From the NCBI GenBank assembly GCA_947460385.1, contig CANHGT010000002.1, forward strand, positions 1 through 60,314: 60,314 nucleotides of DNA, read 5' to 3'. This document shows positions 1-60,314 of this stretch, one piece after another (within the stretch, counting starts at the first letter, position 1; each line of letters starts with the position of its first letter). The DNA is from Alphaproteobacteria bacterium (GTDB lineage Bacteria; Pseudomonadota; Alphaproteobacteria; WRAU01; Hepatincolaceae). Below the pieces are notes generated by a model. It made no database searches and was not told the DNA's origin. It worked only from the letters and a program-made list of their open reading frames with translations. The translations under genes and the position numbers were made by a program.

Positions 1-796
1 GCTTTAAAGATAATTCATCTAATCTTTTAACAGTAAGTTCAAGATATTCTTTAGCAATATCTACCCCTATGTAGTTTCTGTTACCAATTATTTTAGTTGC
101 CACAGCCGTAGTTCCTGAACCATTAAATGGATCTAAAATTATATTGCCATTATTGGTAGATGCTAAAATAATTCTAGTTAATAAAGATAACGGCTTTTGG
201 GTTGGGTGCTTACCTTGTTTTTTCTCTTTGGGACTAGATGTGGGCATACTCCATACAGAACGCATTTGTAAATTAGGTTTTTTTAATGCATCTTCACTAA
301 AAAGACCATTTTTCATAAGATCGTAATTAAAAATATGCTTTGCATCTTTACTTTTTCTAGCCCATATTAATGTTTCATGGCTTGCTGTGAAAAATCTACA
401 ACTTAAATTAGGTGAAGCATTAGGCTTAAACCATATAACATCATTTAAAATATGAAAGCCTAGTTTTTGTACAATAAAACCACATTGAAAAATGCTATGA
501 TATGTATCACTAATCCAAATAGTGCCACTGGGTTTTAATACTCTGTAACACTTAGAAATCCATAATTCATGAAATTCTACATCATTTAAAAATCCTTTAG
601 ACTGATCCCATTTGCCTTTATTAACACTAACCATTTTACCATTTTGACAACTAAAGCCATTATTAGATAGCATGTACGGGGGGTCGGCAAATATCATGTC
701 TATACTATTTTCTTCTATGCTATCTAAAATTTCTAAAGAATCGCCCAAATATAATGTAGTACAATCTTTATTGTAAAACATATAGTATTGTTCCAT
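1..796 (-). CDS. DpnA-like adenine-specific DNA methyltransferase (3' end off the window)
   Basis: Translating the minus strand from the ATG at 796 gives 265 residues that stay open to the left edge, so only the extreme C-terminus is missing. The N-terminus carries the catalytic motif ADPPY (D38-Y41) and the C-terminus the AdoMet-binding motif LDPFNGSGTT (221-230). This is the order of beta-class amino-methyltransferases. The stretch SNNGFSCQNGKMVSVNKGKW after DPPY, together with NLSCRFFT, HETLIWARK and GKHPTQKP, closely resembles DpnA/M.DpnII-B, which methylates adenine in GATC and also accepts single-stranded DNA. The start lies 8 bp after the yacG stop, so it is probably co-transcribed. 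No GATC-cutting partner is visible in the window. The family call is firm; the GATC specificity is inference from resemblance. Confidence 0.85.
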   Translation of the reverse strand, partial: MEQYYMFYNKDCTTLYLGDSLEILDSIEENSIDMIFADPPYMLSNNGFSCQNGKMVSVNKGKWDQSKGFLNDVEFHELWISKCYRVLKPSGTIWISDTYHSIFQCGFIVQKLGFHILNDVIWFKPNASPNLSCRFFTASHETLIWARKSKDAKHIFNYDLMKNGLFSEDALKKPNLQMRSVWSMPTSSPKEKKQGKHPTQKPLSLLTRIILASTNNGNIILDPFNGSGTTAVATKIIGNRNYIGVDIAKEYLELTVKRLDELSLK

Positions 797-804
797 TAAT
801 TTGT

Positions 805-1002
805 TTAATTTTTTTCCGTATACTGTTCTTCAGCATCTAAATATGAATCATCTTCATCTGTATCTTCACAAGGAATTTTATAGCTTTCGGTTATCCAGCC
901 ATAAAAGTCTACTTTTCTGCAGGTTGAAGAGCAGAATGGAAAGTATGTATTATTTTCTTTGGTAATTTCTTTTTTACAATTACTACATTTGTATGATGAC
1001 AT
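805..1002 (-). CDS. yacG: DNA gyrase inhibitor YacG (zinc finger)
   Basis: A 65-residue protein with four cysteines spaced C6-x2-C9 and C24-x3-C28, the zinc ribbon of YacG. The signature PFCSSTCRKVDFYGWI matches the PFCSxRCxxxDLxxW pattern of the family, and the tail is acidic. In other proteobacteria YacG binds GyrB and inhibits gyrase. It sits between xth (9-bp gap) and the methyltransferase on the same strand. Length is normal for the family. Confidence 0.85.
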   Translation of the reverse strand: MSSYKCSNCKKEITKENNTYFPFCSSTCRKVDFYGWITESYKIPCEDTDEDDSYLDAEEQYTEKN

Positions 1003-1011
1003 ATTAAATCC

Positions 1012-1785
1012 TTAAGATATTAAACAAAAAACCGCACCATGATCCGATGGTTTTTCTTTGATTCTAGCATTTTTATCTATGTAAACATCTCTATATTTAT
1101 CACTTAAATAAGAAGATAGAAGAATATGGTCTATTCTTGCCCCGTTATTTTTGGTAAAAGAATCGCCCCGATAATCCCACCATGTGTATATATTATTTTG
1201 TTGCCCATATTTAAAATTTACACTGTCTAAAAATCCTAAATTGATTATTTTTTGATATAAATGACGACTTTCAACTTGAACTATAGCATCACCCTTCATG
1301 GTAGACATAGAATATACATCATTATCTGTTGGTGCTATGTTAAAATCTCCCCCAATAACAACATGTTCGTACTTTTGTAATAGCATTTTAATGTATTGAT
1401 AAAAATGCTCTGTCCACTGTAATTTATAACTATATTTATCACTAAGCAATGGATTGCCATTGGGCATATAGGCATTAACAATTATTAAATTTTCATGCTT
1501 AACTGTTATAAGCCTTGCTTGTTCATCTAAATAATTTGGTAGGTTGGAATCAATAATTTCACAAGGATCTTTGCTTAATATGGCTACCCCATTATAAGTT
1601 TTTTGTAATAAACTGTAAGAATAGTAGCCTATCTCTTTAAAAGAATCTAGCAATTGATGGGTTTCATCGCTATTACCTTTAATTTCTTGCAATAATAAAA
1701 AATCAGGCTTATGAATTAATAATAATTCTTTTACTATGTCATACCTACTTTTTAAAGAATTTACATTAAATGTGGATATTAACAT
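1012..1785 (-). CDS. xth: Exodeoxyribonuclease III (AP endonuclease)
   Basis: A 257-residue endonuclease/exonuclease/phosphatase-fold protein. It has FNVNSLKS near residue 6, LLLQEIKG with the metal-binding E34, GGDFNIAPTDND in the middle and the C-terminal SDHGAVF with catalytic D248-H249. These are the metal and catalytic residues of XthA/ExoA, which cleaves abasic sites and degrades duplex DNA 3'-5' in base-excision repair. The start ATG is directly adjacent to the stop of the MBL hydrolase gene, so translation is probably coupled. Confidence 0.92.
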   Translation of the reverse strand: MLISTFNVNSLKSRYDIVKELLLIHKPDFLLLQEIKGNSDETHQLLDSFKEIGYYSYSLLQKTYNGVAILSKDPCEIIDSNLPNYLDEQARLITVKHENLIIVNAYMPNGNPLLSDKYSYKLQWTEHFYQYIKMLLQKYEHVVIGGDFNIAPTDNDVYSMSTMKGDAIVQVESRHLYQKIINLGFLDSVNFKYGQQNNIYTWWDYRGDSFTKNNGARIDHILLSSYLSDKYRDVYIDKNARIKEKPSDHGAVFCLIS

Positions 1786-2595
1786 TTAAGCCCTCAATTT
1801 ATAAATCATACCATCGTATCCTGGCTCTATATAATTGGGCAAGATAGATTGTACTTCATTATAATCTATAGCTGTTCCCATATGAGTTAAAATAACATGC
1901 TTGGGTTTAAGAATTTCTAACAAGTTAATTAATTCATTTAAAGGCATATGGGCAATATGAGGCTTTAGTGTAAAGGCAGACACTATTAATAAGTCTAAAT
2001 TTTTATAGAGTTCAATCGTTTGTTCAGAAAGATAAGAAAAATCAGTAGCATAACCAATTTTATTGTTAATAATATATCCAACTGTTTCTACTTTGCCATG
2101 GTTTTGTAAGGTTGGGGTAATTTTAATATTATTGCCAATAATAAAATCTTTATAATAGTTAATTTCATGAAATTTTAGTAATGGTTTACTAATATTGTTA
2201 AAATCTACAGGTTTCTTACTTAAAAAAATATATGAAAATGCCTGATAAATAGCATTTTTAGTATCATTATTAGCGTAACAATTAATATGATTCTTTATTA
2301 AACGGTTAATACTACGTAAATCGTCTATACCATAAATATGGTCGGCATGGGCGTGGGTAAATAAAATACTATCTATGTGTTTTATTTGATTTTGCAATGC
2401 TTGGGATCTAAAATCTGGGCTACAATCAAACAAAATATTATAGTTTGATGAATCATCAACAATTTCTAAAAAAATAGAAGAACGACTCCGCATATTTTTG
2501 GCATTTTGCTTATTACAATTGCCCCAACCATATTCAATAGATGGAACACCTGTTGAGCCACCGCAACCAAGAATAGTAATTTTATAGTTTTTCAT
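1786..2595 (-). CDS. MBL-fold metallohydrolase (PhnP-like)
   Basis: A 269-residue metallo-beta-lactamase-fold protein. The zinc site THAHADH has H81, H83, D85 and H86. A glycine-rich start (ILGCGGSTGVPS), DCSPDFR, a late ILTHMG histidine and NHG support the fold. It resembles the phosphoribosyl cyclic phosphate phosphodiesterase (PhnP)-like hydrolases often found near tatD in alphaproteobacteria; no phosphonate genes are nearby, so the substrate is unknown. It sits 9 bp after ftsZ and abuts xth. Fold assignment is firm, substrate is not. Confidence 0.85.
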   Translation of the reverse strand: MKNYKITILGCGGSTGVPSIEYGWGNCNKQNAKNMRSRSSIFLEIVDDSSNYNILFDCSPDFRSQALQNQIKHIDSILFTHAHADHIYGIDDLRSINRLIKNHINCYANNDTKNAIYQAFSYIFLSKKPVDFNNISKPLLKFHEINYYKDFIIGNNIKITPTLQNHGKVETVGYIINNKIGYATDFSYLSEQTIELYKNLDLLIVSAFTLKPHIAHMPLNELINLLEILKPKHVILTHMGTAIDYNEVQSILPNYIEPGYDGMIYKLRA

Positions 2596-2604
2596 AAAAT
2601 TTAT

Positions 2605-4188
2605 TTACTTTTTCTTTAAAAATGATGGTAAATCAAAAAAACTATCTTCTTTGGCGTTGTTATTATTATTTATTTTAGATAATTTATTTCTATTTTTAAT
2701 AGAAAGCATATCATCTTCATTAATGACATTATCATCATCTCTTTTATGAGCAATTTTGTTTCTAGCAATAATATCAAACAAACTAGTTGAATCTTTCTGA
2801 TCTTCCTGTTCAGTATGAGTTTCTTGTTGTTCTTGTTCGTTTTCCTCTATTTCATCGTCTTGTGCTACATGAGGTTTGATTTTTGATTCATTATTTTTAC
2901 GTTTTTGAACATTTTTATTAACTAAATTACTAAAATGATGTTCATCTATCTCGCTTTCTTTTTCTATAATTTTTTTATTATGCGGTTGTACAGGTTCGGC
3001 AAGATATTCCGTATTATCTACTACAGATTGGGGTAATACTTCTTCACTCATTGTTTCTATTTCTTCCTGAGGCTCTTCATAAACCCTATGTTTTATGGCA
3101 GATAGGCTTTCTTTAATAGGAGAATGCTCTACTTTGCTAAGCACAGAGGTGTGATCTTTTCTATTAAAAATTGAAGATGGTTTAAATTTATTTTGGCTTG
3201 TGTCTATTCCTGTAGCTACAATAGATAAACGAATGCGATTATCTAAGTTATTGTCATTAACTGTACCAAAATTAATAAAGGCATCTTCGGCTAATTCTTT
3301 TTTAATCATATTAATAATAAAGTCTACCTCATGCAGGGTCATATCGTCGCCCCCTGTAATATTAATAAGAACTTTTTTTGCACCATACAAGCTACTATCT
3401 TCTAATAATGTATTATGTAGTGCTTCATTTGCAACTAATTCGGAACGATTCTCTCCCGTGGCTTCAGAGTTTCCTATCATGGTACGCCCCATGCCTTCTA
3501 TAACAGATTTAATATCATTGAAATCTAAATTAACCAGACCATTTGATACTATTAAGTCGGTAATAGCTTTAATACCTGAAAATAACACTTTATCTGTTTC
3601 ACGAAACGCTTCAACTAGGGAAGTTTTGTCATTAATTACCCCAAATAAACTTTGATTAGATATTAAAACTAAAGAATCAACGCACTGCTCAAGCTGAGAA
3701 ATTCCTAAATTGGCAATATCTAACCTTTGACTTCCTTCAAAATCAAATGGCTTAGTTACAAAAGCCATAGTTAAAATCCCTAAGTCTTTAGCTACTTTAG
3801 CAACAACTTGTGATGCCCCCGTACCTGTTCCACCGCCCATGCCACAGGTTATAAAGAGTAAATTAATACCTTCTAACACTACTTTAATATCTTCAATACT
3901 TTCTTCTGCCGCTTGAATGCCTATTTCGGGTTTTGAGCCTGCACCTAAGCCTTTTGTAACCTTAGGACCAATTTGTATTTTATGGGGAGAGCCCGATCTT
4001 TCAAGTGATTGACCATCGGTATTAATTACAACGAATTTAACCCCACCAAGCTCCATGTTAATCATATTATTAACAGCATTTGTGCCTGCTCCACCAATTC
4101 CAATAACTGCCACAGATGGTTTAAATATATCATTATTACTATTATGACTTACTTCATCTATAGATGTAAATTTCTTAATAACTTGCAA
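2605..4188 (-). CDS. ftsZ: Cell division protein FtsZ
   Basis: Tubulin-like GTPase that polymerises into the division ring. The tubulin signature GGGTGTG is at residues 118-124, the N-terminal nucleotide loop GIGGAGTNAVNNM at about 30-42, and the T7 loop region NLDFNDIKSVI follows. After the GTPase core (about 330 residues) there is a long hydrophilic, Glu/Gln/Asn-rich linker, and the protein ends in FFDLPSFLKKK, the conserved C-terminal peptide that binds FtsA. At 527 residues it is longer than the 380-400 of E. coli FtsZ; long linkers are common in alphaproteobacteria. It is the last cell-division gene of the minus-strand dcw cluster, 9 bp after ftsA. Confidence 0.97.
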   Translation of the reverse strand: MQVIKKFTSIDEVSHNSNNDIFKPSVAVIGIGGAGTNAVNNMINMELGGVKFVVINTDGQSLERSGSPHKIQIGPKVTKGLGAGSKPEIGIQAAEESIEDIKVVLEGINLLFITCGMGGGTGTGASQVVAKVAKDLGILTMAFVTKPFDFEGSQRLDIANLGISQLEQCVDSLVLISNQSLFGVINDKTSLVEAFRETDKVLFSGIKAITDLIVSNGLVNLDFNDIKSVIEGMGRTMIGNSEATGENRSELVANEALHNTLLEDSSLYGAKKVLINITGGDDMTLHEVDFIINMIKKELAEDAFINFGTVNDNNLDNRIRLSIVATGIDTSQNKFKPSSIFNRKDHTSVLSKVEHSPIKESLSAIKHRVYEEPQEEIETMSEEVLPQSVVDNTEYLAEPVQPHNKKIIEKESEIDEHHFSNLVNKNVQKRKNNESKIKPHVAQDDEIEENEQEQQETHTEQEDQKDSTSLFDIIARNKIAHKRDDDNVINEDDMLSIKNRNKLSKINNNNNAKEDSFFDLPSFLKKK

Positions 4189-4197
4189 AATATCACC

Positions 4198-5397
4198 TTA
4201 AAATACTATTTTATTGAGTCTTTTTTTAAATTCTTCCATGTTAGCGTCTGTTTTATAATGCTTAATATAATAGCAGAATGTACTAAGTGCGGGAACATCT
4301 TCCAATTTAACATCACATATATTACTATAATTTTTAACTTGCTCATTTAATATAATATTATCATTTATTAAAGCTGTAAACAATTCATTTAATATTAAAA
4401 TATTGCTACTTGGAATTATAGTGTGAATATATTTAATATTGCTTAATTCTATAGATATATTTTCATTGCTCATCATGTCAAAATATTCTTTCACACTTCC
4501 TGCTAAATATTCTTCCAAATCTTTGTATGGTAATTTATATATGTTCTTTTCATCTATAAATTCTATAGATTTCCCTTTAATATTGAATAGAGTATTACTA
4601 GAATCGTAATTAATTAATATTTTTGGGTTAATATTAATTTTCTGGGCTAAACTATCTATAATATCGTTGATTCCCCAATTTAATTTTACAATGTTGCGAC
4701 TAGTTCTTTGAAAATCACATAATAAGCTATGATAATTATCTATTGCCAAAAAAGTTTGGCGATCATTTATTGAGTAATGATTTAAAAATTCTATAAGAAC
4801 AAAGGGAGAATAAATAATTGCTATTATGCTCATTTCTAAATAATCAAAAATACTGTATAAATTAATTACATAGCTTTTAGGAAATGCTATTAGGTGAACA
4901 TCTGCCTCTATTTTTTTTGCTTGTAATCCTAACGGATTGCTAATAATTTGCCCATCTATTTTTAAATTTAAAACTTCCATATGAGAGATAAAATAATCTT
5001 CAAAGTCTTTAGCGTAAAAATCAATATTAAACACTTTATCTAATGTGCTTTGCTTAATAGTACTGTTTACATTATATACAAGTGGGTGTACAATATGTTT
5101 TACCCACGAACTGTTATTTGAGATAATAATATCTACCAACCTAGTTTTTATTACCGCTTCTACTTTGTCAAACAACTCATTCAAACTGTAGATTGCTAAT
5201 TTAGAATCAATAATTTTGCCCTTAGCGAATCCATTAGCTATTACTTGCTCTCTAAGTATTAGCTGATAGCTATTACTTGGCAAAACCTTGTAAACAAAAC
5301 AGCATATCCTAGAATCTGAAATATCTACTACTGTTATATATTTTTCTAAAAAATTAGATATACTTAAATTATTTGTTAACCATTGCAAATTTTTCAT
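4198..5397 (-). CDS. ftsA: Cell division protein FtsA
   Basis: A 399-residue actin/Hsp70-fold protein between ftsQ and ftsZ. The N-terminal VVDISDSRICCFV corresponds to the phosphate-1 loop of FtsA, followed by ANGFAKGKIID and later FLAIDNYHS. FtsA tethers FtsZ filaments to the inner membrane through a C-terminal amphipathic helix; the basic tail FKKRLNKIVF could be this helix. The sequence is quite divergent, so the call rests partly on position. The start codon directly follows the ftsQ stop, suggesting translational coupling. Confidence 0.85.
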   Translation of the reverse strand: MKNLQWLTNNLSISNFLEKYITVVDISDSRICCFVYKVLPSNSYQLILREQVIANGFAKGKIIDSKLAIYSLNELFDKVEAVIKTRLVDIIISNNSSWVKHIVHPLVYNVNSTIKQSTLDKVFNIDFYAKDFEDYFISHMEVLNLKIDGQIISNPLGLQAKKIEADVHLIAFPKSYVINLYSIFDYLEMSIIAIIYSPFVLIEFLNHYSINDRQTFLAIDNYHSLLCDFQRTSRNIVKLNWGINDIIDSLAQKININPKILINYDSSNTLFNIKGKSIEFIDEKNIYKLPYKDLEEYLAGSVKEYFDMMSNENISIELSNIKYIHTIIPSSNILILNELFTALINDNIILNEQVKNYSNICDVKLEDVPALSTFCYYIKHYKTDANMEEFKKRLNKIVF

Positions 5398-6237
5398 TTA
5401 TTTTCTTGGCATAATAAAAATTTTATTAGGAATTCTGGCATCTATATATTCAATTTTACGTTTTAATAAATTGTATTTATTAATTATTTTTACTAAGTTC
5501 ATATAAGATAATTCAACATTGTCTATTGGCAACTTAATAATAATATTATTTTTTAAAATAATATTCCAATAATAGCCCTTATACATTATTGTATCAACTT
5601 GCTTTAATATATTAATATCTTTGTACATTAAAAATCTTATAACCGAAGACTGTTTTAAGGCTTCTTCACCACTTTCTATTTTAATAAGATCGGTTACGGG
5701 GAATTGTAATTTAACATTAATAATCTGGTTTTCACTATCTACTATTTTATAATTATTGTTATCGTTTAACCATAAAAAATAAGGATTTTTTTCTAAAACA
5801 AAGATTTTCACCTTGCCTGTCATATTTCTATATACAGAAGCTTTTGCTATAGATGGCATAGAAAGTAGATATGTTTGCAAATATTGTAAATTCAGCTTGG
5901 AAATAGGTTGCCCTTTTAGTTTATTTAGTGTGTTTAGAATTATTTTCTGGCTTTGAATTGATGCTCCATGAATTTCAATACTATTAATTGCTACATTTTT
6001 AATAAAATAGTTTACTTTATAACTTAACAATAAAACAATACTTAATGATAAAGCTAATAAAATCATTAGTAAAATATAATAATAATTTTTTAATTTAGAA
6101 AATATATTTAGTTTATTTTTAATTTTTTTCTTAAGAATATGGCTTTCTTGAGTATGCTCGTCTTCTGTATAATTAGTGCCATAAGAACCATTGTGTTCTA
6201 CATGTGTGTGATTTGAAGAATTGAATTTATTTATCAT
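5398..6237 (-). CDS. ftsQ: Cell division protein FtsQ
   Basis: A 279-residue bitopic membrane protein. A basic, polar cytoplasmic tail of about 50 residues is followed by one membrane helix (YYILLMILLALSLSIVLLLS). A POTRA-type segment follows, with IEIHGASIQSQKIILNTLNKL and IAKASVYRNMTGKVKIFVLEKNP. This is the FtsQ/DivIB layout. FtsQ recruits FtsB/FtsL to the divisome. Position between ddl and ftsA supports the call. Confidence 0.88.
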   Translation of the reverse strand: MINKFNSSNHTHVEHNGSYGTNYTEDEHTQESHILKKKIKNKLNIFSKLKNYYYILLMILLALSLSIVLLLSYKVNYFIKNVAINSIEIHGASIQSQKIILNTLNKLKGQPISKLNLQYLQTYLLSMPSIAKASVYRNMTGKVKIFVLEKNPYFLWLNDNNNYKIVDSENQIINVKLQFPVTDLIKIESGEEALKQSSVIRFLMYKDINILKQVDTIMYKGYYWNIILKNNIIIKLPIDNVELSYMNLVKIINKYNLLKRKIEYIDARIPNKIFIMPRK

Positions 6238-6258
6238 TTAATAATCCAGATTAAAATA

Positions 6259-7182
6259 TTAAGAATCATGTGATGCTAATGATATCAGTGTTTTACATAA
6301 CTCTATAAAAGATATTCCTTTATATTGTGCTTGCTCTGGAAATAATGAAACATTGGTCATGCCTGGGTGGGTATTAACTTCTAAAAAATATGCTCCATTT
6401 TCATTGCAAATAAAATCTACCCTAAATAAACCCCTTGCTTTTATGGCTTTAAATAGTTTGGCAGACTGGTCTAACATTAGTTGTTGCGTATTAATATGAA
6501 TATTATTTGCAGGTAAGATATGATCTGCTCCACCTACTGTATACTTAGATTCATAATTAAACAATTGCCCCTTGTTAGAAATTATTTCAGTTACTGCTAA
6601 GGCTTCTCCATCTAATACCCCTACTGTGCATTCCACACCATTAATAAATTCTTCTATCATTAATTCTTGAAATTGTATTAAATTGCTAAGTGCTTGGATT
6701 AATTCATGAAAGTTATGAATTAAATATAAACCTACGCTTGAACCTTCGGCAATAGGCTTTAAAATAAATGGATAAGGAATTTTAACATCTTGTTCACAAA
6801 TATTATGACCAATAGTTTGGTCTTGTGCCACCTTGATATTTAAGCTTTTTGCAACAACTTTTGCCATAACTTTATTCATGGCAATGCTGGAGGTGAAACT
6901 GCCTGAATGAGTATAGTTAATGGATAGTAAATCTAAAAGTGCAGGAATACGACCATCTTCTCCAACTCCACCATGCAACATATTAAAAACTATAATTTCA
7001 TCTTTATGTGCTAACAAATAAGCAATGAGGCTATCCATTGATTCAGTTAGAATATATTTATCTACCTTGTAACCTGAAGCTTTCAAAGCATTATATATGG
7101 CTTCTCCACTATTTATAGAAATTTCTTTTTCTTGAGAAACTCCGCCCATTAAAACTAAAATTTTTTTTTCCATTTCCTGCAA
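6259..7182 (-). CDS. ddl: D-alanine--D-alanine ligase
   Basis: A 307-residue ATP-grasp enzyme. The N-terminal VLMGGVSQEKEISINSG is the D-Ala-binding motif, followed by NMLHGGVGEDG, FILKPIAEGSSVGL (ATP-grasp lysine and loop) and the C-terminal EVNTHPGMTNVSLFP with metal ligands. It joins two D-alanines for the muropeptide terminus. Substrate could come from the alanine racemase at 38993-40111 in this window. Normal length. Confidence 0.95.
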   Translation of the reverse strand: MQEMEKKILVLMGGVSQEKEISINSGEAIYNALKASGYKVDKYILTESMDSLIAYLLAHKDEIIVFNMLHGGVGEDGRIPALLDLLSINYTHSGSFTSSIAMNKVMAKVVAKSLNIKVAQDQTIGHNICEQDVKIPYPFILKPIAEGSSVGLYLIHNFHELIQALSNLIQFQELMIEEFINGVECTVGVLDGEALAVTEIISNKGQLFNYESKYTVGGADHILPANNIHINTQQLMLDQSAKLFKAIKARGLFRVDFICNENGAYFLEVNTHPGMTNVSLFPEQAQYKGISFIELCKTLISLASHDS

Positions 7183-7189
7183 TCCTCTT

Positions 7190-8092
7190 TTAACTTATAA
7201 TTTTTATTTCGGCATGTAAGTCTATATTAAATTTATCTTTGACTCTTTGCTTAGCTAGTTGAATTAAATTTTCTATATCATTTGATGTAGCATTATTATC
7301 ATTAATTAAAAAATTACAATGTTTATCTGAAAAATAAGCTCCACCTATACGATAACCCCTCATGCCTACTGCATCTAATAGCTCCCAAGCTTTTTTATTG
7401 CCTGTAGGATTAGCAAATGTTGAACCCCCAGTTTTAACTTTTTGTGGTTGATTAAGTTCACGAGTATGTTTAATATGAATCATTTTTGCAATAATAATAT
7501 TTTTGCTATCAATTTTCCCTTGAAATGTTGCACCTATAAAAATAAATTGCTCGGGTAAAGCATTTGCCCTATAAGATAAACCTAAATCATCAACTGCAAA
7601 TTCATGGATATTACCTTGTAAATCTAAGGCAGTTACTTGGCTTAAAATATCTTTAAATTCACTACCAAATGCACCTGCATTCATATAAATTCCACCACCT
7701 ATGCTTCCCGGAATGCCCGATAAAAATTCAAAGCAGGTAATTCCTAAATCATACTCCATTAAGCAATCTTTAGCAAAATTCGCTACAGATAAATTAAAAG
7801 ATCCTGATTCTGCATAAATTTTTGCATCACCCATATATGATATTTTATTAAATGCGTTAAGCTTAATAACTACTCCATTAAATCCATTATCACTTATTAG
7901 AATATTAGAACCTGCACCTAAAATAAAAACAGGAATATTACTTGGTTTATTCTTTAAAAAAACAATTAAATCTTCTAAATCATATGGTTCAAAAAAATAT
8001 TCTGCACTACCACCTGTTTTAAACCAAGAAAAATTTTTTAGAGAAACATTGGTTTTGAAATCACCTTTGAGTAATTTTTTTATATTTTCCAT
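7190..8092 (-). CDS. murB: UDP-N-acetylenolpyruvoylglucosamine reductase
   Basis: A 300-residue FAD enzyme that reduces UDP-GlcNAc-enolpyruvate to UDP-MurNAc with NADPH. It has NFSWFKTGGSAEYFFEP, the FAD motif ILGAGSNILI, GIPGSIGGGIYMNAGAFG, the catalytic serine region TGGSTFANP and a C-terminal HAEIKII with the catalytic glutamate. The Tyr-containing AYFSDKHCNFLIN segment places it in the type I/II group. It lies 7 bp upstream of ddl in the cluster. Confidence 0.95.
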   Translation of the reverse strand: MENIKKLLKGDFKTNVSLKNFSWFKTGGSAEYFFEPYDLEDLIVFLKNKPSNIPVFILGAGSNILISDNGFNGVVIKLNAFNKISYMGDAKIYAESGSFNLSVANFAKDCLMEYDLGITCFEFLSGIPGSIGGGIYMNAGAFGSEFKDILSQVTALDLQGNIHEFAVDDLGLSYRANALPEQFIFIGATFQGKIDSKNIIIAKMIHIKHTRELNQPQKVKTGGSTFANPTGNKKAWELLDAVGMRGYRIGGAYFSDKHCNFLINDNNATSNDIENLIQLAKQRVKDKFNIDLHAEIKIIS

Positions 8093-8102
8093 TAAATTGG
8101 CT

Positions 8103-9524
8103 CTATTGATTTTCTTGGAACATTGTTAAGATTTTTGGAGCAACATAGGTAATATCTCCTGCTCCCATAAAAATTATCATAGCAATATCATTGTCTGTGG
8201 TAAGTTTTTTTAATACGGGATATAAATCATTCATATCTTGAACATATGATACTTGTTTATGCCCATGTTCTATTATACCATCAACTAATTTTTGTGAATT
8301 ATAATCTTCAATTGGCATCTCGCCCGCTGTGTATACATCAAGAACAATAACAATATCTGTATTATTAAAACATTTACAGAAACCGTCAAACTGTGCTTTT
8401 AATCTACTATATTTATGGGGTTGAACAATTGTAATTGTTTTTCCTTTTTTTACAATTTGATTCGCAGAACTAATAACCGCTTCTATTTCAGATGGATGAT
8501 GGGCGTAATCATCTATAAATTTAATACCCTTGTGTGAACCAATTTGTGTAAATCTACGCTTTATCCCTTGAAAACTCTTAAGTGCTTTTTTGCTTTGTTC
8601 TACAGAAATACCTATATTTGTGGCAACAATAATACCTGCCACCGCATTCAGAACGTTATGATTTCCATACATAGGCAAATGTATTCCTGTAATAATATCT
8701 GTATTATCATTATGGTTGCAATGAATGTCAAATATAATGCCATCGTCCACATAAGACAAATTCATAATTTTGTAATCGGCCTGTGGAGAAAAACCATAGG
8801 TTAAGATTCTACTGTTTTTAACCTTGGGCAAAATATTTACAACTCCCGGGCTATCTACACAAAGTACCGAGAAACCATAAAAAGGAATATTATTAATAAA
8901 CTTAGTAAAATAGTTCTCTAAATTTGCATAGTCTTTATAATACTCCATGTGTTCTTCTTCAATATTTGTAACCACAGAAATTATTGCTGGTAAATCTAAA
9001 AATGAACCATCTGATTCATCGCTTTCTGCTACCAACCAATTGCTTTTACCCATAATAGAATTATTACTCCAAGCATTCACAATTCCACCAATAACTGCGG
9101 TAGGATCGTAATCGCTCTCTTGTAATAAATGGGATATTATAGAGGTAGTAGTTGTTTTGCCATGAGTTCCTGCCACAGCTATCCCCCATTTAAATCGCAT
9201 TAATTCTGCTAACATTTTACCACGTTTAAATATTGGCAAGCCTAATTTTAATGCTTCCACATACTCTACATTGTTTGTTTTAATTGCAGAGGAAATAACA
9301 ACCATATCGGCATCTTGAATATTAGTTATATCATGCCCTTCAAAAACTTTAACCCCAATATTTTGTAAAGCATGAGTAATTGCTGTAGATTTAGCATCAC
9401 TACCCCGCACATCAAATCCTAATTCTTTAAAAAGAGCTGCAATTCCGCTCATTCCAATACCACCAATTCCTATAAAGTGAATTTTTTTTACTAAAGAAAA
9501 AGGAAAGTTTAATAAATTATTCAT
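8103..9524 (-). CDS. murC: UDP-N-acetylmuramate--L-alanine ligase
   Basis: A 473-residue Mur ligase that adds L-alanine to UDP-MurNAc using ATP. The Rossmann start HFIGIGGIGMSGIA, the P-loop AGTHGKTTT (118-126), ESDESDGSF, the NVLNAVAG region and the C-terminal DDYAHHPSEI and KYSR motifs are all present. L-alanine use links it to the alanine symporter and dehydrogenase elsewhere in the window. It is spaced 7-10 bp from murG and murB in one operon. Confidence 0.96.
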   Translation of the reverse strand: MNNLLNFPFSLVKKIHFIGIGGIGMSGIAALFKELGFDVRGSDAKSTAITHALQNIGVKVFEGHDITNIQDADMVVISSAIKTNNVEYVEALKLGLPIFKRGKMLAELMRFKWGIAVAGTHGKTTTTSIISHLLQESDYDPTAVIGGIVNAWSNNSIMGKSNWLVAESDESDGSFLDLPAIISVVTNIEEEHMEYYKDYANLENYFTKFINNIPFYGFSVLCVDSPGVVNILPKVKNSRILTYGFSPQADYKIMNLSYVDDGIIFDIHCNHNDNTDIITGIHLPMYGNHNVLNAVAGIIVATNIGISVEQSKKALKSFQGIKRRFTQIGSHKGIKFIDDYAHHPSEIEAVISSANQIVKKGKTITIVQPHKYSRLKAQFDGFCKCFNNTDIVIVLDVYTAGEMPIEDYNSQKLVDGIIEHGHKQVSYVQDMNDLYPVLKKLTTDNDIAMIIFMGAGDITYVAPKILTMFQENQ

Positions 9525-9531
9525 AAAGTTT

Positions 9532-10605
9532 TTATCCTACAGTTTTAATAATTAAATTGTACATTTCATTTGTTGAGTTTTTATTAATAAAAGTACTCGC
9601 TTGTATTTTTTTATTCTGTAATATCTTTTGATTTAAGATTAAATTTTGCAACGTAGTAGCAATAATAGTCGGATTAAAATCATTTTCTAAAATAATATCA
9701 GAACCCATTTCATTTTTAGCATTTAAAGCATTATAATATTGATGATTCTCGGTCGCCTTAGCAAATGGCACATATATTGCATATTTACCCAGTTCCATAA
9801 TTTCAAATACAGTTGATGCTCCTGACCTACTAATAATAATATCAGACATTTGCATTAAATCGTTAATATTATTAAAAAATGGCTCCACATGGAATTCTAC
9901 TTGGGTTTTTTTCCATACATCTACCGTTTGATTTAATGTTTCTTTACGGCATTGATGGTACACTACAATTTGCTGTTGTAAGGAACATGGAAGCTGTAAA
10001 AAAGCATTAGGAATATTCTCAGAAAAAATATTGGCTCCTAAAGATCCTCCAAACACAGATATTATAAATTTATTACTATCAGTTTGTAGTATTGCTTCTC
10101 TTTTGCTGAAAACATCTCTTACAGGCAAGCCTACAACCACCTTATTTTTATATAATTCAACAAACTTAGTATTAGAAAAAGACAATGCTAAATATTGGGC
10201 AAATTTAGCAAAAAGCCTATTCGCTTTACCCAGAACCGCATTTTGTTCATGTAGAATAAATTTAATTCTTAGTATAATACACACAAGAATAACAGGCAAA
10301 GAAGTGTATCCACCAAAGCTAACTACTAATTTTGGCTTATTAAATAATATAAAAAATAAGCTTTGTAGAAAACCAACTCCTAAAATAAGGATCATTTTTA
10401 TAATAAAAAACACATTTTTGTTATGCAAGCCAATCGCTTGAATTTTTTTCACCTGAACTTTGCTATCCCAAACATAAGAATAGGCAAATGCTCTTTTATC
10501 TAGTAAAACACTTACCTTGTGCCCTTTAGCAATTAATAAGTCCGACAAAGCTTTAGCAGGGAATATATGCCCTCCTGTTCCACCTGTACAAAGTAGTATT
10601 TTCAT
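9532..10605 (-). CDS. murG: UDP-GlcNAc:lipid I N-acetylglucosaminyltransferase MurG
   Basis: A 357-residue GT-B glycosyltransferase that converts lipid I to lipid II on the inner membrane face. It has the N-terminal loop TGGTGGHIFPA (residues 7-17), VVSFGGYTSLPV, FILHEQNAVLGKANR, SVFGGSLGA and the UDP-GlcNAc-binding ISRSGASTVFEIMELGKYAI with the acidic motif. Normal length for the family. Encoded 8 bp after ftsW. Confidence 0.95.
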   Translation of the reverse strand: MKILLCTGGTGGHIFPAKALSDLLIAKGHKVSVLLDKRAFAYSYVWDSKVQVKKIQAIGLHNKNVFFIIKMILILGVGFLQSLFFILFNKPKLVVSFGGYTSLPVILVCIILRIKFILHEQNAVLGKANRLFAKFAQYLALSFSNTKFVELYKNKVVVGLPVRDVFSKREAILQTDSNKFIISVFGGSLGANIFSENIPNAFLQLPCSLQQQIVVYHQCRKETLNQTVDVWKKTQVEFHVEPFFNNINDLMQMSDIIISRSGASTVFEIMELGKYAIYVPFAKATENHQYYNALNAKNEMGSDIILENDFNPTIIATTLQNLILNQKILQNKKIQASTFINKNSTNEMYNLIIKTVG

Positions 10606-10613
10606 AAATTACC

Positions 10614-11738
10614 CTATTCTTTTAATTCAATATTATTAATATCTTTTTTAGTTAAAGATAATAAAAAACCCATTAATAAAGCCATAGATAGCATAGAAGA
10701 ACCTCCGTAGGAAATCAATGGCAAAGTCATACCCTTGGTTGGTATTAAATTAATATTAGATGCTATATGAATAATACTTTGTAACGATATTAATACAATA
10801 GTTGTACCCAGTGCAAGAATCTTAAACATACTTCTTTGTTTTAGTAAAACATTGTATGACCTATATATAAGGACAATATATACTATCATTAAAAAACAAT
10901 TAAAAATTAAGCCAAATTCCTCAGCACCCACAGTAAACACGAAGTCAGTATGAGAATCAGGAAGATACTTTTTTAGTGATCCTTGCCCTGCTCCTTTGCC
11001 AAAAATTTTACCACTCATAATTGCATTCAACGCTTTAGTAACTTGGTACGAGTTTTGCTCAAATAAAAAATGATTAATACGATAATTAGCATGGGGAAAC
11101 AAAAAATATGCAAATAACAAACCAAGCCCCGATAAAAAACATAAAGATAATATCCAAAATAAAGATATACCTGTTAATATAAGCAAGGCACCAAAAATCA
11201 TAGTAATTAAAATTGTCATACCTAAATCGGGTTGCAATAATAAACATAAAGCAAGTATTATATATATTAAAAACAAAAGAAAATATATTCGCAAAACATC
11301 AAAATTTTTTTTATACAAAAAATAATATATATAAGATAAAACAATGGGAAAAGTAACCTTGGCAAATTCAGATGGCTGTAAAGAAAAACCGATATTAATC
11401 CATCTTTTTGCACCTTTAATTTCACCTACAAAAAACACCATAAAAATCATTAAAAGTACAGCCACAGCAAAAGTAATAAAAGCAATTTTAATATTACGTT
11501 CTAAAGAAATAGATGAAATGATTAAAATTAACATTATAGATGCACAAATATATATGATTTGATTTTTAATAAAGTATAAAGGTTCTAAGCCAATTCTTAC
11601 AGCTACAAATGGGGAAGCAGTAGATACTAAAATAATGCTAAAAATTAACAATAACAATATGCAAAGTAAGATTACTTTATCTATATTCCACCACCACTTA
11701 CTTAAGCGATTGTTAGAATTTCTTGCAAATAAAATCAT
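10614..11738 (-). CDS. ftsW: Septal peptidoglycan glycosyltransferase FtsW
   Basis: A 374-residue SEDS-family protein with about ten membrane helices. GAKRWINIGFSLQPSEFAKV is the SEDS signature; PDLGMTILITMIFGALLILTG and PTKGMTLPLISYGGSSML are the other conserved blocks. FtsW polymerises lipid II at the septum with its cognate class B PBP. It is the first gene of the minus-strand dcw run seen here; no mraY or murD precedes it in the window. Confidence 0.94.
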   Translation of the reverse strand: MILFARNSNNRLSKWWWNIDKVILLCILLLLIFSIILVSTASPFVAVRIGLEPLYFIKNQIIYICASIMLILIISSISLERNIKIAFITFAVAVLLMIFMVFFVGEIKGAKRWINIGFSLQPSEFAKVTFPIVLSYIYYFLYKKNFDVLRIYFLLFLIYIILALCLLLQPDLGMTILITMIFGALLILTGISLFWILSLCFLSGLGLLFAYFLFPHANYRINHFLFEQNSYQVTKALNAIMSGKIFGKGAGQGSLKKYLPDSHTDFVFTVGAEEFGLIFNCFLMIVYIVLIYRSYNVLLKQRSMFKILALGTTIVLISLQSIIHIASNINLIPTKGMTLPLISYGGSSMLSMALLMGFLLSLTKKDINNIELKE

Positions 11739-11800
11739 ATAAATCCCTATTATACCGATAAAAATAGATTATAATAGGAAGACTTTAAAATTCTATTAAT

Positions 11801-11840
11801 AAAAAAAATGAGCATACTTGCAAAAGCATACTCATTTTTT
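11801..11840 (-). terminator. Rho-independent terminator
   Basis: An inverted repeat with outer arms AAAATGAG and CTCATTTT is flanked by an A-run on one side and a T-run on the other, so it can work in both directions. On the minus strand it would end the transcript of the small secreted protein gene and separate it from ftsW. Confidence 0.7.
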
Positions 11841-11907
11841 ATCAAACACTAAATATAATAATTAAAGAATGTGCAAATATGTACAATTTTTAATTATTAC
11901 AACGAAA

Positions 11908-12099
11908 TTATTTCGCTGCTTCATCTTTTGCTTTTTGCGATAAAGGTCTAATTTCTGTTTTAGATGTACCTTTAGCCTTACCATCTTTGCTTGATTCTTT
12001 TGATTTTTCATCTTTTTTAGATGTTTTATCACTTGCTGCAAAAGCTGTTGCACTAAAAGCGAATAAACCTAAAAATAATAATACTAATATTTTTTTCAT
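11908..12099 (-). CDS. Small secreted Lys/Ser-rich protein, unknown function
   Basis: A 63-residue protein. The ATG at 12099 is chosen because AAGGAG lies just upstream; an upstream in-frame ATG at 12147 has no such site. The N-terminus MKKILVLLFLGLFAFSATAFA is a classical Sec signal peptide with an AFA cleavage site. The mature part is about 42 residues, almost all charged or small (Lys, Ser, Asp, Glu), and probably disordered. No family recognised. A short exported basic peptide could bind nucleic acid, envelope polymer or host material, but nothing here shows which. Confidence 0.7.
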   Translation of the reverse strand: MKKILVLLFLGLFAFSATAFAASDKTSKKDEKSKESSKDGKAKGTSKTEIRPLSQKAKDEAAK

Positions 12100-12359
12100 A
12101 ATTGAACTCCTTAATTTGATATATAACAACATGTGATTTACACACACAAAACAATTATATCAATTTTAAACAATAAATCAACACAATTATTTCATTGAAC
12201 TACAAAGTTATTATGATATAATTTTGTGGTATTAATATTATTTTCATTGCATTACAAATACCTATAAAATATGCTTATAAGCAACAATATAACTTTTTAA
12301 CTTTACACAAAAAGAATTATAACTAACTAAACTAATAATTATCTATTTATGGTAAAATT

Positions 12360-12812
12360 ATGCTTTATACCGTTGGACATAGTACATTATTACCACATGA
12401 TTTTATTAACATCTTGAAAAATTATAAAATTATTTCATTGCTAGATGTTAGAGGAGTACCCTATTCTAAATATGCTCCGCAATTTAATAAAGAAGTTTTG
12501 CAAGAACTTTGCAGTATGTCTTCTATAACATATTATCATGTACCTATTCTTAGTCATAAAAATATATCCCAATATCATAAACCCAGTGCAAAAATTCTTA
12601 AATATTTACAACGTATAGTTGATATATCTTTAGAGGCAAACGTTGTTCTTATGGGTCCTACTTGGAATTATGATAAGTGTCATCGTAAACAAATTACCGA
12701 CTGGATTCTTGAGTTTAGCAACATCTCCATTAATCATATTAACGTACAAGATAATACCGTTATTACAGAAAATCATGTAATTTCTCAAACTTCTTTTTTT
12801 GATTACTTATAG
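12360..12812 (+). CDS. DUF488 family protein
   Basis: A 150-residue protein beginning MLYTVGHSTLLPHDFINIL, with LLDVRGVPYSKYAPQFNK and a late cysteine in NYDKCHRKQITDWIL. These are the hallmarks of the DUF488 (YeaO/COG3189-like) family, whose biochemical role is not established. It is convergent with the RluC-type gene and their 3' ends overlap by 6 bp. The ribosome binding site is weak. Confidence 0.8.
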   Translation: MLYTVGHSTLLPHDFINILKNYKIISLLDVRGVPYSKYAPQFNKEVLQELCSMSSITYYHVPILSHKNISQYHKPSAKILKYLQRIVDISLEANVVLMGPTWNYDKCHRKQITDWILEFSNISINHINVQDNTVITENHVISQTSFFDYL

Positions 12813-13772
12813 TTGTAAAAAAGTTAATAACTCTTGAAATGATTGCTCTACATGGCAATTTACATCAATAATTTTATTATTAAAAGATGTAAAATTAATA
12901 TGCTTTGCATGTAAATACAGCCTAGAAACTTTCATATTAGCATTTTTTTTATAGCCATATTTAAAATCTCCTAAAATTGGAGCTTGTAAAAAGTTTGCCA
13001 TATGAACCCTAATTTGATGCGTTCTACCTGTTACAGGAGACACCTCAACCAATGATATTCCATTATTTTCATTTAACACTTTATAGTTTGTAATTGCTTG
13101 CTTTCCTGCATTATCAATTACCATTTTTTGGTTAGGACTTTCACCTGTTTTAAGTAGTGGCGCATCTATAGTGCCAACCTTAATTGGCAAAATGCCATCA
13201 ACCAAACATAAATATTGCTTATTCACTTCCTTATTTTTAAACTTTTCAAACATATATCTAGCAGATATCACATTCCTTGCTAATACTAACAATCCTGAGG
13301 TGTCTTTATCTATCCTATGTACTAGAACAGGCACTTCATTGCTTTCAAATTGTAAAAATGGCAAAACATGGGTTAAATTAAATGTAATATTAGAGCCACC
13401 TTGTACTGCTAAATTATAAGGCTTATTAATAACAAGAAAATCATCATCTTTGTACAACAGGTTAGCTTTAATGGACTCAATAGTTTTTTTATAAACTCCC
13501 AAATTCAGATTAATTAAATCTTGCTTAATGTCCTTATTGCTATCTATAGCTTCAATAAGGGTAATTGGAACTTTAATTTGCTGATTCTCTATAAGCCTAT
13601 AGTTAAAATCAACCTTTTTACCATCTACTTTCACTAAAGCTTTACGAATAATTTTCTGGGCAAACCCATTATTCAAATTAGGAAAATGTTTTATCAACCA
13701 TTTATCTAACCTTAATCCAGCATCTACTTTTGAAGCTTGAATAATTACAAAATTTTCATTTACTTTTTGCAT
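12807..13772 (-). CDS. rluC: RluC-type 23S rRNA pseudouridine synthase
   Basis: A 321-residue RluA-family enzyme. An N-terminal S4-like RNA-binding segment (DAGLRLDKWLIKHFP, then KALVKVDGKKVD) precedes the catalytic HRIDKDTSG with D155, and TGRTHQIRVHMA lies near the C-terminus. RluC modifies U955/2504/2580 in E. coli 23S rRNA. A second paralogue at 37539-38525 looks more like RluD, so RluC is the better fit here. It abuts the htrA stop, so the two are probably one transcript. Confidence 0.85.
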   Translation of the reverse strand: MQKVNENFVIIQASKVDAGLRLDKWLIKHFPNLNNGFAQKIIRKALVKVDGKKVDFNYRLIENQQIKVPITLIEAIDSNKDIKQDLINLNLGVYKKTIESIKANLLYKDDDFLVINKPYNLAVQGGSNITFNLTHVLPFLQFESNEVPVLVHRIDKDTSGLLVLARNVISARYMFEKFKNKEVNKQYLCLVDGILPIKVGTIDAPLLKTGESPNQKMVIDNAGKQAITNYKVLNENNGISLVEVSPVTGRTHQIRVHMANFLQAPILGDFKYGYKKNANMKVSRLYLHAKHINFTSFNNKIIDVNCHVEQSFQELLTFLQL

Positions 13773-15110
13773 TTAAGAAACTGTAATATCAATAGTATCT
13801 ATGCCACGTTTTAACAACAACTTAATTGGGGTTTTAGGTTTTATAGAATCCATAATTATTTTTAAATCTTTAACATCAGTTACTGTTTTTAGATTTAACG
13901 AAACAATTAAATCGCCTCGCCTTATACCTAAATTATATAAAAAGCTATTAAGATCTATACGGTAAATCACTACACCATTTTCAAATGATGAACCATTTAT
14001 TTCAAAATTTACTGCATCGGAATTATTTGCTACTGTTACACCTGTAAACAATCCTTTTTCAATGGTTAATTCACTTCTGGGGATAGTTTCAACGGGAACA
14101 GAAGGAGTAATAGTAGTTTCAATTTTTGTATTTTGACGCATTATAACTATATTTTTTGCTGTAGCCTGTTCAAGGGAAGCCACAAGGAAGCTAATCTCTG
14201 CCATTTTATTAACAGGATTATTATCAAAATTAATTATAATATCGCCTATCTTAAGTTTTGCTTTATCTGCTGGCCCTCCTGGAAAAACTTGGGTAAGAAT
14301 AATGCCTTTTGGATACTCTAAACCTTTCTTTTTAGCAATTTCATTTGTTACATTAACAGCCGAGAATCCTAACCAATATTGATTAATTTTTTTACCCGCA
14401 GATGACCGCTTTATAAACAAACTTACTACATCAGATGGAATAGCAAAGCCAATACCTACAAAAGAACCTGTTTTGCTAAAAATAGATGAAGTAATTCCAA
14501 TTAAATTACTATCTGCATCAATTAAAGCTCCACCTGAGGAACCAGGATTAATAGGAGCATCTACCTGTATTAAACTACCCATGCTTACTTTTGCTGATAA
14601 TTTATCATGGGGTAGTGCTGAAATAATTCCTGAGGTTAAAGAAATGCCTACTCCAAAAGGATTGCCAATAGCAAAAATAGTTTCTCCCACCAGAATATCT
14701 TTTGAAGATACAATTTTAATTGGATTAAATTTAACCCCTGTAGCTTCTATCTTTAACAATGCTAAATCTAGATCGGTATTAACTGCTAAAACATTTGCTT
14801 TCATTAATCTGCCATCAGATAATACCACCTTAATAATATTTCTTCCTTGTATAACATGGCTATTTGTAATAAAAGTTCCATCATCTTTAATAATAACGCC
14901 CGACCCTGTAGATACTTGAAATCCTTTTGCCACATCTGTTTTAAAAAAAAGTTCTTTTTCTTTAGCACTTGTGTAATTAGCACTATAAACTGATAAAACA
15001 GATGGAATAATAGATGTTAATTGTTTTGCTACTTGCAAATCTTTTGCTTGCAGATTGTATTGCAAAAACATTATAAATATTAGAAAAATAAATATAGATA
15101 TTTTTTTCAT
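13773..15110 (-). CDS. Periplasmic HtrA/DegP-type serine protease
   Basis: A 445-residue protease-chaperone. A signal peptide (residues 1-22) leads into a trypsin-like domain with the triad H85 (FITNSHVIQG), D115 (DLDLALLK) and S192 (NPGSSGGALID). Two PDZ regions follow, at about 250-340 (GIILTQVFPGGPADKAKL) and 355-445 (GVVIYRIDLNSFLYNLGI). HtrA proteins clear misfolded periplasmic and outer-membrane proteins, relevant here given the many beta-barrels encoded nearby. It is slightly shorter than E. coli DegP. DegP versus DegQ cannot be decided. Confidence 0.92.
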   Translation of the reverse strand: MKKISIFIFLIFIMFLQYNLQAKDLQVAKQLTSIIPSVLSVYSANYTSAKEKELFFKTDVAKGFQVSTGSGVIIKDDGTFITNSHVIQGRNIIKVVLSDGRLMKANVLAVNTDLDLALLKIEATGVKFNPIKIVSSKDILVGETIFAIGNPFGVGISLTSGIISALPHDKLSAKVSMGSLIQVDAPINPGSSGGALIDADSNLIGITSSIFSKTGSFVGIGFAIPSDVVSLFIKRSSAGKKINQYWLGFSAVNVTNEIAKKKGLEYPKGIILTQVFPGGPADKAKLKIGDIIINFDNNPVNKMAEISFLVASLEQATAKNIVIMRQNTKIETTITPSVPVETIPRSELTIEKGLFTGVTVANNSDAVNFEINGSSFENGVVIYRIDLNSFLYNLGIRRGDLIVSLNLKTVTDVKDLKIIMDSIKPKTPIKLLLKRGIDTIDITVS

Positions 15111-15133
15111 AAAGAATACCTTTTTAATTAAGA

Positions 15134-15529
15134 TTAGTTAGAAATATTATATAAGGCGTAATACAAAAAATACTGTAGAGACATAAATATTAAAAATAAA
15201 TTTAATAAACCTACCATAGTAGTTTGTAAAAAAATTTTACGGTGTAAAATATAGACTAGGGGAGAAAAATATACAAAGTTTACCACAATCAACATTAAAC
15301 CTATCAATATATTATCTTGCAAAATAAATAATTCATGGAAAAAATAGATGAATAGTGCTAGAGGAAAGTGATAGAATAAAATAACGTAATTCATTTTTAA
15401 ATAATCAAAATCTTTATTATAATAGAATATCTTTACTATTAAAAAAAATAAAGGAATGAATATAAATGTGCAAAAACAAAACACATTAAAAAAAATAAAT
15501 AACAATTCATAAAAAGGTAAGAATTGCAA
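15134..15529 (-). CDS. Small integral membrane protein, unknown function
   Basis: A 131-residue, very hydrophobic protein with about four predicted membrane helices. The frame opens with TTG at 15529, preceded by a GGGG run; the next ATG is at codon 46 and would remove the first helix. It lies just upstream of htrA on the same strand. No family recognised. Confidence 0.55.
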   Translation of the reverse strand: MQFLPFYELLFIFFNVFCFCTFIFIPLFFLIVKIFYYNKDFDYLKMNYVILFYHFPLALFIYFFHELFILQDNILIGLMLIVVNFVYFSPLVYILHRKIFLQTTMVGLLNLFLIFMSLQYFLYYALYNISN

Positions 15530-15731
15530 AAATAAACCCCATTTTGAAATTTTAATACACTAGAAAATAATATAGTAGTATTATAAATAAAATGCAAGAG
15601 TAATTAAAAGTTAGTGAATTAATATATAGCTAAATATTTTACTGCATACACTTATAAGACTTCTTACAAGGTTGCTAAACATAAATTAAGCTTAGAAAAA
15701 CATGTTGGTAAAATATAAATAATTATCTATT

Positions 15732-16844
15732 TTACAATAATTCTATAGGGTCAACATATACCTCATTTATTGATTCAGCTAATGTTTTATTAACAACTTT
15801 TCCTTGCATAATGTTTAAGCCTTGTCTTAAGTAGATATTATTGATGCAAGCTTTTCTGTATCCATGATTTGCTAACTGTAATATATATGGTAAGGTAGCA
15901 TTATTTAAAGCAAAAGATGATGTACTAGAAACTGCCCCCGGCATATTAGCCACACAATAATGAATAATACCATCTACTTCATATACGGGATTATCGTAAG
16001 TTGTAGGGCGAGATGTTTCAAAACAACCACCTTGATCAATTGCTACATCTATAATAACAGTTTTTTTCTGCAATAATTTTAACATATCTTTTGTAATAAG
16101 TTTAGGAGCTTTACCACCGGGTATTAAAACTGCCCCTATTATCATATCTGCATCTTTGATACTGTGAATAATGTTGTATTGTGATGAATATAGAGTAGTT
16201 ATTCTGTTACCATAAAGTTTATCTAGTTCTCTTAATTTATCTATGTTGGTATCTAATATTACAACTTGAGAACCTACACCCACAGCGGTAATTAACGCAT
16301 TTATACCAACAACTCCTGCACCAATAATTACAACTTTTGCCTGTTTGCAACCCGGAACTCCATTTAATAATATTCCTTTACCACCACTGCTTTTTAATAG
16401 ATACTGCCCACCTGCTAAAATTGCTAATCTTCCTGCCACTTCACTCATTGGTGCAAGCAATGGCAATCCATTGTTAGGAGACGTTACTGTTTCATAAGCA
16501 ATTGCAACACTGTTTGATTCTTTTAACAATTTATGCTGTATAGGAAAAGCTGCTAAATGTAAGTATGTAAAAATAACTTTATCTTCATTTAACAACAAAC
16601 ATTCCTGTTCTGTTGGTTCTTTAACTTTAATTATTAAAGATGAAACTGCAATTAATTCTTCTGTAGAATTAACGATTGTTGCACCAACCTTAGAATAATC
16701 TTCATCTTCAAAATTTATTCCATGCCCTAAACCGCTTTGTATGTATACCTCGTGTCCTTGATTCTTTAGATCAACAACAGAAGAGGGAGTTAATGATGCT
16801 CTATATTCATTATTTTTACTTTCTTTTAATGCACCAACTTTCAT
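15732..16844 (-). CDS. ald: Alanine dehydrogenase
   Basis: A 370-residue NAD-dependent enzyme that interconverts L-alanine and pyruvate plus ammonia. The ATG at 16844 is chosen because GGGAG lies 10-12 nt upstream and the protein then begins MKVGALKESKNNEYRASLTP, the typical Ald start. Other motifs are IKVKEPTEQE, TYLHLAA, the NAD-binding VVIIGAGVVGINA, DVAIDQGGCFETSRPTTYDN and NMPGAVSSTSSFALNNATLP. An in-frame extension to 16934 would add 30 residues foreign to the family. Together with the AGCS symporter at 57.6 kb it suggests alanine is a carbon source. Confidence 0.96.
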   Translation of the reverse strand: MKVGALKESKNNEYRASLTPSSVVDLKNQGHEVYIQSGLGHGINFEDEDYSKVGATIVNSTEELIAVSSLIIKVKEPTEQECLLLNEDKVIFTYLHLAAFPIQHKLLKESNSVAIAYETVTSPNNGLPLLAPMSEVAGRLAILAGGQYLLKSSGGKGILLNGVPGCKQAKVVIIGAGVVGINALITAVGVGSQVVILDTNIDKLRELDKLYGNRITTLYSSQYNIIHSIKDADMIIGAVLIPGGKAPKLITKDMLKLLQKKTVIIDVAIDQGGCFETSRPTTYDNPVYEVDGIIHYCVANMPGAVSSTSSFALNNATLPYILQLANHGYRKACINNIYLRQGLNIMQGKVVNKTLAESINEVYVDPIELL

Positions 16845-16987
16845 TTCTAAAATCTCCCTATAATTAAATATTGCCTTATTTTTACCCCTAATTAAAACAA
16901 AGAATAACAAAATATAAATTGCTTTACAACACAATTGTAAATAAAAAACATTTTGTAGTCAAGAAAAATTTCAACATCAATACTTGT

Positions 16988-17016
16988 TTGACAAAAAATA
17001 TTAAATGCAATATAAT
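16988..17016 (+). promoter_or_regulatory. Sigma70-type promoter, exact consensus
   Basis: TTGACA at 16988-16993, a 17-nt spacer and TATAAT at 17011-17016. This perfect housekeeping promoter drives the outer-membrane gene that starts at 17052. Confidence 0.85.
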
Positions 17017-17051
17017 GATTTCAACAATAATTTAACTAAAATTTTTTCTAA

Positions 17052-18638
17052 ATGAAATATTACACCTTCTATTTTTTAATATCTCTGTTAGGTTGTAATA
17101 TTAATTTTATTATGGCTAAAGAAACAACCTCATCATACGATAGTTTTTCTACAGATGATATAAAACAAAACAATATATCGTATCAGCAAGACAAAAATAG
17201 TTTTAATAATTCTTCGTTTTTTTCTTATATTAAACAAAACTTTACTTTTGAAGCAGGGCTACTACCAAGTTTTGCCGATGGTGGCAACACAATTACGGGG
17301 GCTTCGTTTGTATCTTTTGCCGACAGTTGGTCTTGGTTTTCTTTAAATGCTAAGCTTGGATATTTTTATTCTAAATATGAAATTAACTTTGTTTCAGAAT
17401 GTAAGTATTACGATTCTGAAACTGTGTGTCCTGCTTACTATGAAAATTTGCCCGATTTACAAATTGCTACAGAATATAAGAAATTAGAGTTAAATGAACT
17501 TTACTTTAAAATTAATCCATCTAAATACTTTGAATTTTCATTAGGTAGGCAACACTTAAATTGGGGACAGGTTGATGGGCTATCGGTTATTGGTTTGTTA
17601 ATTTTACCACTTAACGATAACCTAATTACTTTGTCTCCCTCTAGAAATGATTTCCTATATCCTCAAGATTTAGCTACATTTTCTGTGTTCCCTTCTGATA
17701 ATAATGAAATTAAATTTTATTACTTTTTAGACCATCGTCTCTCCCCACTTTTTATGAATTTTTATGGTAAAGAAATTTTTAATGAAAACAACAAAATACC
17801 AAATAGCTGGGCTGTACGTAATACATATTATGGGCAAGACACTGTTTTTGCTATAACTTACTTTAATGGGGTTAGCTATTTAGGTGGTGTAGATAGAAAT
17901 GTTAATGTGTTTAAAAACAATAATGGTAGTTTTAATATTTCAAACAATATTGTTGAATCAGGTGATAATGGTCCACCTAAAAGTGTAACCGATGCTACTT
18001 CTTATGCTAAAAGCAAAGCTATAGCACTAGAAATGTCTTATAATATTAATTCTAAATATACCATACAGGCAGAATTTGTTGTTGATGAAACCGAGCATAA
18101 TTTCTTTATTGATACTGACTTATATTTAGATAATTATTTAGGAACTTTAAACCAAGAGCAAACAGATTATTTAAACTTTCTTGCAGAACATGGTTCTATG
18201 TATTACAGTAATACTTTTTTAAGCAATATTACTTTACAATATAAAGGAACTAAGTGGGATTTTAGCATTAGTGCATTAAGCTTTTATACTACGGCATCTT
18301 TACTTCGTGGCAATATTAAAGCTACAAATAATATGTTGGAAGATAGCAAAATCACTACGGTTCCTTTATTAAATGCTTTTTATTCATTAGATGCTAATAA
18401 AAACATGCAAATTGGTGGTTTTGTTGGTAATCAGGGTGGTTTGTTTGGAGTAGGAACGTTGTTTAATCATGAATATAATGACAATATGTCATACGGAGTG
18501 TCATTAGGATATTATACTAATTTTAGCGACCTACTTAATATTGCTAGAGTTTATGTAGATATACCACCTGGCTACTCTCCTGATATTTCAGCTGATAGCT
18601 TAATGAAATTAAGCTTGTATGCAAAACTAAAATTATAA
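17052..18638 (+). CDS. Outer-membrane beta-barrel protein, unknown function
   Basis: A 528-residue protein. The hydrophobic N-terminus (about residues 1-22) is a signal peptide; it contains LLGC, which could be read as a lipobox, but the rest looks like a barrel. Alternating aromatic beta strands run to the C-terminal SLMKLSLYAKLKL. The segment FEFSLGRQHLNWGQVDGLSV and the aromatic strand pattern recall porin-like DUF1302/alginate-export proteins; that likeness is weak. It is strongly promoted and ends at a good terminator, so it is a monocistronic, probably abundant surface protein. Confidence 0.75.
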   Translation: MKYYTFYFLISLLGCNINFIMAKETTSSYDSFSTDDIKQNNISYQQDKNSFNNSSFFSYIKQNFTFEAGLLPSFADGGNTITGASFVSFADSWSWFSLNAKLGYFYSKYEINFVSECKYYDSETVCPAYYENLPDLQIATEYKKLELNELYFKINPSKYFEFSLGRQHLNWGQVDGLSVIGLLILPLNDNLITLSPSRNDFLYPQDLATFSVFPSDNNEIKFYYFLDHRLSPLFMNFYGKEIFNENNKIPNSWAVRNTYYGQDTVFAITYFNGVSYLGGVDRNVNVFKNNNGSFNISNNIVESGDNGPPKSVTDATSYAKSKAIALEMSYNINSKYTIQAEFVVDETEHNFFIDTDLYLDNYLGTLNQEQTDYLNFLAEHGSMYYSNTFLSNITLQYKGTKWDFSISALSFYTTASLLRGNIKATNNMLEDSKITTVPLLNAFYSLDANKNMQIGGFVGNQGGLFGVGTLFNHEYNDNMSYGVSLGYYTNFSDLLNIARVYVDIPPGYSPDISADSLMKLSLYAKLKL

Positions 18639-18642
18639 AAAT

Positions 18643-18672
18643 AAAGCCCTATTTATTTAGGGCTTTTTTTAT
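18643..18672. terminator. Bidirectional rho-independent terminator
   Basis: Nine-bp stem AAAGCCCTA/TAGGGCTTT with a 6-nt loop and a T-run on the plus side, and an A/T-rich run on the other. It lies between the convergent outer-membrane gene (ends 18638) and the phage tail gene (ends 18685) and can serve both. Confidence 0.85.
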
Positions 18673-18684
18673 TAGATATCCACT

Positions 18685-20463
18685 TTAAAATGCTCTTTTA
18701 ATTACAACTCTAATGTTCGTATCGCTACAAGACAAAGGGGCTTTGTAAGTGCCGGGACCATCTCCTAGATAATGAGACGATGTTTTGTCTGATGTTGAAG
18801 GAAAATATATTTGAATTACACTTTCTGTAAAGCTATATTCTAGACCCTCTAATGATTCATCAGTTTTTGTAGGATTTCTAATTGGACTGTGCGTAGCAAA
18901 TTGATTTTTTGATGTAATTGTTGTTGTTATTGCAGATGGAATTACTAGCTGGCTAGTAATATTGGTAAAAATAACATTGTTGCCAATTCTATTGGGAATT
19001 TCTGTAAACGCATTTGCTTTTAATTGTAAATTGCACGAGTAATAATCACCATGACAATAATTGTTCAAATATTTAATAGCACCTGAATCATTGAACTCTA
19101 CCTGCCCAATATATAATCTATTTATGGCTTGCCCACTACTGTTGTACATGGTCATTGTTGGAATATGAAAAAAATCTGCCCCTGCAATATAGCTATCTTG
19201 GTCCCATAGTAATGCTTTAGAAATCAGTGGATTAAAACATAAGTAAGAAGGTGTTTTATCTGTATAGCCAAAAGATATATTATTGCTCATTAAATCGGCA
19301 TAAATGTAGTATTTTTTATTAACCTCGGTAAAATTAATATCATAAACACCGCTATATTGTTGAATGATTTTTTTATTATTATTAGAGAAGCATAGGCTTA
19401 ATGGGGTTTTAGTACAATCTACAGATACTATCTTAGCATTTTTATATATTATGTGATTAGATGTGGCATCTGTTCCTATGGGTCCTGAAATAATAATATG
19501 CAATGCACCATTATATTCATTATTGCTACTTTGTTTGGCAATAAAATCATCTAATTTTTTATTTAAGCTATCTATTGCAGTTTGTACAGTTTCAGAATTT
19601 TCTAAGTGGCTACTTGTGTTACTATATAGTATTCCTGCACTTTCTGATAATTGATTCACCGCATCTTGTAAAGTTGTACCATCAATATTATCATGAATAA
19701 CCGTAATATCTTTAGAATCAATAGGTAAGGTAATAATATTGTTGCTTTTTTCAATTAAATAATTAAAGCCTTGCTCGGCATTACTAATAGATAGGTCGGT
19801 CTTTTCATAAATTACCTTAGAGGCATGGATATTTTCTATAGCACCACCCCCGCCTTCTCCACCTCCACTACCCTGATTGTTAAATAAATCATCTAAGGCT
19901 TCTTTAACATTGGATATGTTACTGCCATGACTATATAAAACTTTATTGGCTGTGATGCCTGAAAAATCTATTCCTCCTGTATTCATAAAATCTACTAATG
20001 TGCTTAGTGTTTCATCTATATTATAGAAGGAATTACTTAATTGATTATTACTCCATAGTAAGGTTTTACCCTCTTCTGCTTTAGGAAGAAAAAGGTATTC
20101 ACCTTCTAAGCTTACAACTGTTTTATCTAAAATATTTTTAAAATACGTTTGATTTCTAAACACATTATCTAGTTCTACATTTAAAATATCTGCACGAATT
20201 TGGCTTATATTATCAAAGCAGGTTTGTCTTTTTACTAGAACATCTTTTTTTAATAAAACTGTTACAGGATTGTTCACTGTGCCTATAATTTGGTGAAAAA
20301 CTACTTTCTGCCCATCTTTGCCAAAATCTTCTAAAGCGTATTCTGTATTAGAAACTAATATGGCATCTATGAATACTTTTAATTCTTCTATATAACTTAA
20401 TTGCAAAGGACATTCAAATGTTTTCTGTCCTTTACTTTCATATATAATAAACTCTTCATTCAT
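18685..20463 (-). CDS. Phage tail fibre-like protein
   Basis: A 592-residue protein, the last gene of the phage structural module. The first 130 residues resemble the N-terminal attachment domain of T7-type tail fibres: ECPLQLSYIEELKVFIDAIL, then VLLKKDVLVKRQTCFDNIS and a helix with repeated N-Q-x-Y. A glycine-rich linker (QGSGGGEGGGG) separates it from a long Ser/Asn/Thr-rich beta region. The C-terminal part (about 320-592) would be the variable, receptor-binding part. The start has two purine-rich sites upstream (AAGGAATAAGGTA). Attachment role is inference from gene order and N-terminal pattern. Confidence 0.65.
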   Translation of the reverse strand: MNEEFIIYESKGQKTFECPLQLSYIEELKVFIDAILVSNTEYALEDFGKDGQKVVFHQIIGTVNNPVTVLLKKDVLVKRQTCFDNISQIRADILNVELDNVFRNQTYFKNILDKTVVSLEGEYLFLPKAEEGKTLLWSNNQLSNSFYNIDETLSTLVDFMNTGGIDFSGITANKVLYSHGSNISNVKEALDDLFNNQGSGGGEGGGGAIENIHASKVIYEKTDLSISNAEQGFNYLIEKSNNIITLPIDSKDITVIHDNIDGTTLQDAVNQLSESAGILYSNTSSHLENSETVQTAIDSLNKKLDDFIAKQSSNNEYNGALHIIISGPIGTDATSNHIIYKNAKIVSVDCTKTPLSLCFSNNNKKIIQQYSGVYDINFTEVNKKYYIYADLMSNNISFGYTDKTPSYLCFNPLISKALLWDQDSYIAGADFFHIPTMTMYNSSGQAINRLYIGQVEFNDSGAIKYLNNYCHGDYYSCNLQLKANAFTEIPNRIGNNVIFTNITSQLVIPSAITTTITSKNQFATHSPIRNPTKTDESLEGLEYSFTESVIQIYFPSTSDKTSSHYLGDGPGTYKAPLSCSDTNIRVVIKRAF

Positions 20464-20474
20464 TACCTTATTCC

Positions 20475-20801
20475 TTATATTGCACTTTTAATAAAATCTA
20501 AAATATGCCCAAAATCAAAACCTTGCTTACCTTTTTTTAAAGATTCCAAATATTTTGCCTTGGCTTGTTGCAATGCCTCGTCCTTTGCCTGTTCTAGCTC
20601 ATTAACTGTTTGTTCATGTTCATAATTCTGGGCAAATAGTAAATCATCTTTTGTGCCTCCCATTCCACCTTTAATATTGCTGTTTTTCACTTTAGATTGT
20701 TTTTCTATATAGTCTTTATCTATGTCATATAATGCTTGGGTAGACTTAGCTAAAATATTATCTTGTTCCGACTTGTACCAGTCTTTAAATCTTGGAAACA
20801 T
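20475..20801 (-). CDS. Phage module protein, unknown function
   Basis: A 108-residue hydrophilic, helical protein with repeated Lys/Glu/Gln heptad-like segments (EHEQTVNELEQAKDEALQQA). It starts after a good AGGAG site and lies between the tail tubular protein and the tail fibre gene. No family recognised; a small virion or chaperone-like protein is possible from position. Confidence 0.6.
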   Translation of the reverse strand: MFPRFKDWYKSEQDNILAKSTQALYDIDKDYIEKQSKVKNSNIKGGMGGTKDDLLFAQNYEHEQTVNELEQAKDEALQQAKAKYLESLKKGKQGFDFGHILDFIKSAI

Positions 20802-20825
20802 TGTTTCTCTCCTATTGTTTATTAT

Positions 20826-22853
20826 TTAATTGGTTGTTATAATAGCTTTAATAAATAAAACATTCATAGATTTAGGAATATCTTGCTGTAGAGTAATATT
20901 TGGGCTAATATGCCAAGGAAAATCTACAGATACACTTTGAATATGGCTATTCTTTGTACTGTTCACTAAACTCATATTAAAAATATCTTGCATTCTATAG
21001 CTATTGTTATTATCTACTATATTCAAATTTCCTGAATTGATGGTTCCTATGTAAATATTTTCAATTTTTTTATTAAGCCCATATGTTGAACTATCTAGTA
21101 TTAAGTTTTCTAAATGTTGGCTTGCATAAGTTGAATCAAAGTTATAGCCAACAATAACATCTTGATTACTGTATGGATTCATTAGTTCTACTTGGTTATC
21201 TTTTACAAGCATTTTACCAAAATAAATACTATTGTCTGCCGATACAATAGATATATTCTCATTGTTAAAGGTAGTTAAATCATCAATTGTTTGGCTATTT
21301 AGCTGGTGTTTTTGGTAACAATCTAAATAATAATTTTTATCTATATTGCCATATTTGTATAAATGCACAAAGTCTCTAAAGCTAATCATTTCTAAGCACT
21401 GATAATTAACTTCATTAATTTGTCTGTCTAATCCTAAATAAAGAAACTCTTGTTGTAATTTATACCCTGTGGCAATATCATCTATTTTGTTATTACCACC
21501 TAATTTATGAGAAGACCATGCTACTTTAGTGGCATTATTTTCTTGCATAAGTGTTCCGCATAGTAAATCACCATTTTCTAAAATCACCCATAACATATTA
21601 AATGGATATTTAACACATACAATATTTTTTATTGGGCTGATAAATAAATGTAATGCTTGTAAATTAATATGTTCTTCTTGCAGTATTTTGTTTTCTACTA
21701 TATAAACACAATATAAATGATTTTTATGATAATTACTGTAGAATGTTTTATCACCATCACTATAAACAACAGATGATGTGTTCTGACTACTAATTTTATT
21801 AATATTGCAATTTAGTGGAGAAATAGCTTCATCTACATTCAAGGCAGATAAACTAAATATACCCTCTTGGCTACCAATAAGTAAACTATCTTTACTAGAA
21901 TTAAGCCACATAATGCTTTTACCCTCACTTATTGAGGTAGAAATAGCATTTTCTTCACTAATTATATCTGTATTATCTACTGTGGTTGTTGGGGCAAAAT
22001 TATTATATTGCCATAAATTAGATACCCAAATTGATGTACTATTATCAAGTGTTTTAGCGCAATATAGACGCCCATTAAAAATACAAGCTAATGATGGATA
22101 TCCTAAACTTTTACACCATAAAGATTTACGAAAATATTTAGTTGCACCCAGTGATTTTAATGGCTTAACCTCTACAGAATATACTATTGCTGTATCTCCA
22201 TTAATATGGTCTAATTTTAGAACGCCCCAATAATTATCATGGAATACCCTTAGCAGTTTACCTGAATCTTTACTAGAAAAATAAGTAGTAGTGGCTGTTA
22301 TTTTAATTTGATTTACACCACCAATTGTAATTCTTTCAAAACTTAGGCTTATGTCTTGAGTATTTATTTTATCGTATGGACCATCTTCAATATTAAAATT
22401 TTCAAGAATAAATACATGATTATCTACAAGCTTTATCACTTTTGGTTCAGTATTTTTCTCAAAAAAATAGATCATATTATTAACATCATCTACTACCCAA
22501 CATAAATTTTTAACCGCTTCTGTTTGCCAAGAATGGTTTATTGTGTAATGACTACCATTAATAAGAAGTGGTACATTATTTTTATAAAAATATAATGTTC
22601 CGGGGGCAATATCTATCACAAAAACATCGGCTTTATATTGAAAACTTATTAATCTTCTGCTCATATTAGAGATAGTAAATATATTAAGTAATTCACTTCC
22701 CGGACGTCTAGTGATTGCACCATAGGTGGTAACAATTAAATTAGAAATTTGTTTAGCTGTTTCCATATATATAATATTTTTATTAAAATATGAACAGTAA
22801 TCACTTACCTCACCATGGGAAAAACCTGTAATTTCAACATTGAATTTTTTCAT
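20826..22853 (-). CDS. Phage tail tubular protein B-like (gp12-type)
   Basis: The ATG at 22853 is preferred: AGGTG lies 4 nt upstream and the protein then begins MKKFNVEITGFSHGEVSDYC. This gives 675 residues. An in-frame upstream start at 22892 would overlap the previous gene. NIIYMETAKQISNLIVTTYGAITRRPGSELL is the characteristic opening of podovirus tail nozzle proteins (T7 gp12 type: fixed contact residues then RRPG). The rest is beta-rich, consistent with a propeller-like nozzle. It is preceded by the gp11-like gene, the same order as in T7-like phages. Confidence 0.75.
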   Translation of the reverse strand: MKKFNVEITGFSHGEVSDYCSYFNKNIIYMETAKQISNLIVTTYGAITRRPGSELLNIFTISNMSRRLISFQYKADVFVIDIAPGTLYFYKNNVPLLINGSHYTINHSWQTEAVKNLCWVVDDVNNMIYFFEKNTEPKVIKLVDNHVFILENFNIEDGPYDKINTQDISLSFERITIGGVNQIKITATTTYFSSKDSGKLLRVFHDNYWGVLKLDHINGDTAIVYSVEVKPLKSLGATKYFRKSLWCKSLGYPSLACIFNGRLYCAKTLDNSTSIWVSNLWQYNNFAPTTTVDNTDIISEENAISTSISEGKSIMWLNSSKDSLLIGSQEGIFSLSALNVDEAISPLNCNINKISSQNTSSVVYSDGDKTFYSNYHKNHLYCVYIVENKILQEEHINLQALHLFISPIKNIVCVKYPFNMLWVILENGDLLCGTLMQENNATKVAWSSHKLGGNNKIDDIATGYKLQQEFLYLGLDRQINEVNYQCLEMISFRDFVHLYKYGNIDKNYYLDCYQKHQLNSQTIDDLTTFNNENISIVSADNSIYFGKMLVKDNQVELMNPYSNQDVIVGYNFDSTYASQHLENLILDSSTYGLNKKIENIYIGTINSGNLNIVDNNNSYRMQDIFNMSLVNSTKNSHIQSVSVDFPWHISPNITLQQDIPKSMNVLFIKAIITTN

Positions 22854-22860
22854 TATGCAC

Positions 22861-23427
22861 CTAATTCCTAGCTTGTATCCATGTTGGTTCATCTAACTCT
22901 ATATAATTACTAATAGCTCCTTCTTGACTGTCTAAATCTAAAGCTTCTTTATATTCCCTGTTATAACATTCTTGCAAAAAGCCAATTAGAGTACTATTAT
23001 CAAAAAAACTATAAGATAGCTCCACTGCCATTTTACAAGCTATGACATTTGCCACATTAATACTTAAAAATTCCTCATCAACATTGGCAATATAAAGCAA
23101 TTTTATTATTTCACTATTGTGATATATGTACTGACCATCACGATGATAATTAGTATTGCCGTTGACATTAAGAATCCTTAAGCAATTTCGTGGTAAAAAG
23201 AACTCATACTTATAATCTAATTTATAATTTGTAGTTTTTTTGCTAGATAGTTCTAAAGTTTTAATAGCACATTTCCAAGAATATTTACTTAATACCTCGG
23301 CTTTAATCATTGGATATAAAAATTTGCAATGTGATGCTTCTTTGCTATCTTCATTTAAAGATGTAATCATATTCTGTTTTATTTTTCTTAAAGCACGATT
23401 ACAAATATCAAGGTCTGTATAAATCAT
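22861..23427 (-). CDS. Phage tail tubular protein A-like (gp11-type)
   Basis: A 188-residue protein opening MIYTDLDICNRALRKIKQN, then a long helix and YSWKCAIKTLELSS, followed by YKYEFFLPRNCLRILNVNG. This layout (A-L-x-x-I near the start, W-x-x-A, then Y-x-Y-x-L-P-x-D/N-C-x-R) is typical of podoviral adaptor/tail tubular protein A. It starts after AAGG and is directly followed by the gp12-like gene. Confidence 0.75.
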   Translation of the reverse strand: MIYTDLDICNRALRKIKQNMITSLNEDSKEASHCKFLYPMIKAEVLSKYSWKCAIKTLELSSKKTTNYKLDYKYEFFLPRNCLRILNVNGNTNYHRDGQYIYHNSEIIKLLYIANVDEEFLSINVANVIACKMAVELSYSFFDNSTLIGFLQECYNREYKEALDLDSQEGAISNYIELDEPTWIQARN

Positions 23428-23533
23428 GGTTGTTACCTTTTTTCTTATAAAATGAAGGAGATATGAATATATCTCCCCCTTTTATTTATTAAATATAATT
23501 ATAATAATTGGTTAAATTTAGCCTTTTTTATAG

Positions 23534-24436
23534 TTATTCACCCTCTGCTTTTGGCTCTTCAGCACATGAAATGCTAACTACTTTTTTTTCGTCCATTCTT
23601 GATGCCCCACAAGATAAAGAAGCATATACTTGGGTAGCCATACGTTTATCTGCCCTTACGCTGATATCTGTTTTAATGTCTCCTGCTGTGGCAAGTAATA
23701 ATCCCGATTTTGCATAACAGAAAATTTCTCTAATATTATCTGTTTTTGGCAACATAGAAGAGCTGATTCTTTTAAAAGTAAAGCCCATAAAAGTATTAAT
23801 TTTACCATCTACTAATGCTTTTACCGTATTATAATCTTCTGATGTTACCTCAGTAGTTCTTAATAAATCACTCACTTGTTTTGCGGTAACTATACAATAT
23901 TGATCTTCGTCATCATCTACATCGGCATCATCTAGCATCTGTCTGGCTTGCCTTAATTTGGCTATAGTTAAACCTGTTTCAACACCAGCATTCTCTTCAA
24001 AATCTACTATGATTTTTTGGGAGTCAGGCAAAGGTACTGTTGTTTCACCCTTGCTTCCTGTATAGGCATTACCGAGTGCGGAGGTTATAATTGATTTATC
24101 TTTAGCTCTACCTAGGGCATATGAGGCATTTAAAGCATATGCTGATGTTGGATCTGTTAAAAATTTTAGTTGGTCGGTTTTATCTATTAAATCGCCCCAA
24201 TCCCATGTGGTTAAATTGATAACCCTACGATCAAACTCGGTGGTTAAAATTGGAGTATCACCATTTCTGCCTGATACTTGTTGTGCTTCTGTTGGGGCAA
24301 TACTATCATAAGAATATCTTTCTGTATTTTGAATCTCTTCTCTAACACAGCTTGATAACTTTGAACCTTTTTGTTGTAAATTTAAGGATACTGCCATGTT
24401 GTATCCTTCTTTCATCATATCTGATATATTACTCAT
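23534..24436 (-). CDS. Phage major capsid protein
   Basis: A 300-residue protein between a scaffold-like gene and the tail genes. It has a helical N-terminus, then RRVINLTTWDWGDLIDKTDQLKFLTDPTSAYALNASYALGRAKD, a pattern seen in podoviral and Pelagibacter-phage-like capsid proteins of the Phage_capsid type. The middle part contains an acidic DDADVDDDEDQY loop and the C-terminus is beta-rich. A good AAGGAG site precedes the ATG. The call rests on position and pattern. Confidence 0.75.
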   Translation of the reverse strand: MSNISDMMKEGYNMAVSLNLQQKGSKLSSCVREEIQNTERYSYDSIAPTEAQQVSGRNGDTPILTTEFDRRVINLTTWDWGDLIDKTDQLKFLTDPTSAYALNASYALGRAKDKSIITSALGNAYTGSKGETTVPLPDSQKIIVDFEENAGVETGLTIAKLRQARQMLDDADVDDDEDQYCIVTAKQVSDLLRTTEVTSEDYNTVKALVDGKINTFMGFTFKRISSSMLPKTDNIREIFCYAKSGLLLATAGDIKTDISVRADKRMATQVYASLSCGASRMDEKKVVSISCAEEPKAEGE

Positions 24437-24466
24437 CTTTTTATCTCCTTGGTATTTTTTATTTAA

Positions 24467-25063
24467 TTAACTATTGTTTTTGCTTATTGTTTCATGAAAC
24501 ATATTTAATTTATTCATAATTTTTTTATGTTCCGGGTGGCTTTTATTATAAAGTGCTTCCAAGTTTTTTGGATTTTTAACAAAATTATCTCGTTGTTTAA
24601 TAGCTTCTTTTTTAGACATTTGAAAGTTATTAACATCTGTTAACTTAACACTTCTGTCTTCAGATAACATCTTACCTAAATTAACCATATGATTAATAAA
24701 AGCAAATTCATCAACCTGTGATACATCATCTAAATCATTGATGTTAAGCCAAGATAATCCACGTTTTGCAAAAATAAGATTGCTTTCATAACTATCACCC
24801 CATGATTGTTCTAATTTATTAGCCAATATTTCTTGCTTATTATTTTCATGCTGATGATTCACGTAATTGTTATGAAATTCTTCTACTTCTGCCTTCATAA
24901 TTACTTGTTGTTGTTCTGATAATTCCAACTTAATGGCTAAATTTTGTAAAAATTCTAGCTCTACAGCGTTTAAAATCTGCTCGTTAACAACCTCATTACT
25001 TGGCAACACACTAACTTCTACTGCTAGCTCTTCATTGCCTAGACTATTTATTTCAGTATTCAC
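24467..25063 (-). CDS. Phage scaffold-like protein
   Basis: A 198-residue, acidic, helix-rich protein that begins with GTG at 25063 after a strong AGGAGGAG site. Glu/Gln/Asn-rich helices, no hydrophobic core motif, and its position immediately before the capsid gene fit an internal scaffolding protein of a podovirus-type head. No sequence motif proves it. Confidence 0.6.
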   Translation of the reverse strand: MNTEINSLGNEELAVEVSVLPSNEVVNEQILNAVELEFLQNLAIKLELSEQQQVIMKAEVEEFHNNYVNHQHENNKQEILANKLEQSWGDSYESNLIFAKRGLSWLNINDLDDVSQVDEFAFINHMVNLGKMLSEDRSVKLTDVNNFQMSKKEAIKQRDNFVKNPKNLEALYNKSHPEHKKIMNKLNMFHETISKNNS

Positions 25064-25076
25064 TTACTCCTCCTTT

Positions 25077-25355
25077 TTATATTTTTTTAGATAATTCAAT
25101 AACCTCATTAACATCTAAATTTGCCATTTCTAAAATATGCAAATATACGTCCCTAGCACCTTCATTAAAAAAGGTTTGCTCTTTATCTTTAGGAACAAAA
25201 CTAGACTTATTAAAGTTACAATAGTTAGCTAGGTCTTTAAGAACGAAGATCACCGCTTGATCTTCGCTGTTAAATACATTTTTCCATGCTTTGCTTGCTT
25301 CTTCGGCTTTTTGTTTACCAAACAGTAAAAATAGCCAAGTTAAACCGTTTTTCAT
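25077..25355 (-). CDS. Phage module protein, unknown function
   Basis: A 92-residue protein (MKNGLTWLFLLFGKQKAEEA...) with a hydrophobic start and charged helices. It has an AAGGAG site and sits between portal and scaffold genes. No family recognised. The spacing to both neighbours is short, which supports a real gene in the operon. Confidence 0.6.
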   Translation of the reverse strand: MKNGLTWLFLLFGKQKAEEASKAWKNVFNSEDQAVIFVLKDLANYCNFNKSSFVPKDKEQTFFNEGARDVYLHILEMANLDVNEVIELSKKI

Positions 25356-25358
25356 AAA

Positions 25359-26855
25359 TCACTCCTTATTGATTTTTTGATTAATAATATTATTAGGTAA
25401 TCCATTCCCTGCTACAGTTAAGTTCATAACCTCTTCCCAATTAACCATGTCTTTAATTCCTGCATCATACTGATTGATGTTAGAAATGGTGCTATATAAA
25501 TGATTTAGCCCTAAACTGGAAGATAAATTATTATATCTATCCCATGGACCAAAAAAATCTACTTCAACATCTAAAGCACTTATTTTGCAAGGTGTTTGTG
25601 GGAATAAATTTAGCCGTAACATAACAGCAAACAGTCTTTTTAATAGTGGATATAAAAATTCTGTTTGAATTCTAGCAATTTTAGGTCCTAAGATACGCAG
25701 TTTTTGTTCCTCGTTGGTTAAAACTTCCGTAGCTGTGGCATTCACTTTATAATTACTTAGAAGTAAATTGTAGTAAAACGCTTCTTTAATTGCTTCACGC
25801 CTTTGCTCTTGTAATTCATGGGAATTACTGATATCACCGCCCATCATTAATGGTTTAATTAATTGATTACCCGTTAAAGGATCTACCCCACCATAAATAA
25901 TGCCACCGGGATTTGCTTTAATGCCTTGAATAGATGCTTCATTTGGTGCTAAAATAGGTGGATCAATTTGTTTTTGAGCTGCAATTAGCATAGTTTTAGA
26001 CATAGCATTAATCATTTTAATATCAGGCAAAGATATTGTGGCTGGTGATTGTCCATAGTCTTGATTTGAATTGGTATACCACCGTGCAATCATATAGGGA
26101 AATTCGTAATAACCACTTTGTAACACTATGCTATTATCTTCTGTATCTATGTATATTGATGAAAATTTCATACCCTTCATAATGGCAAGCTTATCATTAA
26201 AATACTTAGCAGGTATAGTTAGGTGTAAAAAAATATGGGTATCTTCTTTGCCCTCTTTATAAGTTTTACGAATTACATTAGATAATTTATCTAAACCAAA
26301 AAACTCAACAGCCTGTGTAGTATTCATGGTAATAGATTTAACAATGGTATCTATGTTATGATAAGTTTGATGAATAAAGGATTTGCCTAAATGTTCGCTT
26401 TGGTAAACTATTTTTTTATTTGATATGTCTTCACCTAAATAAAAAATTGCTGTGCCAAAGCATACTAAATCGGCATAAAATTCATAAGACTTATAATAAA
26501 AGCCTGAAGAAGCATCACTTAAGTTATCTTTCATAAGTTTATTTGCAGAAGAAAGCCAAGATAATGCTTCTTCATTCTGTGCTAAATTTTTATTGGAAAA
26601 TTTCAAACCAAACCAATTACCCGCAGATGAGTTTACCAAAGACCATAACCCTGAAATAAGCATCTCGGAACTTCTTGAGGCAGTAGCATCATAAATTTCC
26701 TTGCTGTTGCCACCACTCTGTGGATTCAAAGATCGCTGTGGTCTTACATAGTCTACCACCTGTTGCCAAATATTTTCTAATGGTGCCCGCTCTTCTTGTA
26801 ACTTATCATACAATTTAATTGTATAATCAATGATTTTTTGATGATTATTTTTCAT
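25359..26855 (-). CDS. Phage portal (head-to-tail connecting) protein
   Basis: A 498-residue protein. LQEERAPLENIWQQVVDYVRP, then YDATASRSSEMLISGLWSLV and NWFGLKFS, is the conserved opening of podoviral head-tail connector proteins (T7 gp8 type). Later KANPGGIIYGG, an alpha-rich wing and PLLKRLFAVMLRLN agree. The portal ring is the DNA entry channel and terminase docking site. It follows terL and precedes the head genes, the canonical packaging order. Confidence 0.85.
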   Translation of the reverse strand: MKNNHQKIIDYTIKLYDKLQEERAPLENIWQQVVDYVRPQRSLNPQSGGNSKEIYDATASRSSEMLISGLWSLVNSSAGNWFGLKFSNKNLAQNEEALSWLSSANKLMKDNLSDASSGFYYKSYEFYADLVCFGTAIFYLGEDISNKKIVYQSEHLGKSFIHQTYHNIDTIVKSITMNTTQAVEFFGLDKLSNVIRKTYKEGKEDTHIFLHLTIPAKYFNDKLAIMKGMKFSSIYIDTEDNSIVLQSGYYEFPYMIARWYTNSNQDYGQSPATISLPDIKMINAMSKTMLIAAQKQIDPPILAPNEASIQGIKANPGGIIYGGVDPLTGNQLIKPLMMGGDISNSHELQEQRREAIKEAFYYNLLLSNYKVNATATEVLTNEEQKLRILGPKIARIQTEFLYPLLKRLFAVMLRLNLFPQTPCKISALDVEVDFFGPWDRYNNLSSSLGLNHLYSTISNINQYDAGIKDMVNWEEVMNLTVAGNGLPNNIINQKINKE

Positions 26856-26889
26856 ATTTTATTAATCTCTTTATTACTTTTATTTATAT

Positions 26890-28491
26890 TTACCAATCAA
26901 ATGGATTAAACTCATTATTAGATGAACTAATATAACTTTGCACCTTATATTCCTGTATTGCATCTATAGCAAAGGTTAAAGCGGCTGCATCTGCACCATC
27001 GGGTGATTGCTTAATACGTTTTTTTAACTGTTCCTTCTTTTCTAACTGTATTTGTCCATTTGAGGTATAGGTGTATTCTAGGGAAGATAATTGTTGAAAT
27101 AAGATGCTATCTTCTACAATAAAATTCTCTAAAGATAAAAATTCTTTTAAAGAACACCACAATTCTGCCCTTTTATTCAAATACTTTTGCGGATTAACCG
27201 ATTTAGAGGCAAAATGTATAAGAACAATATTGTTATAACCTAATTCTTTTAAACGATCATACACCCCAACCCCACCACCGCCTGCATCTATACAAACTTT
27301 ATATGGGTTAAATTCTTGTATATATTTTGCAATCCAACCTACAATTTGCATGGTATCTGCCATATTAACTTTTTCATTCACATTAAAACCTAAAAAACTG
27401 CCTTGACGATCTATAATCCATGAAAAATCGCCTCCACCCCTTGCAATATCTACGCCAAAAATAATTTTCTCTATTTTTTGTTCATTTAAAAATTGATTCC
27501 TTATTTTGTTACTAATACTATCACCTAAATGAAAGTTTTTATCTAATGCCCTACTATGTAACAGCTCAAGAGGTATCAAAATATTATATTTAGAATACTT
27601 AAAGGCTTCTGCTAAACTAGCAGGAAATTCTTTATAAAATGCAAAACATGGTCCAACCGTAGGGTCTTCACCTGTATTTGTACTAAGTAATAAATTCTTT
27701 TTATAAGCCCAAAGCAATTGTTCCGGGCTTAAATTATAATGCTTACTATAATTTAACCAGTTTTCGGAATATTTAATATCTGCTACTTCTTTTACACAAT
27801 AATTTTCATGCCAAAACCAAGGAATAAAAATTACTAAAAATTCACTTTGCTCCTTTTGTGCCTGCATACACATTTCATAAAATAAGCCCTCTGGTCCACT
27901 TGATGTGCTTTCAAGAATAATTTCTGTATTATCTGAATCAGGTATTGCCGCCATAATAGAAAGAAGATGATTATTTGCATTCTTCCAAAATGCTACCTCA
28001 CTGCCATGAAAATATTGGATAGTTTCCGAACGGGCAACATCTATACCTCCTGCTGTGGCAAACATAATGGAACTATCTAGGTCTGTAAAATCTATTAATT
28101 GATTTCTACGAATTGTACTTTCTGGCTTCATATCATCTTCACAATAATTGTAATATCTATTAATAATATCAAAAACATTATTAGTAGCTGTTTGCCTATG
28201 AGTTAAAATTAATGCTCTGTAGCCTTCATAGGTAATACAATTGTAGTACGAACGTGCTGCTAACAAGGTAGTAATGCCTATTTGTCTGCCTTTTAAAATT
28301 AACGCTCTAACCCTTCCTATTCTTTGTTTTTGCTCATTTAAAGCATCTATTATATATTTTTGCTCTCTGTTCAACTGAAATGGCTGTACTGCGTTGCTTT
28401 TTGTTCTAATATATAACGAACTTTCTACAAATTCTATGAAGCTAACCTTATATTTTTTCTTCTGTGTCTTTTTCTTACCTTTTTTTTTCAT
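26890..28491 (-). CDS. Phage terminase large subunit
   Basis: A 533-residue packaging motor protein. The Lys/Arg-rich N-terminus is followed by a deviant Walker A, LKGRQIGITT (66-75), a Q-motif-like NREQKYIID upstream, and IILEST as the Walker B with catalytic Glu. The C-terminal RNase H-like nuclease starts IIFGVDIARGGGD and continues KVCIDAGGGGVGVYDRL and GADAAALTFAI, giving the expected acidic triad. All catalytic positions look intact. First gene of the phage operon; no small terminase is visible upstream. Confidence 0.88.
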   Translation of the reverse strand: MKKKGKKKTQKKKYKVSFIEFVESSLYIRTKSNAVQPFQLNREQKYIIDALNEQKQRIGRVRALILKGRQIGITTLLAARSYYNCITYEGYRALILTHRQTATNNVFDIINRYYNYCEDDMKPESTIRRNQLIDFTDLDSSIMFATAGGIDVARSETIQYFHGSEVAFWKNANNHLLSIMAAIPDSDNTEIILESTSSGPEGLFYEMCMQAQKEQSEFLVIFIPWFWHENYCVKEVADIKYSENWLNYSKHYNLSPEQLLWAYKKNLLLSTNTGEDPTVGPCFAFYKEFPASLAEAFKYSKYNILIPLELLHSRALDKNFHLGDSISNKIRNQFLNEQKIEKIIFGVDIARGGGDFSWIIDRQGSFLGFNVNEKVNMADTMQIVGWIAKYIQEFNPYKVCIDAGGGGVGVYDRLKELGYNNIVLIHFASKSVNPQKYLNKRAELWCSLKEFLSLENFIVEDSILFQQLSSLEYTYTSNGQIQLEKKEQLKKRIKQSPDGADAAALTFAIDAIQEYKVQSYISSSNNEFNPFDW

Positions 28492-28523
28492 TATTTCATA
28501 TTGCTCCTTAATACTTGAAATTT

Positions 28524-28552
28524 ATAATAGCACGTCTATTCATACTTGTCAA
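28524..28552 (-). promoter_or_regulatory. Promoter of the phage structural operon
   Basis: On the minus strand, TTGACA (28552-28547), a 17-nt spacer and TATTAT (28529-28524), followed about 25-30 nt later by AAGGAG and the terL start. It is a host-type sigma70 promoter, close to consensus. Confidence 0.75.
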
Positions 28553-28976
28553 GAATAACAATTAATTAAAGTGTATAACACAACAAATACAATCTACTAG
28601 GTGTTATTTATATTGTTTAAATGATTCCCCTCTATAACGAATCCTATAAATTAATATATGAATTTAGGCTATTGAATTGAAAAATATACGAAAAATACAA
28701 TCAATGGTAGATGTAGCTATATTAATGTTTACAAGGATTAACCTGCTATAAAACGCATCTTATGTTACAAGATGGTAAAAATTGAAATTAATGAACTTTG
28801 ATTGTTATTTCATATCCATGATTCTATCAAAATGATATTATAACTTTTTCATCATCTAATAATTTTTACAAAAATTCATATCTAATCTTTGTCTATATGA
28901 ACATATATTATTGTTAATATTGCTATCATTTTAAATATATTAAGAGTTGATATGTTGTAAATGTTTATTTTAGTGC
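28553..28976. other. Intergenic region without a gene
   Basis: About 420 AT-rich bases between the divergent terL and porin promoters. I see no coding frame, repeat or RNA gene. Its position at the upstream edge of the phage module makes it the place to look for an attachment-site remnant, but I could not find a duplicated end near 18.67 kb. Confidence 0.4.
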
Positions 28977-29005
28977 TTGTATATCAAATTTATTTTATAT
29001 ACAAT
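28977..29005 (+). promoter_or_regulatory. Promoter of the porin gene
   Basis: TTGTAT, 17-nt spacer, TACAAT at 29000-29005. The predicted transcript has an approximately 80-nt leader before the porin ATG at 29089, with AGGAG 11 nt upstream of the start. Confidence 0.55.
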
Positions 29006-29088
29006 TATTAGTGTATGGTAATTTCTTTATTTTTAAGTAATTATAATGCTAAACAGTATGTTTATAATAAATAGGAGTATATAATAAA

Positions 29089-30246
29089 ATGAAGAAAAAA
29101 TATTTATTGGCATTGCCATTTATTTTAGTTTCAAGCCTAGCTAATGCTGGGTATAACTTAGGTGATACAGGCGTTAATATTAATGGTTGGGCTGAAGGAG
29201 ATTTATTTCTTAAAACTAACAATACAGGCTTAAACGGCAATACCGCTACAAGACCTTTTATGGAAATTACTACTGTAGTTAATATTGATGGTCGTCATGA
29301 AACCGATTTAGGTTTTGTAGTTTGGAGAGCAGCAAGCAAATTAGCTACCGATGGTCGTTATGATGCTTTAGGGCAACGTGAAGCTTGGTTAGGCTTTGAA
29401 ACAAGTAATTTTGGTACTTTGAAGTTTGGTAATCAATATTCTAATCTATATTTAACTATGGACGTAACTTACGGCAACAAAGGTTTATTTCACTTGTATT
29501 CAGATATGGGAGCACACTCTACTAATTATACAAGATCTATAAATTATATTTCACCAAAACTTGCTGGTTTAACATTATCATTACAATATAATTTACCTGA
29601 AGTAGTTTCTCATACAATCGTTGATGATAAGGCTGTAAATCTTGAAGATGTATCTGCTTATGGCTATGAAGCATTATTAAAGTATAATGACTATGGTGTA
29701 ACTGTTGATTTAGGATACCAGAATAATGTAAATGGTCAACTAACACCATCAGCTGATAGCTTTGGTAAAGGTTCTGCAGAAACTGGAAGTGCTGATTATG
29801 CTGGTTCACGTGAAGGCGATAGCAATGTAATGTTAGTTGGTTTAGGTTATACAATTGCCGATGTTTCATTGTATGCTTCTTACAAGAAAAATACTTGGGG
29901 CATAGACCTTGGTGCTATAAGTACTGAGTTAAGTAATGACCAATTTATGGTTTTAGCTTCATACAAATTCTTAGAAAAGAATACAGTATCTTTAGGATAT
30001 AATTCTTTTTCTGAAATTACATCAGATGTAGATTCAGCAGTTTTTGCAGCTGCTGCACAAGCTGTTCATTTCCAATACGATAGACAAATAGCTGAAAATG
30101 TTTCTGTTTTTGCACAACTAAGACATACAATGTATGATGTGAAAGACGAAAACTACAATACTATTCTTCCTGTAGATGGTCTTGATACAACAGCTAAGAA
30201 AGATTCTGCAGATCGTGTATTACTTGGTGTTTGGTTAAAATATTAA
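29089..30246 (+). CDS. Gram-negative porin
   Basis: A 385-residue outer-membrane porin. The signal peptide is residues 1-20 (cleavage after LANA). The mature protein shows GINGWAEGD-like first strands, then LGQREAWLGFETSNFGTLKFGNQYS, the classical porin segment before the constriction loop, and many alternating strands. It ends VLLGVWLKY, with aromatic terminal residue as required for barrel insertion by Bam. It probably forms a general diffusion channel. It has its own promoter and terminator. Confidence 0.85.
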   Translation: MKKKYLLALPFILVSSLANAGYNLGDTGVNINGWAEGDLFLKTNNTGLNGNTATRPFMEITTVVNIDGRHETDLGFVVWRAASKLATDGRYDALGQREAWLGFETSNFGTLKFGNQYSNLYLTMDVTYGNKGLFHLYSDMGAHSTNYTRSINYISPKLAGLTLSLQYNLPEVVSHTIVDDKAVNLEDVSAYGYEALLKYNDYGVTVDLGYQNNVNGQLTPSADSFGKGSAETGSADYAGSREGDSNVMLVGLGYTIADVSLYASYKKNTWGIDLGAISTELSNDQFMVLASYKFLEKNTVSLGYNSFSEITSDVDSAVFAAAAQAVHFQYDRQIAENVSVFAQLRHTMYDVKDENYNTILPVDGLDTTAKKDSADRVLLGVWLKY

Positions 30247-30278
30247 TAGTTTATTAGTTTAAGCTATTAGTTATTCTA

Positions 30279-30317
30279 AAAAAAGAGTTATGATGTTTAT
30301 CATAGCTCTTTTTTTTT
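30279..30317 (+). terminator. Rho-independent terminator of the porin gene
   Basis: Stem GAGTTATGAT/ATCATAGCTC (one G-T pair) with a GTTT loop and a run of nine or more T residues, 33 bp after the porin stop. Confidence 0.85.
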
Positions 30318-30484
30318 GCCCACATTTTCAACTCCATATTTTCATCTTTTATAGTCTAAGCTAATAAAGACTTAGCTATATCAATAATAGACAAACTCCC
30401 TATGGTAAAATGATATTTGATTCACCATGTATCATTAAATTATCATTTTTTCTTAAATATATATGAACTATTCAGCCAAGAAAA

Positions 30485-30547
30485 CGAAACCCGTCCTAAA
30501 GCACCGAGAAACCGGTCTTGGAGTGCCAAGAACCGTCTTGGAGCGGG
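30485..30547. repeat. GC-rich 22-bp imperfect tandem repeat / possible structured RNA
   Basis: Three related units start at 30486 (GAAACCCGTCCTAAAGCAC), 30508 (GAAACCGGTCTTGGAGTGC) and 30530 (GAACCGTCTTGGAGCGG), a 22-bp period. The stretch is about 58 percent GC in surroundings near 30 percent. It can fold into CCCG/CGGG enclosing GCAC/GTGC and a perfect CCAAGA-ACCG-TCTTGG hairpin. It lies about 70 bp beyond the distal end of the CRISPR array. Neither a protein nor a known RNA family is recognised. Confidence 0.5.
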
Positions 30548-30616
30548 TAATTGTAAACTAGTGTATTACCTCCCCCCCTATTTCAGTTGTAAAAAGAAGA
30601 TTATACATAAGTTTTG

Positions 30617-30784
30617 TGGGTAGTGCGGTTCATTTCTTCACCAAACTACACCATAACAGAAGAAGAATATAGAAAAAACATAGGCATAGTGCGGTTAATT
30701 TCGTAACCAAACTACACCAAAAAACAAAACGGCAAAAATAGTGAATTAGGCATAGTGCGGTTAATTTCGTAACCAAACTACACC
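30617..30784 (-). CRISPR. Minimal CRISPR array: three 36-nt repeats, two 30-nt spacers
   Basis: Repeats lie at 30749-30784, 30683-30718 and 30617-30652, with an exact 66-nt period; spacers are 30719-30748 and 30653-30682. The first two repeats are identical; the third differs at 6 of 36 positions, three of them in its last four bases, as expected of a leader-distal terminal repeat. Read on the minus strand, the repeat starts GGTGTAGT, has an inner hairpin GGTTA-CGAAAT-TAACC and ends ACTATGCC, so its ends pair with each other through eight positions (two G-U). A 36/30 arrangement is typical of type VI (Cas13) arrays. The direction, minus, rests on the promoter at 30864-30892 and the degenerate distal repeat. 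Read on the plus strand the repeat would end AAACTACACC, somewhat like Cas13a/d repeats, so orientation is not fully certain. Confidence 0.9.
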
Positions 30785-30863
30785 TATTAAGATGTAGTAC
30801 ACATGCCAACCCTTGCTAAAAGCTTGGGCTTTGAAATTTATTTTGCAATAATCTCACAAAAAA

Positions 30864-30892
30864 ATTGTAATATTTTATAGAAATAATGTCAA
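30864..30892 (-). promoter_or_regulatory. Promoter/leader of the CRISPR array
   Basis: On the minus strand, TTGACA (30892-30887), exactly 17 nt, then TACAAT (30869-30864). It begins just after the stop of the Cas13-like gene and points into the array, giving a leader of about 70-75 nt before the first repeat at 30784. Confidence 0.8.
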
Positions 30893-30895
30893 TTT

Positions 30896-32704
30896 TTATT
30901 CATTTTTTTTACATTGTTTGCTATTTTCATACTCATATAATTGTTTTATTAGTCTGTTTGCAATTTTTACTAATACGTAATTTTTATCATTTTCTTGGCT
31001 AGTATCACATTTATGCATTTTATAATTAAGATTTTTAATGATTTCTCCATTTTTAATGGGTAACTTTAGCCTTTGTAATATCGCATTAACAGCACTATTA
31101 AATTCATTAAGCATTTTATTGGCTTCAGAGCTTGCAAATAAATTTTCTATCTCTTCTTGAATAATTATAAAAACATTACTATATTCGTATAATTTTGTAT
31201 CTTTATTATATGTGGTGTAATCTATAAACCAAAAATTACTATGAAATAAATTATCTCGTAAGTTTTTTATATCGCCATCTAGTTCTTGCTTACTTTCTAT
31301 TTGTTTTATAAAGGAACGCATTACTGCCCCTAGCTCTAGGCTGGTAAAATAAAATTTAACTATATAAGAAAATTTATGGGTTGTTGTATCTTTGTTACCT
31401 AGTAAGTATTTTCGTATTGTATTTACTGTTGTTTGACCGCCTATAAAATACCACTGTTGTTTAAATTTGAAAGCACTTTTATAATTTCTTTCTATAAACA
31501 TTGCATCATCTTGTTTGTATTTTTCATAGGCTTGATACCAATCTTTTGGCTCTCTTGCCTTGCCTGGTTTATTATTATAACCATTTATATAATGTATACG
31601 AAGATTCTTTTCTTTTACTAATAAATCATGCTCTTTTTGGGTGATTTTATTTGCAGAACGAACATGTTTCTTACTTGCATTAGCTTTGCTTGTATATTCG
31701 CTGATTAAATACTTCATATACTGGCTTTTTAAAAATTTTACTACATGGTTTATATTATTTAGATATGCCCTATGGGCATTAGCCTTTATATTTGTGTCTT
31801 TATTTTTTTTAAAAAATGAGTAGGTTTTATCTATAAATAATTGATTTAATTCGTTCGGCAACATACAAAACATATAAACAATATATTTTGTAAGATATTT
31901 CTTAAACTCTTTTTCCCCCTTTTTTTCTGGGTGTGCAAAAAAATGTCTTACCTCCTTAAAAACTTTGTGAATTTTCCTAAAAGATTCATCTGTTTCTTTT
32001 ATTGGTATAGCATGCATCTCATCTAAATATTTTTTATACTCTTCATCTATTTCCTTTTTATATTTCTCTACAATTTCATTATAGTTATCTTGATTATTCT
32101 GGGTATCTTGTTGCTTAGAAGCTTGCTTTTTAACGAAAAGTTCCATAAATAGACTAGCTTTACTATCTGGACTAGCTGGTTTTATGCTTGTGGGAAAATA
32201 TAGTAAATAATTAAGCTTTATATCATTTATAAAATCATTGGCACGAGCTTTTCTATTTATATTATCTTCACTATTTTCAGTATTACTATAAAATGAAAAA
32301 TTATATAATGTGGTAAAAAATCCTAAGTAAGAATCAAATATCTTGCCGTTTTTAAAGTTATTATAATTTGCATAGTTATTGTCTTTATCTTTTTCTTTTA
32401 ACCAATCATCTATGGTTTTATAATTTTGACGATAATTTTTTAATTCTTCATCTTTCTTAGTTGATAATATTTTTTTTAAATCATCATCTGTAAAGGTATC
32501 TATATTTATACTTAGCAATTTATTTCTTTGCTGAACTTTTTTATATCTGCGTAAAAATATAGAGACAAGAGATTTATTTATAAGTTCTAAGTAATATTCG
32601 CAATAAGAGGCAAAAGCTGGATATTTTGTAACTATAGTACAAAAATCTTTAAAAAATTGATCTTCTTTATTTGCATTTTCTGTATTTTCTACTTTTTTAT
32701 TCAT
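30896..32704 (-). CDS. Compact Cas13-like (type VI CRISPR) two-HEPN RNase
   Basis: A 602-residue, Lys/Tyr/Asn-rich protein. It has two R-x4-H motifs of HEPN ribonucleases: EVRHFFAHPEKKG with R253 and H258 (codons at 31946-31948 and 31931-31933), and NLRDNLFHSNFWF with R483 and H488 (31256-31258 and 31241-31243). In Cas13 two such HEPN domains form one composite RNase site, activated when a crRNA pairs with target RNA. The CRISPR array with 36-nt repeats lies 112 bp downstream on the same strand, which makes a Cas13-type effector far more likely than a lone HEPN toxin. It is much shorter than Cas13a/b/d (about 900-1300) and than Cas13X/Y or Cas13bt (about 775-800). The ATG at 32704 is chosen because AAGGAG lies upstream; a GTG at 32767 would add 21 residues but lies within a hairpin. 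No cas1, cas2 or csx gene accompanies it. Subtype cannot be assigned by eye. Confidence 0.85.
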   Translation of the reverse strand: MNKKVENTENANKEDQFFKDFCTIVTKYPAFASYCEYYLELINKSLVSIFLRRYKKVQQRNKLLSINIDTFTDDDLKKILSTKKDEELKNYRQNYKTIDDWLKEKDKDNNYANYNNFKNGKIFDSYLGFFTTLYNFSFYSNTENSEDNINRKARANDFINDIKLNYLLYFPTSIKPASPDSKASLFMELFVKKQASKQQDTQNNQDNYNEIVEKYKKEIDEEYKKYLDEMHAIPIKETDESFRKIHKVFKEVRHFFAHPEKKGEKEFKKYLTKYIVYMFCMLPNELNQLFIDKTYSFFKKNKDTNIKANAHRAYLNNINHVVKFLKSQYMKYLISEYTSKANASKKHVRSANKITQKEHDLLVKEKNLRIHYINGYNNKPGKAREPKDWYQAYEKYKQDDAMFIERNYKSAFKFKQQWYFIGGQTTVNTIRKYLLGNKDTTTHKFSYIVKFYFTSLELGAVMRSFIKQIESKQELDGDIKNLRDNLFHSNFWFIDYTTYNKDTKLYEYSNVFIIIQEEIENLFASSEANKMLNEFNSAVNAILQRLKLPIKNGEIIKNLNYKMHKCDTSQENDKNYVLVKIANRLIKQLYEYENSKQCKKNE

Positions 32705-32738
32705 TTTTTTATTATTACTACTCCTTACTTCTTTTATA

Positions 32739-32776
32739 AAAAAAGGTAGGTTTAAATTAATAAACACTACCTTTTT
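32739..32776 (-). terminator. Hairpin with T-run in front of the Cas13-like gene (terminator or attenuator)
   Basis: Ten-bp stem AAAAAGGTAG/CTACCTTTTT with an 18-nt loop; on the minus strand it is followed by seven T residues. It can end the transcript of the lipoprotein gene (ends 32834). A TATAAT lies at 32786-32781, so a cas13 transcript starting near 32774 would begin inside the same hairpin. Confidence 0.65.
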
Positions 32777-32780
32777 AAAT

Positions 32781-32786
32781 ATTATA
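32781..32786 (-). promoter_or_regulatory. Possible -10 box for the Cas13-like gene
   Basis: Exact TATAAT on the minus strand, about 77 nt before the chosen ATG. The -35 region 17 nt further upstream (GTTTCA) is poor, so the promoter would be weak or need help. Confidence 0.35.
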
Positions 32787-32833
32787 GCTAACTTTTTTTA
32801 TTTTGAAACTAGCAGATTATTAATTAAGATTTG

Positions 32834-34009
32834 CTAGTTATTTGCTTTTTTCTTTTTATCTGTACCTTTTTTTGCCGTACTCTTACCCTTAGCAGGAGCT
32901 TTTTTCTTTGCTTTAGCTTTGGTTTTTACGGGGCTTTTCTTTGCAGTAGATTTACCTTTTACCGCACTTTTCTTAGCACTAGATTTAGCTTTTACAGGGC
33001 TTTTTTTAGATGTAGACTTGCTTGCTGTAGCTTTTTTAGGGGTTGCGGTTGCTTTGCTTGGAGTTGCCGATTTACTTGTTACACTAGGGACAACAAGCGG
33101 AGCTACCTTTGTTACTGCAGTCTCTACAGGTTTTACACTTGCAACATTATTTTTAGGTAAAAAATCAGGTTCTTCTACAGAAGAGTCTTGTTTCTCTTTG
33201 GTATCTTCTTGAGATTCTAATTTAGCATCTGATTTTTCTACTACAGAAACCTTTTTAGTGTCTTTGATAGTTAAAGCATCTATACTAACAACGTTAAAAT
33301 CACTATTTAATGTTAATAAAGATACATAATCTTTCACAAATATTTTATTTGGAGTTGATGATGGGTTACTATTAACCTCATCTAAAACATAATCGGTGCC
33401 TGTATTTTGAACATATAAATATACTATACTTTCATCGTCAACTAAGTCTTTTTTTGGATATTCCTTAAGATGAATCATATAGCAAGCAGGAGTACTATCA
33501 TCTTCTGAGCCATCTTGTAAGCAATTAGATCCTACCCCATTTAATTTGATTTCATTATTATGCAATAAAAAAGCTCTTGATGTGGTTGTGTCAACTACAA
33601 CTCCATCTTTATTTTTTATGAAAGTAATATATTTAGTAAGTGGATTATATGGCTTAATTACATCTTCTATTAATAATTCACCCAGTACTAATACTAGATA
33701 ATCGCCGTTGTCTAAATTTTGTACAATTTTACCATACATAAAAGAGCAATTACCTTTATAATCTAATGCTTTTGGTGAACTTTGAAAAATGTCTCCCGTA
33801 TTAGTACATTGATACGATGTAGCAATTTCTTTTATAATACTTTGTTTGCGAATAGAATCTTTTTCATTGTTATTGAAAGTAGCATCTAAACTTCTTAACA
33901 ATTGTCTTTCTGCATCTGCTTTTGTTGGGCTTTTAACTGCTTCTTCTGTGGCACAACCACATAAAAAAATAAACCCTAAAAATAATAAAATTGTACATTT
34001 GAAATTCAT
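32834..34009 (-). CDS. Lipoprotein with histone H1-like C-terminal tail
   Basis: A 391-residue protein. The signal peptide ends in the lipobox LCGC with the acylated cysteine at 19. A soluble part of about 230 residues follows, with a short cysteine-containing segment (YQCTNTGDIF, GNCSFMYGK) but no motif I recognise. From about residue 305 the sequence becomes almost entirely Lys, Ala, Ser, Pro and Thr, with repeated KKSPVK and KSTAKK units like eukaryotic histone H1 tails, ending KKKKANN. Such a tail would bind nucleic acid or anionic polymers. Since the protein is exported, binding to LPS, extracellular DNA or host chromatin-like targets is conceivable; none is shown. The low-complexity tail is prone to length change. 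Confidence 0.7.
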   Translation of the reverse strand: MNFKCTILLFLGFIFLCGCATEEAVKSPTKADAERQLLRSLDATFNNNEKDSIRKQSIIKEIATSYQCTNTGDIFQSSPKALDYKGNCSFMYGKIVQNLDNGDYLVLVLGELLIEDVIKPYNPLTKYITFIKNKDGVVVDTTTSRAFLLHNNEIKLNGVGSNCLQDGSEDDSTPACYMIHLKEYPKKDLVDDESIVYLYVQNTGTDYVLDEVNSNPSSTPNKIFVKDYVSLLTLNSDFNVVSIDALTIKDTKKVSVVEKSDAKLESQEDTKEKQDSSVEEPDFLPKNNVASVKPVETAVTKVAPLVVPSVTSKSATPSKATATPKKATASKSTSKKSPVKAKSSAKKSAVKGKSTAKKSPVKTKAKAKKKAPAKGKSTAKKGTDKKKKANN

Positions 34010-34127
34010 TTTACACCCTATAAAAAATTAACAAATTTGGCTTTCAGCATAATGAAGATTATAAAATCTTTTCGTCTTTAGTCAACAATAAAAAATATTA
34101 TTACATTTTTTCATTGCTTATAACAAA

Positions 34128-34156
34128 AGAGGCACATAATGTATCTTATGCACCCC
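34128..34156 (-). terminator. Terminator of the maeB-pgk operon
   Basis: On the minus strand GGTGCATAA, a 6-nt loop and TTATGTGCC form a nine-position stem (two G-U pairs), followed by TCTTTTGTT. It lies about 32 bp after the pgk stop. Confidence 0.65.
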
Positions 34157-34187
34157 TTTATTATTTAAGCTTATAGCAATTAATTAG

Positions 34188-35390
34188 CTATTTTTTTAAT
34201 AAACATACAACACCTGGTAAATCTTTACCTTCCATCCATTCAAGGAACGCTCCGCCTGCTGTAGAAATGTAAGTAAAATCATTATAGACACCTGCATTTT
34301 GTAAAGCTGAAACTGTGTCTCCTCCGCCACTTATACTAACTAATTTACCATCTTTTGATAATTCTGCTACTACTTTTGCTACTGCATTTGTACCGTTATC
34401 AAATGGAGGAACTTCAAATACACCTAGTGGACCATTCCAAATAACAGTTTTACATTTTTTAACCACTTCTATAAAATTAGCTATGGTTTGTGTTCCTGCA
34501 TCAAATACTTCGTAGTCATCGGGTAATTTACCATGCTCTACATTTAATGTTTCAATTCCAACTTTTATTTCAGTAGCTACAGTTGCATCAACAGGCAATA
34601 CTAATTGACAACCGCTTGCTTTTGCTTCTGCAATAATTTTTATACATTCATCTTTCATATCTTTTTCACATAAAGATTTGCCAATATCATAGCCATTAGC
34701 ATAAAGAAAAGTATTGGCCATGCCACCACCAATTATAATATATTGGGCTTTTTTCACTAAATTATGAAAAACATCTAATTTAGTAGAAATTTTTGCTCCA
34801 CCCACTATTGCTAAAACTGGTTTTTCTGGGTTACCTAAAGCTTTTTCTAAAGCATCTAGTTCTCCTTGCATTAATCTACCTGCTGCATAAGGCAAGTGAT
34901 GAGCTAAACCTTCTGTTGAACTATGAGCTCTATGTGATGCAGAAAAAGCATCGGAAACATATATGTCTCCTAAAGAAGCTAATTTTTTGGTAAATTCAGC
35001 ATCATTTTTAGTTTCTGCTTTGTAAAATCTTACATTTTCTAGCATAAGAATATCACCACCTTTTAATTTAGCAATTTCTGATTCAACTTCACTTCCTATG
35101 CAATCATTAACGTATTTAACATCTTTACCTAGTGCTTTAGATAGTTCGGCAACAAGTGGTTTTACCGAAAACTCTTCTTCGTAGCCCGCTCCAGATGGAC
35201 GACCTAAATGAGTTAACACAATAACCTTTGCATTTTTACTAGCTAATTCTTTAATGCTTGGGCAAGAACGTATAATTCTTTCTGCGTTTACCACTTTACC
35301 ATTTTTCATTGGAACATTAAGATCAACTCTTATTAAAACTCTTTTATCAGATACGTTAATATCATCTAATGTAATAAATTTTTGAGACAT
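34188..35390 (-). CDS. pgk: Phosphoglycerate kinase
   Basis: A 400-residue glycolytic/gluconeogenic enzyme converting 1,3-bisphosphoglycerate plus ADP to 3-phosphoglycerate plus ATP. Conserved blocks are KRVLIRVDLNVPMKNGKV at the start, VLTHLGRPSG, DIYVSDAFSASHRAHSS, VGGAKISTKLDV, IWNGPLGVFE and SISGGGDTVSAL. All active-site elements look intact. Many Rickettsiales lack glycolysis, so its presence suggests a lineage with retained lower glycolysis or gluconeogenesis. It follows the malic enzyme gene by 38 bp. Confidence 0.97.
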   Translation of the reverse strand: MSQKFITLDDINVSDKRVLIRVDLNVPMKNGKVVNAERIIRSCPSIKELASKNAKVIVLTHLGRPSGAGYEEEFSVKPLVAELSKALGKDVKYVNDCIGSEVESEIAKLKGGDILMLENVRFYKAETKNDAEFTKKLASLGDIYVSDAFSASHRAHSSTEGLAHHLPYAAGRLMQGELDALEKALGNPEKPVLAIVGGAKISTKLDVFHNLVKKAQYIIIGGGMANTFLYANGYDIGKSLCEKDMKDECIKIIAEAKASGCQLVLPVDATVATEIKVGIETLNVEHGKLPDDYEVFDAGTQTIANFIEVVKKCKTVIWNGPLGVFEVPPFDNGTNAVAKVVAELSKDGKLVSISGGGDTVSALQNAGVYNDFTYISTAGGAFLEWMEGKDLPGVVCLLKK

Positions 35391-35428
35391 AAAATTTTCC
35401 CCTTTTTTGCGGTTAATTAAATATAAGA

Positions 35429-36631
35429 TTATTGAGTATTATTTTTTCTTACAACACCTGTTTTAATTGCTACCTCTTTAACTGCTTTTGCAATATATTC
35501 TACAATGGTTTTGTCTAATGAATCTGGCAACAAATGGTTGTAACTAAGTTCATTTTCCTTAACATGATTGGCAATAGCATAGATAGTAGCTAATTTCATT
35601 TCATCGTTTATTGTTGTAGCACAAGCATCTAATGCTCCTCTAAACATTCCCGGAAAAGCTAAGAGATTATTAATTTGATTTGGATAATCAGAACGTCCTG
35701 TGCCAACAATATAAGCACCACCTTCTTTGGCAAGCTCAGGCATAATTTCAGGCTCTGGATTAGCTAAGGCAAACACCCAAGGATCTTTATTCATAGATTT
35801 TACCATATCTACAGATACACAATTACCTACTGATACTCCAACAAACACATCTGCTCCCTTCATAATACTTGCCAAAGTATTTTCTTCAAAGAATCTACTG
35901 TTTGGGGTAACTTCAAGTAATTCTTTTTCTAAAAAATTATAGTTGCTTGCTTGAGGATTATGTTTGCTTAAAATTCCAGTTCTGTTAAATGGAGTAATAT
36001 TTTTAGCACCAAGTTTAATTAAGGTTAAAATAATAGAGCTTCCTGCTGAACCTGTTCCACATACTATAAATTCTAATTTAGATATATCTTTGCCTGTTAC
36101 TTTGCAGGCATTATAAACTGCTGCACCTAATACCATTGATGTTCCGTGTTGATCATCATGAAAAACAGGGATATTCATTTCAGCAATTAGTCTTCTTTCT
36201 ATTTCAATGCAACGTGGAGCAGAGATATCTTCTAAATGTAAAGCTGAAATTGTTGGTTCTAGGTTCTTACAGAAATTAATAATTTCTTCTGTATCTTTAG
36301 TTCCAATACATAAAGGGAAGGAATTGATATTGGCAAAATCTATTAATAACATAGATTTAGCTTCCATTACAGGAAGGGCTGCTTCAGGGCCAATATCACC
36401 CAAACCTAAAACTGCAGTGCCATCGCTAACCACTGCAATTGTATTACCTTTACCTGTATATTTATATACATTGTCTTTATTTTTAGCTATTTCCATACAA
36501 GGGGCAGCAACCCCTGGTGAGTACATTAATGATAATTCTTCTATATTTGATATTGGTTTTTTACTTTTGGTAATTAATTTACCTTTTAATTCTGCATGCA
36601 ATTTTAAAGATTTTGTATTTATATCTGACAT
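35429..36631 (-). CDS. Malic enzyme (single-domain)
   Basis: A 400-residue enzyme for oxidative decarboxylation of malate to pyruvate. Motifs: LSLMYSPGVAAPC with the catalytic tyrosine, VVSDGTAVLGLGDIGPEA, LHLEDISAPRCIEIE, VFHDDQHGTSMV and the cofactor loop IVCGTGSAGSSI. The C-terminal phosphotransacetylase domain of MaeB proteins is absent, so this is the short form. NAD versus NADP use cannot be told. With pgk and alanine dehydrogenase it joins pyruvate metabolism to the TCA cycle. Confidence 0.93.
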   Translation of the reverse strand: MSDINTKSLKLHAELKGKLITKSKKPISNIEELSLMYSPGVAAPCMEIAKNKDNVYKYTGKGNTIAVVSDGTAVLGLGDIGPEAALPVMEAKSMLLIDFANINSFPLCIGTKDTEEIINFCKNLEPTISALHLEDISAPRCIEIERRLIAEMNIPVFHDDQHGTSMVLGAAVYNACKVTGKDISKLEFIVCGTGSAGSSIILTLIKLGAKNITPFNRTGILSKHNPQASNYNFLEKELLEVTPNSRFFEENTLASIMKGADVFVGVSVGNCVSVDMVKSMNKDPWVFALANPEPEIMPELAKEGGAYIVGTGRSDYPNQINNLLAFPGMFRGALDACATTINDEMKLATIYAIANHVKENELSYNHLLPDSLDKTIVEYIAKAVKEVAIKTGVVRKNNTQ

Positions 36632-36761
36632 GATAATCCCTTTTTTACGTCCAAAGTACTTAAATTATGTCATATTTTTTAATATATGTATATAATTTTT
36701 ATTAATTATTGTATTATTGAAAGCATATAGGTGTAGACAATCAATGAGGTGTATAAATATA

Positions 36762-37556
36762 ATGAAAAAGATATTAGCAACAGATTTAGACGGAACTTTA
36801 TTATTTCCTGACAAAAAAAAGAATCACTATGGTGTACGGGAAGACGACTTACTTGCTATACAAAACCTACATAAAGATGGCGTTAAAGTTATTGTTGCCA
36901 CAGGTAGGAATTTACAAGGAGTTAGTTTTTTAGAGCAAATAAACCTACCTTACGACTATTTAGTTTTATCTAATGGTGCCTTTATTTTAGATAAAAAGCA
37001 TAAAGTAATTAAAAGCAGTACTATGGGTGAAAAATATATAAACGATATTTTTAATTCATATATTAAAGACCATGAAAATCAATTTGTGTGTGTTTTGCAA
37101 ACAGGAAAAAACTCTTACCGTCTTGAGTACGACTACGATGGGATTGAAGATAAATATATGTATCCAATTATTCCATTAAGCCAACTATCACAACTTAATA
37201 ACAATGTGGTTTCAATGAATATTTTTCCATTTTCTAAAAATCTGCATGAAACTATTAGATTGCATGAGGCAATATCTGAACAGTATAAAGACATTAATGT
37301 TTTAAGAAATACTTGCTTTATTGATATTGTAAATAAAGATGTATCTAAAGGAAATGCTATTAAACATATTATGGAATCTAAAAAATTGAATAAACACGAT
37401 CTTTACTGTATTGGCGATTCGTGGAATGATGAATCTATGTTTCAAATTACAGAAAATTCCTTCACATTTTTTCATGCAGAACCTGAAATTCAAAAATTAG
37501 CCAATAATGTAGTAAAAAATGTAAGTGAGTGTATTGAATTACTCCGTAAAAAATAA
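36762..37556 (+). CDS. HAD-superfamily (Cof-type) phosphatase
   Basis: A 264-residue hydrolase. The ATG at 36762 is chosen because GAGGTG lies about 10 nt upstream and it places the nucleophile motif at the start: ATDLDGTLLFP. HAD motif II is VIVATGRN, motif III is the lysine in KDVSKGNAIKHI and motif IV is CIGDSWNDESMF. The inserted cap is of the Cof type IIB. Substrate unknown; such enzymes dephosphorylate sugar phosphates or cofactors. Its 3' end overlaps rluD by 18 bp convergently. Confidence 0.88.
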   Translation: MKKILATDLDGTLLFPDKKKNHYGVREDDLLAIQNLHKDGVKVIVATGRNLQGVSFLEQINLPYDYLVLSNGAFILDKKHKVIKSSTMGEKYINDIFNSYIKDHENQFVCVLQTGKNSYRLEYDYDGIEDKYMYPIIPLSQLSQLNNNVVSMNIFPFSKNLHETIRLHEAISEQYKDINVLRNTCFIDIVNKDVSKGNAIKHIMESKKLNKHDLYCIGDSWNDESMFQITENSFTFFHAEPEIQKLANNVVKNVSECIELLRKK

Positions 37557-38525
37557 GTCATTATATAGTTTTTGCAGATATTCTGGTTCATTTTGCTCTA
37601 TACATAAATATTTACCTGTATGAGGGTGAATAAAACCTAACTTATAGGCGTGTAGGCACTGACGTGTAATGTTTTTGATACTATCTTGAATGGTGCTTGG
37701 CAATTTATTCATATATTTGTTAATATTGCTACCATAAAGACTATCTCCAACAATAGCATTACCCTTGTGTGCCATATGCACTCTAATTTGATGCGTTCTT
37801 CCTGTGTGGAGTTTTAAATCTACTAATGATAAAAAACGATCATAACTCTGTATGGTTTTATAATCGGTAATTGCTTCTTTACCCTTATTACTTACTGCCA
37901 TTTTTAAACGATTAAAATCACTTCTTTTAATATGGGTGTGAATATTTCCACTTTTTGGCACAAGCAAGCCCCACACAAGAGCCCTATAATGCCTTGTTAT
38001 GCTATGAACTTCAAATTGTTTGGCTAGCTTTACATGGGTTTCATCGTTAAATGCTACTACTATTACCCCGCTTGTATCTTTATCTAACCTATGGACAATT
38101 CCCGGTCTTACCGAACCATTATTTTTTGACAGTTGATCTTTATATTTTTCTAACAATCCATTAACTAATGTGTTTTCATAATTGCCTGCACCGGGGTGAA
38201 CTACTAAACCTGCTGGTTTATTAATTACTGCTAAATATTCATCTTCGTATAGTATTTCAATATCCATATATTTAGGCTTAATATCTTCCATGCCACTATA
38301 ATTAACATCTATTATAAATTCATCTCCTAGCTTCACTATGTAAGAAACACTATTAAAATTAACAAATTCATTATTTTGTTTTATTTTTATATTGCCTTTT
38401 TGTGATAAATTTTTTATTCTTGATCTTGTAGTATTATCTATAGTTTGTGATAAAAATATATCTAACCTTAAACCTGAATATTTTTCACATACAACGCAAT
38501 GGATTTCATTAGTTTCAATTAACAT
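37539..38525 (-). CDS. rluD: RluD-type 23S rRNA pseudouridine synthase
   Basis: A 328-residue RluA-family enzyme from the ATG at 38525; a GTG at 38534 would add three residues. An S4 domain (LRLDIFLSQTIDNTTRSRIKNL) precedes NKPAGLVVHPG, the catalytic HRLDKDTSGVIVVA and TGRTHQIRVHMAHKGNAIVGD. RluD makes the pseudouridines of helix 69 in 23S rRNA. KPKYMDIEILYEDEY and HPG make RluD likelier than RluC. It is divergent from the 102-residue gene with a 15-bp gap, so their start regions share sequence. Confidence 0.88.
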   Translation of the reverse strand: MLIETNEIHCVVCEKYSGLRLDIFLSQTIDNTTRSRIKNLSQKGNIKIKQNNEFVNFNSVSYIVKLGDEFIIDVNYSGMEDIKPKYMDIEILYEDEYLAVINKPAGLVVHPGAGNYENTLVNGLLEKYKDQLSKNNGSVRPGIVHRLDKDTSGVIVVAFNDETHVKLAKQFEVHSITRHYRALVWGLLVPKSGNIHTHIKRSDFNRLKMAVSNKGKEAITDYKTIQSYDRFLSLVDLKLHTGRTHQIRVHMAHKGNAIVGDSLYGSNINKYMNKLPSTIQDSIKNITRQCLHAYKLGFIHPHTGKYLCIEQNEPEYLQKLYNDLFFTE

Positions 38526-38540
38526 GGGGAACACTTATAA

Positions 38541-38849
38541 ATGGATTTGAATAACAATTATAATAGCACAGAAAAACTAAATACCCTATTAAAAAAATTT
38601 GTGATTATTTTTGGTATTTCCCTAATTTTATTAACAATTGTGCTCTTTATTATTTATAGTTTAAGCAAAAAAAATAAATCTACAACAGTAGTAGAAAATA
38701 TTCCTTACAAAGAAATGAAAATATCAAAGTCTTGTAAAAATATAGAGTTTATATATAAAGATAATTTTACCATTGTTAATTATAAAGACTGTCGTACCTT
38801 AGCCATTATTAATAATGCTACAGGAGAAACAAAACAACAAGATTATTAA
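38541..38849 (+). CDS. Small single-pass membrane protein, unknown function
   Basis: A 102-residue protein with a hydrophilic N-terminus, one membrane helix (FVIIFGISLILLTIVLFIIYSL) and a C-terminal domain of about 55 residues with two cysteines (KSCKNIEF, YKDCRTL). Small bitopic proteins next to rluD occur in other alphaproteobacteria; no function is known to me. Confidence 0.6.
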   Translation: MDLNNNYNSTEKLNTLLKKFVIIFGISLILLTIVLFIIYSLSKKNKSTTVVENIPYKEMKISKSCKNIEFIYKDNFTIVNYKDCRTLAIINNATGETKQQDY

Positions 38850-38853
38850 AAAG

Positions 38854-38984
38854 TTAAGTAAGTGCAGTGGATAGATAAGCATAACCTTTGTTTTTCTTAA
38901 AAGGTGATACTTTGTAATGCAAGGCGAACTTTAGTTCTGCTAAAGAAGTTGAAGCAATGACAGCTGTGTTCAAATTATAAAGAG
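38854..38984 (-). pseudogene. Possible decayed ORF fragment or small repeat
   Basis: Between the small membrane protein and alr, one minus-strand frame stays open for about 43 codons and reads coherently (ALYNLNTAVIASTSLAELKF, then a basic stretch to YLSTALT and a stop), with a balanced amino-acid mix unlike random AT-rich sequence. It has no start codon and a stop just before it. It could be a gene remnant or a dispersed intergenic element; I do not recognise it. Confidence 0.3.
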
Positions 38985-38992
38985 CTTAGCTA

Positions 38993-40111
38993 TTATATAT
39001 AAATGCGGGGATACCTTCTTGTTAATCCTCCTAATATTTCACAATGCACTGTTCCTAACATTGTTGCAAAATTGTCTAGGGACATATTGTTGCCTATTAA
39101 TTCTACCGCCTCGCCCTCTTCGCAAAGATGTGTTGGAATTGATGATACATCTACCACTATTAAATCCATAGAAACAGTACCTATCATGGGAGCTTTATAG
39201 CCATTAATATAAACATGCCCTTTGTTTGTTGCACATCTTAATACTCCATCGGCATATCCTACTTGAATAACTGCAACCCTTGAATCTTTTTTAGCTTGAA
39301 ATCTATAGCCATAGCCAACAAATTCATCTTGTTTTAATAATTTAATTTGTAAAATAGTGGTATAAAAATGAATCACAGGAAGCATAATATTAGTAGTATA
39401 AGGTTTAGGATTACCACCGTAAAGTGCCACACCTGGGCGAACTATGTCGGTTAAATATTCTTGTTTTAAGAATATACCATAAGATGCCGATAAAGATTTC
39501 TTTGCACTTGGAAAAAACTTGAAAAATTCTAAAAATTTATTATATTGGATATCAATAGAAAAATGATTATCCATATCTGAACAGGCAAAATGTGCCATAA
39601 CACATGTTATTTCTAAGTAATCCATAGAGTTATTACTGTGTAAAAAATTAACTTCTTCCATAGATAAAGCTAACCGATTAATGCCTGTTTCTACATGAAC
39701 TATACACTGTAATTTTTCATTATTTTTTTTAGCAAAATTATTCCACAAAGATGCTTGTGAAATAGTATTAATTACAGGAATTAAATTATATCTTAAAAAT
39801 ATTGCTTCTTGATTTGGCAAAACACCGTGTAAAACAAAAATATTAATGTTATTAAATTCTTTGCGTAAAATTATACCTTCGGATAAAGTAGCTACAAAAA
39901 AATCTTTACAACCTTGTTCTTGCAATATTTTAGATATTTTAATGGCACCAAGACCGTATGCATCATTTTTAATAACTGCTGAAATAAGACTATTATTAGC
40001 TTGATTTTTAATAATTTGATAATTCTTAATAATATTACTTGTATCAATAATTACAACTGTACCTTCGGGTTGTAATTGCTGTTTGATAATTTCTTGATTC
40101 AGTTCTACCAT
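38993..40111 (-). CDS. alr: Alanine racemase
   Basis: A 372-residue PLP enzyme making D-alanine from L-alanine. The ATG at 40111 is preferred because GGAG lies 7 nt upstream; an in-frame GTG at 40126 would put that site inside the gene. AVIKNDAYGLG carries the PLP lysine; RPGVALYGGNP, GYGYRFQAKKDS and VGYADGVLR and the catalytic tyrosine segment IGTVSMDLIVVDVS follow. It feeds Ddl in the cell-wall cluster. Confidence 0.95.
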   Translation of the reverse strand: MVELNQEIIKQQLQPEGTVVIIDTSNIIKNYQIIKNQANNSLISAVIKNDAYGLGAIKISKILQEQGCKDFFVATLSEGIILRKEFNNINIFVLHGVLPNQEAIFLRYNLIPVINTISQASLWNNFAKKNNEKLQCIVHVETGINRLALSMEEVNFLHSNNSMDYLEITCVMAHFACSDMDNHFSIDIQYNKFLEFFKFFPSAKKSLSASYGIFLKQEYLTDIVRPGVALYGGNPKPYTTNIMLPVIHFYTTILQIKLLKQDEFVGYGYRFQAKKDSRVAVIQVGYADGVLRCATNKGHVYINGYKAPMIGTVSMDLIVVDVSSIPTHLCEEGEAVELIGNNMSLDNFATMLGTVHCEILGGLTRRYPRIYI

Positions 40112-40199
40112 TGTTATTCTCCACACAAATAAACATAAGATAATAATAACTTACATCTACTATATAAAAAAAGAATTAATTATAAATTAATTGTAGAGA

Positions 40200-40880
40200 T
40201 TATCCTTTAAACCCTTGTGCCACCAAATAAATTTCTTTAGACTCTTTACGGCTAGCAGGAGGTTTAAAATGATCTACCTTTTTAAATCTTTTTTTAATTT
40301 CATTTAATAATACGGTTTCTGTACCACCTTGAAATACCTTGCAAACAAAAACTCCATCAATATCTAAAACTTCAAAAGCAAATTGCAGGGCTAATTCTAC
40401 TAGGGCAATAATACGTAAATGATCTACCGACCTAGAACCCGTAGTATTTGGTGCCATATCACTTAATACCATATTTGCCTTACCATCTAACAATTCTTTA
40501 ACTTCATTTACCACTTTGCTATCTGTAAAATCACCCTGTATGCCGTGCATATAAGGTACTTCATTAATTGGTAATAAATCAACAGAAATTAACTTAGATG
40601 TTACATGGGGAAAAATTTTATTGGCAATTACTTGCGACCACCCACCCGGTGCTGCCCCAACATCTACAACTTTTACCCCTTTTCTTAAAATAGAATATTT
40701 GGCATCTATTTCTATTAATTTATAAGCTGCACGAGAATGATATCCTGCTGCTTTAGCCGAATGTACGTAAATATCATTTAATTGACGCTTTAACCATATT
40801 TGTGAAGATAACTTCCTTTTCTTATTAGGATTCAAATTGGTTTTTAAAGTATTTTTTGTAAGAGAGTGTAATTTTTTCAT
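40200..40880 (-). CDS. rlmE: 23S rRNA 2'-O-methyltransferase RlmE (FtsJ)
   Basis: A 226-residue Rossmann-fold methyltransferase acting on U2552 of 23S rRNA. Signature residues include SRAAYKLIEIDAKY with the catalytic lysine, VVDVGAAPGGWSQV for AdoMet binding, VLSDMAPNTTGSRSVDH and VCKVFQGG with the second lysine, and SRKESKEIYLVA near the end. The KDKE-type tetrad appears complete. It is preceded by a basic N-terminal extension of about 25 residues. It overlaps or abuts the autotransporter stop at 40880. Confidence 0.93.
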   Translation of the reverse strand: MKKLHSLTKNTLKTNLNPNKKRKLSSQIWLKRQLNDIYVHSAKAAGYHSRAAYKLIEIDAKYSILRKGVKVVDVGAAPGGWSQVIANKIFPHVTSKLISVDLLPINEVPYMHGIQGDFTDSKVVNEVKELLDGKANMVLSDMAPNTTGSRSVDHLRIIALVELALQFAFEVLDIDGVFVCKVFQGGTETVLLNEIKKRFKKVDHFKPPASRKESKEIYLVAQGFKG

Positions 40881-43800
40881 TAAAATATAAACCTTAAATT
40901 AAGACTAATGTCGTGATTTATGTAAGAGTTAGGCACTGTAACTTCCATACCATAACCTACTGTGAGTCCAAAACCATTTTTTTCATACCCTATAGATATT
41001 TTAGATTGAAGGCGTGGTTCGTGGTAACCTGAACCGGGCATTTCAATATAGTATTTATCGTCTATACCTTTCCACTTAAATACTGTATCTATATCATTAT
41101 AAAAGTATTTTACAACCCCTACAAACAATTGGGTTTTCCACATAGCTCTTTCTACGCCTAAAAATTCTTGAACCAAGGTTTCTTTGGCAAAATCAAAGCC
41201 CCCACCTACATCATATAAGTTGACATTTAATTTGTCAAAAGTATAAGCAAAACTAGCGTGTCCTTCATTCCAAGATGGTATATACACATGTGAATAGCCT
41301 CCAAAAATTTTAGGAGTTATTTGCACATCTAAAAATGTTTCTAAAGCAACACCCATTTCTATACGGCTAGCAAATTCATTTATAAGCATATCTCCTTTGG
41401 CTGCAAACTCTTTATTTGCAGTAAAATCATTCACCATCCAAAGTAACTCTCTTGAAGTGTTGAAATTATTCAAGCTATAAAGACCAGATAAATTAATGTA
41501 TCCATAATTCATAATATAAGATAAAGAAGCAGATATATTAGAGCCTGCAATTGAGGCATCGTAATTAGACTTTCCATCTATAGCACCTAATTGCAAGCCT
41601 GTGGAAATAGAGCCATTAAGATTTTTAGCAATGTTGCCTGTTAGCCCTATTTGAAAGCCCGAGTTAAATCCACTGTATCCTACGCTATAATCTTTAGTAT
41701 TTAAAAAATTAAAACTATTGATATTTTCAAACCATACTTCATATTGATGAATACCATAATACTTGCTAGTTTGCTTAGACATAATTTTAAAAACATTATT
41801 AATAGCATTATGATTAAACAAAACCATAGCTTCCATTGAAAATGGCTTAAGTTCACTAATATGATTAGCCAAGGTATTTAAACAAGGGTTATCCCAATCG
41901 TTAAATTCCTCGCCCCCCGTATGTGCACCATTTATCCACTCGCCCTCACTTGGTCCACTTGGTGCAGGACACAGGGAGTTATAATCTAAAGAATTGTAAA
42001 TATCTTGCATGGCATCTGTTACATCTTCATTTTCTACTGCCATATCTAAGCTATTAGCAATATCAATGCCTAAATCATCTCCCCAACCAATACCTTTTAG
42101 AATATCGGTATAATTTATTAAACGATTAACATAAAAACTTACTGTTTCCCCTTCAATATCAATTGGAATCTGGGTACATTCACCATCTTCTTCTAAAGGT
42201 TTACCATCTGCATCGCAAGTTTCTGGGTTATCTACTAAAATTTCACCATCAACAATATTTAAGCCAATATCTGTATTTAACCAAGGTGGTGCAAAATGCA
42301 TGCCAAACAAGGCTTCTTCCGCCGCATTACTTAGGGCATCATTAGCAATTTGCTTACATTCATCGCTCCAATATCTAAAGTTCTCTGTTGTTGCAGGCTC
42401 ACCCTTAGTTGTAGTTTGACACATAGCATTATTACTAAACACAGTAGTTAAGATGCCTTTGGTATCTACAAGATTAGTTTTACCATCTTTTACTTGAATA
42501 ATATCAAATTGATTTCTTTCACCTACTTTAAAAATACTTGTTTTATCAAAAACAACTTTCACATTATTTGGGTCTATAATTGGAACCTCGGTATTTAAAC
42601 AATGGTCTCCTGTTTCACCAGGTGCACAGTAGTCGAACTCTGCCTCTGGGTCGGGATCAAAAGTTCCTGAACCTGTATTTGGGTCGCTATAGTATCCTTG
42701 TGTTCTATCGCAGTCTGGATCTTTAATATCACACCTGTATACACCGTATTGATCTACAATCATAGAGCCGTAGTCTTTAGTCCATGTACCATCTTCATTT
42801 TTTACACCTAGCTTATCTATGTGAAAAATAATTTTTCCCCTGCTATCACTGTTGTTTTGCAAAGAAACAATAATACATGGAGTTGGATTTTGTACATTGT
42901 CTGGATTTGGAAGTGGTGCTACTCCATCGTTAGGGTCATCATCGTATATTGGTTGATCCGTATAGGGAACACAATAGGTTAGTGGGTCTGTTGGTAAGGT
43001 AGGATCATATCTTTCAAATTCAGATGGCGAATATATAATAGTTAAGCCATAATTATTAAAATATCTTACATTAACATCTGTTTTCATAGTTGTAACACCT
43101 AAATTAATTAGGTTGTCTATATATATTGTTCCCTCTAGTACTAACCTACCATTGTCTCCATAAAAAACGTCTTTAGGCATATAACCATTAACCCCTAGTG
43201 GGTCGTCCCTTTCGTGCCAATTGCTACCGTCTTTACATTTATCGGGATCGCTTGGATCTGCCTCACACACAAAATCTGTATGATTAACATATGAACCCTC
43301 ATTAAAGATTTCTTTAATGCCTTTATCTTCCTTGCCTTGACTTCCACGAATCTCCATAAGCCCACGAGAACCATTTCTAAGCCTTACTTTAGATGGGTCG
43401 GCAAATACAGATCCTGCATCTTCTGCTATGGAAAAAGTAGAGCCTGCACCAACAAACATACCATAATGACACTGAAAGCTTAAACTATCTCCTGCTGCAT
43501 TGTAAGCTTGATCTCCTTGATAGTACGGATTATACACCCACTCCCCTGTAGGTTCTCCTGTTGCAATATCTATTCCTCCCTCTTGATAAATAAACTGGTC
43601 ACAAATACTACCGTCTCGCTCATAACTAATTTCGTCTTGCATCCATCTAAAATTCATAGAACCGCCCGCACCCTCGCCCTCTATAAAAATTGAAGAATTT
43701 ATTAAATTGATTAAATTATAAAAACCACTAATTTTGTTAGTATGAAGCTCTGAATCGTACAATTGTAACATTCCATTATATGAAAAAGTATCTTTCACTA

Positions 43801-45961
43801 TTATATTGGCATCATTAACATTAAAATGATTTCTTTCTGTATAATCAGTTGGAGTTGTGGGCTTCATTTCCATTTTGTCAAACAAAAAATTAGAATTCCA
43901 TTCTCCGGAATCATTTGTACCATCAGCAAATAGATTTACTTGGGCACAACCTACTGCATTACTGTTATTACTACATTGAAAGGATTTAATTTTTAAATCT
44001 GAATTGTTTACAGTCCAATTAATATTTGGTGCACCTTTAACGGTAAAACTGTTACTAATAAATAAGCTCATATTTTCCATATAAAATTCTGATATTGCCT
44101 CTACATTTGGCTCTTGATTTGTTGGTAAATTTTTATATGGTTCAAAATTAAGGTTGGCAACTTTGAAAACTCCACTTCTATCTGCATTCCAATTATGTAA
44201 ATATAAATAGTAAGTATCCCAATAATTTAAGGTGTTAATTGATACATTAATATTATTAAAATCCATAACCATTTTGCCATGGTCGGTTTCTTGGTCTTGG
44301 ACACTATACATTGAACGTTTACCACCAATAAACATTTCATTAATGTTTATATTTGCTATGCCTGAGCCTATACCTTTAAATGAAATATGGTTGAAAAACG
44401 TAGTGGTATGCCCTAAACCAGATATATCACCTGTATCATCTGCATTTGGCTGGCTATCTTGATGCCAGCCTGAAGTCCAGTATCCACCTGTTCGCTCAGG
44501 CTGTCCTGGCTCTACATCACCACTATTCCACTGCCCTAAAAATTCTAATTTAGCAATTGAAACTTTTGACGAAGCATCTACATTAAAGTCTACAGAAAAA
44601 AAGCGATCACCAAATAGTAAGCTTTTTAAAATGTCTTGTGCTGTCATACTGGTATTTGCTTCTCGTGTGGCGTATTTATCAAACTTTATACTATTTATAT
44701 TTAAAAATGAATTGTTAAATATATTAAATTCATATTTATTAGAGCCTAGTTCTAGATTTTCTATTTGGGCATTTGAATTATTCATATTTAAAATAAGCAG
44801 TGTATCTATTGTGCTATTATTATATTTATTTTTATTATGGGAATCGTTTACCAAAATACCTTCTGTAGGCACATTATAATATATGCCTGTTTGATTTCCA
44901 CCCCAAATCATTTTAGCATTATATGAGGTCTCGGAATTATTAATACCATCATTTGCTGTGTCGTACACAAATGTACTATTTGTAAAATCTAAATCTCCTG
45001 TTAGTGTGCCAAAATAAGAACCATAAACATAGAACTCATTGTTTAAAAGCTTCATTGCAAAAGTGCTATTAATCTGTCCACCCTCATTGTTACAGCTTCC
45101 ATCATAGCTTTTACCACCTATACCACATTTAGAGGCATAGATTCCGCCTTCTATAATAACTTTACCTCCTGTGAAATCAAAGCCATTTTTAATGCCTGCT
45201 GCGGTTATGGAAATTTTATCTATCAGTGTACCCTCATCATCTATAGCTGAATTTCCTAAGTAAAAATCAGCATCTAATGCTTTAATATAAAGAGTATTTT
45301 TGCCCTTGGTAAAGAATGTAATTCCTTTTATAAATGATAAACTATCGTATTCAATATTACCAGAACCATCTACATTCATTGTGGCTAGCCCTTGGGATAA
45401 TAATATTTGATCTATAGAAACATTTGATGAGTTAATATCTATATTTAAATCGGCCGTAGTTTTTGCCGTAGGTGAATTAAAAAATCCTGAATTTTCTTCA
45501 GGGTGTGGATTACTAATGCAAACACCATTACGGTACTGCTTACATCCGTACTGCCAATAATCGGAAATAATATTAAAAGATACTGTGGAACCACCATAAA
45601 TTTTTAAATTAACATTGCCTTGAACTTGGCTTAGGTTCCAGTTAGATGAATTATTAAAAAATTGGGTATTATTAAAAATAATGTTTATACCATTAACATC
45701 CGTACTGCCATAAATATCAAATGATTTATTTTCCCCAATGCTTATATAACTATTATTAATAGTAAAATTGCTTTTTACAGTCAAATTGATATCATTTTTA
45801 TTTTCATTGTTCCAAGTAGTTTCTTCTTCAATATTAATACAATTAGGATCGGTATTTGGATTACAAAGAATTTTATCTACACTTTTTGAATATAGCGTAT
45901 TTGAGAATAATACAAAAATAAATAAAACATAAAAACTTAAGAGTATATATTTAGAGGACAT
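40880..45961 (-). CDS. Giant autotransporter-like surface protein (1693 aa)
   Basis: A signal peptide (about residues 1-25) is followed by about 1,390 residues of Asn/Ser/Asp-rich beta-repeat passenger, consistent with a beta-helix: frequent N-x-S/T and short I-x-I-x-N strands. A C-terminal region of about 280 residues, from YYGIHQYEVWFENINSF on, looks like a beta-barrel and ends SLNLRFIF with a terminal phenylalanine. Cysteine pairs such as CNPNTDPNC, CKQYRNGVC and DPDPDC-like acidic loops are unusual for autotransporter passengers. The motif DAMQDIYNSLDYNS is shared exactly with the upstream paralogue. It probably presents an adhesin or other surface domain. Type V secretion is inferred from overall layout. 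Confidence 0.75.
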   Translation of the reverse strand: MSSKYILLSFYVLFIFVLFSNTLYSKSVDKILCNPNTDPNCINIEEETTWNNENKNDINLTVKSNFTINNSYISIGENKSFDIYGSTDVNGINIIFNNTQFFNNSSNWNLSQVQGNVNLKIYGGSTVSFNIISDYWQYGCKQYRNGVCISNPHPEENSGFFNSPTAKTTADLNIDINSSNVSIDQILLSQGLATMNVDGSGNIEYDSLSFIKGITFFTKGKNTLYIKALDADFYLGNSAIDDEGTLIDKISITAAGIKNGFDFTGGKVIIEGGIYASKCGIGGKSYDGSCNNEGGQINSTFAMKLLNNEFYVYGSYFGTLTGDLDFTNSTFVYDTANDGINNSETSYNAKMIWGGNQTGIYYNVPTEGILVNDSHNKNKYNNSTIDTLLILNMNNSNAQIENLELGSNKYEFNIFNNSFLNINSIKFDKYATREANTSMTAQDILKSLLFGDRFFSVDFNVDASSKVSIAKLEFLGQWNSGDVEPGQPERTGGYWTSGWHQDSQPNADDTGDISGLGHTTTFFNHISFKGIGSGIANININEMFIGGKRSMYSVQDQETDHGKMVMDFNNINVSINTLNYWDTYYLYLHNWNADRSGVFKVANLNFEPYKNLPTNQEPNVEAISEFYMENMSLFISNSFTVKGAPNINWTVNNSDLKIKSFQCSNNSNAVGCAQVNLFADGTNDSGEWNSNFLFDKMEMKPTTPTDYTERNHFNVNDANIIVKDTFSYNGMLQLYDSELHTNKISGFYNLINLINSSIFIEGEGAGGSMNFRWMQDEISYERDGSICDQFIYQEGGIDIATGEPTGEWVYNPYYQGDQAYNAAGDSLSFQCHYGMFVGAGSTFSIAEDAGSVFADPSKVRLRNGSRGLMEIRGSQGKEDKGIKEIFNEGSYVNHTDFVCEADPSDPDKCKDGSNWHERDDPLGVNGYMPKDVFYGDNGRLVLEGTIYIDNLINLGVTTMKTDVNVRYFNNYGLTIIYSPSEFERYDPTLPTDPLTYCVPYTDQPIYDDDPNDGVAPLPNPDNVQNPTPCIIVSLQNNSDSRGKIIFHIDKLGVKNEDGTWTKDYGSMIVDQYGVYRCDIKDPDCDRTQGYYSDPNTGSGTFDPDPEAEFDYCAPGETGDHCLNTEVPIIDPNNVKVVFDKTSIFKVGERNQFDIIQVKDGKTNLVDTKGILTTVFSNNAMCQTTTKGEPATTENFRYWSDECKQIANDALSNAAEEALFGMHFAPPWLNTDIGLNIVDGEILVDNPETCDADGKPLEEDGECTQIPIDIEGETVSFYVNRLINYTDILKGIGWGDDLGIDIANSLDMAVENEDVTDAMQDIYNSLDYNSLCPAPSGPSEGEWINGAHTGGEEFNDWDNPCLNTLANHISELKPFSMEAMVLFNHNAINNVFKIMSKQTSKYYGIHQYEVWFENINSFNFLNTKDYSVGYSGFNSGFQIGLTGNIAKNLNGSISTGLQLGAIDGKSNYDASIAGSNISASLSYIMNYGYINLSGLYSLNNFNTSRELLWMVNDFTANKEFAAKGDMLINEFASRIEMGVALETFLDVQITPKIFGGYSHVYIPSWNEGHASFAYTFDKLNVNLYDVGGGFDFAKETLVQEFLGVERAMWKTQLFVGVVKYFYNDIDTVFKWKGIDDKYYIEMPGSGYHEPRLQSKISIGYEKNGFGLTVGYGMEVTVPNSYINHDISLNLRFIF

Positions 45962-48900
45962 ATTTAAAACTCACTTGAATACTGTTATTAAGATAGTTGG
46001 AAAAATTATGTTCAAGACCATAGCTAATATCTAAAATAGAGTTGTCTTTTTCAAACTTAACTCCTAGATTCATATTAGAGAACAGAGTACTGTAGCCAGC
46101 CCCTTTAACTTTAATTGAATAATCTGCACTTTGCCCAACAAAATTTACGTTCGTAGTAGAAGATGGATACATATATTTAGTAAAAGATAAACCAGAATGT
46201 GGTCTAACAAATATATTTTCTACCCATAAAAGGCTATTTACTAATGTTTCTTTATAAGCATCTATACCAATTCCTGTTTCAATTAGTGGAGTGTTTGTAC
46301 TTTGGTAGTTATAAGAAGCCGAGCTACCTGTTTCTGTAAAGTTAGGGGTGCTAATTAATGATGCTCCTAAGATTATTTTAGGGTCAAAAGATATGCGCCA
46401 CGCACTAAACCCTGTACCTGCTTCTATTTGAAATGCTAATTCTTGCATTAACATATCAGACATTGCCCGAGTTTCTTTATTTTGTACATATTGATTATTC
46501 ATAAAATCTACATCACGAGTATTTGAATAATTAGTTAAATTATACATTGAAGAAAAAGAAACATAGTAATAGTTAGAGAAATAAGATAAAGATGCCCCTA
46601 GTTGATTACCAAGTAACACACTAGAATAACTGTCGTCAACCATATTTCCTAAGTTTACACCAACTGCCCCTGTAAAATTCCAATTATTAGCTATAGAGCC
46701 ACTAACCCCAAGCTGAATAATGCCGTTCATGCCCTTGTATCCTGCATAGCCTTTTTTAGCACGAAAGCTATTAGCATTAAATGTACTACGTTGCCAAATA
46801 TGAAATTCTTTTACTCCATAATAAGCTTTATTTTCTTGGTTAATGGAGCGAATAGCTTGGCTAGTATTATTATGATGGGCAAACATAAAAACTTCCATAT
46901 CTAGTGGGCGTAATTTTTTCATGTTGTTAGCTAAATTTTGTAAACATGGATTACCCCAGTCGTTAAATTTATCACCACCGCCGTTTATTGTTGTGTCATC
47001 TGTTGTATTATCTTCGTTGTTATGGGCTCCATCTATAAATTCACCTTCATCGGGAGCTTGCCCTACACAGCCCGAATTGTAGTCAAGAGAGTTATAAATA
47101 TCTTGCATAGCATCTGTAACTGTTAAATCGTCTACGCTTCTATCTAGTACATCACTTATTTGATTTAAAAAGTCATCACTAACCCCAATACCATCTAATA
47201 TACCTTTGTAATTAATTAATCGTTCAATATTAATATAAAAACTTTCGCCATTAACATTACCGTTTGAATCTATATTTTGTTCCATAGAATATTCACGCTT
47301 TAACCATGGTGGATCTGTTCTACCCCACATGGCATGATTAATTAAGTTGTTTAATTCGCCTGTGTATTTGCTTTGGCAATATTCACTCCATTCGTTAATA
47401 TTTCCAGAAATTGTAGAACACATTGGGTCTGCCTTAGTGTTAGCCAGGGCGTCGTCTTTTAATCCATCGGCAATACCTGTTTCGCCATTTTTCACATTAA
47501 TTAGTTCGTATAAATTATCTTTACCTACTTTGAATACAGATGTTTTCATAAAACTTACATCTAGGTTATCTCTATTGATTTTGCCTTCAAAATTATCTAC
47601 CTGCATAGAGGCGTATTCTTCTCTTGGGGAATCTTGTACTTTAAAATGAAGACTACCATCTGCATTATTATTCAAATTATTAATATAGGTTCTACCCCAA
47701 ATTTCTAGTAACCCACCTGCTTGATTATTAAAGCCTTTAATATAGGAGCCTTGATACAATCTAGTAGTTCCATAGTTGTCTAATTTATCTACATAAACAT
47801 AGCCTGCAATAGATAAAATACCACCCACAGCATTATAAATTTCTGCAATAGAATGTTCCATTGATCCTTGGTCTTGCATAATATTCAACTCCCCACCATT
47901 ATATATATGGGTTAGCTCGGGCGTTTTGAAAATATCTGCCACATTAATGGTTAAAGCACCAGTACTGCCAATATACATATTGTAATTACAAAGATCACCT
48001 AAGGCAGGATCACGATCTCCTGAACATTGGGTAGGATCCCCTGTAAAAGTGATACCTGAACCAGCTTTGTTGGAATTAATTTCAAATCTACCACCCTCTA
48101 ATATGTCTATATAATCAAATGTACCAAAGAAATTTTTTGTTAAAACCGTTCCATAATCTTTTACTGTAAACTTACCAGATGCATTTAAAGTACCAGCAAT
48201 ATCTATTGTAACATTAGATACAACAAACTTATTATTTTCATTATAATCTTTCGCACCTAAAAAAGAATCAAAATATATAGTGCTAGTTCCATCCCCTGTT
48301 ATAAACATATCTTGGCAAGCTCCTGTACACAAGAAATCACCAATGTTTATAGTGCTATTTTCAGTAACATACCATTCTATCTTACTAGCATTTTTTACGG
48401 TGAATTTATCTTTAATATTAATGTTAATATTTGACATTTGCCAAAAATTAGTATTACTTTGATTTAAACCATCAAATGATAGGTTATCTATATTTACAAT
48501 TCCTTGATGTTTCCCAGCATCATAATTTTTTGTGGCGAAAAACAATAAATTTGTTTTATCATAAAATAAATTTTTAATATGCAAACCTTTTACATTGTTG
48601 AAATAGATTAACATATTGGAATCAACGAACATGTCTCCAATTTCTATTTTAGGAGTTTCTTCTTCTACCCAACTTTGTAATTCAAAGATAAATGTATTGG
48701 TATTTTTTGCTATGTCGTTAAAGCTATTCACCGCATTTTCTGTAAACATTTCCGTTCTTAAATCTAGCTTACCAATATTTGCTTCAGTTCCTGAAGTAAA
48801 CAAAATTCTCCACTTTAAGTCATCTTTAACTTGAGCGTAGTCTACATATATTTTATCTTCCAAATATATACTATCTACATTAAATTTTGAAAATAATAAT

Positions 48901-49985
48901 AAATATATATTAGTGTCTGGAGTAGCCATGATCATGTTTTTTGCATAAAACTCAGAGCCTGCTACATATATTTCAAACTCAGAATCTTGATAGTTAACCT
49001 TATCTTGCTCCCTATCAGATGTTCCCGGATTTCTAACTGCTATTGTACTGCCATCTTGAGAAGCATCAAATTTAGAACTACCTCCTAAGGAAATATTTCC
49101 TGCTATATATCCTAAATAGTCTCCTTTAAATAAGAAATCACTATTATTTAATTCTAATGCTTTTAGAGTTGTGGTTGTAGCAGAACCTATTCTACCAACA
49201 ACTACATCACCGCCTATTTCTATTAAAGAATCCACTGCCATAAAACCTTCAGTAATTTCTGAAGCTTGTATTGCTAATCTTGTACCACCTGGAGTCTCTA
49301 AACCATTAATAATTAATTTAGATCCCCTGCCTTCTTTACTGAGTAATTTAATAGATGCTATTATACTTTTATCTGGGCTTAAGTTAATTTGATTAATATA
49401 AACTTGGGAATCATTAATAGTAAAGAAAAGCTTAGATTTGCTTATAGGTATTGGTCTACCGTCCTCGTCTAAGTCGGGTTCGTTATCTGGTATACAAGTG
49501 TCATCACCTGCGTTACATTCTGCTCCTTGCCATCTATCACGAATTAATGATAAAGAAAGGTTGGAATTATTGAACAATGAAAAAGTAACTTCTCCCTTTA
49601 TAACAGTAGAGCTTGATTCTGAAGCATTATTTCTTATACTACTGTTGTCTTTAAGAGTAACATACATTCTACTCCTGCGGGTATCTTCTGTATATATTTC
49701 AAATTTTCCAGTTCCTTGTTCAGTTGAAATAGCAAAACTTGCACCATCTTCCAATGTTAACGTTGAACTTTTAATTGCGTTCAAAGCCTCAAATCTTACA
49801 TTGTCAAAATAATAAGTTTTCTCTTGAAATGAAAAAGAATTGTTTGTACCTTGAGATTCTAAAATACAATTACTCGTAAATTCACTACATGAGACTTCTC
49901 TATCCCAAAATGAAGATGCCCAAGATGGCGATGTTATGAAAAATGACACAATTGCTATTGCTATTAATTTTTTCAATAAAAACAT
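45951..49985 (-). CDS. Giant autotransporter-like surface protein (1344 aa), paralogue of the next gene
   Basis: A signal peptide (cleavage after SPSWA, about residue 23) leads into a beta-helix-like passenger of about 1,050 residues with repeated short strands and acidic turns such as EPDLDEDGRP. The last 280 residues, from YYGVKEFHIWQRSTF on, form a predicted barrel ending SFKYVL. DAMQDIYNSLDYNS, INYKGILDGIG, EFIDGAHNNE and FNDWGNPCLQNLANNM have close counterparts in the downstream 1693-residue protein, so the pair arose by tandem duplication and then diverged in the passenger. The genes overlap by 11 bp, which suggests coupled translation. Confidence 0.75.
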   Translation of the reverse strand: MFLLKKLIAIAIVSFFITSPSWASSFWDREVSCSEFTSNCILESQGTNNSFSFQEKTYYFDNVRFEALNAIKSSTLTLEDGASFAISTEQGTGKFEIYTEDTRRSRMYVTLKDNSSIRNNASESSSTVIKGEVTFSLFNNSNLSLSLIRDRWQGAECNAGDDTCIPDNEPDLDEDGRPIPISKSKLFFTINDSQVYINQINLSPDKSIIASIKLLSKEGRGSKLIINGLETPGGTRLAIQASEITEGFMAVDSLIEIGGDVVVGRIGSATTTTLKALELNNSDFLFKGDYLGYIAGNISLGGSSKFDASQDGSTIAVRNPGTSDREQDKVNYQDSEFEIYVAGSEFYAKNMIMATPDTNIYLLLFSKFNVDSIYLEDKIYVDYAQVKDDLKWRILFTSGTEANIGKLDLRTEMFTENAVNSFNDIAKNTNTFIFELQSWVEEETPKIEIGDMFVDSNMLIYFNNVKGLHIKNLFYDKTNLLFFATKNYDAGKHQGIVNIDNLSFDGLNQSNTNFWQMSNININIKDKFTVKNASKIEWYVTENSTINIGDFLCTGACQDMFITGDGTSTIYFDSFLGAKDYNENNKFVVSNVTIDIAGTLNASGKFTVKDYGTVLTKNFFGTFDYIDILEGGRFEINSNKAGSGITFTGDPTQCSGDRDPALGDLCNYNMYIGSTGALTINVADIFKTPELTHIYNGGELNIMQDQGSMEHSIAEIYNAVGGILSIAGYVYVDKLDNYGTTRLYQGSYIKGFNNQAGGLLEIWGRTYINNLNNNADGSLHFKVQDSPREEYASMQVDNFEGKINRDNLDVSFMKTSVFKVGKDNLYELINVKNGETGIADGLKDDALANTKADPMCSTISGNINEWSEYCQSKYTGELNNLINHAMWGRTDPPWLKREYSMEQNIDSNGNVNGESFYINIERLINYKGILDGIGVSDDFLNQISDVLDRSVDDLTVTDAMQDIYNSLDYNSGCVGQAPDEGEFIDGAHNNEDNTTDDTTINGGGDKFNDWGNPCLQNLANNMKKLRPLDMEVFMFAHHNNTSQAIRSINQENKAYYGVKEFHIWQRSTFNANSFRAKKGYAGYKGMNGIIQLGVSGSIANNWNFTGAVGVNLGNMVDDSYSSVLLGNQLGASLSYFSNYYYVSFSSMYNLTNYSNTRDVDFMNNQYVQNKETRAMSDMLMQELAFQIEAGTGFSAWRISFDPKIILGASLISTPNFTETGSSASYNYQSTNTPLIETGIGIDAYKETLVNSLLWVENIFVRPHSGLSFTKYMYPSSTTNVNFVGQSADYSIKVKGAGYSTLFSNMNLGVKFEKDNSILDISYGLEHNFSNYLNNSIQVSFKYVL

Positions 49986-50113
49986 TTATAAAAACACCTT
50001 ATATATAGAAATTACTCTAATACTCTATTCATCATTGTATAATATGAAATATATAAATGCTAGAAAACACTACATTTAAGTAATAATTCACCAGAAAAAA
50101 TATTTATGCAGAA

Positions 50114-52885
50114 TTAAATGCTAAAAAATTGCTGAACCTTACTAATTGCTAACTCAAGTGGTATGTTTTTTATAACAATGCCTGTAGGAAAGGCGTTTAT
50201 AAATTTACTTGGTAGTGCTTTATCTAAAATTATAAATATGCCTTTATCTTCATTACTTCTTATTAACCTGCCAAATGATTGCCTTAGTTTTAAGCGAACT
50301 TCTTCCTCGGCATATTGTTTACCAAATTTATTGACCCTGGCTTTTAATAAAATATCGGTTTTTAACCAAGGAATTTTCTCAAAAATAACCAATCTTAAAG
50401 AGTTACCCGGAATATTAATGCCATCACGAGCTGAGTCTGTTCCTAATAAACAAGAATTATGGTCTTCTTTAAACATATCAATTAAATTTACTAATTTGTT
50501 TTGATTAATATGTTGAGCAAAAAGCTTAATATTATCTTGCAATAAGTTTTCATGGATAGAACTATATACTTTTTTTAATCTAGTTATTGCCGTAAATAAT
50601 GCTAAGCCCCCACCATTGCTTGCTTTAAATAAAGATAAAATTCCAAGTGCAAGTTGGGCTTCACCCTGCAAATTTATTAAGAATATGTCTGCTTGTTCTT
50701 TATAATTAAAGGGTGATGGCACACAAATACTTTTAATATCACTTTCTTGTAAATAAGATAAACCAAATTTACTAAACCACTGTAAGTTGTTTTCCGAATC
50801 TACAACTTTTGATTGATTGTTTAACATATTCTCACCCCCCATAGTTGCTGAGGTAAGTGCTATACCATTAAAAGAACTAATAACATTGGTAGCAAGTGGA
50901 AATGATGGATCTATATAATTTTTAGCATAATTAATATTAATAATTTTTCCATCTTCTTTCTCTATTATAAATCTATAAATAAACTCACTACCAGCCTCTT
51001 CTATTTCCATTAGCATATTAATATAACTACTTATTTTACCAATTACATAATTATCAAAAATATTTGTTAACTCTTCACAACCTTTTTTTTCATCATCTTC
51101 TAAAAACAAAATTTTATCTTGCAAGGCATTATATAGCTTGCTTGCAATACGTAAAATATTATGTAAATCTTTTAATAATTTTCCTACTGAATATAGAAAA
51201 TCTTCACTTAAATCTTCATTGTGTACTTGGCTTTCTTGGCTATAGTATTGCTTTGTATCGTCTGATTTACGTAAAACATGCAAATATACCTGATGTAAAA
51301 ATTCCTCAAACGAGCCTTGGGGAATATTGTTACATAATCTTTGCAATGCTAAGCCACTTGGCAAAATATCCACAGATACAACTAAAGACTCAAGCAAAGA
51401 GCTAATAATAATATTTATTTTATCTTCTTCTTCGCTTAAGCTTTTAAAGTTTTTAATATACATTGTTAATCTGGCATTAAAACCGTTCAATTCTTTTTTT
51501 GTAGTTTTTAAGATATTATTACTGCCACAAAGCCAATTTTTTAATTGTAACCCCGCCAATATAGACAATTGATCGGCATAAATATCATCTGCTACGCTGA
51601 ACAAGTGATGGGCTTCATCAAAGACTGCATATTTTATTCCTAAGCCTTTATTTAACAAGGAATAAGCATGGTTAGAAATAACAATGTTGCTGTTTCTTGC
51701 ATGATATTTTGCTTTCATGATAAAGCAATTTTTATAAAATTTACAACGAGAATACAAGCACTCTTCTTTATTATTGGTTAAAAATGATAAAGCTGATTTA
51801 GGCATTACCTCTAAAAAAATAGGGCTTAAATCACCTCCAATTAAATCTCCACTATAAGAGTTAGCTAGCCATCTTGTTAATAAGGCAATTTGTATTTTTG
51901 ACAGGTTTAATAATTTCGGGTTAGATAAAATACTATAATAATTTAACAAGCACGCATAATTATTAGAACCTTTAATATCTGCAAACTTAGGAACTTTTAA
52001 ATCTGTTTTAGTAGATAAAAAAACTAAATCATTGTATATTTGTTTCTGCAATGCCTTAGAGTATGTGGATATTAATACTTGTTGCTTAGGATTCTTTTCT
52101 AAAAAAGCTAAAATAGTAGATAAATAACCAATAGTTTTGCCCGTACCTGTTCCTGCTTCTGCTAATAAAATATTTTGTTTATCTGTATTTAAAAAAAGAT
52201 GTTGCATGTTTTTTGCATAAATAACTTGCATCTCACGCAATTCTTTAAACATGCTTGTGGCTTGTTGTAATTTTTTTTCTATATCTATTTCATGAATTTC
52301 AACTACATCGCCTTCCACCTCTAAATTAGATTCAAATTCTTCCGACTTATACTCATCTAGTACTTCTTCTAATTTAAAAATTGAAACATTTTTTTTGCTT
52401 GTTAAACTGCTTATATCTTGTAAGCAATCCTCTATAAAATCTGCAAATAACCACCCATCTTGTTTAGCATATTTGCTAAGCTCAAGTAAATGTAGTTTAG
52501 AAAGCATATTCAATGACTTAATATCTTGCTTTAATTTATATACTATGTCTGTAAGAATTTTTACTTCTAATTTCATTAAATCATCTATATCATCAGGTTT
52601 AACAAATTTATCGTTAGGGAATAAATAGTTATAAATTCCCAAAGTTGTTGGCGAACAAACAGCTGATGGATAAACTAATAAAAAAAGCTCTAACACATCA
52701 TAAATATTTTCGTAATTATTAATTTTATCTAATAAGAAGTAATCGTATTTATTACACAGCAATACCTGATGCTTGCTTAATATATTATTTAGTTGCAAGA
52801 ACGTAATACGGCTATAAGAATTTTTATAATTATCATATAAATAAATAGTATTATTGTGAAAGGAAACAGATAAAATGGGTATCAT
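50114..52885 (-). CDS. DinG/XPD-type DNA helicase
   Basis: A 923-residue superfamily 2 helicase. Walker A AEAGTGTGKT is at 242-251 and the DEAH box is in YAVFDEAHHLFS. Between them are C-x-n-C residues (CLYSRCKFYKNC plus an earlier ACLLNYY) that fit the 4Fe-4S cluster of the DinG/XPD family; ISNHAYSLL follows. The C-terminal helicase domain has GTDSARDGINIPG and a QSFGRLIRS motif VI. An N-terminal region of about 220 residues has no motif I can name. DinG proteins unwind DNA with 5' overhangs and R-loops during repair. Confidence 0.88.
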   Translation of the reverse strand: MIPILSVSFHNNTIYLYDNYKNSYSRITFLQLNNILSKHQVLLCNKYDYFLLDKINNYENIYDVLELFLLVYPSAVCSPTTLGIYNYLFPNDKFVKPDDIDDLMKLEVKILTDIVYKLKQDIKSLNMLSKLHLLELSKYAKQDGWLFADFIEDCLQDISSLTSKKNVSIFKLEEVLDEYKSEEFESNLEVEGDVVEIHEIDIEKKLQQATSMFKELREMQVIYAKNMQHLFLNTDKQNILLAEAGTGTGKTIGYLSTILAFLEKNPKQQVLISTYSKALQKQIYNDLVFLSTKTDLKVPKFADIKGSNNYACLLNYYSILSNPKLLNLSKIQIALLTRWLANSYSGDLIGGDLSPIFLEVMPKSALSFLTNNKEECLYSRCKFYKNCFIMKAKYHARNSNIVISNHAYSLLNKGLGIKYAVFDEAHHLFSVADDIYADQLSILAGLQLKNWLCGSNNILKTTKKELNGFNARLTMYIKNFKSLSEEEDKINIIISSLLESLVVSVDILPSGLALQRLCNNIPQGSFEEFLHQVYLHVLRKSDDTKQYYSQESQVHNEDLSEDFLYSVGKLLKDLHNILRIASKLYNALQDKILFLEDDEKKGCEELTNIFDNYVIGKISSYINMLMEIEEAGSEFIYRFIIEKEDGKIININYAKNYIDPSFPLATNVISSFNGIALTSATMGGENMLNNQSKVVDSENNLQWFSKFGLSYLQESDIKSICVPSPFNYKEQADIFLINLQGEAQLALGILSLFKASNGGGLALFTAITRLKKVYSSIHENLLQDNIKLFAQHINQNKLVNLIDMFKEDHNSCLLGTDSARDGINIPGNSLRLVIFEKIPWLKTDILLKARVNKFGKQYAEEEVRLKLRQSFGRLIRSNEDKGIFIILDKALPSKFINAFPTGIVIKNIPLELAISKVQQFFSI

Positions 52886-53189
52886 GCACTATTTACCTAT
52901 AGATAAATTATTTTATTTTTTACTAAAAAGGAAAATTTTTTGAAATTTAGTACAATATCAGCTAAATCATTTTATTTGTAATAATAATCAAAAGTTGCTA
53001 AGTGTTAACAAACATCAATTAACGCATACAACCATGTTAGAAATATAAAGACTTACCCATAAAGCTAACATAACTAAATAATATTAACATATATGATTTA
53101 CTGTATACATATTGCAGTAGATATAAAACAAAGACAAAAAAAATTCCAACTAAATTATAATTAAATATCTTAGATAAAAAATAATAATA
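52886..53189. other. Intergenic region without a gene
   Basis: About 300 AT-rich bases between the helicase and the barrel protein genes. I see no open frame, RNA gene, clear hairpin or repeat. Confidence 0.5.
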
Positions 53190-53867
53190 CTATAATTTAT
53201 ACCTTGCACCTAAATATACAAAATGATTCTGTGCATTTAAACTAGTTTGTGCCTGATAAACAAATATTTCTTCTTTATCACTAATATTACCCATGTATTT
53301 ATATCCCAACTCTAAGTCAAAACTTTTACTCATTCGGTAGAAAGTTCCAAAAGATAACTGATAAGCAAATTCCAAATCATTACCAGCATTTTTACCAGAT
53401 GCTTTGCCCACCTGATTAACTTGTGCTGTTCCTAAACCTAATTTTACAAACATAGTGAAATCTTTAAAATCATAGAAATCTTTTTTTAAATTAGTGAACA
53501 AATAATCTATTCTAAATACCGTTTCAGCTTGATCGTCAGCGGTAGCAGCTCTTGAACCAATGTTACTCATAAAAATATCAAGTCCATTGTAATCTATTTC
53601 TACAGAATAACCATTAGCAAAATGAAATCCTACCAAAAAATTAGAAGAATACAAAGCATCTCCCATACCTAAAGATGTTGTTAGATCTACAGTGTTTATA
53701 GTGCCATCTTCTCTAGTAGTAGAATATGAAGAATATACGGTTGAATAAACATTCATTATTAGATTGTACTGAAAATAAGGGAAATGTCTTTCTTCAAATG
53801 CCATAGACTTATTCGATAAACAAAGAATTGCTAACAAAAAAGCTAAGAAAAATAAGTTTAATCTCAT
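53190..53867 (-). CDS. Outer-membrane beta-barrel surface protein
   Basis: A 225-residue protein with a signal peptide (about 1-23, cleavage after SMA). Eight or more amphipathic strands follow and it ends FVYLGARYKL. The strand NGYSVEIDYNGLDIF and the terminal LELGYKYMGNI...YLGARYKL recall OmpA-like/Rickettsiales surface antigen barrels. Function unknown. Confidence 0.7.
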   Translation of the reverse strand: MRLNLFFLAFLLAILCLSNKSMAFEERHFPYFQYNLIMNVYSTVYSSYSTTREDGTINTVDLTTSLGMGDALYSSNFLVGFHFANGYSVEIDYNGLDIFMSNIGSRAATADDQAETVFRIDYLFTNLKKDFYDFKDFTMFVKLGLGTAQVNQVGKASGKNAGNDLEFAYQLSFGTFYRMSKSFDLELGYKYMGNISDKEEIFVYQAQTSLNAQNHFVYLGARYKL

Positions 53868-53894
53868 AAGTATGTTTTCACTTATACTAAAAGT

Positions 53895-53987
53895 TGGCGG
53901 ATAGAGAGGGATTCGAACCCTCGATACAGCTTTAAACCGTATGACGGTTTAGCAAACCGTTGCCTTCAGCCACTCGGCCATCTATCC
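53895..53987 (-). tRNA. tRNA-Ser (anticodon GCT)
   Basis: On the minus strand the 5' GGATAGA pairs with TCTATCC in the acceptor stem. The anticodon loop TTGCTAA lies between ACGGT and ACCGT. A long variable arm (class II) and T-arm GAGGGTTCGAATCCCTC follow; the discriminator G and CCA are encoded. The long variable arm and GCT anticodon identify serine, reading AGC/AGU codons. Confidence 0.95.
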
Positions 53988-54161
53988 ATATTAATTACAC
54001 AAACAAAAAACTATTAATTTTACAGCAAAAATTATTTAAACTTAATATTATTATTTACAAACTTGGTTTTGTTTGCTTATATAACAAATAAAAGCTCCTT
54101 TAAATTATAAAAAATTTAGCTATAAAAAAACAATATTTTTAATTATAACATCTATTAAAAA

Positions 54162-55631
54162 CTATTCAAGTATTTTTTTTCTTAATAAACTATTTACTAG
54201 GTCGGGATTAGCTTTACCCTGACTTTCTTTCATTACTTGACCAACAAACCAACCTAATAATTTTTCTTTACCCGATTGAATTTCAAGAACTTTCGCTTGA
54301 TTGTTTACAATAATAGCATCAATCAGAGATTCAATTTCTCCTGTATCTGTAATTTGTTGCAAGTTATTTTCATTTACTATCTCTTCTGGGTCTTTATTAT
54401 TACTCCACATAATTTCAAAAACATCTTTTGCAATTTTACCCGAAATTAAGCCATTTTCGGTAATATCTATTAACTTACCCAATCTACTGGCAGAGATTTT
54501 ACTTGAGGTTATTTTAATGCCATCTTTGTTCAAAAATGCAAATAAATTGGTGGTAATCCACGAGGCAACATTTTTAGCATCTCTAATTTCTAAATTATCT
54601 TTCAGTATTGCCAGTTCAAAATAATCTGCATATTCTTTTTCTGAAGTGAGTAATGTTGCCTCATAATTATTTAATTTATATTCTTGCAAGAATCGTATTT
54701 TTTTCTCATGGGGCAATTCGGGTAAATTGTTCTTAATATTTTCTATGTAAGAATCATCTAATTTTAGGGGTAGCAAATCGGGATCTCTCATGTACCTATA
54801 ACCACCCGCATCTTCTTTGCTTCTTAAGGAGTAAGTTTGCCCTGTGCTTGAATTAAATAATTTAGTTTCTTGAATAACTTCTTTACCACTTTCCCAAGTT
54901 TCAACTTGCTGATTAAATTCAAACTCTATTGCCTGTTGAATAAAACGAATAGAATTCACATTTTTCACCTCTACTCTTGTTCTAAACGGCTCACCACTTT
55001 TACGTACTGATATATTAATATCACAACGCATGGAGCCTTCTTCCATATTGCCATCGCAAGTGCCTAAATACCTAAGCAAAGTTCTTAAATTGTTCAAATA
55101 AGTAGCTACTTCTTCTTTAGAACGCAAATCGGGCGATGAAACAATTTCCATTAAACCAACCCCTGCCCTATTTAAGTCTACAAAACTTTTACTAGGGTGA
55201 TGGTCGTGCAATAATTTACCTGCATCTTGTTCTATATGCAACCTTTCTATATGAATCACCTTTGCTGTGCCATCTGCTAAATCTATATTAAGAGAACCAT
55301 TTTCCATAACGGGCTTATAAAATTGGGTAATTTGATAGCCAAAAGGCAAGTCAGGATAAAAATAATGCTTTCTATCGAAGTAAGATACATTATTAATAGT
55401 GCCATTTAATGCTAAGCCTGTTTTTACAGCTTGTTCAATGCAAAATTTATTTGGCACTGGTAAAACACCCGGAAGAGCGCAGTCTATAAAAGATACATTA
55501 GCATTTGGCTCTTCGCCAAAAGTAGTAGATGAACTAGAAAATAATTTAGACTTAGATAAAATTTGGCAATGCACTTCAAGCCCAATTACTAATTCCCACT
55601 TACTTTTTTTTTCTTGATTAATATCGCTCAT
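54162..55631 (-). CDS. gatB: Asp/Glu-tRNA amidotransferase subunit B
   Basis: A 489-residue subunit that binds mischarged Glu-tRNAGln or Asp-tRNAAsn and amidates it. GLEVHCQILSKSKLFS at the start, CALPGVLPVPN, YFDRKHYFYPDLPFGYQIT, GVGLMEIVSSPD, EEGSMRCDINISV and the C-terminal YqeY-like tail with GWFVGQVMK are conserved. Last gene of gatC-gatA-gatB; probable co-transcription with the two upstream genes. Confidence 0.96.
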   Translation of the reverse strand: MSDINQEKKSKWELVIGLEVHCQILSKSKLFSSSSTTFGEEPNANVSFIDCALPGVLPVPNKFCIEQAVKTGLALNGTINNVSYFDRKHYFYPDLPFGYQITQFYKPVMENGSLNIDLADGTAKVIHIERLHIEQDAGKLLHDHHPSKSFVDLNRAGVGLMEIVSSPDLRSKEEVATYLNNLRTLLRYLGTCDGNMEEGSMRCDINISVRKSGEPFRTRVEVKNVNSIRFIQQAIEFEFNQQVETWESGKEVIQETKLFNSSTGQTYSLRSKEDAGGYRYMRDPDLLPLKLDDSYIENIKNNLPELPHEKKIRFLQEYKLNNYEATLLTSEKEYADYFELAILKDNLEIRDAKNVASWITTNLFAFLNKDGIKITSSKISASRLGKLIDITENGLISGKIAKDVFEIMWSNNKDPEEIVNENNLQQITDTGEIESLIDAIIVNNQAKVLEIQSGKEKLLGWFVGQVMKESQGKANPDLVNSLLRKKILE

Positions 55632-55640
55632 TGCCTTTTC

Positions 55641-57122
55641 CTAGCTTAAATTGTTTTCTTTTACAAAGGTAGATATGCCATTAAACTGTAATTCTTGTTC
55701 AATGGCATGACTTATTTGATACAGAACATCCTCGGCAAAATAATTACCAATTAACTGCATGCCCAGTGGCAATCCTTCAGCTCCTAAACCAACTGGAAAA
55801 CTAATGGCAGGAACACCTGCTAAATTAGATGTTACTGTAAAAACATCGCTTAAATAAATTTCCATAGGGTTGCTTGGCATGTTATCTAGTGTAAAGGCTT
55901 CAGATGTTGTTGTTGGAGTTAGTATTACATCTATCTTTTTAAAAGAATCTATAAAATCATTGGTAACTAAGCGTCTTACTTTGGCTGCTGTTAAAAATCG
56001 GCCGTAGTTTTCTTCTAATAAATTAAATGTTCCTAAAAGAACTCTTCTTTTCACCTCTTCACCCCAGCCTAAGCTTCTTGCATTTTTATATACATCGCTT
56101 AATTCAGAAGCTTCTACTTTTAGACCGTATTTTACTCCGTCAAAACGGGCATAATTAGAGCTTGCCTCTGATGATGCAACAATATAATACACTGGCAAAG
56201 CATATTCGGTGTGCGGCAAAGAAATATCTACTATTTCTGCCCCTAAAGTTTTTAAAACATCAATTACTTTTTTATAATACGATTTCAAGCAACTTGATAA
56301 TGATTCAGAATTATATTCTTTTGGTATACCTACTCGCAAACCTTTAATAGATTGACCAATTTTACCTAAATAATCTGGTTTATTAAATGGCACCATTGAA
56401 GAATCTTTGGTATCAAAGCCTGCAATATAATTCAGTAACATTGCATTATCTACTACATTTCTTGTTATTGGACCCGCTTGATCTAGCGATGAAGCAAAAG
56501 AAATTATTCCATAACGAGAGCAAACCCCATAAGTAGGCTTCATGCCAACGGTACCTGTAAATGCTGCGGGTTGCCTTATTGAACCACCTGTATCTGTACC
56601 TAATGCTCCTAAAAAAGACCTAGCAGAAACACCTGCTGAAGAACCACCTGATGAACCACCTGGCACTCTATCTTTATTATCATCTGTTTTCCACGGATTA
56701 ATAGTTGGACCAAAGGCAGAAGTTAAAGTGGTAGAACCCATTGCAAATTCATCTAAATTTAACTTACCTAAAGATATACAACCTGCATTTTTAAGATTGC
56801 TGGTTACCGTTGATTCATAGGGTGCTATAAAATTCTCAAGAATCTTGGAAGCATTGGTTGTTTTAACCCCCTTTGTAAGAAAAATATCTTTAATGCCAAT
56901 GGGAATTCCATCTAACACGCTTAAAGAACTATTTTTAGATCGCCTGTCATCAGACTTTTTTGCTTCTTCAATGGCACTATCAAAAGTTTTTGTAATGTAT
57001 ATATTTAATTTATTCGCTTTTTCTGAAGAATTAATATAGCTTTGCACAAGCTCTAAAGCACTAATTTCTTTGCTTGCTAACTTATCTGAGGCTTCTTTAA
57101 TGCTAAGATCTAAAATTTTCAT
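55641..57122 (-). CDS. gatA: Asp/Glu-tRNA amidotransferase subunit A
   Basis: A 493-residue amidase-signature glutaminase that supplies ammonia to GatB. GIPIGIKDIF carries the catalytic lysine; GGSSGGSSAGVSA and GTDTGGSIRQPA carry the cis-serine and nucleophilic serine. ALELVQSYI and LPLGMQLIGNYF lie at the ends. Presence of GatCAB implies the cell lacks a glutaminyl- or asparaginyl-tRNA synthetase, as in most alphaproteobacteria. Confidence 0.96.
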   Translation of the reverse strand: MKILDLSIKEASDKLASKEISALELVQSYINSSEKANKLNIYITKTFDSAIEEAKKSDDRRSKNSSLSVLDGIPIGIKDIFLTKGVKTTNASKILENFIAPYESTVTSNLKNAGCISLGKLNLDEFAMGSTTLTSAFGPTINPWKTDDNKDRVPGGSSGGSSAGVSARSFLGALGTDTGGSIRQPAAFTGTVGMKPTYGVCSRYGIISFASSLDQAGPITRNVVDNAMLLNYIAGFDTKDSSMVPFNKPDYLGKIGQSIKGLRVGIPKEYNSESLSSCLKSYYKKVIDVLKTLGAEIVDISLPHTEYALPVYYIVASSEASSNYARFDGVKYGLKVEASELSDVYKNARSLGWGEEVKRRVLLGTFNLLEENYGRFLTAAKVRRLVTNDFIDSFKKIDVILTPTTTSEAFTLDNMPSNPMEIYLSDVFTVTSNLAGVPAISFPVGLGAEGLPLGMQLIGNYFAEDVLYQISHAIEQELQFNGISTFVKENNLS

Positions 57123-57157
57123 GAATTACCTTTTTTATAACTTATAATTTATTCTTT

Positions 57158-57451
57158 TTATTCAATAACTTTTGGCACACAAATGAAGACATCATCTTTA
57201 TCGGGAACATTTAATAACACTTCATTAACAGTATTATTAATAATTACTTCGTCTTCCCGCATATTTTGCAAGTAAGCACCTGTAATATCACTTAATGCAA
57301 ACATTGGTTCTACCCCTTCTACATTCGCTTTATTTAGGATTTCTCCCCAACGTATTATATCTACAACGCTAGAAGATATTTTACTTAAAGAATCTCCATG
57401 CAATTCTATGTGAGTAATTTTAAAAAGCTTTTGTATATCTGAATCTTTCAT
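57158..57451 (-). CDS. gatC: Asp/Glu-tRNA amidotransferase subunit C
   Basis: A 97-residue subunit that clamps GatA to GatB. MKDSDIQKLFKITHIEL at the start, NVEGVEPMFA, LREDEV-like NMREDEV and VPKVIE at the end follow the family pattern. First gene of the gatCAB operon. Confidence 0.92.
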   Translation of the reverse strand: MKDSDIQKLFKITHIELHGDSLSKISSSVVDIIRWGEILNKANVEGVEPMFALSDITGAYLQNMREDEVIINNTVNEVLLNVPDKDDVFICVPKVIE

Positions 57452-57549
57452 GTAGTAACTCTATTTTTATTAAACCTATCTATTAACCATAAATAAAATA
57501 TAATATAAAATAAGCTATTTAACAAATATTTTTTTATTATACAATATTC

Positions 57550-57579
57550 TTGATTTAAAAGGCTTTATTATGATACTAT
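57550..57579 (+). promoter_or_regulatory. Possible promoter of the alanine symporter gene
   Basis: TTGATT, an 18-nt spacer and TACTAT (57574-57579), about 35 nt before the start at 57615, which has AAAAGGAG upstream. Moderately close to consensus. Confidence 0.45.
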
Positions 57580-57614
57580 TATTTTTTAAATAAAAATCAA
57601 ACAAAAGGAGCAAA

Positions 57615-59048
57615 ATGATGGACTATATAATTGTTTTTATTGATACACTACACACATATGTTAGTGCTATTAGCGATATATTGTGGGGCTATGTACTAGT
57701 AGTTTTGTTGTTAATTGCTGGAATATTTTTTACAGTGAAAACAAACTTTGTTCAATTGAAAATGCTTAAACATGCTTTTGCGTTATTAAAAGATAGTCAT
57801 GACAAGGTAGATCATCACATTTCATCTTTTCAAGCATTAAGCACCTCTTTGGCATCTGTAGTAGGTGTAGGAAGTATTGCGGGCATGGCCGTAGCTATAT
57901 CTTTAGGTGGGCCGGGAACAATTTTTTGGGTGTGGGTAATTGCGTTGCTAGGCATGGCTACTAATATGGCAGAACATACACTAGGGCAAATTTATAAAAC
58001 AAAAAAAGATAGTTTAAAGATGTTTATGGGCGGACCATCTTATTACTTAACTAGGGGCTTACAAAGTAAAAAACTAGGAACTATCTTCTCATTATTAATT
58101 ATTGTAAGCTTTGGAATTGCTTTTAATTCGGTACAAGCAAATACAATCGGTGATTCTTTTTTTAATGCTTTCAAGGTAGAGAAAAGTATCGTAGGATTAA
58201 TTATTGCTTTATTAAGTGCCATTGTTATTTTAGGTGGCATTCAACGTATTGCTAAGGTATCTAGTTATTTAGTTCCTATTATGGGAATAATTTATTTACT
58301 TCTAGCATTTACTATTATTATAATTAATATTGAAAAAGTACCTGGAATATTTGCATTAATTTTTAAATCTGCATTTGGTATTAGTGAATTTGCTACGGGT
58401 AGTGTGGCATCGGTATTTTTACAAACAGCGGTAGTTGGTATTAAACGTGCTTTATTTTCCACAGAAGCAGGAATGGGGTCTACCCCCAACATTTCAGCAT
58501 CTGCTTTTGTTAAACACCCTGTAAAACAAGGGATATTAGGTATGCTTGGCGTATTTTTTGTAGCCTTTGTTATTTGTACATCTACCGCTTTAATTATTTT
58601 ATGCAATTACGACACAACTGTAGATGGAGTACAAGGTGTAAAATTAGTTCAAGATTCAATTAGAGCTAATTTGGGAGATATGAGTGTACTGATATTAACT
58701 GCTTGTATATTTATTTTTGGTTTCACATCTATTATTGGTAATTATTCGTATGCTGAAAACAATATAGCTTTTTTAACTAAAAAGAAAGTATATATATATT
58801 TACTTAGGATTATTGTAGTAGCTACTGTATACTTTGGCACTGTGGCATCGTTAAATTTTGTATGGGATTTAGCAGATTTATTTATGGGACTTATGATACT
58901 ATTAAATCTAACTGCTTTATTTGCATTATATAAAATTATTGTTAGTGCTTTAAATGATTACAGCAAACAGCTTAAATTTACCAAAGAACCTATTTTTAGA
59001 AAAGATACCATTGAAGCATTAAAGAATGATAAAGAGAATATTTGGTAA
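57615..59048 (+). CDS. Sodium:alanine symporter (AGCS family)
   Basis: A 477-residue transporter with about eleven membrane helices. AGCS motifs are FFTVKTNFVQLKMLKHAF, FQALSTSLASVVGVGSIAGMAVAISLGGPGTIFWVWV, LGMATNMAEHTLGQIYK, FMGGPSYYLTRGL and the late STEAGMGSTPNISASA. It imports alanine or glycine with sodium. It is the first gene of a plus-strand pair with ruvX, and supplies substrate for alanine dehydrogenase and alanine racemase. Confidence 0.94.
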   Translation: MMDYIIVFIDTLHTYVSAISDILWGYVLVVLLLIAGIFFTVKTNFVQLKMLKHAFALLKDSHDKVDHHISSFQALSTSLASVVGVGSIAGMAVAISLGGPGTIFWVWVIALLGMATNMAEHTLGQIYKTKKDSLKMFMGGPSYYLTRGLQSKKLGTIFSLLIIVSFGIAFNSVQANTIGDSFFNAFKVEKSIVGLIIALLSAIVILGGIQRIAKVSSYLVPIMGIIYLLLAFTIIIINIEKVPGIFALIFKSAFGISEFATGSVASVFLQTAVVGIKRALFSTEAGMGSTPNISASAFVKHPVKQGILGMLGVFFVAFVICTSTALIILCNYDTTVDGVQGVKLVQDSIRANLGDMSVLILTACIFIFGFTSIIGNYSYAENNIAFLTKKKVYIYLLRIIVVATVYFGTVASLNFVWDLADLFMGLMILLNLTALFALYKIIVSALNDYSKQLKFTKEPIFRKDTIEALKNDKENIW

Positions 59049-59116
59049 AATACAATATTAACCTTAAATATAATACCCTGTGTTTTATGGGTATTATATC
59101 TTTATGAGCAAATTAT

Positions 59117-59566
59117 ATGAATAACGACATTCAATTTATTCAACAGAATATACAAAGAAATCAAAAACTAATAGGGCTAGATGTTAGTAAAAAACACTTA
59201 GGTATTGCTGTAACTGATACCTCTCTGTTGCTTGCTTTCCCCTCCTTTACTATAAATAGAACTAAATTTAAAGTTGATGTGGAAACATTAGATACTTTTA
59301 TAAAAAAAGAAAACGTATTTGCGATTATTATGGGCTTGCCATTAGATGGTGATGGCACAAAAAATAATAGGGTACAAGCGATAAAAGATTTTGCTAACCT
59401 TTTGCAAGAACACATCAAGCTACCTATTTTTTATCAAGATGAACGTTTTTCTACCTATTTTGTAGAAAATAATAATATGGGCAATAATAAAACTGATGTT
59501 GATTCCCAAGCTGCTGCTTGGTTTTTACAGATATTTTTAGATAAATACAATAATCAAAAATCTTAA
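59117..59566 (+). CDS. ruvX: Holliday junction resolvase-like RuvX (YqgF)
   Basis: A 149-residue RNase H-fold nuclease. KLIGLDVSKKHLGIAVTD, the mid motif IIMGLPLDGDGTKNNRVQAI, and YQDERFSTYF then DVDSQAAAWFLQIFLD carry the acidic residues of the YqgF active site. YqgF matures the 16S rRNA 5' end in E. coli and resolves junctions in some relatives. Normal length. Confidence 0.93.
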   Translation: MNNDIQFIQQNIQRNQKLIGLDVSKKHLGIAVTDTSLLLAFPSFTINRTKFKVDVETLDTFIKKENVFAIIMGLPLDGDGTKNNRVQAIKDFANLLQEHIKLPIFYQDERFSTYFVENNNMGNNKTDVDSQAAAWFLQIFLDKYNNQKS

Positions 59567-59587
59567 AGTATAGATGAAGTCAATTAG

Positions 59588-60314
59588 TTATTTTTTATTA
59601 ATATTAAATCCTTCATAAGTTTTAAAAGCTAAAAGATATAGTTGTCCTAATAAATCTTTACTTGGATACAATTTTTTTAAATCATCTAATACCGTATTTT
59701 CTATAATATTATCTTCTATATTTTCTAAAACATCATCAAGTACTTTAGGTAAAACAGAACATAGTTTATAAAAAGCTAAATTATCTTGGGTTACAATTTC
59801 ATAAAATTTATCTATAGAAATTATTCTTATTCTTTCATGTTGTATTGAAGTACCATCTAACGATATTTGCCAAGGAATATTTTGCGATTTACTGGCAATT
59901 ACTTCAACTAACATACATATATTATTTGTATCTTCAGAAATTTTATTTTGCATTTTAATAAAAGTTTTTTGTGAAGAGCTAGAATTCATTGTATTGTGCT
60001 TGTTTTTCATCTCTACATAGATTTTTTTATCTTCATTAATCAGGTCAAACCCTTGCTTTGGCACAATCCAATTATTACCACCTATATATTTGAAAATATT
60101 TTGATGAAAATAACCAATTTGATTATTATTAGATTTATCAATCTGTCTTAGTACTTCTGTTTCTATGATATCTTCTATAGATTTTTTATATATTTTTGAA
60201 TCAAATGTTAGTTTAATAGGATCAATTATATTTTTATTAAACTTTTTTAAATCTATCTTAAAACGCCAATTATCTACAGTATGTTTAACATGATTAAATA
60301 AATCATCATCACTA
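59588..60314 (-). CDS. Eco47II-family type II restriction endonuclease (5' end off the window)
   Basis: The frame from the stop at 59588 stays open past a GTG at 60064 to the right edge, so the gene is cut there and at least 242 residues are present. The visible N-terminal part reads VKHTVDNWRFKIDLKKF, IDPIKLTFD, then GGNNWIVPKQGFDLINEDKKIY and VEMKNKHNTMNSSSSQKTF. The D...(E)xK site is D in GFDLINE plus E and K in VEMKNKHN. These match the Eco47II (GGWCC/GGNCC) nuclease family as I know it. A cognate C5-cytosine methyltransferase would be expected just beyond the right edge. Taking the GTG at 60064 as start would cut the catalytic domain and is not believable. Confidence 0.75.
   Translation of the reverse strand, partial: SDDDLFNHVKHTVDNWRFKIDLKKFNKNIIDPIKLTFDSKIYKKSIEDIIETEVLRQIDKSNNNQIGYFHQNIFKYIGGNNWIVPKQGFDLINEDKKIYVEMKNKHNTMNSSSSQKTFIKMQNKISEDTNNICMLVEVIASKSQNIPWQISLDGTSIQHERIRIISIDKFYEIVTQDNLAFYKLCSVLPKVLDDVLENIEDNIIENTVLDDLKKLYPSKDLLGQLYLLAFKTYEGFNINKK

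Follow-up and report, generated by a model that had tools for sequence, protein, structure and literature searches.

Within the window analysed here, a 60,314-nt stretch of contig from an alphaproteobacterial genome assigned to the Hepatincolaceae, a short repeat-spacer array lies next to an open reading frame that is a candidate compact cas13 gene. Read on the minus strand, the array comprises a leader-proximal repeat 1 (30749-30784; 36 nt, GGTGTAGTTTGGTTACGAAATTAACCGCACTATGCC), a 30-nt spacer 1 (30719-30748), a repeat 2 identical to repeat 1 (30683-30718), a 30-nt spacer 2 (30653-30682) and a terminal degenerate repeat (30617-30652) with 6 changes in 36 positions. The exact 66-nt period (66 and 66 nt from start to start), the pair of identical repeats, the diverged third copy and the two spacers described in the original prediction were all confirmed by the coordinates, with repeat and spacer boundaries uncertain by 2 nt because the repeat identity runs 2 bases past the 36, to 38 nt. 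The description of the diverged copy as a terminal degenerate repeat is likewise supported: its changes fall at positions 14, 16, 22, 33, 34 and 36 (minus-strand numbering), so that its end is indeed altered, but three of the last four bases have changed and not all four as had been stated; its hairpin is still predicted, at -12.3 kcal/mol. Repeats 1 and 2 are the sole exact 30-mer duplicates in the window, and the array repeat occurs as a single array in the whole genome (1.09 Mb, 66 contigs). Repeats of about 36 nt with 30-nt spacers are as expected of a type VI locus, in support of the earlier reading of this array as Cas13-type. Protospacer searches for both spacers yielded nothing convincing, the candidate matches, which were A-rich and had E values of 0.2 or worse, being rejected; the repeat-like pattern found no match in viral contigs, and an Rfam search of the locus returned no family.

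The candidate cas13 gene (30896-32704, minus strand; ATG start, 602 aa) is co-directional with the array and ends about 111 nt before repeat 1. Its open frame extends to a GTG at 32767, which would give a protein of 623 aa; this start is unlikely because the GTG is covered by a terminator-like hairpin with a T run (32740-32776, minus strand) that separates the gene from an upstream lipoprotein gene. The likelier start is the ATG at 32704, which has AAGGAG ahead of it. The predicted lipoprotein directly upstream (32834-34009) has a long lysine/alanine-rich C-terminus and no confident family match. By motif match, the 602-aa protein carries a HEPN1 catalytic motif, RHFFAH (R253-H258; 31931-31948, minus strand), and a HEPN2 catalytic motif, RDNLFH (R483-H488; 31241-31258, minus strand), spaced 230 residues apart, with 252 residues ahead of HEPN1 and a C-terminal stretch of 119 aa after the second motif. 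When the protein sequence is shuffled, a pair of RX4H motifs turns up in 4.7% of cases; the stricter form R[NHD]xxxH occurs twice in 0.15%, and twice at a separation of 200-260 residues in 0.03% (3e-4). The second residues of the motifs, H and D, both satisfy the published HEPN rule RphixxxH (PMC12373285). At the motif level, the locus accordingly has the type VI hallmark of one effector that carries a pair of HEPN RX4H motifs.

Searches for relatives of the 602-aa protein found no match in Pfam, NCBIfam, PADLOC or PDB sequences and none in plasmids, phages or viral contigs. A scan of GTDB r220 with one genome per species, which detects close relatives only, was also negative, as was a search of 94, 385 and 398 whole genomes of the same family, class and phylum (partly overlapping sets), whose weak matches were attributable to chance. 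The PADLOC and NCBIfam Cas13b models did not match the protein, and the NCBIfam Cas13b profile NF038190 matched nothing in this genome even at an E value of 1; the positive control, a PspCas13b sequence, scored 1e-197 with PADLOC and 1e-219 with NCBIfam. According to its authors, Cas13an is likewise missed by profiles (PMC12165695). AlphaFold2, run without relatives, reached a pLDDT of 37 for the full-length protein and 45 for the C-terminal domain, models too poor to use, and the PDB structure search started from them, which returned no fold match, is meaningless. Since structure prediction failed in this way, the HEPN identity of the putative effector stays at the level of its motifs. The evidence base is a single locus, with no conservation or covariation signal available.

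The strand from which the array is read, a question on which the original prediction had not decided, counting a plus-strand repeat of Cas13a/d type among the possibilities, is largely answered in silico. Promoter position, the strand-specific fold, the position of the degenerate repeat, the purine skew of the spacers and, above all, a leader-repeat hairpin are five lines that favour the minus strand and the guide-repeat order (spacer 5', repeat 3') of Cas13b and Cas13an. On the minus strand the repeat folds at -14.5 kcal/mol with 14 pairs (z -4.3; 0 of 200 shuffles equal), against -8.6 kcal/mol and z -2.0 on the plus strand, where it folds less well because two G-U pairs turn into A-C mismatches. 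The repeat ends do therefore pair with each other, as had been proposed, in a strand-dependent manner; the dumbbell in which they had been placed keeps this end pairing, but its shape is that of one extended hairpin interrupted by a small internal loop. A promoter-like site, TTGACA-17-TACAAT (30864-30892, minus strand; 11 of 12 consensus bases), lies 80 nt upstream of repeat 1 and is weak evidence alone, because weaker matches abound in this AT-rich region (48 with at least 9 of 12 bases, where 38 are expected). No good plus-strand promoter was found near the left end of the array, and the degenerate repeat sits at the end distal to the promoter-like site. Both spacers are purine-rich on the plus strand (23/30 and 24/30), as expected if minus-strand crRNAs target coding mRNA; with the genes of the window as proxy, the likelihood ratio of coding over template strand for such a skew is 13 for one spacer and 42 for the other.

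The leader RNA, as defined by the predicted promoter, would span 73 nt (30785-30857, minus strand) and end in ...GGCATGTGTACTACATCTTAATA. Within it, the arm GGCATGTGTACTACATCT (30790-30807, minus strand) is predicted to pair with both arms of repeat 1, GGCATGTG with the 3' arm and TACTACATC with the 5' arm, engaging 15 of the 16 outer bases of the repeat (8/8 on the 5' side, 7/8 on the 3' side). The 92-nt leader-repeat fold reaches -31.6 kcal/mol (z -4.9); folded together, leader and repeat reach -35.7 kcal/mol, against -14.0 and -14.5 separately, a joint gain of about 7 kcal/mol. Equally good pairing was obtained with 6 of 5000 shuffled leaders (p ~0.001) and, among the remaining 73-mers of the window, with 3 of 4128; when disruption of the repeat is instead scored by summing the probabilities of its native pairs, 1.6% of shuffled leaders are as disruptive as the real one. 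Repeats 2 and 3, folded with their own spacers, retain the native hairpin at 98-99%, and no leader pairing is predicted on the plus strand. In the VI-B2 system of Porphyromonas gingivalis, a leader-repeat hairpin keeps the first repeat from being processed, a step that would yield an extraneous crRNA in guide-repeat systems; such hairpins are predicted in VI-B/BtA/E/F/G/H/I, are not above chance in VI-A and are not obvious in ancestral type VI (PMC13187072). The hairpin predicted here thus supports the guide-repeat order and sets the locus apart from the ancestral type VI group as described in that study.

The same genome holds a complete type II system with a cas9 (1198 aa), a Neisseria-type cas1 and a cas2, the genes lying on contig C25 (L007 11673-16499) and the array on contig C22 (L031 2430-4015). 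This array has 24 repeats (GTTGGAGTTTGAAACTTTTTTTAGATATGCTATAAT) and extends to the end of its contig; each repeat contains an embedded TATAAT and folds poorly (-2.5), and the embedded TATAAT together with the gene order suggests a II-C system. The window itself has no recognisable cas1 or cas2, and type II systems occur in trans in 4 of 10 Cas13an genomes (PMC12165695). The type II array has the same 36/30 geometry, but its repeat and that of the window agree at 16 of 36 positions, so the two arrays do not share a repeat. Their first 12 bases match at 9 positions (p 6e-4, uncorrected and post hoc), and in the type II array (genome G001) the degenerate repeat stands at the 5' end, which apparently gives it a leader polarity opposite to that of the window array; as the match is post hoc and the polarity opposite, we do not claim shared adaptation. 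Elsewhere in the genome, an Abi_2 (AbiD/F) family gene was found (L016 / L035, contig C8, bases 1-609), with no abiF RNA motif near it by Rfam; Abi_2 is a HEPN family proposed as the ancestor of Cas13. Within the window, phage structural genes (tail proteins, major head protein PF19821, head-tail connector PF12236 and terminase large subunit) occupy 18685-28491 on the minus strand, about 2 kb from the array and flanked by host genes; no replication or lysis genes were recognised in this cluster, which is either a prophage remnant or a domesticated particle cluster. Left of the array, 30480-30550 is GC-rich with degenerate repeats (CCGGTCTTGGAGTGCCAAGAACCGTCTTGG) and a plus-strand fold of z -2.4, and at 40880-49985 lie two adjacent very large ORFs of 1693 and 1344 aa, the second ending in an autotransporter beta-domain. 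The three family genomes compared do not have the PGK neighbourhood in common with this genome, so synteny did not reveal the insertion site.

Compared with known Cas13 systems, the locus resembles Cas13an in its very small effector, its 36-nt repeat and 30-nt spacer, the guide-repeat order deduced here, the absence of cas1/cas2 in cis with a type II system in trans, and in being missed by other Cas13 profiles. The spacing of 230 residues between RX4H motifs is close to the 236 of Cas13an2 (R127/H132 and R363/H368), whereas the candidate, at 602 aa, falls just beyond the published Cas13an range of 429-577 and has 252 residues before HEPN1 against 126 in Cas13an2, about 126 extra (PMC12165695); it also differs in its predicted leader-repeat hairpin, none being obvious in ancestral type VI (PMC13187072). 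With type VI-B and Bt Cas13b (Cas13X/Y) it would share the guide-repeat order, a long repeat hairpin and a predicted leader-repeat hairpin masking the first repeat. The effector, at 602 aa against 775-1100 aa, is nevertheless much shorter, shows no similarity to Cas13b profiles and has no csx27/csx28 neighbour that we could see; by size and by sequence this putative protein is no canonical Cas13b. Its motifs are 230 residues apart, against several hundred in type VI-B; in PspCas13b, LwaCas13a, RfxCas13d and Cas13X.1, several hundred residues separate the motifs. Cas13j is alike in its miniature size class and its guide-repeat order (PMC13187072), although the reported proteins are smaller (LepCas13j 529 aa, ChiCas13j 424 aa; PMC12709928), a comparison made by description only. 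The same holds for type VI-E, the miniature Cas13e of the 2025 classification, where it is described as smaller than any other Cas13 and as an intermediate of early date (PMC12669027); Hu et al. 2022 (PMC9554183) use the name Cas13e for different proteins. By analogy with these systems, the best reading is that the candidate would work like Cas13b and Cas13an. We assign it neither to Cas13b nor to Cas13an: it escapes the Cas13b profiles, and its predicted hairpin speaks against membership of the ancestral group in its published description.

Other explanations of the locus have to be weighed against a type VI system of guide-repeat order. The array and effector could be transcribed from the plus strand, with the repeat 5' and the spacer 3' as in Cas13a/d, and the repeat then ends in AAACTACACC, which loosely recalls those systems; beyond this ending, nothing further of the proposed resemblance stood, although the plus-strand repeat still folds at -8.6 kcal/mol and the 119 aa after the second motif are nearer to Cas13a/d than to Cas13b. 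We consider such an orientation very unlikely, given the weaker fold, the lack of a good promoter near the left end and of any leader pairing, a degenerate repeat that would become leader-proximal, and leader-repeat hairpins that in VI-A are not above chance (PMC13187072).

It is just as improbable that the array is an orphan or belongs to the type II system of the genome, the adjacent ORF being unrelated and its RX4H motifs fortuitous: the shared 36/30 geometry, the common bases at the start of the repeats and the lack of homologs of the ORF would fit this, but the type II repeat otherwise differs, with its embedded TATAAT and poor fold, the window repeat is absent elsewhere in the genome, a motif pair at Cas13an-like spacing is rare, and the leader-repeat hairpin fits a guide-repeat type VI system. 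A somewhat less remote, though still unlikely, variant of the type VI reading is a decayed or inactive Cas13 remnant with a short array in which spacer acquisition has ended, as the mere two spacers, the small genome and the lack of cas1/cas2 in the window might suggest. Against decay stand the intact ORF with both motifs, the two identical repeats, the promoter-like site and the leader hairpin, and Cas13an loci, too, are known without cas1/cas2 in cis (PMC12165695).

Judged from its sequence, the locus is most probably a divergent and compact variant of type VI; the reading that fits best, and in which we have good confidence, is that of a compact type VI system whose crRNAs have the guide-repeat order and whose leader masks the first repeat. 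Such a minimal system would pair one Cas13-like effector, about 602 aa long, with an array of two spacers that is transcribed from its own promoter on the minus strand, each crRNA comprising a 5' spacer and a 3' repeat hairpin. By analogy with known Cas13s, the effector would bind the repeat hairpin, and pairing of the spacer with a phage transcript would join the two HEPN motifs, so that RNA is cut in cis and in trans. The leader, by pairing with both arms of repeat 1, would leave this repeat unable to form the crRNA hairpin and would avert a useless crRNA with leader sequence as its guide. Any acquisition of new spacers would depend on Cas1/Cas2 acting in trans, and the type II locus of the genome could be their source. 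The array, the gene, its motifs and the predicted folds can be read from the sequence; for the candidate effector we infer RNA guidance and RNase activity, with a HEPN fold, binding of the crRNA and cleavage, and for the locus as a whole masking of repeat 1 in vivo and a role in defence.

More tentatively, and with slightly less than even confidence, the locus may represent a new type VI subtype between the ancestral Cas13an and the larger guide-repeat Cas13s, one that would combine a HEPN core of Cas13an-like spacing with a larger N-terminal part, perhaps a crRNA-binding lobe of recent origin, and that would already have acquired the masking by a leader-repeat hairpin that is otherwise reported for systems like VI-B. 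To our knowledge, very few miniature Cas13s have been described. If the interpretation is correct, the 602-aa candidate, with its Cas13an-like motif spacing, longer N-terminus and leader-repeat hairpin, would inform both the growth of Cas13 out of small HEPN RNases and the time at which leader masking arose, and the locus would add a compact RNA-targeting effector that went undetected by every profile used here.
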